Virus record (IMG/VR): IMGVR_UViG_3300039310_000236
Location: 1 to 28,288 of that record
Source: a virus
Length of the DNA: 28,288 nucleotides
Strand: one strand, 5' to 3'
Shown piece by piece: positions 1 to 28,288 of this stretch (positions are counted from its first letter, which is position 1; each line of letters begins with the position of its first letter). A model generated the notes under the pieces. The model did not search any database, was not told where the DNA came from, and saw only the letters and a list, made by a program, of their open reading frames with translations. A program made the translations under genes and the position numbers.

Positions 1-900
1 TCATTTGGATTTTATGTAACCAATGAAACAATTAATATTCCTAAAGTCGGTTATGTTAGACTTAAAGAAAAAGGTTACATCCCAACTAAAGACGTTAAAA
101 TAAACTCTATGACAGTATCTAAAGATGCTGATAAATGGTTTATATCTGTTCAGGTTGAACAAGATATACCAGAACCTTCTAATCAGATAGAATCCGTTTT
201 GGGTGTAGATGTAGGTATAAAGACTTTAGCTACTTGTTCTAATGGAGAAACATTTGAAAATAATAAGTATCTAAAAAAATCAAAGAAAAAGTTAGCTCGT
301 GCACAAAAGAATTTAGCACGTAAGAAGTTTAATAAAGAAACTAAAAGGTCAAGTAACAACAGAAATAAAGCTAAGTTAAAAGTACAAAAGATATATAAAA
401 GAATAAGTAATCAAAGAATAGATGCTCTTCATAAGATGACAAGTATTTTGGTGAAAACCAAACCAAGATATATAGTCTTAGAAGATTTGAATGTTTCTGG
501 TATGATGAAGAACCATAAACTTGCAGGTGCTATAGGTGATGCTTCTTTTAGTGAAATTAAAAGGCAACTTACCTATAAGACTGCTTGGTTTGGTGGTTTA
601 GTAATCGAAGTAGATAGATTCTTCCCTTCAAGTAAGATGTGTTCTGTTTGTGGTTGTTTAAAGGAAGATTTAACTCTTGAAGATAGGATTTATATATGCG
701 ATTGTGGAAATGTCATAGATAGAGACTTAAATGCATCTATTAACTTAGAGAAGTATGGATTAATTAAACTTAAACATACCGATAGTTTGTCGGGAATTAA
801 AGCCTGTGGAGAAAGTGTAAGACCTGTTCAAGTCTGTATGATTGAAAAGGCTGTTTCAGTGAAGCAGGAAGGAAACTTGAGTCTTGCAAAGATTCTATAA
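1..900 (+). CDS. tnpB: RNA-guided endonuclease TnpB (IS605 OrfB family), 5'-truncated by window edge
   Basis: TnpB is an RNA-guided DNA nuclease, related to Cas12, that helps IS200/IS605 elements persist. The frame is open from base 1, so the gene starts outside the window; the ATG at 109 is internal, since TnpB-like sequence (EKGYIPTKDVKINS) precedes it. Catalytic RuvC residues are visible: Asp in GVDVGIK (208-210), Glu in VLEDLNVSGM (481-483), and Asp in DRDLNAS (near 724). A four-Cys zinc ribbon lies between the last two (CSVC at 640-651, CDC at 697-705). About 299 codons are visible of the roughly 400 usual for the family, so about 100 N-terminal residues are missing. All catalytic and zinc residues are intact, so the nuclease could be active. 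Confidence 0.93.
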   Translation, partial: SFGFYVTNETINIPKVGYVRLKEKGYIPTKDVKINSMTVSKDADKWFISVQVEQDIPEPSNQIESVLGVDVGIKTLATCSNGETFENNKYLKKSKKKLARAQKNLARKKFNKETKRSSNNRNKAKLKVQKIYKRISNQRIDALHKMTSILVKTKPRYIVLEDLNVSGMMKNHKLAGAIGDASFSEIKRQLTYKTAWFGGLVIEVDRFFPSSKMCSVCGCLKEDLTLEDRIYICDCGNVIDRDLNASINLEKYGLIKLKHTDSLSGIKACGESVRPVQVCMIEKAVSVKQEGNLSLAKIL

Positions 901-975
901 GTTTTTCAGAACGGCCCTACGGTGCCTGTTGCAAACCTCAACATCTTGGAATTGTCCAAGTTTAAAGGAACGGTT
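780..975 (+). ncRNA. Putative omega RNA (reRNA) scaffold of TnpB
   Basis: In this family the guide RNA comes from the 3' end of tnpB plus the element's right end, and its guide is the host sequence directly after the element. The region here overlaps the last ~120 bases of tnpB and includes the non-coding stretch 901-975, with a GGC/GCC pairing around 913-926 and a perfect hairpin at 945-960. The limits are inferred from the family, not read from the sequence. If right, the guide would begin close to 970-980 and correspond to the 5' end of the following tail gene. Confidence 0.35.
945..960 (+). repeat. Right-end hairpin of the IS200/IS605 element
   Basis: CTTGGA (945-950), loop ATTG, TCCAAG (955-960): a perfect 6-bp stem with a 4-nt loop. 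A subterminal imperfect or perfect hairpin shortly before the cleavage site is a hallmark of IS200/IS605 right ends and is recognised by TnpA. No T-tract follows directly (TTTAAAGG), so it is a poor terminator candidate. Confidence 0.6.
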
Positions 976-977
976 TT

Positions 978-3392
978 TTGTATAATAATCTTTTATATGG
1001 CGTTAAACATCGAATCTTGGATGAAGTAGAGTCAGCTTTTCTAAATCATCCAAGATTCTCTGAAAAAACTCTTATTTATAATAAGTTTCCATACGAGCAA
1101 CGTCCACAGTATGGCATTATACTCTCTAATTCAAGTGCGTCTCAAATCCGGATGTCTGCTTCTAATTTCCTGAATGTACAGCATTCCTATGTTCGTCTCG
1201 CCAAGTTTGAAAATTATCCGGGATTAGGTATCGAATGGGTCCGCGAAAACCAAGATTATTTGGCTGTAGAATTTTGTGATAATTTAACCTCTCAAATAAC
1301 ATCTGTTCCTCAAAGAAAATTTAATACTACATATCAATTTTGTCGTGGTAAAATGGACCTGACCTTGGCCCGGCTCCCGTCAGAAGTACAGATAAAAGTT
1401 AATGGTCATCATATAGAGGCAGAATTCGTTGATGGATATAAACAATTTATTGTATTACCTATAGCTTTGTCTTCTGGGGATACTTTAACGGTAACATATT
1501 GGCAAAGTCAAATGTCCCATCCGGGTGTCTATAATGTTATTTTTAATAATGATAATTCATTTATTATCAACCCCACTCTTTTTATTACAAATGAAGTCTT
1601 AGTAAATAAAACTACAGGTCTTGAAACGACAGTAGTGTTTGATCACGTTCCTATAGGTCCCACAGGGCCTTGGACAGGGCCCTATCCAAGTTTCTCCGGT
1701 TATTCAGGACCTTATCCTTCTACTCCAATTACAGTGGATATAAATATAGATGTTCAAGCTTTAGCTGTAAGTCCATTTATTTTATCTGGTCAAAACACTG
1801 TTATTGCTGGTACAACCAATGATATTTATTATTCTACTTCTTCTGGCACAACGTGGACTTTTGGTTTTTCTAATCCTTTACCTTCTGAAATTCTTACCTT
1901 ATCCTGTACAGGGCCTCAAATTTCAACTACATCTCAACTTGCGGAAACTTTTTTATTTGCCGGTACTACTACTGGACTTTCTATAGGTAATGGAATACAG
2001 TGGATAGCTTCTGATTTTTTTTCAAATTTAGAAGTCCCTGCTATAGCTACAGATAGTTCTACAGGAAACGTTTATGTAGTTGCTTCTAATGGTCGCTCTG
2101 CGTGGTTTAATGGCGGGACTTTTACTACACAGAGTACTGTAACAAGTCTTGGATCTGAAGATATGATAGCTTTTACTTGTCTTGCAACTTTAAATGGTAA
2201 TTTATATGCCGGAACTGAGGGGTCTGGTGTACAGGTTTCTTCTAATGCAGGAACAAATTGGTCTTCTATGAATACAGGTCTTACAAACCTTAATATTTCC
2301 TGTATTACTGCAATGCCCGGGACAGGGCCTTATCCTTGTCTTTATGTGGGGACTTCAACCGGTATATTTCTTTCTACGGATGGAACAACTTGGAATTCTT
2401 ATAGTACTGGTCTTGTTGATGCAGATGTACAATGTCTTGTTTCTGGGAATGGGGTTATATTAGCAGGAACTCCGACCGGAGCTTATATTTTATCGGGTGG
2501 AGTATGGACTGCTATAAATTCTGGTCTTACTAATACAAATATTCAATGTTTGACTATAAATATTTCAAATGGTAATGTTTTTGCAGGTACAGATACGGGT
2601 GTTTTCTTTTCTAATAATTATGGGTATGGGTGGGTCTCAGTTCCTGTAACTATAAAATATGGCGGTGTAAATAATAGTTTTTCGGGTTATTCAAGTTATA
2701 GCGGATACAGTGGGTATGAACCTCCAGGATCCGAACAAATATTTGTAAAATCTTTGTATAAGGGGGGATATTCTTATTTATTGAAACGGGGTATAGATTA
2801 TTCTATGGATTACCCGACAGGTACTCTTACATTTTTGAATCCATTAGAACCTGGTCTACAGATCGTGGCGGATTATGCCACTTCATTACCACCTACATCT
2901 TCATATCCATTTAAACCTTATCAGGAGAATCATACGGCTATTCCCGGGGTTGTGCTCAGTATAGGACGCAGGGCCCGGGCTGGAGACCAGCAATTGGTCT
3001 TTATAACACCTACGAGAGAAAAGCAGGCTGACATATACGGCGGGCACTGGGACATGGCCCTGTCCCTGTCCGTGATTTCCAAGGACACGGTACAGCTTGA
3101 AGAAATGACTGATCAAATTGTAAATTGGTTATGGGGTGTGAGGAAAAATCAGTTGGAATTTGAGGGTATTACATTAAATAGTGTAGAACCTACAGGTGAA
3201 TCTGAAGAATCTTTTGATGATTTATCAGGGACAATGTATTACGAACAATCAGTTGATATTTCTGTAATGACAGAATGGCAGAGATTTATACCTTATAATT
3301 TTACAGTTAAATATTTTGGTTTACATATTCGAGCGGTTCCTGATATACGTCCCGTTATGAAAATACCAATTGTGGGATATTCTAAGATTTAG
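978..3392 (+). CDS. Putative tail terminator-like structural protein with inserted beta-propeller
   Basis: 804 aa, starting at TTG (978) with AAAGGA 8 bases upstream; the frame is closed by TAA at 963-965. The N-terminus (about 1-65) and C-terminus (about 640-804, with HWDMALSLSVISK followed by an amphipathic helix EEMTDQIVNWLW) resemble the alpha/beta plan of phage tail terminators, and the gene precedes the sheath, where terminators usually lie. This is a resemblance, not a proven match. Between them are Gly/Pro/Tyr linkers (GPTGPWTGP, SFSGYSGP; residues ~222-250), then about 300 residues of BNR/Asp-box-like blades (GTTNDIYYSTSSGTTW, VGTSTGIFLSTDGTTW, AGTDTGVFFSNNYGYGW), typical of a beta-propeller, then a second SGYSGY linker (~567-583). 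The next ~60 residues look like a beta module with YLLKRGIDYSMDYPTGTLTF. The start lies at the edge of the IS element, so the original start may have been lost. Confidence 0.6.
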   Translation: MYNNLLYGVKHRILDEVESAFLNHPRFSEKTLIYNKFPYEQRPQYGIILSNSSASQIRMSASNFLNVQHSYVRLAKFENYPGLGIEWVRENQDYLAVEFCDNLTSQITSVPQRKFNTTYQFCRGKMDLTLARLPSEVQIKVNGHHIEAEFVDGYKQFIVLPIALSSGDTLTVTYWQSQMSHPGVYNVIFNNDNSFIINPTLFITNEVLVNKTTGLETTVVFDHVPIGPTGPWTGPYPSFSGYSGPYPSTPITVDINIDVQALAVSPFILSGQNTVIAGTTNDIYYSTSSGTTWTFGFSNPLPSEILTLSCTGPQISTTSQLAETFLFAGTTTGLSIGNGIQWIASDFFSNLEVPAIATDSSTGNVYVVASNGRSAWFNGGTFTTQSTVTSLGSEDMIAFTCLATLNGNLYAGTEGSGVQVSSNAGTNWSSMNTGLTNLNISCITAMPGTGPYPCLYVGTSTGIFLSTDGTTWNSYSTGLVDADVQCLVSGNGVILAGTPTGAYILSGGVWTAINSGLTNTNIQCLTINISNGNVFAGTDTGVFFSNNYGYGWVSVPVTIKYGGVNNSFSGYSSYSGYSGYEPPGSEQIFVKSLYKGGYSYLLKRGIDYSMDYPTGTLTFLNPLEPGLQIVADYATSLPPTSSYPFKPYQENHTAIPGVVLSIGRRARAGDQQLVFITPTREKQADIYGGHWDMALSLSVISKDTVQLEEMTDQIVNWLWGVRKNQLEFEGITLNSVEPTGESEESFDDLSGTMYYEQSVDISVMTEWQRFIPYNFTVKYFGLHIRAVPDIRPVMKIPIVGYSKI
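1672..1687 (+). repeat. GC palindrome copy A (GGACAGGGCCCTATCC)
   Basis: One mismatch from the perfect 16-bp palindrome at 16768-16783. It is preceded by a half copy (CACAGGGCCTT, 1661-1671). It is strikingly GC-rich against the surrounding AT-rich coding sequence and encodes part of GPWTGPYP in the propeller protein. Confidence 0.65.
2320..2335 (+). repeat. GC palindrome copy B (GGACAGGGCCTTATCC)
   Basis: Two mismatches from the 16-bp consensus. It is preceded by CCCG, so that CCCGGGACAGGGCC is shared exactly with the copy at 16768. It encodes PGTGPYP in a loop between two propeller blades. Confidence 0.6.
3050..3065 (+). repeat. GC palindrome copy C (GGACATGGCCCTGTCC)
   Basis: One mismatch from the 16-bp consensus, followed by CTGTCC again (3066-3071). 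Here it sits inside the folded C-terminal domain (WDMALSLS), in a different reading frame from the other copies. Confidence 0.55.
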
Positions 3393-3697
3393 TTGTTTTC
3401 TAAAAGTTCCCAGAATCTGGGGCTGAGCAGTTTCCAATGTGTGTACAGGATCAAGTCTTTTGAATTGATACGAAAAATAGTTGGACGAGGCTCGCTGTCC
3501 CAAGGATCCGTTTTTGGAAACGAATAAGAACAATTTTTTTCGAAAAAATATTTATCTTCAATATTCTTAATGGCTATGTTCACTACATCTCCGGATTTTC
3601 CTTCCTTCACAGATTCTTGACATTCTACAATTTCATAATAGCGAAAAAAATAAAATATAAGATCCCCTTTTTTAACATCCATTTTATTTATCCCCAT
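3389..3697 (-). CDS. Hypothetical protein, tandem paralogue 1
   Basis: 102 aa, function unknown. It begins MGINKMDVKKGDLIFYFF and ends KDLILYTHW..LSPRFWELLENN. The two ends match the next gene upstream (3684-3992), which has the same length; the middle has diverged. The opening V-K-K-G-D-L-I pattern followed by beta-prone residues suggests a small beta-barrel, but no family is recognised. Its stop codon overlaps the stop of the convergent tail gene (TAG 3390-3392), with no terminator between. Its start overlaps the end of the upstream paralogue by 14 bases, suggesting translational coupling. Confidence 0.6.
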   Translation of the reverse strand: MGINKMDVKKGDLIFYFFRYYEIVECQESVKEGKSGDVVNIAIKNIEDKYFFEKNCSYSFPKTDPWDSEPRPTIFRINSKDLILYTHWKLLSPRFWELLENN

Positions 3698-3992
3698 TTT
3701 TTAAAAGATCCCAGAATCGTTGGCTATGTACACCCCAATGCGTGTACAAGATTAGATCCTTGGTGTTAATAGGAATTATCGTAACAGGAATTCCCGCTTT
3801 AGAAGGATCTGGAGAAGAAAGATTATAAACTTGAAAAGTTCCTATATATTTATTTTTTTCTTGATCACTCGCTATTTTTTGTACTTTAACTTTTTTATTT
3901 TCATAAATTTTATAACATTCTAAAATTTCTGTATAAAACGCTGAATAAATGATCAAATCCCCTTTTTTAACATCCGTTTTATTCACTTCCAT
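3684..3992 (-). CDS. Hypothetical protein, tandem paralogue 2
   Basis: 102 aa from the ATG at 3992 (MEVNKTDVKKGDLIIYS). A longer reading from 4043 is possible, but its 17 extra residues (MYTHWGVHSQRFWDLLK) are the tail of the upstream degenerate copy, so the shorter start is preferred. The C-terminus (KDLILYTHWGVHSQRFWDLL) is the most conserved part of the family. Function unknown. It lies in a minus-strand cassette inside an otherwise plus-strand tail operon, which suggests an accessory insertion rather than a core tail part. Confidence 0.6.
   Translation of the reverse strand: MEVNKTDVKKGDLIIYSAFYTEILECYKIYENKKVKVQKIASDQEKNKYIGTFQVYNLSSPDPSKAGIPVTIIPINTKDLILYTHWGVHSQRFWDLLKNGDK
3699..3755. 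repeat. 57-bp direct repeat, unit 1 (partner at 3993-4049)
   Basis: The DNA encoding the conserved C-terminus (LYTHWGVHSQRFWDLLK) is essentially identical at 3699-3755 and 3993-4049, offset 294 bases. Identity at DNA level points to recent duplication or gene conversion between paralogue 2 and the degenerate copy. Confidence 0.7.
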
Positions 3993-4230
3993 TTTTAAAA
4001 GATCCCAGAATCGTTGGCTATGTACACCCCAATGCGTGTACAAGATTAGGTCCTTAATATTAATAGGAATTTTTGTCGCTCCGTTCGCTAGATTATAAAC
4101 TTGAAAAGTTCCTATAAAATTATTTTTTTCTTGATCACTTGCTATTTTTAGTACCTTCTAAAATTTCTGTATAAAACTCTGAATAAATGATCAAATCTCC
4201 TTTTTTAAAATTCATTTGTTTTATCTTCAT
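3993..4230 (-). pseudogene. Frameshifted third copy of the 102-aa family
   Basis: The reading from ATG 4230 (or 4215, MNFKKGDLIIYSEFYTEILE) matches paralogue 2 and then hits TGA at 4135-4137. The rest of the homology continues in another frame (VLKIASDQEKNNFIGTFQVYN, then KDLILYTHWGVHSQRFWDLLK) and runs without a stop straight into paralogue 2. Compared with that copy, a stretch matching CYKIYENKKVKVQ is shortened, which creates the shift. It is a decayed or partly deleted gene copy, unless the 31-residue peptide is itself used. Confidence 0.6.
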
Positions 4231-4373
4231 TGGGGGACTATTTCATTAAGGAAATCATTTAATTCTTTTTCAGCTTTTAATTGTTCAGTTTTTAGATCAG
4301 TTTCTTTTTTTAGATCACAAGGATTATCACAAAATTTTCCTATGTTTAATCCTCTATATATTATATAATCTTG
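4227..4373 (-). pseudogene. Fragment of a small coding sequence, no start codon
   Basis: Minus strand, open between stops, about 48 codons ending KETDLKTEQLKAEKELNDF, then LNEIVPQ, with a charged helical pattern and CDNPCD upstream. Its TGA (4227-4229) overlaps the ATG at 4230 of the next copy (ATGA), a typical coupled-gene junction, which argues it was coding. No ATG, GTG or TTG gives a convincing start, so it is probably the tail of a gene whose 5' part has been lost. The remainder up to 4545 is AT-rich and holds no other gene that I can see. Confidence 0.35.
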
Positions 4374-4462
4374 TCACGAAAAAATAAAGATATTTTTGTT
4401 TTTATATCACTATAATCTCCTAATAAAATTTTCAATTTAAAATGAACGAGTGTGTGTGTATA

Positions 4463-4470
4463 TATTTATA
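4463..4470 (-). promoter_or_regulatory. T4-late-like promoter word TATAAATA (minus strand)
   Basis: The minus strand reads TATAAATA about 90 bases upstream of the small-gene cassette. This is the sigma-like recognition word of T4-type late promoters. In DNA this AT-rich the word is expected several times by chance in the window, so position is the only support. Confidence 0.2.
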
Positions 4471-4545
4471 GAATAGTAAGAAAATAATCTTTTAATAATT
4501 TGTTTAAAAACAGTTGGAAATTTTCATTATAGGAGATAATATAAT

Positions 4546-4974
4546 ATGCCACTCTATGAATACAAGTGTGATCATTGTGGTTTTGTCTTTGAAGAATTAA
4601 AAACATATAAAGAAGCCGGAGCAACTACATCGTGTATAGATTGTGGATCTCAGGCACAAAAAATAGTGAGTTCTTGTGCGACGGTAATTGCGGGTGGGAG
4701 TACGAATGAATCCGCTGATATGAATATAGGTCGTGAAGCTAATAAAAGATGGGAACGATATAGTGATTTGCAATCTAAACGACGTGGTAATAATAAGCTT
4801 GAAGTTTTGACTAATATTCCTAAAACTAAAGAAGGGTCTTATACCCCGGTTATGGGTTTAGGGGATCAATCTGAAAAAGAAAAGCGTAAAGATTATGTTG
4901 GGGCTTTACAACAGCACAGGAAAGAAAGAATTGAGAAAGGGATCCCACAGTTTGATAAAAGAGGGGCTTTCTAA
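4546..4974 (+). CDS. FmdB-type zinc-ribbon protein
   Basis: 142 aa. The first ~45 residues (MPLYEYKCDHCGFVFEELK, then CIDCGSQAQKIVSS) match the FmdB/CxxC_CxxC regulatory zinc-ribbon family, with two CxxC pairs binding one zinc. The rest is charged, with a Lys/Arg/Glu-rich C-terminus (EKEKRKDYVGALQQHRKERIEKG). Cellular FmdB proteins are small putative regulators of unclear function. Here the position just before the sheath could mean a late-gene regulator or a minor virion/assembly factor; the sequence does not decide. AGGAG at 4531-4535 gives a good ribosome site for the ATG. Confidence 0.8.
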   Translation: MPLYEYKCDHCGFVFEELKTYKEAGATTSCIDCGSQAQKIVSSCATVIAGGSTNESADMNIGREANKRWERYSDLQSKRRGNNKLEVLTNIPKTKEGSYTPVMGLGDQSEKEKRKDYVGALQQHRKERIEKGIPQFDKRGAF

Positions 4975-5083
4975 ATCTCCGAAAATAGATAATAAATAAT
5001 ATGTATAGAAAATAGGATCGGATCAAACTAAAAAATTGAACTTTTAAACTGTAAGAAAAAGAAGAAATAACGGAGGCTTTAAA

Positions 5084-7948
5084 ATGGCAAACATTGGTCC
5101 TTTTCCTTCCGGGTTCGTTTTTCCGGGTGTATATACCCAAACATTCGATTCCGCTCCAACAGGAATTGTTACTCCTGGTGCTCGTATTCCTGTTTTTATT
5201 GGTATTGGGTCTTCGTCTACTCCTGTATCCGCATATGAAGTAATTCGTGGATCAAGTGCGATGGCTGATAACCCAATTACCAAAGAAGATGTTTCATATC
5301 AATTTTCTATTGCCAATAATCCTAATGGTAATAATCGTACAATAAATGTGACTTTTTATCCAATAGTAACTGGATCTGGGGCGGGGATTACAACTACTGA
5401 TCCTTCCGATGTTACTGTTTATGATAATGGAATATCAGTACCTGTAGCCTCTATTGACGGGTCGGCGGGACAAATTTATCTTGTAAATCCCCCACAAACA
5501 GGAGACACAGTAACAGTAAGTTATTATTTTAAACGGACTGATACTCTTTATACAAATGAAAATGTAAGTGCACAAGCTAATGGCACTAATTTATCCTTTC
5601 AAGTTGGAAATGGACCTATTGTAACTGGTGAAAATGGGGGAATAGTTTCCACCAACCCAGCAAATGTAACTGTTACAGTAAATGGTGTGGGTGTAGTTCC
5701 TACATCTGTAAATGGAGCAGAGAGTATAGTTGTTCTTCCAACTGCCCCGTTATCAAATGCCACAGTTCTTATCACTTATTATGGTAATTCTTATCAATAT
5801 ACTTATGATATTCTTCCTCCAAATGTCCTTTCTATAACTAATGTTGGTTTGAATTCAACTTCAACAGATTTTATTCGTGATAAAGATTATGAGCTTGAAA
5901 CTGGCGTTTCAATTATAGATAATACTAATGCTCAAAGTACTTTTAATATTATTACTTGGGGAAATAGTAATGCTATTCTTCCAGGAATTATTACAAGCGA
6001 TTTTACTTCTTTAGCAGCTGAAATTACAACTGCCTTAGATGTAGATACTAGAATTTTTGCCCAAGTTGCATCTCCTATTAATGGAGCTGTAGATGGAACT
6101 AATGATGGGACAAATAAGACTTTCGTTTTAGCTGGTACCCCAGTTTCAGGTAGTGGACAAGGAATATCCACTGATAATACTAGTACAGTATCAGCATATG
6201 TTGGGGCTAATCCTTTTGCTGCTGTTTCAGCTGGTCCGGTTCCGATTGCTACACTTACTTCCGCAACTGATACAATAGTTTTACAAAATGCTCCAGCACA
6301 AGGGAATCATGTTTATGTAACCCAATATGAGAATTTCATGACTGATAATGTGTGGACTCTTTCTAATTTAGTAACCGATGGATCTACATTTTCAGTTGTG
6401 AATTCTGAAGATTCTTCAGCTTTTACAGTATTGTTCGATTCTTCATCTATATCGAATTTACCGTACTACCCACAAAATGGGGCGTCAAATTTATCTCTTG
6501 GAAATGTGACTTGTGCAGTTGTTCCCCCTGCAACAGGAATAAATAATGAAGTTATAACAACTACTTTTATTGATTCTACCCAATATGTGGTTTCATCCAA
6601 TGTTGCTGGTGGTACAGGTTCGATAGTTGCAGATGCTACTGGATATGTTAATCAGACTTATATTGATCCAGTAACAGGTTTTAGAATTACATTAGGTTCT
6701 GTAAATCCAAGTACATCGTTATACAGTGCTGGTATGATATTTAAATATCTTGTTACTTCTACTTTTACTGCTTCGAGTTCCAATCAATATGGGATTCCCG
6801 GTATTAAATTTGTAGTTTCGTCCCTTACTAATTATGCGGGGGATACTGGTATAATAAATACCTATGTAAAGAGTGGAAATGAGCCCGCAGTAGGAGATTT
6901 TTATTATATATCTTTTTTGCAAGGGACTCAATTTAATGATAATGGAATTGCTACACCAGTTTATGTTACAACTGAAAAAGATGCTCTTAATTATTCGGGT
7001 CCATTAAGCGCTTCGAATAAATTATCCTTGGCTGCTCATCTTGCGTTTCTTAATGGAACGGGCGGAATTATTCTTTGCCAAATTCAAGTTCCTTCAGGAC
7101 AAACTGATGCCCCAGACAGTCTTTATATGTCTGCTATTGATTTGTTTAATACTCCGCTTCCGGGTGGATTACGAGGAGCTTTAATACAGCCGGTTACAAC
7201 TTCTATCAATGTTATAAACTATTTACGTACTACTAATTCTCAGCAATCTTCAATTCGATATGCTAATGAACGTATGTCGTATTTTGGGTTTCCGTTAAAT
7301 ACATCTCCTTCTTCAGCTATCGTAATTGCTCAATCAATGAATTCCGAACGAATGATAGCAATTTATCCTGACGGAGCTTTAATGAGTATTACAGATTCGG
7401 CTGGTAATACGACCTCATTCTTGGTGGATGGCTCGTTAGTAGCTGCTGCAGTTGCTGGTATTGATACTGCTGCTGCATATGATGTTGCTGAACCTCTTGA
7501 ACGGAAACAGATTTCTGGATTTATTAGTCTATATCGCAATTTGGATGCAGTAACACAAGCACAAGTTGCAAATGCTGGTATTACATTACTTGATAATGAA
7601 AGCGCAGGGATTATAATTAAAATGGATTTAACGACTGATCTTACATCGGTTCTTACTCAAATCCCTTCAGTTATCCGTATCAAAGATTATGTACAGCAAG
7701 GGGTACGACTCACACTTAATCAGTTTATTGGTGGGAAGTTTTTAAATTCCAGAACTGGTGATATAGAAGTTAAAGTAAAATCGTTCTTTAGTGCTCTTCA
7801 GAAAGCTAATATAATTGCAGCTTTTGCGAGTGTTACTGCAGTCCCGGATCCTGACGAGCCTACGACTGTTAATGTTACAGCTACTTATAGCCCTGTATTT
7901 CCATTACGGTGGATTGTAGTTACTTTTAGTTTAGTATCCACTATTTAA
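5084..7948 (+). CDS. Contractile tail sheath protein
   Basis: 954 aa. The N-terminal FPGVYTQTFDSAPTGIVTPG and IPVFIGIGSS are typical sheath openings. The C-terminal ~120 residues (IPSVIRIKDYVQQGVRLTLN, then GDIEVKVKSFFSALQKANII) fit the sheath C-terminal domain that links subunits into the contractile mesh. The protein is longer than many sheaths because of insertions: three related beta modules at about residues 87-150, 169-232 and 345-415 share PIVTGxGxGI, a Val-Thr-Val-x-x-NG strand and a final VxVxYY strand. These probably decorate the tail surface. A strong ribosome site GGAGG (5072-5076) precedes the ATG by 7 bases, as expected for a very abundant protein. Confidence 0.9.
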   Translation: MANIGPFPSGFVFPGVYTQTFDSAPTGIVTPGARIPVFIGIGSSSTPVSAYEVIRGSSAMADNPITKEDVSYQFSIANNPNGNNRTINVTFYPIVTGSGAGITTTDPSDVTVYDNGISVPVASIDGSAGQIYLVNPPQTGDTVTVSYYFKRTDTLYTNENVSAQANGTNLSFQVGNGPIVTGENGGIVSTNPANVTVTVNGVGVVPTSVNGAESIVVLPTAPLSNATVLITYYGNSYQYTYDILPPNVLSITNVGLNSTSTDFIRDKDYELETGVSIIDNTNAQSTFNIITWGNSNAILPGIITSDFTSLAAEITTALDVDTRIFAQVASPINGAVDGTNDGTNKTFVLAGTPVSGSGQGISTDNTSTVSAYVGANPFAAVSAGPVPIATLTSATDTIVLQNAPAQGNHVYVTQYENFMTDNVWTLSNLVTDGSTFSVVNSEDSSAFTVLFDSSSISNLPYYPQNGASNLSLGNVTCAVVPPATGINNEVITTTFIDSTQYVVSSNVAGGTGSIVADATGYVNQTYIDPVTGFRITLGSVNPSTSLYSAGMIFKYLVTSTFTASSSNQYGIPGIKFVVSSLTNYAGDTGIINTYVKSGNEPAVGDFYYISFLQGTQFNDNGIATPVYVTTEKDALNYSGPLSASNKLSLAAHLAFLNGTGGIILCQIQVPSGQTDAPDSLYMSAIDLFNTPLPGGLRGALIQPVTTSINVINYLRTTNSQQSSIRYANERMSYFGFPLNTSPSSAIVIAQSMNSERMIAIYPDGALMSITDSAGNTTSFLVDGSLVAAAVAGIDTAAAYDVAEPLERKQISGFISLYRNLDAVTQAQVANAGITLLDNESAGIIIKMDLTTDLTSVLTQIPSVIRIKDYVQQGVRLTLNQFIGGKFLNSRTGDIEVKVKSFFSALQKANIIAAFASVTAVPDPDEPTTVNVTATYSPVFPLRWIVVTFSLVSTI

Positions 7949-7962
7949 ATAGGTAAAATATT

Positions 7963-9090
7963 ATGGAAGATACTGTAAAAAAAATATTAGCTAATAACAT
8001 TTTAGAATTCTTAATAGACCCTACTAAAGTAGAAATAACAAAAAGGGTTTATTTTGGGCCTAATGAACATTTAGATAATTCGTTTTTCGAAAAAGCAAAA
8101 GAAAATGCTTATAAAACATATAGAGATGAGCGGCATAATTCGGATACTTATCCCGGAAGAAACTGCCCATTACCGTTACCGAAACAGGGGGCTTTAAAAA
8201 TGGACCGGAAATCAATAATTGCAAGTTTAGACATTCTTTCTAAAAATTTTAAAGAAGATGATGTTATTGCAGTAGAATTAAGAACTATGGCTACTGCTGT
8301 AGCAAAGATGGATGAAGAAGTTTTGAAACAAAGACTTTCTCAAATTGCCTCTGAAACAACAATCGAAGCTGGAAAAGTTTGTAAAGATTGTGGCAAGGAT
8401 CCTTGCGAATGCAAAAAGGACGATAAAGAAGCTTCTGATAAAAAGTGCAAGGGTTGCGGGATGAGCGAAGAGGCTTGCAGCTGCGAAGCTTCAGTAGAAG
8501 CCAAAGCTGCCACCTTTAAATGCCCCAAATGTGGAACAAATGTTCTAGAAAAGACGGGTTATTGTGTAAAGTGTAAGGCTAAAGTAAAGAAAGCTACTAT
8601 TGATATAGATTTTTGGCCAGTTGAAGCTTCTACAGCCGTTATGCATACTCTTGTTGCAGATGTAGAAATTGATGCTAATGGTGGAGACTACGCAGCACAA
8701 TCTCCGATGCCAGAACCTGAAACTAATTCAGAACCTGATGATGATAAAGATGAAGAGGCGGATAAAGAAGAAACACCGGCTCCAAAAGAAGACGAAAAGA
8801 AAAAAGAGATTCCACAGGCTGCTAAAAAAGCAACTATTGAAACTGTTGTGACACCAGAAGTGAAGCCAGTTTCTGAAATTAAAGTAGAAGCCAAGAAAGA
8901 AGAGTCTAAAAAAGAGAAAGAAGATTCAAAGAAAGACGAATCCAAAAAAGCGGATATGTCTGTAGTGAATACAGACGTTCTAGCCTCATACAATTTTGGT
9001 GGGATAGAAATGGATGCAGGTTTGATTATGGATGAAGATGTTGGAGCTCTTTCTGTTGAAGAGAAAACAAGACTTGAACAGTTATTTTAA
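7963..9090 (+). CDS. Zinc-ribbon and acidic/lysine-rich protein of unknown function in the tail operon
   Basis: 375 aa, 14 bases after the sheath. Residues 1-130 are helical (MDRKSIIASLDILSKNF, VIAVELRTMATAVAKMDEEV). About residues 140-210 hold three Cys-rich modules: CKDCGKDPCEC, CKGCGMSEEACSC and CPKCGTNVLEKTGYCVKC, each with CxxC pairs suited to zinc. About 250-340 is a low-complexity Glu/Lys/Pro stretch, likely disordered. The C-terminus ends in a short acidic helix. No family is recognised. Its place between sheath and tube, and the helical plus disordered build, suggest an assembly factor or virion-associated protein. The ribosome site is weak (AGGT), so expression may depend on coupling to the sheath. 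Confidence 0.75.
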   Translation: MEDTVKKILANNILEFLIDPTKVEITKRVYFGPNEHLDNSFFEKAKENAYKTYRDERHNSDTYPGRNCPLPLPKQGALKMDRKSIIASLDILSKNFKEDDVIAVELRTMATAVAKMDEEVLKQRLSQIASETTIEAGKVCKDCGKDPCECKKDDKEASDKKCKGCGMSEEACSCEASVEAKAATFKCPKCGTNVLEKTGYCVKCKAKVKKATIDIDFWPVEASTAVMHTLVADVEIDANGGDYAAQSPMPEPETNSEPDDDKDEEADKEETPAPKEDEKKKEIPQAAKKATIETVVTPEVKPVSEIKVEAKKEESKKEKEDSKKDESKKADMSVVNTDVLASYNFGGIEMDAGLIMDEDVGALSVEEKTRLEQLF

Positions 9091-9146
9091 TGTTCAGTTT
9101 TGAGTAGTTATAAATTTAGTAAACATTTAAATAAGGAGCATTTGAG

Positions 9147-9911
9147 ATGCCTACCGATAAAGACAGTTACATATTTAGACGCGGTGTTACTCCTAACACT
9201 TTGTCCGTCATAAGTTCAAAAAATCGAATCTATGCATATAATGCTTCTGATTCAGGAGGGGCTACACAAATAGGTGTTGTTTCTACTTTTGATCCATCAG
9301 AAGCACGAACAGTGGAACCAATTCGTGGTATCGGTTTTGGTGATCACATTGCAGAACTAGTACCTGGTGTAACGGATCCTATGACGATTTCTATTACACG
9401 AAGTGCATTATATATTTCTAATCTTTACCAAGTTTTTGGATATAAATCTGGGGTTGACGGTATCGTAAGATCTCTTAGACATCATCGATGGCCTTTTGAT
9501 ATTCGTCAAGAGCTTGTTTTTAGTCAATTAACTTATAACGATTATGGACCTACAATTAATGCAAATAACGTAGATACTCCATTAGAGCCTGGTGTGGATA
9601 CTGGTACATCAACAGGTGGAACTCCGGGAGCAGGTGAAGGTCTTATTGCTTTGATTACATATTATGAAGCATGCTGGATGTCGGACTATTCAGTTTCTTA
9701 TGCTTCTGATACGGCTCTTGTACAAGAAACAGTAACTATTAACGTTTCTGATATTCTTAGCGAATCTTTCGAAGCAGCTTATAACCCGTTATCAGAGACT
9801 TTGGACACATTTAATCTGGATGCAATTTCGATGAGATTAACTTCAGCGAGTGGAATAACATCTGTTTCTCCAGCTCTTCCTGGATCGATTTCATTGAATA
9901 ATCCAGCGTAA
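9147..9911 (+). CDS. Tail tube protein (probable)
   Basis: 254 aa. It lies after the sheath and before chaperone-like genes, the usual tube position. The MSDYSVSYASDTALVQETVT strand pair followed by INVSDI is the kind of beta-hairpin found near the end of tail tube folds, and the N-terminus has a compact beta pattern with GFGDHIAELVPGVTD then PMTISITRSALYI. A Gly/Thr/Pro loop (DTGTSTGGTPGAGEG, ~150-165) is probably surface-exposed. AAGGAG (9133-9138) sits 8 bases before the ATG. The tube forms the DNA channel inside the sheath. The assignment is by position and fold pattern rather than a clear match. Confidence 0.7.
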   Translation: MPTDKDSYIFRRGVTPNTLSVISSKNRIYAYNASDSGGATQIGVVSTFDPSEARTVEPIRGIGFGDHIAELVPGVTDPMTISITRSALYISNLYQVFGYKSGVDGIVRSLRHHRWPFDIRQELVFSQLTYNDYGPTINANNVDTPLEPGVDTGTSTGGTPGAGEGLIALITYYEACWMSDYSVSYASDTALVQETVTINVSDILSESFEAAYNPLSETLDTFNLDAISMRLTSASGITSVSPALPGSISLNNPA

Positions 9912-9940
9912 TTTTTTCCCGTGTAAACGGGGATGTTTAT
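9912..9940 (+). repeat. Hairpin with type I-E CRISPR-repeat geometry
   Basis: Bases 9916-9922 (TTCCCGT) pair with 9927-9933 (ACGGGGA) around the loop GTAA: 7 bp including one G-U. The E. coli-type I-E repeat has the same 7-bp stem, 4-nt loop and GGGGAT edge, and the aligned 29-nt frame would be 9912-9940. The last bases (GTTTAT) do not match the usual AACCG end, and only about half the positions agree overall. A T-run precedes the stem rather than following it, so it is not a terminator on either strand. Confidence 0.35.
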
Positions 9941-9954
9941 GAGTATATTTCACT

Positions 9955-9986
9955 GTCGCGTCCCATATGGGCGCGTGGATTGAAAC
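9955..9986 (+). repeat. Solitary type I-C-like CRISPR repeat (32 nt)
   Basis: It begins GTCGCG and ends GTGGATTGAAAC, exactly 32 nt, the usual I-C repeat length. Bases 9957-9963 pair with 9969-9975 to give a 7-bp stem (one G-U at 9961/9971) with a 5-nt loop. The remaining 11 nt (TGGATTGAAAC, 9976-9986) are the handle left on I-C crRNAs after Cas5 cleavage. Stem, loop and handle all match the family. I find no second copy in the window, so it is not an array. Confidence 0.85.
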
Positions 9987-10002
9987 AAACTAAGTAATTT
10001 AA

Positions 10003-10024
10003 AGGGGCGGATAAGCCCCTTTTT
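10003..10024 (+). terminator. Rho-independent terminator after the repeat-like RNA
   Basis: AGGGGC (10003-10008), loop GGATAA, GCCCCT (10015-10020), then a T-run: a 6-bp GC-rich stem with a poly-T tail. It lies 16 bases after the I-C-like repeat and would end a short RNA containing it, or the sheath-tube transcript. Confidence 0.85.
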
Positions 10025-10076
10025 AAAATTTTGGGATTCTTAAATAATATAAAATTTAAATAACAAAAATAGTTTG

Positions 10077-10084
10077 TATAAATA
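10077..10084 (+). promoter_or_regulatory. T4-late-like promoter word TATAAATA
   Basis: TATAAATA lies between the terminator and the chaperone-like gene at 10165, where a new promoter would be needed after termination. It matches the T4-type late promoter word. Chance occurrence is quite possible in this AT-rich gap. The rest of 10025-10164 shows nothing else recognisable except AGAGG ahead of the 10165 start. Confidence 0.3.
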
Positions 10085-10164
10085 AAATGAAATTTAAATC
10101 CCTACCGAATTTGAAAATCCCATTTTGTTAAAGTTATTTCACAATCTAAATAAGAGGTATATTT

Positions 10165-10833
10165 ATGAATCTTTTTTCTGTTTTTAGCTCCTTAAAAAAG
10201 AAGTTTACTGTTGTCAAAAAAATTGAATTTAAAGATCTCGATTTTACGTTTTATTTGGAGCCTTTGACATCAGGTGAAGAAATTAAAGCTCTTGAAGCTT
10301 GCAAGGATTTTGCTGATCAACCGCAATTTTTTCCAGAATTTAAAAAAATTACGCTCGCATATGGAATAAAACAAATTAATGATATTGATTTGCGGGATGA
10401 TACAATACAATATGAAACCGAAGATGGGCAAAAAGTTTCTAAATATATTTATTTTAGAAATCAAATTGAGCAATGGCCAGCAGTCTTAAGAGATAGATTG
10501 TTTGAAGGATTTAATGATATGCAAAATGAAGCTGAAGAGCGGGTTCGAGATTCTATAAAATTTGAAAAGTTTATGGTAAGACAACCAGCTGAATATAAAA
10601 AGAAATCCGCAGATGTTCCTGAAGGGTATTCAAAGGTCTCCGACGTAGGTCCTGAAATGACTGCAACGGAAAAATTAAGTAAACAAGCTACAGAAGAAGT
10701 TGAACGAGCCCAACAAAATTTAGGACAGCAACCTATAACAAACCAAAACACAGGAAATTTTGCTAGCGGATCAATTCCTTTATCTGAGGGACAAAAAGCT
10801 GCATTATCTACACCAAGGATTTTGCCAAAATAA
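10165..10833 (+). CDS. Putative tail assembly chaperone
   Basis: 222 aa. The opening beta pattern (IEFKDLDFTFYLEPLTSGEE) followed by a short helix resembles tail assembly chaperones, whose message is 'lysine-rich N-terminus, strand, LxPLTxxEE'. It lies between tube and tape measure, the classical chaperone position; such proteins keep the tape measure soluble and recruit tube subunits. The C-terminal ~80 residues are Gln/Glu/Asn-rich and probably disordered. The next gene starts within its stop codon (TAATG). AGAGG lies ahead of the ATG. Confidence 0.6.
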   Translation: MNLFSVFSSLKKKFTVVKKIEFKDLDFTFYLEPLTSGEEIKALEACKDFADQPQFFPEFKKITLAYGIKQINDIDLRDDTIQYETEDGQKVSKYIYFRNQIEQWPAVLRDRLFEGFNDMQNEAEERVRDSIKFEKFMVRQPAEYKKKSADVPEGYSKVSDVGPEMTATEKLSKQATEEVERAQQNLGQQPITNQNTGNFASGSIPLSEGQKAALSTPRILPK

Positions 10834-11882
10834 TGACAAAAAATGAAGCATATAATACTTTAGCCGAAATAATTTTTAAAGGCTTTATTGTATCGGATTT
10901 TTATTTCGATTCTAATCATATAATTTTCAAAACCATAAATGATAAAGAATTTGAATTAATGAAAATTTATGCAGGAAATACTAATTCTTATGATTATCAA
11001 TTTAGATTTAATATTTATTTTTTAGTTTTTAGTCTTCTTATAATCAGTAATCAAAATGTTTTAATCGACCGGGATAAACATATAGATGAACTCTTTACTT
11101 TATTTTCTTCATTACCCCAATATATTTTAAGAAAAATGATTGATTTATTAAATACTGAAGATGCAAGAACACTAGAAGCAAGTAAATATTTAGAAGGATT
11201 CAGTTATACAGACAGGTCCAGATCTATTTGGAAAATAGCATCTGAGACGTTATTAACCAATCCTGAATTTACTGGAATTCCTGGAACAGAAAATATAGGT
11301 ACAAATTCCTGTCAAGAAAGTTGGATACTTATTAATAAAAGCTTAGATAACGAAGAAAAATATGATACTGATTTTTCGATGGCATTGTTAATAACATCTG
11401 CTTCTAATCCCAAAGGAGCTCGTCAAATTCGTAATCAACATAGTGGGGCTGTACACGGGTTGGAAGATCGTAGAGCACATCTTGCAGATATAGGGTATAT
11501 GGATTCAAAAGAGTGGTCTTCTAAAGGATGGGCGGCACGGACAGATACAGCGGAAGAACTAGTAGCGGAATTGGATAGACAAATGAAAGGTCAAAAAGAC
11601 AGACATGATTTATTAATAGAAGCTCATTTAAAACAAGTTAAAGATAGTGCTGAACAAAAGCGACGAGAAGCTGAAGAGAGAATTAAACGTATACGAATTG
11701 AGCGTGGATATACTCCTCTTATTGAAGGTAGCCAACGTGCTATGACTACTGAAGAAGTTTCTAAAATGATAGAATCTAAAAAAAAGAAACTTGTTCCATC
11801 AACTACTGGTAACGAAATGGGAAGCGCACGGTTTTTTAAGAAAACAAATCCTCGTATTTTAACAGCTAGAGGTAGAGCATAA
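10833..11882 (+). CDS. Protein of unknown function between chaperone and tape measure, possible second tail chaperone
   Basis: 349 aa. Residues 1-150 are mixed helix/strand with hydrophobic stretches (FNIYFLVFSLLIISNQNVLI) but no clear signal peptide. Residues ~235-290 form a charged coiled-coil-like helix (ELVAELDRQMKGQKDRHDLL, then EQKRREAEERIKRIRIERG). It begins at TAATG overlapping the preceding stop and ends with TAATG overlapping the tape measure start, so all three are translationally coupled. Many phages make a second chaperone here by -1 frameshifting; this gene is in the -1 frame, but I see no slippery heptamer, so reinitiation is more likely. Function is inferred only from position. 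Confidence 0.5.
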   Translation: MTKNEAYNTLAEIIFKGFIVSDFYFDSNHIIFKTINDKEFELMKIYAGNTNSYDYQFRFNIYFLVFSLLIISNQNVLIDRDKHIDELFTLFSSLPQYILRKMIDLLNTEDARTLEASKYLEGFSYTDRSRSIWKIASETLLTNPEFTGIPGTENIGTNSCQESWILINKSLDNEEKYDTDFSMALLITSASNPKGARQIRNQHSGAVHGLEDRRAHLADIGYMDSKEWSSKGWAARTDTAEELVAELDRQMKGQKDRHDLLIEAHLKQVKDSAEQKRREAEERIKRIRIERGYTPLIEGSQRAMTTEEVSKMIESKKKKLVPSTTGNEMGSARFFKKTNPRILTARGRA

Positions 11883-14800
11883 TGCCAATTAAGTCTAAAA
11901 ATATTGAAGATCAATTGAGAGGACTTAATGATCTTAATAATACCAATCAAACTTTGAATGATACTCTTAAAGATTTAAAAGAAAATATTCATTCTCTTTA
12001 TGCAGAAATGGCTAAGGGAACAAAGATAACTGAAGAAAATAATGCAGTTTCTGATAAAGAAAGAAAAAAACGAGAAGCAGATGCCGAAGCTTGGTATAAA
12101 GATACAGAAGCTTTAAAAAAATATACTGGTGTCGCAACTAAAACTACAAATGTTTTACAAGGTTTTGGAATTTTAAAAGATATGTGGAAGTCTCCAGCAA
12201 AAAATATTGCTGGGACAGCTAAAGCTTGGGGTAACTATGCAGAAAAAATGAAAGAAGTTGGTAGAGACTCTAAAGATTTATCAGGCGCGATGACAGCGGC
12301 TGGTAAAATGACTAATATGATGGGAGAAGCTGTAGGAGGTGTAGCAGAAGCTGTAGGAGTTGTAGCAGAAGGATTAGCTGGGTGGCCCGGACTTGTTTTA
12401 ATGGGTTTTAAAGCCGTTTTTGAAGTTGTAAACTCATTAGACGGGTATGTTAAGAAACTTAATAAATCTTTTGCATATATTAGAGGACCTTCTTTAACAA
12501 CAGATGTTAATAAACAGTTTAAAGATTTTAATACCGCTATTACGAGTGTTTTTGATAATTTGAGGGATGGGTTGACTTCTAAAGAAGTTTATGGATTTTT
12601 GGAAGGTATGAATTCAATGGGAGTCAGCGTATCTTCGTTGAATACAGAGTTTCAAAGTTATCGAGATGTTGTACATGTTGCTGCAAAAGCAAATAAAATA
12701 TTTGGTGGGGATATGGTTAATATGGCTCAGTATCAATCTAAAATGATGCTTGATTATAGAATGGACTTAAAAGAGATAGATTCTGCTTTTGTACAAGTTG
12801 CATTTGATGCAGAAAAAAGTGGATTATCAACTGACAAATTTTGGAATTCTGTATTGAACGCTTCAAATTCTCTTGCTTTTTATGGAAAATTTTTATCCTC
12901 AACTTCTACTTTAATGAGTAAATTTTCTTCTTCCGGATTAATGAGCGCTGATGCGGCAGCTAAAGCTACTGAGGAAATACAGAATTTTTTTAATAAAATG
13001 ACGGACACAGAGAGACTTGGTGTTGTACAATTAGGAAAACAATATGGAGTTAAGTGGCCAGAAATTGGAAAAGAAATAGCAAAAGGATTACAGTCTGATG
13101 TTGGTGATATACAAAAACAAATAAATCTCGCTAAAGCTAAACAAACCCAAGAATTCAATGAAACAGGAGAAGAAAATCCAGAAACTACTAAATTATTAGA
13201 AGATCTTAATAATAAATTTTCTGCAGCAAATCAAAAATTAGATCGTATAAAAAATACCGGGACAAGTGATCTTGCCTTGGCTCAAGACTTGCCTATGTAT
13301 AGTGATAAAACCTTAGATGTTTTGTCTCAAATTATTAGTGGTATGGATAAACAAGCTAAAGGAACTGGTATATTAGCTAAATCAGGACAAGATCTTATAA
13401 CAGCTGTTCAAGGTATACACGCAATGCCAGGCGGTGCAAATATTTCAGAAGAAACAATACGTTATGTAATAGAAACAACAAAACAAGCATTATATGGTAT
13501 AGAAGACGGATTAAAAGATGCTTTAAAAAATATTAAAGCAGGGGGACCTGAGGAATCAACAAAAATTTTAGATGAAATAAACAATCGTATAGAAAAAATG
13601 GTGTGGACAGGAGAAGAAGGTCAAAAGAATTTGGAAGAAGAAGGTAAATTTTTTTCTAAGGAATTACATATAAGTTCAATTCAAGCCAAAAATTTAATAA
13701 AAGGATTAGTAGTAAATAAAAAACTTTTATCTCAATTTAAACTTGGGTTAAAAGATGGAAATATGAATTCTGATCAGTTATATGATGTTTTAGATAAATT
13801 AATAAATACAGATGAAGAGGGGTTAGCGGTAAATCATAGTACTCTTAAGACAGGAGTCCAAGATGCTAAAACACAAAAAAAACAATATGATAAAACATAC
13901 CGGGAAGTAACTGCTCAAACATTATCGTTGCAAGACGCGATGACTATTGCACAAGATGCGGCTAAGTGGCAGGGGGCTGTATTTTTTAAAGTTGCAAAAA
14001 TTTCTGAGTGGATAGGTCGTATAGCAAATAAATATCTTAAAGAAGAGATTACAACTGAACAAAAAGAAGCTCAAAAAATACTTGATAAAGCTGGATATGC
14101 CGGTCGAACAGATTATCCTCAAATGTTAAAAGAACTTAAAGATAAGCAAGACACTGATCAAAAACAATTGGATACTGCTGAAGACTCAAAAACACTTCTT
14201 AAAAGTATAGTAGATGTAAATGGTAATATAGATACTAATAAACTTAATTCTACATTATCAGATTTAAAAACAAATCCTGAAGATAATAAAGAGCAAATAC
14301 AATTATTACAGGGAATTTTAAAAGCAGGTGGAAATACCACAGATCGTCAACTTATGAAAAAACAATATGATGTCTCTACAAAATATGCTATACTTAATTC
14401 TACTAATGCTACTAAAGCTTTAAATAATGATCAAGATCAAATTAATGCTATTAATAGTGTGGATAGTCATGCAGAAGATATTGTAGATTTATTAGGTTCT
14501 CAAGCGTCTCAAGATCCAGATGCTGGAGGAAAAATGTTAGAATATATAAAACAAAGAGCCGAAGCAGCGGGCTTTCCTACAATAACTCCTGAGGATCTAT
14601 TTAAATATGGAGGTAATGTTGGTGGACAAATAGCTTCAGATTATGCAAAAAAAAATAAATTGTTTTCTGTTTCGGAAGACGAATATTTTCCTGCGATAAT
14701 ATTCGAAGAGCATCTAAAAATAGGTCCACAAATGTCAACAGTCCCTGGACATGCTTCCGGAACTTCTTTTGCACACGGCGGTATGACATTAGTAGGAGAA

Positions 14801-15022
14801 AAAGGCCCTGAACTTGTAAATATGAAACGAGGAGCCCAAATATTTGATAGTGCACAAACCAGACGTTTAGCCCCCGTTTTAGGCTCTACAAATCAGAATC
14901 AAATGCCAGCCCCCACAAGTAATAAAAATATTGTGGTTAATGTGACAGCTACTGAGAAGAATCTTGGGGATCGTATAGCGAACCAAGTTCGATCAGTTTT
15001 ATATGCAGAATATTTGAGATAA
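11882..15022 (+). CDS. Tape measure protein
   Basis: 1,046 aa, mostly helical. It opens with a coiled coil (LNDTLKDLKENIHSLYAEMA). At ~145-185 is a hydrophobic Gly/Ala/Val segment (GEAVGGVAEAVGVVAEGLAG and WPGLVLMGFKAVFEVV), as in tape measures that cross or contact membrane during DNA ejection. The C-terminal ~100 residues contain SFAHGGMTLVGEKGPELVNM then RGAQIFD, a hallmark of tape measure C-termini. Tape measure length sets tail length; at about 0.15 nm per residue it would give a tail of roughly 150 nm if the whole protein acts as ruler. No lytic domain is evident. Confidence 0.85.
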   Translation: MPIKSKNIEDQLRGLNDLNNTNQTLNDTLKDLKENIHSLYAEMAKGTKITEENNAVSDKERKKREADAEAWYKDTEALKKYTGVATKTTNVLQGFGILKDMWKSPAKNIAGTAKAWGNYAEKMKEVGRDSKDLSGAMTAAGKMTNMMGEAVGGVAEAVGVVAEGLAGWPGLVLMGFKAVFEVVNSLDGYVKKLNKSFAYIRGPSLTTDVNKQFKDFNTAITSVFDNLRDGLTSKEVYGFLEGMNSMGVSVSSLNTEFQSYRDVVHVAAKANKIFGGDMVNMAQYQSKMMLDYRMDLKEIDSAFVQVAFDAEKSGLSTDKFWNSVLNASNSLAFYGKFLSSTSTLMSKFSSSGLMSADAAAKATEEIQNFFNKMTDTERLGVVQLGKQYGVKWPEIGKEIAKGLQSDVGDIQKQINLAKAKQTQEFNETGEENPETTKLLEDLNNKFSAANQKLDRIKNTGTSDLALAQDLPMYSDKTLDVLSQIISGMDKQAKGTGILAKSGQDLITAVQGIHAMPGGANISEETIRYVIETTKQALYGIEDGLKDALKNIKAGGPEESTKILDEINNRIEKMVWTGEEGQKNLEEEGKFFSKELHISSIQAKNLIKGLVVNKKLLSQFKLGLKDGNMNSDQLYDVLDKLINTDEEGLAVNHSTLKTGVQDAKTQKKQYDKTYREVTAQTLSLQDAMTIAQDAAKWQGAVFFKVAKISEWIGRIANKYLKEEITTEQKEAQKILDKAGYAGRTDYPQMLKELKDKQDTDQKQLDTAEDSKTLLKSIVDVNGNIDTNKLNSTLSDLKTNPEDNKEQIQLLQGILKAGGNTTDRQLMKKQYDVSTKYAILNSTNATKALNNDQDQINAINSVDSHAEDIVDLLGSQASQDPDAGGKMLEYIKQRAEAAGFPTITPEDLFKYGGNVGGQIASDYAKKNKLFSVSEDEYFPAIIFEEHLKIGPQMSTVPGHASGTSFAHGGMTLVGEKGPELVNMKRGAQIFDSAQTRRLAPVLGSTNQNQMPAPTSNKNIVVNVTATEKNLGDRIANQVRSVLYAEYLR

Positions 15023-15026
15023 TATT

Positions 15027-15965
15027 ATGCCTCTTAAAAATAATATATGGTATGAAAATTTTGGACCTAATTATGCCAAAATTCCAGTTATAATTGCTTT
15101 AATAGATCCTTTAACAAGCGTGTTTGTTGCAATAGATTTTCCGCCCCAAGGAAATTTAATTCAAGCAATGTCTCCTGCTGTTGGATTGGATCCTGGAAAT
15201 ATAATTTATGGAATTGAATTAATGATTAATCCTAGATCTATGGGGAGCAACCTTTCTAAAATGATATCCCGTACCCCAACTATGACGTCATGGCATGAAG
15301 ACCATTGGGGCGAAGAACTCGATACCCTTTCTTTGCAGGGTAATACAGCTGCTTTCGTAACCCCATCTGTAAATCCTGTAACGGGAGAAACTTTAGAACC
15401 TTATGGATTAACAGTTGCTAATAGAAGAGTTTCTATCTCATACCGCCAATTTAAAAGGCTCATAGATTTAATTCGTCTTAATGGATGCTATTTTGATAAT
15501 TTCGGAAGAATAATTTATAGATATTATATAATGTTGTCTTATGGCCAACAAGCTTATAAGGGGTTTTTTGAATCTGTTGATGTTACAGAAAACGCTGCGG
15601 ACCCTTTTCGTTATCAATTTACTATAACATTTAAATCTGAAGCAACGCTTTATAATTATAGTAATAGTGTTCCTGCTCCGCAGCCTGCATCTGTAGTGGT
15701 TCCAACTTCTGTACCTACAGGAATTAATTCAAACACACTTCAAACTCTTACTCCGTCATATGGAACTACGATTCCGGTTTATCCTAGCCCTAATTTGACT
15801 CCAACACCATTAGCTGCAACTCCTCCCCCTAATAACGGTGGGAGTAATCAATTTCCTGTTGGATGGTTTAATAATGATAGCCAAAATAATCAACCCGAAT
15901 TACCTTCATATATTCCATATCCTCCACCCCCCTTCACATCAGCAGGAGCTTCTAGAAGCTTCTAG
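15027..15965 (+). CDS. Baseplate/tail protein, paralogue of the following gene
   Basis: 312 aa, 4 bases after the tape measure. Residues 1-215 form a beta-rich domain (ELMINPRSMGSNLSKMISRT, LQGNTAAFVTP, YRQFKRLIDLIRLNGCYFDN, YKGFFESVDVTENAADPFRY). The same arrangement recurs in the next gene (GKTAAFMTS, FLNFLATIDAYRNNGYTF, GHFNNFTIDEDEEHPYLFNY), so the two are probably paralogues of one tail-tip or tube-cap fold. The C-terminal ~95 residues are Pro/Ser/Asn-rich and likely flexible. Exact role (tube initiator, hub connector or LysM-type baseplate protein) cannot be fixed from sequence. The stop codon lies inside a tandem palindrome. Confidence 0.6.
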   Translation: MPLKNNIWYENFGPNYAKIPVIIALIDPLTSVFVAIDFPPQGNLIQAMSPAVGLDPGNIIYGIELMINPRSMGSNLSKMISRTPTMTSWHEDHWGEELDTLSLQGNTAAFVTPSVNPVTGETLEPYGLTVANRRVSISYRQFKRLIDLIRLNGCYFDNFGRIIYRYYIMLSYGQQAYKGFFESVDVTENAADPFRYQFTITFKSEATLYNYSNSVPAPQPASVVVPTSVPTGINSNTLQTLTPSYGTTIPVYPSPNLTPTPLAATPPPNNGGSNQFPVGWFNNDSQNNQPELPSYIPYPPPPFTSAGASRSF

Positions 15966-15968
15966 AAG
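15949..15968. repeat. Tandem palindrome CTTCTAGAAG x2 at a gene end
   Basis: The self-complementary 10-mer CTTCTAGAAG occurs twice head to tail, making a perfect 20-bp palindrome. It covers the TAG stop (15963-15965) of the preceding gene and lies about 25 bases before the next start. As RNA it could form an 8-bp hairpin with loop AGCT. It could be a processing or translation-control element, or a protein site. Confidence 0.7.
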
Positions 15969-15993
15969 GTGGTAAATAAATAGGAAAAAGACA

Positions 15994-17022
15994 ATGGACC
16001 AAGTCGTACAAGCTCAGACTTCAGATTTTCTTACCGTTCACCCTGATAATAGTTTATCATTTCAGATTAACGATATAAAAGATCTGCAAAATATTACATC
16101 TTCTAACGGTGATGTAATTGCCCCTAACCAAGCTTTAACTGGGGTTGATCCTAGAAAACAATCTGGTCGTATTTTACCAATGCAGATTTCTATGGCCGGT
16201 AATAATTCAGCTATAACAAATCTTTCTGCAAATTTTGGTCTTGATTTATCAGCCCCATCTTTAAAAAGAATTACATTTACAATGTTAATTGCCCCTGAGG
16301 TATGGAACCAAGGTAAAGTAAATTCTTTTCAACATGAATATACTCGTAAAGGATGGGTCATACAATTATGGGGACCTAACCAAGACACTATTAGCTCTAC
16401 TGGAAAAACAGCAGCTTTTATGACATCTGGTCAAGGAACAGATTATTATACTCGATATAGATCTTTATCTTTCTTGAATTTTCTGGCAACTATAGACGCT
16501 TATAGAAATAATGGGTATACATTTTTAGACCCACTTGCAACTACATCTCTTTCTAGAGTTATAAGTACAGTTCACGGTGTAGAAATATCTTATGATAATA
16601 ATATTATGCTAGGACATTTTAATAATTTTACAATTGATGAAGATGAAGAACATCCTTATTTGTTTAATTATAACTTTGAATTTATAGCTGGAGTTTTATG
16701 TGGAACTCATAGCGAAGTTCGTGGACATTATGTCCCTATACCAGCAAGTACCGAGGCACAGGGCCCGGGACAGGGCCCTGTCCTTGTAGATAATGTTTAT
16801 CCTATTTCAGTATCGGGAACTACTTCTTCGCCTTCTTATCAATTTCCTACTGATAATAATACTGTGCAAAGATTATGGGCATTAAAAACAGGGGGAGCTC
16901 CTTATTCTGTTGCTGTAAATTCTGGTTTCACAGATGGGAGTATAGAAGGAAATGCAAGTTTAATGAGTATATTAATAGATCCGTCTACAACTTGGGATCC
17001 TAATACAGGAAGTTTTCAATAA
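15994..17022 (+). CDS. Baseplate/tail protein, paralogue of the preceding gene
   Basis: 342 aa. It has the same core as 15027-15965, with IQLWGPNQDTISSTGKTAAF at ~130 and VEISYDNNIMLGHFNNFTI at ~195. A Gly-Gln loop (AQGPGQGPV, ~254-262) is written by the GC-rich palindrome at 16768-16783, in a position without counterpart in the paralogue. The C-terminal segment is beta/loop-rich. The start ATG at 15994 follows AGGAAAAAGAC. Its stop overlaps the next start (TAATG). Together with the hub and spike genes it probably forms the central baseplate. Confidence 0.6.
   Translation: MDQVVQAQTSDFLTVHPDNSLSFQINDIKDLQNITSSNGDVIAPNQALTGVDPRKQSGRILPMQISMAGNNSAITNLSANFGLDLSAPSLKRITFTMLIAPEVWNQGKVNSFQHEYTRKGWVIQLWGPNQDTISSTGKTAAFMTSGQGTDYYTRYRSLSFLNFLATIDAYRNNGYTFLDPLATTSLSRVISTVHGVEISYDNNIMLGHFNNFTIDEDEEHPYLFNYNFEFIAGVLCGTHSEVRGHYVPIPASTEAQGPGQGPVLVDNVYPISVSGTTSSPSYQFPTDNNTVQRLWALKTGGAPYSVAVNSGFTDGSIEGNASLMSILIDPSTTWDPNTGSFQ
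16768..16783 (+). repeat. GC palindrome copy D, perfect 16-bp (GGACAGGGCCCTGTCC)
   Basis: This is a perfect palindrome, preceded by ACAGGGCCC (16758-16766), so the whole 16758-16783 block is a pair of related half-sites. It is the best copy and defines the consensus. Confidence 0.75.
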
Positions 17023-19385
17023 TGGGACTTTATAACAGTGATTCTGGTTTATTTACGATGCAAGAGTTTAAGAATCGTGGGATAATTAAACTTGGTCCGG
17101 ATGTTTTAGTATTTATTAGTGGTAATTTTGGGACTGCAGTTGTAGCTCCTGTGTCGGGGCAAAATCAGAGGGTAGATTTTAAAGATGGGGTGCAAGCAGT
17201 CTCTGTTCAAAATGTTATAGATCCCCCCGGATCTTCAACAGCAACGATAGAAATGGTTACCCCTTTATATGATATACAATCTAATTATTGGATAGCTATT
17301 ACACAAGGAACGGTTAATCCTCAACAATTTTATTATTCGTATTTCGTTCCTATGATGGAAGTAAAAATTTTTTTTAAGGGTCGATATCTTGTAAATGGTC
17401 AGCCTGCTTATTATCCATCATTTTGGGGATTTATATTAAATGTTGAAGAAACATTCTCGGGTGGAGTTTTTAAACTTACATTACAGTGTGCAGATATGCT
17501 TCATTGGTGGACTTATATTCAAGTTGCTTATCATCCATCAACACAATCAGATATTGTAGCTGAACATCAGCAAGGTCTTACAGTTTTTCCTTCTAGATAT
17601 TTATACGCTAATGCCTTTGAAATAATATACTCACTTGTAAAAAATTGTGATATGTCAAATTTTATTACTCCTCAATGGTTGGGAAAATCTACTCCTCTTG
17701 ATCAAATTTTATCCCCTTTAGATTTAAGAGCAACTTGGTTTAATATTTTATCTTATTGGAATAAACGTTTTCAAAATCTGGCGAGTTATTTAAGAATGTA
17801 TGGGGCAAGCGGAAATTCTATTGTCCCGCAAATTTCATCACAAGTATCTCAAGCTGCTTCTACTGTTATTTCTCCCGGGTCGCAAACATTTGATGCTAAT
17901 AATCCTGGTGGGGCTTCAAATAATAATGCTTTTACTCCAGATATAGGTACTTTAGTAGGATATGGAGTTGACGATAAAAATTATTCTGGAAGAACGGGCA
18001 TATTATTTCAATTTGAACATATGGGACATTTAGATCAGGCCGAATATTTTTCTCGTTTAGAAATAGCCACTCAAATAAAAACTTTGGTACAGTACGAATT
18101 TTATCAAGATGTTGACGGATGTTTTATATTTAAACCTCCCTTTTATAATTTAAATACTGCAGGAGTAATGGCATATAGATTGGAACCGGGTGAATTAAGA
18201 AGTTATGCCGCAAATATAAATTCTGAAGAAATTGTAACATCTTTAGAAATCGTTTCTTCTCCTTTTTTAGCAATTCAAAAAGATGATTGGGTAAATAAAA
18301 TTGCTTATTTTGTCGATATAGATTTAACAAACAGATTTGGAGAACGACACAAAAGTGTACCATTATGGTATTTATCTGGAAATGATATGGCCACACAATG
18401 GACTGTTGCTGCTGGACAAATGTCCTTTATAAATGTAAAAGCTTTTAATGCAACCGTAGTTATTCCGGGTCGACCAGAAATAAAACTTGGGTATCCAGTA
18501 TATATTGTACACAAAGATTGTTTTTATTACCCTACTTCTATTAACCACACATTTGAAGCTGGAGGAGAATTTGTAACATCTTTGTCTTTAAATGGCCAAC
18601 GTCCCAGGATTTACGATATTATTGATGGTCAATGGCAAATCCGTCCAAATTTAATTTATATGGCTAACTCAACTGTAGGTGTGACTACGAAACTTCCTAA
18701 TGGACAAACACAGACAGTTTATAATTATGAAGCTATTCCACCTGGAGAAACAATAGACGAATCTCTTACAACTCAACAAAGAATTTTGGGGGCTTTAGAT
18801 AATAATAGCACTTTAATTGCACAACAAAGTAGAGCAGCAGGGATGGTACAATCAACAGCTACTGGTAAATATAATTTAATACCTATATCTGCTGCTCCCA
18901 AAACGTCTCCTTTACAGGCTAATCTAGTTGGACCCCCTGCTCCAGTTGATAGGACAACTCTTCAATCTGATAGCGTCCCATATACAGATGAAAACGGTTA
19001 TAGAGTTATAGGGGCTTTTAAATATGGAAGGGATATTCAACTTAATAGTGTAGAAGGATTTGAAATTAATCAGCCTTTACCTCAAGGATACACACCAAAT
19101 CCTGTAGCAAGTCAAGCATCTACAGTTACAAATGCTGTAGCTTATAGTAGTGGGGCAGAACAAGAGGGAGTTATTATGGGGGCATATCAATCTGCAGCAA
19201 CTGGAAGACGACCCATAGCTGGACTTATACCAGCCCCGTTAAATTTAGATTCTCTTGCTCAAAATATTTCTCCTGCCTCTGCTGCACAATTGGTAACTAA
19301 TGGGGCTTCGTATTCTGGTGGATCTGTTTCATCAGTTCCGTTGGTAAATACCCCGCAAACTTATCCTGAAACAATGGGGGCTTAA
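17022..19385 (+). CDS. Baseplate hub protein (T4 gp27 / P2 gpD-like, probable)
   Basis: 787 aa. Near residues 105-165 the pattern MEVKIFFKGRYLVNGQ, then SFWGFILNVEETFSGGVFKL and TLQCADMLHWW is typical of tail hub domains, where a beta-barrel strand series is followed by a conserved 'xCxD' turn. The middle (~330-520) is mixed alpha/beta (ILFQFEHMGHLDQAEYFSRL, PGRPEIKLGYPVYI), also hub-like. The C-terminal ~230 residues are Ser/Ala/Gln-rich and probably extended. The gene directly precedes the OB-fold spike gene, the standard hub-spike order. The hub forms the trimeric adaptor between tube and spike. Confidence 0.7.
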   Translation: MGLYNSDSGLFTMQEFKNRGIIKLGPDVLVFISGNFGTAVVAPVSGQNQRVDFKDGVQAVSVQNVIDPPGSSTATIEMVTPLYDIQSNYWIAITQGTVNPQQFYYSYFVPMMEVKIFFKGRYLVNGQPAYYPSFWGFILNVEETFSGGVFKLTLQCADMLHWWTYIQVAYHPSTQSDIVAEHQQGLTVFPSRYLYANAFEIIYSLVKNCDMSNFITPQWLGKSTPLDQILSPLDLRATWFNILSYWNKRFQNLASYLRMYGASGNSIVPQISSQVSQAASTVISPGSQTFDANNPGGASNNNAFTPDIGTLVGYGVDDKNYSGRTGILFQFEHMGHLDQAEYFSRLEIATQIKTLVQYEFYQDVDGCFIFKPPFYNLNTAGVMAYRLEPGELRSYAANINSEEIVTSLEIVSSPFLAIQKDDWVNKIAYFVDIDLTNRFGERHKSVPLWYLSGNDMATQWTVAAGQMSFINVKAFNATVVIPGRPEIKLGYPVYIVHKDCFYYPTSINHTFEAGGEFVTSLSLNGQRPRIYDIIDGQWQIRPNLIYMANSTVGVTTKLPNGQTQTVYNYEAIPPGETIDESLTTQQRILGALDNNSTLIAQQSRAAGMVQSTATGKYNLIPISAAPKTSPLQANLVGPPAPVDRTTLQSDSVPYTDENGYRVIGAFKYGRDIQLNSVEGFEINQPLPQGYTPNPVASQASTVTNAVAYSSGAEQEGVIMGAYQSAATGRRPIAGLIPAPLNLDSLAQNISPASAAQLVTNGASYSGGSVSSVPLVNTPQTYPETMGA

Positions 19386-19388
19386 AAA

Positions 19389-21347
19389 ATGCCGGGTTGG
19401 GATAATAGACACTATACACCAGGTGAAAAACCGCACGAAATCCTTTCGTCTCTAAAAGGCCCGAATAAACTTAATAGATATTTTTATCTTAAGATCGGGC
19501 GTATTGTAGATATTGATTATGATCAATATAAATTTAAAGTAGAATGGCTATCGGGATCAGGATCTCCTGGGTGGATCCCAATACATTTTGCTTATGCGGG
19601 ACCCGGTGGTTGTATAGGTGCTATGCCTGAAATAGGGGCCAACGTTATATGCGGTTATGTAGATCAAGGGACTTTAGGAATGGGGTCCCCTATTTCAGTT
19701 GCATATCTTTCCCCGGGTTTACAAACAGCATTGGATTTCAATGCTGTACAGCGGATGCCCGATTCCATTCCTACAGACGAACAAAATATTTTTTATTATA
19801 AATTCAGAAAAATGCAAAAGGGTGATGTAGTAATGACTTCCAGTGAGGGAGGTCATATATTTGTCAATCACGATATAGAAATTAAAGATAATTTGCTCGA
19901 CACCATTTTAATGCGCAGTTCAGATCAATCTATTATATCGACATCACTTAATAATTTTATTTTTGCTAATGGAGTGTCAATAAGTTCTGGACAAATAATT
20001 CGTAACAAAGTTGTTATTTTTGATGCTTATGGTAACAGACTTCCAAATCAACTTGCAAGAGAATTATCACTCCCAGACGGTAGAGATCATATTTATTATG
20101 TTCCACATGGAGATCCTATAGATGAAAAATCCCAGTTCTATTCTGAATATAGAATAGATGTAAGTGATCTTGTAAATGGATCCCTTGACATTAACGAAAT
20201 TAATAGTCAGAGTTCTCTTACAAACAAGACTCCTATAGTGACTCTTGCGATGGGTAATTATGTTGGGTCATATGATATAAGAAATGATTATGGTAAAATG
20301 CTCCGCCCAGTTTTATTTCAAGATGCAGATGATTTTAATGGGCAATTTGAAATGGTTGAATGTGATCAATTTAATGGGGTCGACGAACCCGGAACAATAG
20401 GAACCGCTTTCGCTATACATCTCCTTGAAAACGATTCTTTTATGGGATTTGATAAAGAAGGGCATTTTTATTTAAATATGAATGCTTCTACTACCGCGAA
20501 CCCACTAGGTTCTGGTAGATCAATGTCTATTCTAGGAACAGGAAATCTTAAAGAAATTTGGGGGCAAGACGCAGAAGAAGGTCTATCTTGGGATTTATCT
20601 ACTACAGGCGGTGTACGGTGGAACATAGGAAATGCTAATGATACTGAGAATAGTCGTAGTATAGATATTAATGCATCTTCCGGAATAAAAATAGAGGTCC
20701 AATCTCAAGATGCCGAAAATTATGCGTGCCAAGAAATATATAACGGTAATAAATCTGAAACTATTAACGGATCCGAACAGTTTTATGTTATAGGAAATTC
20801 AGATAGTACAGTACAAGGTCTTCGAAGAGAACAAATATACGGGGCAGTATCTCTAGAATGTCATGGAACTAAAACCGACAGCTGTTTAGATACTTATACC
20901 CAAATAGTAGTAAAAGAGATGCAAGGTAAATTTGGATCCCGTTCGGAAACAGTTTTGAATGGTCAAGATCTTACGATTACAAGTGGAAACAAATCCGAAA
21001 CTTTGGTTTTAGGAAATCTATTAACCACAATAACCGCTGGTAATCTTACAGAAACCCTTACAGCTGGCAACAGAACCACTAATATTGTTACAGGAAATTA
21101 TTCTGTATCAACGGGTGTAGGAAATGTTTCTTTAACTGCAGCAACTGGTGCTGTAAATCTTACTGGTACTACAAAAATAAATGCAACTTCAGCGGCTGTT
21201 ATAAATCTTAATGCCCCGAAAGTAAATTTGGGGATAAACCCGATTAGAGGTGGGGCTCTAGTTGGATTACCTGGAATCCCCTCTTGTCAGTGTTATATTA
21301 CTGGCCTTCCATATAAAGGATCAGCCACAATTTCAGCGAGTATATAA
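19389..21347 (+). CDS. Baseplate central spike (gp5/VgrG-like OB fold and beta-helix)
   Basis: 652 aa. Residues ~28-110 form an OB fold (YLKIGRIVDIDYDQYKFKVE, GWIPIHFAYAGPGGCIGAMP, EIGANVICGYVDQG), the same plan as gp5N/VgrG/gpV spikes. Residues ~430-620 are short repeated strands (GNKSETING, GNKSETLVLGN, GNLTETLTAGN, GNRTTNIVTGN) with the 8-12-residue period of a trimeric beta-helix needle. The last ~35 residues (IRGGALVGLPGIPSCQCYIT) would form the tip region. No lysozyme domain is present, unlike T4 gp5. It probably pierces the outer membrane during contraction, implying a Gram-negative host, but that is inference. Confidence 0.8.
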   Translation: MPGWDNRHYTPGEKPHEILSSLKGPNKLNRYFYLKIGRIVDIDYDQYKFKVEWLSGSGSPGWIPIHFAYAGPGGCIGAMPEIGANVICGYVDQGTLGMGSPISVAYLSPGLQTALDFNAVQRMPDSIPTDEQNIFYYKFRKMQKGDVVMTSSEGGHIFVNHDIEIKDNLLDTILMRSSDQSIISTSLNNFIFANGVSISSGQIIRNKVVIFDAYGNRLPNQLARELSLPDGRDHIYYVPHGDPIDEKSQFYSEYRIDVSDLVNGSLDINEINSQSSLTNKTPIVTLAMGNYVGSYDIRNDYGKMLRPVLFQDADDFNGQFEMVECDQFNGVDEPGTIGTAFAIHLLENDSFMGFDKEGHFYLNMNASTTANPLGSGRSMSILGTGNLKEIWGQDAEEGLSWDLSTTGGVRWNIGNANDTENSRSIDINASSGIKIEVQSQDAENYACQEIYNGNKSETINGSEQFYVIGNSDSTVQGLRREQIYGAVSLECHGTKTDSCLDTYTQIVVKEMQGKFGSRSETVLNGQDLTITSGNKSETLVLGNLLTTITAGNLTETLTAGNRTTNIVTGNYSVSTGVGNVSLTAATGAVNLTGTTKINATSAAVINLNAPKVNLGINPIRGGALVGLPGIPSCQCYITGLPYKGSATISASI

Positions 21348-21348
21348 T

Positions 21349-21960
21349 ATGCCCTTTGTCCCACAAACAATGGCTCTTAGTATGGTTCAAAAAGCAAGCT
21401 CATTGGGTCTTGCTGGTTCAAAAGTAATGCCAGAATTTATAGCTATATCAAATGGAATATGTACTTATATACCTTTATCAGCAATTGTAACTACAACCAA
21501 TGTAGTTCTAGGGCCCGGGACAGGGACTTGGACAGGGCCTGTTACAGCACTTATTCCTAATAGTATGTCTTCGATGATGATACTTAAAGCTTCGGAATCA
21601 ATGGTTGTAGGGAGAGACACTAGAAAATTTTTCGATGCAATTTCGTTTGGAGTTTGCCAAACTATAATGTCTTCAGTTATTGCTCAAGGGACTGTTGTTG
21701 GTGGAGGGCCTGGAACTGGGACTGGAAAAGTAACGGGTCTTGTTCCTTCTAATTTAGAGCAACAAATAGTTCTTAATTTGGGGCAACAATTATTGGTTGG
21801 TGGAAAGACGAACCCAGTTATAAGTGCTGTTGCGTATGGTATTTGTACTTATATATTATCTGCAGCAACTATAATTGCAACCTGTATAGGTTTCTTTGCG
21901 CCACCTCCTACAGGTCCTATCCCTATTCCAGGTTTGATAGGTACTGGAAAGTTAGTATAA
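21349..21960 (+). CDS. Three-repeat protein of unknown function after the spike
   Basis: 203 aa from ATG 21349; a longer in-frame reading begins at 21262 inside the spike gene, but the short start fits the tight operon spacing (1 base after the spike stop). Three ~63-residue units are visible. Each begins with a hydrophobic segment (FIAISNGICTYI ~30, FFDAISFGVCQTI ~94, VISAVAYGICTYI ~157) and continues to a Gly/Pro-Thr loop (GPGTGTWTGP, GGPGTGTGKVTG, PPPTGPIPIPG). The Cys in each segment is conserved. No family is recognised. The position suggests a baseplate component or spike-associated protein. Confidence 0.6.
   Translation: MPFVPQTMALSMVQKASSLGLAGSKVMPEFIAISNGICTYIPLSAIVTTTNVVLGPGTGTWTGPVTALIPNSMSSMMILKASESMVVGRDTRKFFDAISFGVCQTIMSSVIAQGTVVGGGPGTGTGKVTGLVPSNLEQQIVLNLGQQLLVGGKTNPVISAVAYGICTYILSAATIIATCIGFFAPPPTGPIPIPGLIGTGKLV
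21511..21540 (+). repeat. GC-rich palindrome-related block E
   Basis: GGGCCCGGGACAGGG (21511-21525) is shared exactly with the block at 16761-16775, and CTTGGACAGGGCC (21527-21539) with the block at 1670. The right arm of the palindrome (CCTGTCC) is lost. It encodes GPGTGTWTGP. A weaker parallel exists in the second protein repeat (GGGCCTGGAACTGGG, near 21706), so part of the likeness may come from the protein repeat itself. Confidence 0.5.
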
Positions 21961-22010
21961 TATTCTATTAATTTTATTGTAATATATTAAAGATATACAA
22001 CGGAAAAAGA

Positions 22011-25000
22011 ATGTCTACTCCATTAAATAATATAATTGATTTTTCTTCAATTAATTTAAATCTCTTTGAGGTCCGTGGGGCAAAACCTGGTATTGGAAAT
22101 GCTTCTACAACGGGTCCTCTTTTTGATTCTTCAGGGAATTATTATCTTGCACAAGTTACGGATTATACAGGTACTATATTTGCAGGTTCGGATCAAACGG
22201 TTGGTCTGACTATAAATACACCTAATGGGGTATCAGATTTAGTAATAAATGATACTTTATTTTTTGCTGATAGCACGTTTACTGTTTCTTCAATATTATC
22301 GGATTCCAGTATAGTTATTACAGGTAATACAATCCCGAATAGTTCTTACCCATATACAGCATCACTTTTATTGACGGACCGAGAATATCTTATTCAACCA
22401 GACCCAATTGGAAATACTTATAATATTGGTCTTGCACAGTTTACTAATGGGTCCACAATTATTGTTGGTCAATCTACGGAATGGTTGTCAAATCTTGATT
22501 CATCTGATGTAATACAACTCGATTCGTTACCTAAATATTTTACTGTGGAATCAGTAATAAATGATACGACCTGTATAATTACTGAACCTTTTACAGGGTC
22601 TACAACAAGTTTTGAACCTTATACGGTGAAAAGATGGCGTTTAGGAAGAGAAGTATATCAATATGTAAAAAATAATTTTACATATGATAATAATTCTGGG
22701 AAATGGGTATATAATACTGTTACGGGTGGAGATTATACGACATCTTCTTCGTATACGCCTTTTATAGATGGATTAAATTTAGAATTTTCTCCAACATTAA
22801 ATCCATCTGGGTCTCCTGATTTAATGGATAATACAGTAGTTAGTGGTTTGATATTAACTCGTTCTACTCCAAACCCTTCTTTTCAATTTCCATTGCCAGC
22901 AGTTCCAGACCCTGAAGACAGTTTTAGTTTACAAATTAACGGTATAGATGTGGATATGTATCCTAATGGTACGCGAGATTATATCATTAATTATTCTCAA
23001 AATCCAGTTTATACAGCCCCCCCACCTCCTGAAGATAGAAATATAGCAAATTTGATGTTCTTGAATCCAATATCAAATTCAGCTTTAAAAAATACTACAT
23101 CTGGACAATTTAAAGTTTCTGATATCCACGGGAATTCTATTGTGGATATTATGCCGGGATCTGAAACCGTAACTTTTAATGGTGTAGATCAAACTCCGTA
23201 TGTAAATTATGTGATGGAATATCAAGCAGGATATGGATATGCTTCAGAAATTATTACTAATGAGCCTATAGTTAAATATGTATTTTACAACGATACTACA
23301 AATTTATATAGTACAGGATTACAAGTTTTTTTGAATTCTGTTCCGGTTCAAGTTTCGGTTCCATATGCATCTGGGGATGATGTGTACGTTGATCTGCAAT
23401 CGGGTGGTTTTAAACCGGTTGCAAAAGACGGGCCAGGGCCCGGTGACCTGTATGATATTTATTATTATATAGAGGGTTCGTATTTTAGTGATCAAATTTT
23501 TACATCTATTGATGGAATAACCAATGGGGTTTTGGCTTCTAATAATACTATAGCCATTACTATATCTCAATTCCCTTTAAAATATCAATCCGTTATAGTT
23601 ATGAAAAATGGAGTATTTTTAAATGAAGATATAGATTACAGAGTTCGATATCTTACTGGCGGATTAGTATTTTTTACTCCTTTACAAACAAGTGATATTA
23701 TAAGTGTGTCCTATTCTCAATTGTTACCGTGTCATAACACACTTACTTCTATTGATGGGACGAATATTTGTTATACTTTTGATGCAACCACTACTGTTTC
23801 ATCTATAACTCCCCTAGTTATAAATTTTCCTAATCCTGATATATCAGATTTAAACACAGTCACGATTTCTAATATTATAAATATTAGTCAAGACGCAACA
23901 TATAATATTAACGATTTATATTTATCTACTTCTGGGATTGCGATTCCAAATAATAATATAGCTACTCGTTTGACAGATATTATAACTATTGATTACAGTT
24001 TTCCGGGAAGCGGTTTATCTTCTTATCCTGTAAATACAATTATATTTCATGTTGCTCAGGGTGACGATTATATAGCATTTATAAATCAAAATTTATCAAC
24101 ATTATTTGTACCTGGAATAATGTTACGTATAACTGGAGTAGAGACTCCAGGGGATTATTATTTTCAAGTTGATACATCTGGATCTATTTATGATGGTGAA
24201 GATACCATAGTTTATTTATCGAGTCAGTGTCCGGTTGATATAACTAATCCACAAATTTACATTTCGGATTCTATGTCTTTTAATTTTATAGAACCCATTA
24301 CTGTAAATAATATTTTTTCGGGAGCCAATGCTTTAATATTAACTGGAGATTTAATTCAAATATACCGTTCTGGTCAGTTATTAAATGTGGGTTCGGATTT
24401 TTATTATATAAGTAGTTCTATGTTTGATGGGGTGGATACTACTGTTTTAGTTTCCGTTCCTTTTTATCAAAACTATACAAATGTTCAAGTTTCCGTTTCG
24501 GATGTCCCCATCTATTTTGAGGGTACTACTGAAGTTACAAGTTCTAAATCTATTATCACTGATCCACAAGCAGCAGTAATATCTCTTAATGGATACGGGT
24601 CTATACAAAAAGATTTGACCTCAACTATTGTTATTACTGATACTACTAGTGCAGTTTTACTTGACACTAACTATCCTACCGTTTCAAGTTTATCTACTGA
24701 ATTGTTAAATTTAGGTTTTACAGATAATGTCTATGCTCCAGATTGGACTACTAGTAAAATTTTGATTACTACATCTCCTTTATCCGTGTCCACTGATTTT
24801 ACTGCTGTATTAAATGCACCGGCGTGTTTAAGATATAATAATATTGATACAACAAACTTCACTCTTTTATCTGGAAATCAATTAACTATACCAAGTATAT
24901 ATCGAGGAGACCGGTATAACTTTGATTATCTTGGACAAACTATTTTAGATACTACTACTGTAGGTTTTAATGGTAATTATTTTGTAACATTACCTGCGCA

Positions 25001-28000
25001 AAGCTCTTTAACCGCTTCGTTTCAATATGATAATGTAGATCAATTTTATATTCAAGTAACTTCTCAAAAAAATTTCTTAGAAAACGTTATTATACCTAAT
25101 CGTACATCGGGAATACAACAGCAATCGGATTCTATAGGTCAAGGAGGGTCTTTACCCAACGATACTGATACAGGAAACAGTGCTGGGGGATTGACAAATG
25201 TAGAAGATACGAGAGTTGATCAAGTTATTGAATCAGAAATTTTTGCAAATATATTTAACTTTTTTAATACCCGTGCTCAAGCTTACGGGGATGAATATTA
25301 TGCAGCATTTGGGTATAAATTATGTAATAATGACGGATTAGTTTCTACTACAGATATGTCCGCAGGTACGTTTACTTTTAATAGATTTTTTCCGTATTTA
25401 GATTATACAGGTAATGCCCCATGGGTGGTTGCTGGATTAACTGGTCAAACTATTCCATATGCATCAGCGGGTCCAAATAAGCCCCCTAAGGGTCTTTTAG
25501 ATGAAGCCCAATTTATCAATGGAAGATCGGATGTCCAAGCGATATCATCGCTGGTTGATCACGCATGGACAAAACAGGTCCGGGCTGGAAATTATATAGG
25601 ACGTTATGATTCTACAATATTATATCAAATATCTGAAGTTGTTAACGATTCATCTATTCAATTGGTGAATCCTTATACAGAAATTACTGCCACAATTCCT
25701 TATATATTACAATCAGCTTTTCCATTATTTGATGATGACGGTCATACAGGTGCAAAAATTATAGGCACTGTTGGTGAAAATTTTGGATTGACGGGATCGG
25801 GTCCTATAGTATATGATGGATCTGGAAATTCTGGTCATTCAGGATACTCTGGGGCTCCAGGAACATCAGGTTTTAGTGGGTATTCCGGATTAGGATTTTC
25901 AGGATATTCGGGTTATAGTTCTCAAAACGGCATTTCAGGTTATAGTGGATATTCTAGTTCTGGCTATTCTGGATACAGCTCAACATCAGGTTATAGTGGA
26001 TATTCTGGATATGGGTTTTCAGGCTATTCAAGTTTCTCTGGCTATTCAGGCTATTCAAGTTTCTCTGGCTATTCTGGATACAGCTCAACATCAGGTTATA
26101 GTGGATACTCTGGATATGGGTTTTCAGGTTATTCAAGTTTCTCGGGTTATTCAGGATATAGTTCTTCGGGGATTTCTGGATATTCAGGATATTCTACATC
26201 AGGATATTCCGGTTATAGTAGCTTTTCAGGTTATTCCGGTATTAGTGGTTGGTCTGGTTGGTCTGGTTGGTCAGGATTAGCAGGTAGTATTTATACTTCT
26301 ACTTCTACTACAACAAATACTATAGGAACTGGAACTCTTACTTTTACAGTTGGAACATCTCTTGCTTTTTCAATTGGACAGCCAGTAATTTTTGCGTATA
26401 ATAGTTCAAACGAGATTATGGGTACTATTACAACTTATAATCCTGTAACAGGTGTAATGGTTATTAATTCCACTTCAACTATAGGATCTGGGACTTATAG
26501 TCAATGGGCTGTATCCTTAGAAGGAGCTGCTGGTCCTCAAGGTGTTTCTGGTTATAGCGGGTATAGTGCTGTTGGAGTCTCTGGGTATTCTGGCTATTCT
26601 AGTTCTGTTGCTGGAATTTCAGGATATTCAGGATATTCAGGATATAGTTCACAAAGTGGGTATTCTGGCTATTCTAGTTCTGTTGCTGGAATTTCAGGTT
26701 ATTCAGGCTATAGCTCTATTTCTGGGTACAGTGGCTATTCAGGTTATAGTTCACAAAGCGGATATAGTGGCTATTCCAGTACTTCTGGATACAGTGGCTA
26801 TAGTTCTGTGGGGATTTCTGGATACAGTGGTTATTCAAGTAACTCAGGATATTCTGGATATTCTTCTGTATCAGGTTATAGTGGGTATTCAGGGATCTCA
26901 GGATATTCTGGTTATAGCTCTATTGGAACGTCGGGGTATTCAGGTTATAGCTCACAAAGTGGGTATTCAGGATATAGTGGATATTCGTCTGTTTCAGGTT
27001 ATTCAGGCTATAGCTCTATTTCTGGATATTCCGGTAAAAGTGGTTATTCTGGATATAGTTCACAAAGTGGATACAGTGGTTTTTCTGGTTATTCAGGATA
27101 CAGTAGTTTTTCAGGCTATAGTGGTTTTGGAACTTCTGGATATTCTGGGTGGTCTGGTTATAGTGGCATATCTGGATGGTCCGGAGCGAAGGGAGATAAT
27201 GGAACGGGTTTTGCAGGCCCTTCCGGATATAGCGGGTATACAGGATATTCTGGGTATAGTTCCACTTCTGGCTATTCTGGGTGGTCTGGATATAGTGGGG
27301 GACCCGTCTATGCAACTCTTGATCCTGCTAATAAAGGAACAAATGTTTCTCTTTCACCTAATAATTTAACATGGACAAATAGTGGCGAAGGAATGGTACG
27401 TTCAACTATAGGAATATCATCAGGACAATTTTATTGTGAAATAACGGTTGGTTCTGATGGTGGAGATTCTGAATTAGGTTTTGTATATGGGAGTATTTTT
27501 AATAAAAATAATTATCCGGGTGCAGATGCTTATAGTTGGGGATACGCTGACTCAGGAATTTACTATAATAGTGGTACCGGGCATGGGGGGTTTGCATCTT
27601 TTGGTAATGGAAGTATAATAGGTCTTTTAATTAATGCAACAGCTGGAACCGTAAGTTTTTATAATGAAGGGATTTTTCAATTCACAATTTCTGGTATAGC
27701 AAGCCCTATATATCCAGTAGTTGGTGGTAATCCTAGTAGGGCGACTGGAACAGTAAATTTTGGACAGCAGCCATTTGTTTATAGTTCGGTTCAGGGAACT
27801 TCTGGATATTCTGGGTGGTCTGGTATCAGTGGGTGGTCTGGTATCAGTGGATGGTCTGGATTTGGAGAGTCCGGATATAGTGGTTTTAATGGACTTCAAG
27901 GAATTTCTGGTTATTCTGGCCAAAGTGGTCTTACCTATTCAAGAACAAGTGTGGGGTCCTCTAGTAGTTATATTCCTGTTGGTCAATATACTTTTAATTA

Positions 28001-28288
28001 TTATGAAATACTTGATTTAGCAACAACAGCAACATTTTCTACCCCATCAGGTACTCCAACAACAGGTAATCAATTGTTAGTTTCAATTACAGATAACGGA
28101 ACTCCACAAAACATAACATTTCCTTGGGTCGATAATACTGGACCATATGTTGGTGGAACAAATCTACCTCTACCTACTCAAACATATGGAGGCTCTATTC
28201 CAATGATCCTTAAATTTATTTACCTAACTTATTATTATACACAGGCTTGGTACTTAATTGCACAAGATCCGGGAGGCCTGGGAATATA
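22011..28288 (+). CDS. Giant GYS-repeat (collagen-like) tail fibre protein, 3' end beyond window
   Basis: I translated the frame from ATG 22011 to the window end and found no stop: at least 2,092 codons. About 1-1270 are beta-rich and non-repetitive, with modules such as VIVMKNGVFLNEDIDYRVRY that recur in phage fibres. About 1273-1423 are Gly-Tyr-Ser triplets (SGYSGYSSTSGYSGYSGYG). About 1424-1503 form a fibre module (GTLTFTVGTSLAFSIGQPVI) ending in GAAGPQG. About 1510-1763 are more GYS repeats. About 1764-1925 look like a SPRY domain (GQFYCEITVGSD, ..SIIGLLINATAGTVSFYNEG.., VNFGQQ). A third short GYS/GWS block follows, then a beta domain (FSTPSGTPTTGNQLLVSITD). Gly-X-Y periodicity suggests a triple helix, with Ser replacing Pro. 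The N-terminus would attach to the baseplate and the SPRY and C-terminal parts could bind the host. Confidence 0.8.
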   Translation, partial: MSTPLNNIIDFSSINLNLFEVRGAKPGIGNASTTGPLFDSSGNYYLAQVTDYTGTIFAGSDQTVGLTINTPNGVSDLVINDTLFFADSTFTVSSILSDSSIVITGNTIPNSSYPYTASLLLTDREYLIQPDPIGNTYNIGLAQFTNGSTIIVGQSTEWLSNLDSSDVIQLDSLPKYFTVESVINDTTCIITEPFTGSTTSFEPYTVKRWRLGREVYQYVKNNFTYDNNSGKWVYNTVTGGDYTTSSSYTPFIDGLNLEFSPTLNPSGSPDLMDNTVVSGLILTRSTPNPSFQFPLPAVPDPEDSFSLQINGIDVDMYPNGTRDYIINYSQNPVYTAPPPPEDRNIANLMFLNPISNSALKNTTSGQFKVSDIHGNSIVDIMPGSETVTFNGVDQTPYVNYVMEYQAGYGYASEIITNEPIVKYVFYNDTTNLYSTGLQVFLNSVPVQVSVPYASGDDVYVDLQSGGFKPVAKDGPGPGDLYDIYYYIEGSYFSDQIFTSIDGITNGVLASNNTIAITISQFPLKYQSVIVMKNGVFLNEDIDYRVRYLTGGLVFFTPLQTSDIISVSYSQLLPCHNTLTSIDGTNICYTFDATTTVSSITPLVINFPNPDISDLNTVTISNIINISQDATYNINDLYLSTSGIAIPNNNIATRLTDIITIDYSFPGSGLSSYPVNTIIFHVAQGDDYIAFINQNLSTLFVPGIMLRITGVETPGDYYFQVDTSGSIYDGEDTIVYLSSQCPVDITNPQIYISDSMSFNFIEPITVNNIFSGANALILTGDLIQIYRSGQLLNVGSDFYYISSSMFDGVDTTVLVSVPFYQNYTNVQVSVSDVPIYFEGTTEVTSSKSIITDPQAAVISLNGYGSIQKDLTSTIVITDTTSAVLLDTNYPTVSSLSTELLNLGFTDNVYAPDWTTSKILITTSPLSVSTDFTAVLNAPACLRYNNIDTTNFTLLSGNQLTIPSIYRGDRYNFDYLGQTILDTTTVGFNGNYFVTLPAQSSLTASFQYDNVDQFYIQVTSQKNFLENVIIPNRTSGIQQQSDSIGQGGSLPNDTDTGNSAGGLTNVEDTRVDQVIESEIFANIFNFFNTRAQAYGDEYYAAFGYKLCNNDGLVSTTDMSAGTFTFNRFFPYLDYTGNAPWVVAGLTGQTIPYASAGPNKPPKGLLDEAQFINGRSDVQAISSLVDHAWTKQVRAGNYIGRYDSTILYQISEVVNDSSIQLVNPYTEITATIPYILQSAFPLFDDDGHTGAKIIGTVGENFGLTGSGPIVYDGSGNSGHSGYSGAPGTSGFSGYSGLGFSGYSGYSSQNGISGYSGYSSSGYSGYSSTSGYSGYSGYGFSGYSSFSGYSGYSSFSGYSGYSSTSGYSGYSGYGFSGYSSFSGYSGYSSSGISGYSGYSTSGYSGYSSFSGYSGISGWSGWSGWSGLAGSIYTSTSTTTNTIGTGTLTFTVGTSLAFSIGQPVIFAYNSSNEIMGTITTYNPVTGVMVINSTSTIGSGTYSQWAVSLEGAAGPQGVSGYSGYSAVGVSGYSGYSSSVAGISGYSGYSGYSSQSGYSGYSSSVAGISGYSGYSSISGYSGYSGYSSQSGYSGYSSTSGYSGYSSVGISGYSGYSSNSGYSGYSSVSGYSGYSGISGYSGYSSIGTSGYSGYSSQSGYSGYSGYSSVSGYSGYSSISGYSGKSGYSGYSSQSGYSGFSGYSGYSSFSGYSGFGTSGYSGWSGYSGISGWSGAKGDNGTGFAGPSGYSGYTGYSGYSSTSGYSGWSGYSGGPVYATLDPANKGTNVSLSPNNLTWTNSGEGMVRSTIGISSGQFYCEITVGSDGGDSELGFVYGSIFNKNNYPGADAYSWGYADSGIYYNSGTGHGGFASFGNGSIIGLLINATAGTVSFYNEGIFQFTISGIASPIYPVVGGNPSRATGTVNFGQQPFVYSSVQGTSGYSGWSGISGWSGISGWSGFGESGYSGFNGLQGISGYSGQSGLTYSRTSVGSSSSYIPVGQYTFNYYEILDLATTATFSTPSGTPTTGNQLLVSITDNGTPQNITFPWVDNTGPYVGGTNLPLPTQTYGGSIPMILKFIYLTYYYTQAWYLIAQDPGGLGI
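25961..26148 (+). repeat. ~85-bp direct repeat inside the GYS region (offset 105 bp)
   Basis: The sequence from 25961 (TGGCTATTCTGGATACAGCT) recurs at 26066 with a few third-position changes, an offset of 35 codons. The repeat therefore keeps frame and shows recent expansion of the triplet region. Confidence 0.75.
26582..26698 (+). repeat. 42-bp identical direct repeat (26582-26623 and 26657-26698)
   Basis: Two identical 42-bp blocks, offset 75 bases (25 codons), encode GYSGYSSSVAGISG. Identity at synonymous sites points to very recent duplication or slippage within the fibre gene. Confidence 0.75.

Follow-up and report, generated by a model that had tools for sequence, protein, structure and literature searches.

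Type I-C CRISPR systems lack Cas6, and the handle that Cas5d leaves is 11 nt long (PMC5965380). Assembly of the I-C complex is nucleated by Cas5c, which together with Cas7.7 clamps this 5' handle, the contacts of Cas7 being non-specific (PMC7684278). Solitary repeat units (SRUs) are an established class, and Camara-Wilpert et al. (2023) describe several of them as proven RNA anti-CRISPRs (Racrs), which act via capture of Cas proteins (PMC10651486). As described there, RacrIC1 from a Bifidobacterium pseudocatenulatum prophage inhibits type I-C and is encoded 11 nt downstream of acrIC5 on the same transcript (PMC10651486). In RacrIF1, from a Thiocystis violascens prophage, the piece upstream of the Cas6f cut assembles into a Cas6-Cas7 filament and has little need of the handle (PMC10651486). 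The original prediction for the present locus relied on solitary repeats of phages being able to act as RNA anti-CRISPRs, which agrees with this known class and with RacrIC1 as its proven type I-C member. The repeat described here is an additional candidate of an already known class, and the class itself is not new.

The window, by which we mean the whole stretch of DNA analysed, is a 28,288-bp IMG/VR virus record with a contractile-tail module (Table 1). Its repeat is 32 nt long, in full type I-C format, with the 11-nt handle TGGATTGAAAC. The predicted fold consists of a 7-bp stem (C3-G21 to C9-G15, one G-U pair), a CAUAU loop and the handle UGGAUUGAAAC; stem base and handle are both intact, and the 32-mer with its parts lies on the plus strand exactly as originally predicted. 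With R1, a covariance model made from 44 solitary I-C repeats of other phages (IMG/VR, among the matches listed, window excluded), the repeat scored 48.2 bits (E=7e-12), and the second-best match in the window had 11 bits. The IMG/VR search pattern fixed both repeat ends, where invariance is by construction; in the unconstrained middle of the solitary repeats, 39 compensatory cells were found against 0/500 shuffles (among the matches listed). The 28,288 bp hold one copy of GTCGCGTCCCATATGGGCGCGTGGATTGAAAC at up to 3 mismatches, with 0 expected in shuffles, and the region 9904-10040 folds better than 200/200 shuffles (z=-3.5). No Rfam family reached its gathering score, CRISPR-DR9 giving 18 bits. 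A hairpin that resembles a repeat by chance, or an ordinary terminator doing so, could be suspected from the real terminator hairpin close by; this reading is refuted because of the E value and the zero copies expected at 3 mismatches, and its probability is negligible.

Table 1. Features of the tail module around the solitary repeat (positions in the window)
Feature	Position	Strand	Remarks
Sheath gene	5084-7948		Pfam Phage_sheath_1C
Virion structural gene, probable tail tube	9147-9911	+	Co-directional, upstream of repeat
Second hairpin, TTCCCGT-GTAA-ACGGGGA TG	9916-9935	+	Type I-E stem geometry, without I-E handle; directly upstream of repeat
TTTCA	9948-9952	+	Complementary to handle TGAAA (9981-9985) in lowest-energy fold
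Solitary type I-C CRISPR repeat (SRU), GTCGCGTCCCATATGGGCGCGTGGATTGAAAC	9955-9986	+	Single copy; covariance model, fold
Repeat parts	stem 9957-9963 with 9969-9975; loop 9964-9968; handle 9976-9986	+	
Pseudo-spacer, AAACTAAGTAATTT	9987-10000	+	Opens with AAAC directly 3' of handle; predicted unstructured
Intrinsic-terminator-like hairpin, AAAGGGGC-GGATAA-GCCCCTTT-TT	10001-10024	+	Fold and own detector
Gene of 222 aa	10165-10833	+	Next co-directional gene; closes 253-nt intergenic gap
Tape-measure gene	11882-15022		PHROG 19914

The features by which an SRU is recognized were found together at this locus: a full-length match to the repeat of a CRISPR subtype (the R1 score, and 3 mismatches in 32 to an array of Thermodesulfovibrionales), no further repeat, complete or partial, within 100 bp, a location outside an array, and an intergenic position in a mobile element, with no cas genes linked to it in the window and its 36-kb relative. 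The identification of 9955-9986 as a solitary type I-C repeat, through CRISPR origin or mimicry, is thus well supported by sequence and predicted structure. A Rho-independent terminator had also been predicted 3' of the repeat, and a terminator-like hairpin is present there according to both the fold and our own detector, which recover it where a simple terminator scanner omitted it, its T-run pairing into the stem. On the 5' side, the modelled fold pairs TTTCA with the handle, which it could keep hidden as long as the stem is neither bound nor cut. As a general trait of solitary repeats, such an upstream anti-handle was rejected, as it occurred in 4/99 (among the matches listed) against 1.9 expected and was not enriched. 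The second hairpin was considered as a solitary repeat of type I-E, and the locus accordingly as a dual decoy. This reading is not favoured: its score against model R2 was 12.2 bits (E=0.026), the handle is missing, and unrelated loci score equally. Its sequence was found nowhere else except in the near-identical contig, and it is probably not a CRISPR repeat.

No second repeat was found in the window or in a near-identical record of 36,229 bp (L002), which is less than a complete phage genome, and neither record has cas genes, the only PADLOC-positive open reading frame being a TnpB-type OrfB. The absence of a second repeat and of cas genes, as originally claimed, was upheld across both records, and neither contains a spacer flanked by two or more repeats, the arrangement of a mini-CRISPR array. 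L002 is 99.6% identical over 10.5 kb, has the same locus and carries the repeat intact, which shows that the repeat is phage-resident and excludes an artefact of a contig end. The OrfB (1-900, plus strand) lies beside the tail module, at the edge of the contig; it is the C-terminal part of the protein, with Pfam OrfB_IS605 and a Cas12f1-like TNB domain, and represents an IS200/IS605-type element in the phage.

Solitary I-C repeats are abundant across IMG/VR, and a sample of 99 non-redundant ones, chosen regardless of their 3' side among the matches listed, was analysed. AAAC followed directly 3' in 10/99 of them (among the matches listed), compared with 0.49% elsewhere in the same sequences (p=8e-11), and directly after array repeats it was found in 0/75 cases in viral arrays and 1/75 in host arrays. 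A separate scan for GCGTGGATTGAAAC followed by AAAC returned 40 stretches, 33 of them distinct and nearly all solitary, and the permuted control, GCGTGGATTGAAAC followed by ACAA, returned a single stretch without an I-C stem. The window repeat has AAAC directly after its handle and is a member of this group. No AAAC was seen after 14 I-F and 16 I-E solitary repeats, which are small samples. After AAAC, the tetramer most often found immediately 3' of solitary I-C repeats was GACA (7/99, among the matches listed). The 3' flanks are rich in A (37% vs 26%), and they have less structure than controls taken from further downstream, which include coding DNA. Terminator-like sites lay within 90 nt of 13/98 solitary I-C repeats (among the matches listed), compared with 2.9% at random places, and 66/99 (among the matches listed) were intergenic compared with 18% of random positions, or 83/99 compared with 29% under another cut-off for open reading frames. 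In the literature examined on solitary repeats and mini-arrays we found no description of the AAAC mark, which may still have been reported; the AAAC-tailed I-C solitary repeats thus appear to be a subgroup not found described in those sources.

These flanks bear on the idea that the locus encodes a guide RNA, in which the handle and its 3' sequence would direct the host I-C Cascade at a rival phage or a host gene as a one-sided mini-array. The handle is indeed the start of a type I-C crRNA, and virus-borne mini-arrays in that role exist (PMC11656645). However, the second repeat is lacking in the window and L002, the pseudo-spacer upstream of the hairpin has 14-17 nt, far below ~33 nt, no convincing protospacer was found in 50,697 phage records, and the AAAC start is common to unrelated phages, unlike target-specific spacers. 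We therefore consider a guide function very improbable. The repeat might also lack a present function, either as a decaying array scrap from a host or as an attachment site by which the phage integrates into host arrays; the mediation of viral integration into arrays by repeat-like sequences is mentioned in PMC10651486. Against it, neither leader, spacer nor partial repeat is found near the window copy, and both near-identical contigs carry that copy intact. Furthermore, the phage solitary repeats range from 25 to 35 nt, compared with 31-33 nt in the arrays met, and this wider range together with the recurrent AAAC tail indicates that solitary repeats evolve as phage elements. The scrap or attachment-site explanation is accordingly rather unlikely.

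The repeat starts 43 nt past the stop codon of the upstream gene (9147-9911), a conserved virion gene that follows the sheath gene and precedes the tape-measure gene. Its homologue in the 308-kb Tunturiibacter phage Tunturi_5 (44%) is annotated 'virion structural protein', and searches with the gene itself gave no family match, no PDB profile match and no usable AlphaFold structure match. From its position, it is likely the tail tube. Of the original statement that the repeat stands directly after the tube gene, the placement directly 3' of a virion structural gene holds, and the identity as tube is likely. Promoter prediction found nothing in the 43 nt upstream or in the gap, and phage promoters need not fit the scan used. 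On the mRNA of the structural gene, the repeat would belong to the 3' UTR. An anti-CRISPR is expected to act early, and read-through from a virion gene, which is late, would give late timing that is odd for such a function. Racrs are frequently, though not always, neighbours of known acr genes; none of the open reading frames scanned around the repeat matched an acr gene in PADLOC, Pfam or PHROG, libraries that contain few acr models. Elsewhere in the window, two tandem related small open reading frames (102 and 119 aa; 3389-4043) lie on the minus strand, against the direction of the tail genes, in an insertion-like placement, the first with a sub-threshold EF-P KOW-like match, and a 2,092-aa open reading frame (22011-28286, plus strand) runs off the contig end with GYSGYSG repeats that extend over hundreds of residues, collagen-like or fibre-like in character.

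Among 80 loci with related tube genes, an I-C repeat near the tube gene was found only in L002 and L027, and 4/50 records of relatives, many of which are fragments, had a solitary I-C repeat. In L027, whose tube gene is ~60-63% identical, a divergent I-C repeat (GTCGCTCCCCGGGAGCGTGGATTGAAAT, 39.6 bits) occupies the same intergenic gap after the terminator, just upstream of the ribosome-binding site of the next gene, whereas the window copy precedes the terminator. This differing order suggests separate placements rather than one inherited site. Another relative (G002) has a solitary I-C repeat, GTCGCATCCTGTATTGATGCGTGGGTTGAAAC, away from both the tube-gene gap and the tRNA site, and a third (G023) has two 25-nt I-C copies (L270:1501-1525 and L271:1501-1525), GTCGCTGAAAAGCG[T/C]GGATTGAAAC, 182 nt apart, the first of which lies 225 nt from a tRNA-Ile gene. 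The copies in L027, G002 and G023 suggest that this phage family uses solitary I-C repeats recurrently and at changing sites. The original question of whether related phages keep the repeat has a mixed answer: I-C repeats occur in relatives, with divergent sequences and at different sites. The nearest isolated phage, Tunturi_5, has no solitary I-C repeat. In the gap after the tube gene, most of L003-L025 combine a strong terminator with recurring AT-rich 'ATAAnATTnAnATAAnA' motifs, possibly late promoters. Just upstream of the sheath gene of a related phage (L021:838-874), the sequence GTGAGACCGCAGTTTGTGCGGGGATTGAAAC, a hairpin plus GGATTGAAAC, resembles the solitary repeat of another CRISPR subtype; it was absent from 149 genomes of the candidate host order.

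A role in mRNA processing or as a 3'-end element should also be weighed, in which cleavage by the host's Cas5d or an RNase and a stability hairpin would trim the structural-gene mRNA and CRISPR inhibition would be incidental. The position in a 3' UTR just upstream of a terminator is consistent with it, as are solitary repeats of other phages just upstream of start codons and the proximity to tRNA genes, at 225 nt in L270 and at 15 nt from tRNA-Thr, within a cluster of 12 tRNAs, for the solitary I-C repeat L087:3040-3072. In contrast, a plain processing hairpin has no need of the exact 11-nt handle and the GTCGC stem base, and most relatives with the same gene pair use ordinary terminators in the gap. 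We regard such a role as unlikely. For repeats near or inside phage tRNA clusters, tRNA processing perhaps releases the RNA.

For the host, the proposed search of genomes and host arrays had a mixed outcome. With either C or T accepted at positions 7 and 32, the exact repeat was in 0/84,980 species genomes, and the nearest array repeat found, in a Thermodesulfovibrionales genome, differed at 3/32 positions, none in the handle. In this order, I-C repeats were present in 34/121 genomes and Csd1 in 2/6 checked, so that a compatible I-C host among Thermodesulfovibrionales is plausible from these genome sequences. A contig of a Thermodesulfovibrionales MAG carries a tube gene 57% identical to that of the window; it is a 4.8-kb low-coverage contig and weak evidence for the host.

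Considering these results, we propose that the element is probably a phage-borne solitary type I-C repeat acting as an RNA decoy, that is, an anti-CRISPR of the Racr type. The repeat, its solitary state, the gene context, the relatives, the AAAC mark and the terminator support this reading, and we infer transcription, cutting, complex formation and CRISPR inhibition by the element. The RNA would be either a segment of the mRNA of the structural gene upstream or the product of a phage promoter that escaped recognition, with its end at the terminator at ~10024. Host Cas5c/Cas5d of type I-C would then recognise the stem and cut after it, leaving a product with the 11-nt handle, the A-rich unstructured pseudo-spacer and the terminator hairpin. 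Cas5c would clamp the handle and Cas7 would start assembly on the pseudo-spacer, giving a short complex without a useful target, and Cas5c/Cas5d may also remain on the cut stem, so that both products would sequester Cas subunits from the real crRNAs of the host.

The downstream product is the presumed actor, since type I-C lacks Cas6 and Cas5c nucleates on the handle, and the recurrent AAAC likewise suggests that handle plus pseudo-spacer form the active decoy, with a polarity opposite to that of RacrIF1. As a tentative generalization, in which we place less confidence, phage I-C solitary repeats may be distinct decoys of the form 'repeat + AAAC pseudo-spacer + terminator', in which the handle freed by Cas5 nucleates a stunted Cas5-Cas7 complex, the reverse of RacrIF1, and this locus would be one instance. 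If true, for type I-C the sequence 3' of the repeat would be part of the functional element, with a clear prediction of which part of an I-C decoy RNA works in this compact, common Cascade. The AAAC mark could serve as a simple test to tell functional solitary I-C repeats of phages from scraps of arrays. With this locus, candidate RNA anti-CRISPRs also reach into the tail module of a myophage-like family that is large and uncultured, a place in which annotation by genes would overlook them.

Compared with the described systems, the locus resembles RacrIC1 as a solitary I-C repeat in a phage genome directly 3' of a co-directional gene. The upstream gene of RacrIC1 is acrIC5, whereas that of the window is a virion structural gene with no acr seen, and the window element is a candidate from sequence. 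As with RacrIF1, the solitary repeat mimics the stem of a host repeat and is proposed as a decoy for Cas proteins; RacrIF1 depends on Cas6f with an active upstream product, whereas the downstream product is the likelier actor in the I-C element. With virus-borne mini-CRISPR arrays the locus shares a phage-encoded repeat for host Cas proteins, but in these arrays a targeting spacer is combined with two or more repeats, and the window has one repeat followed by a short pseudo-spacer that starts with AAAC.
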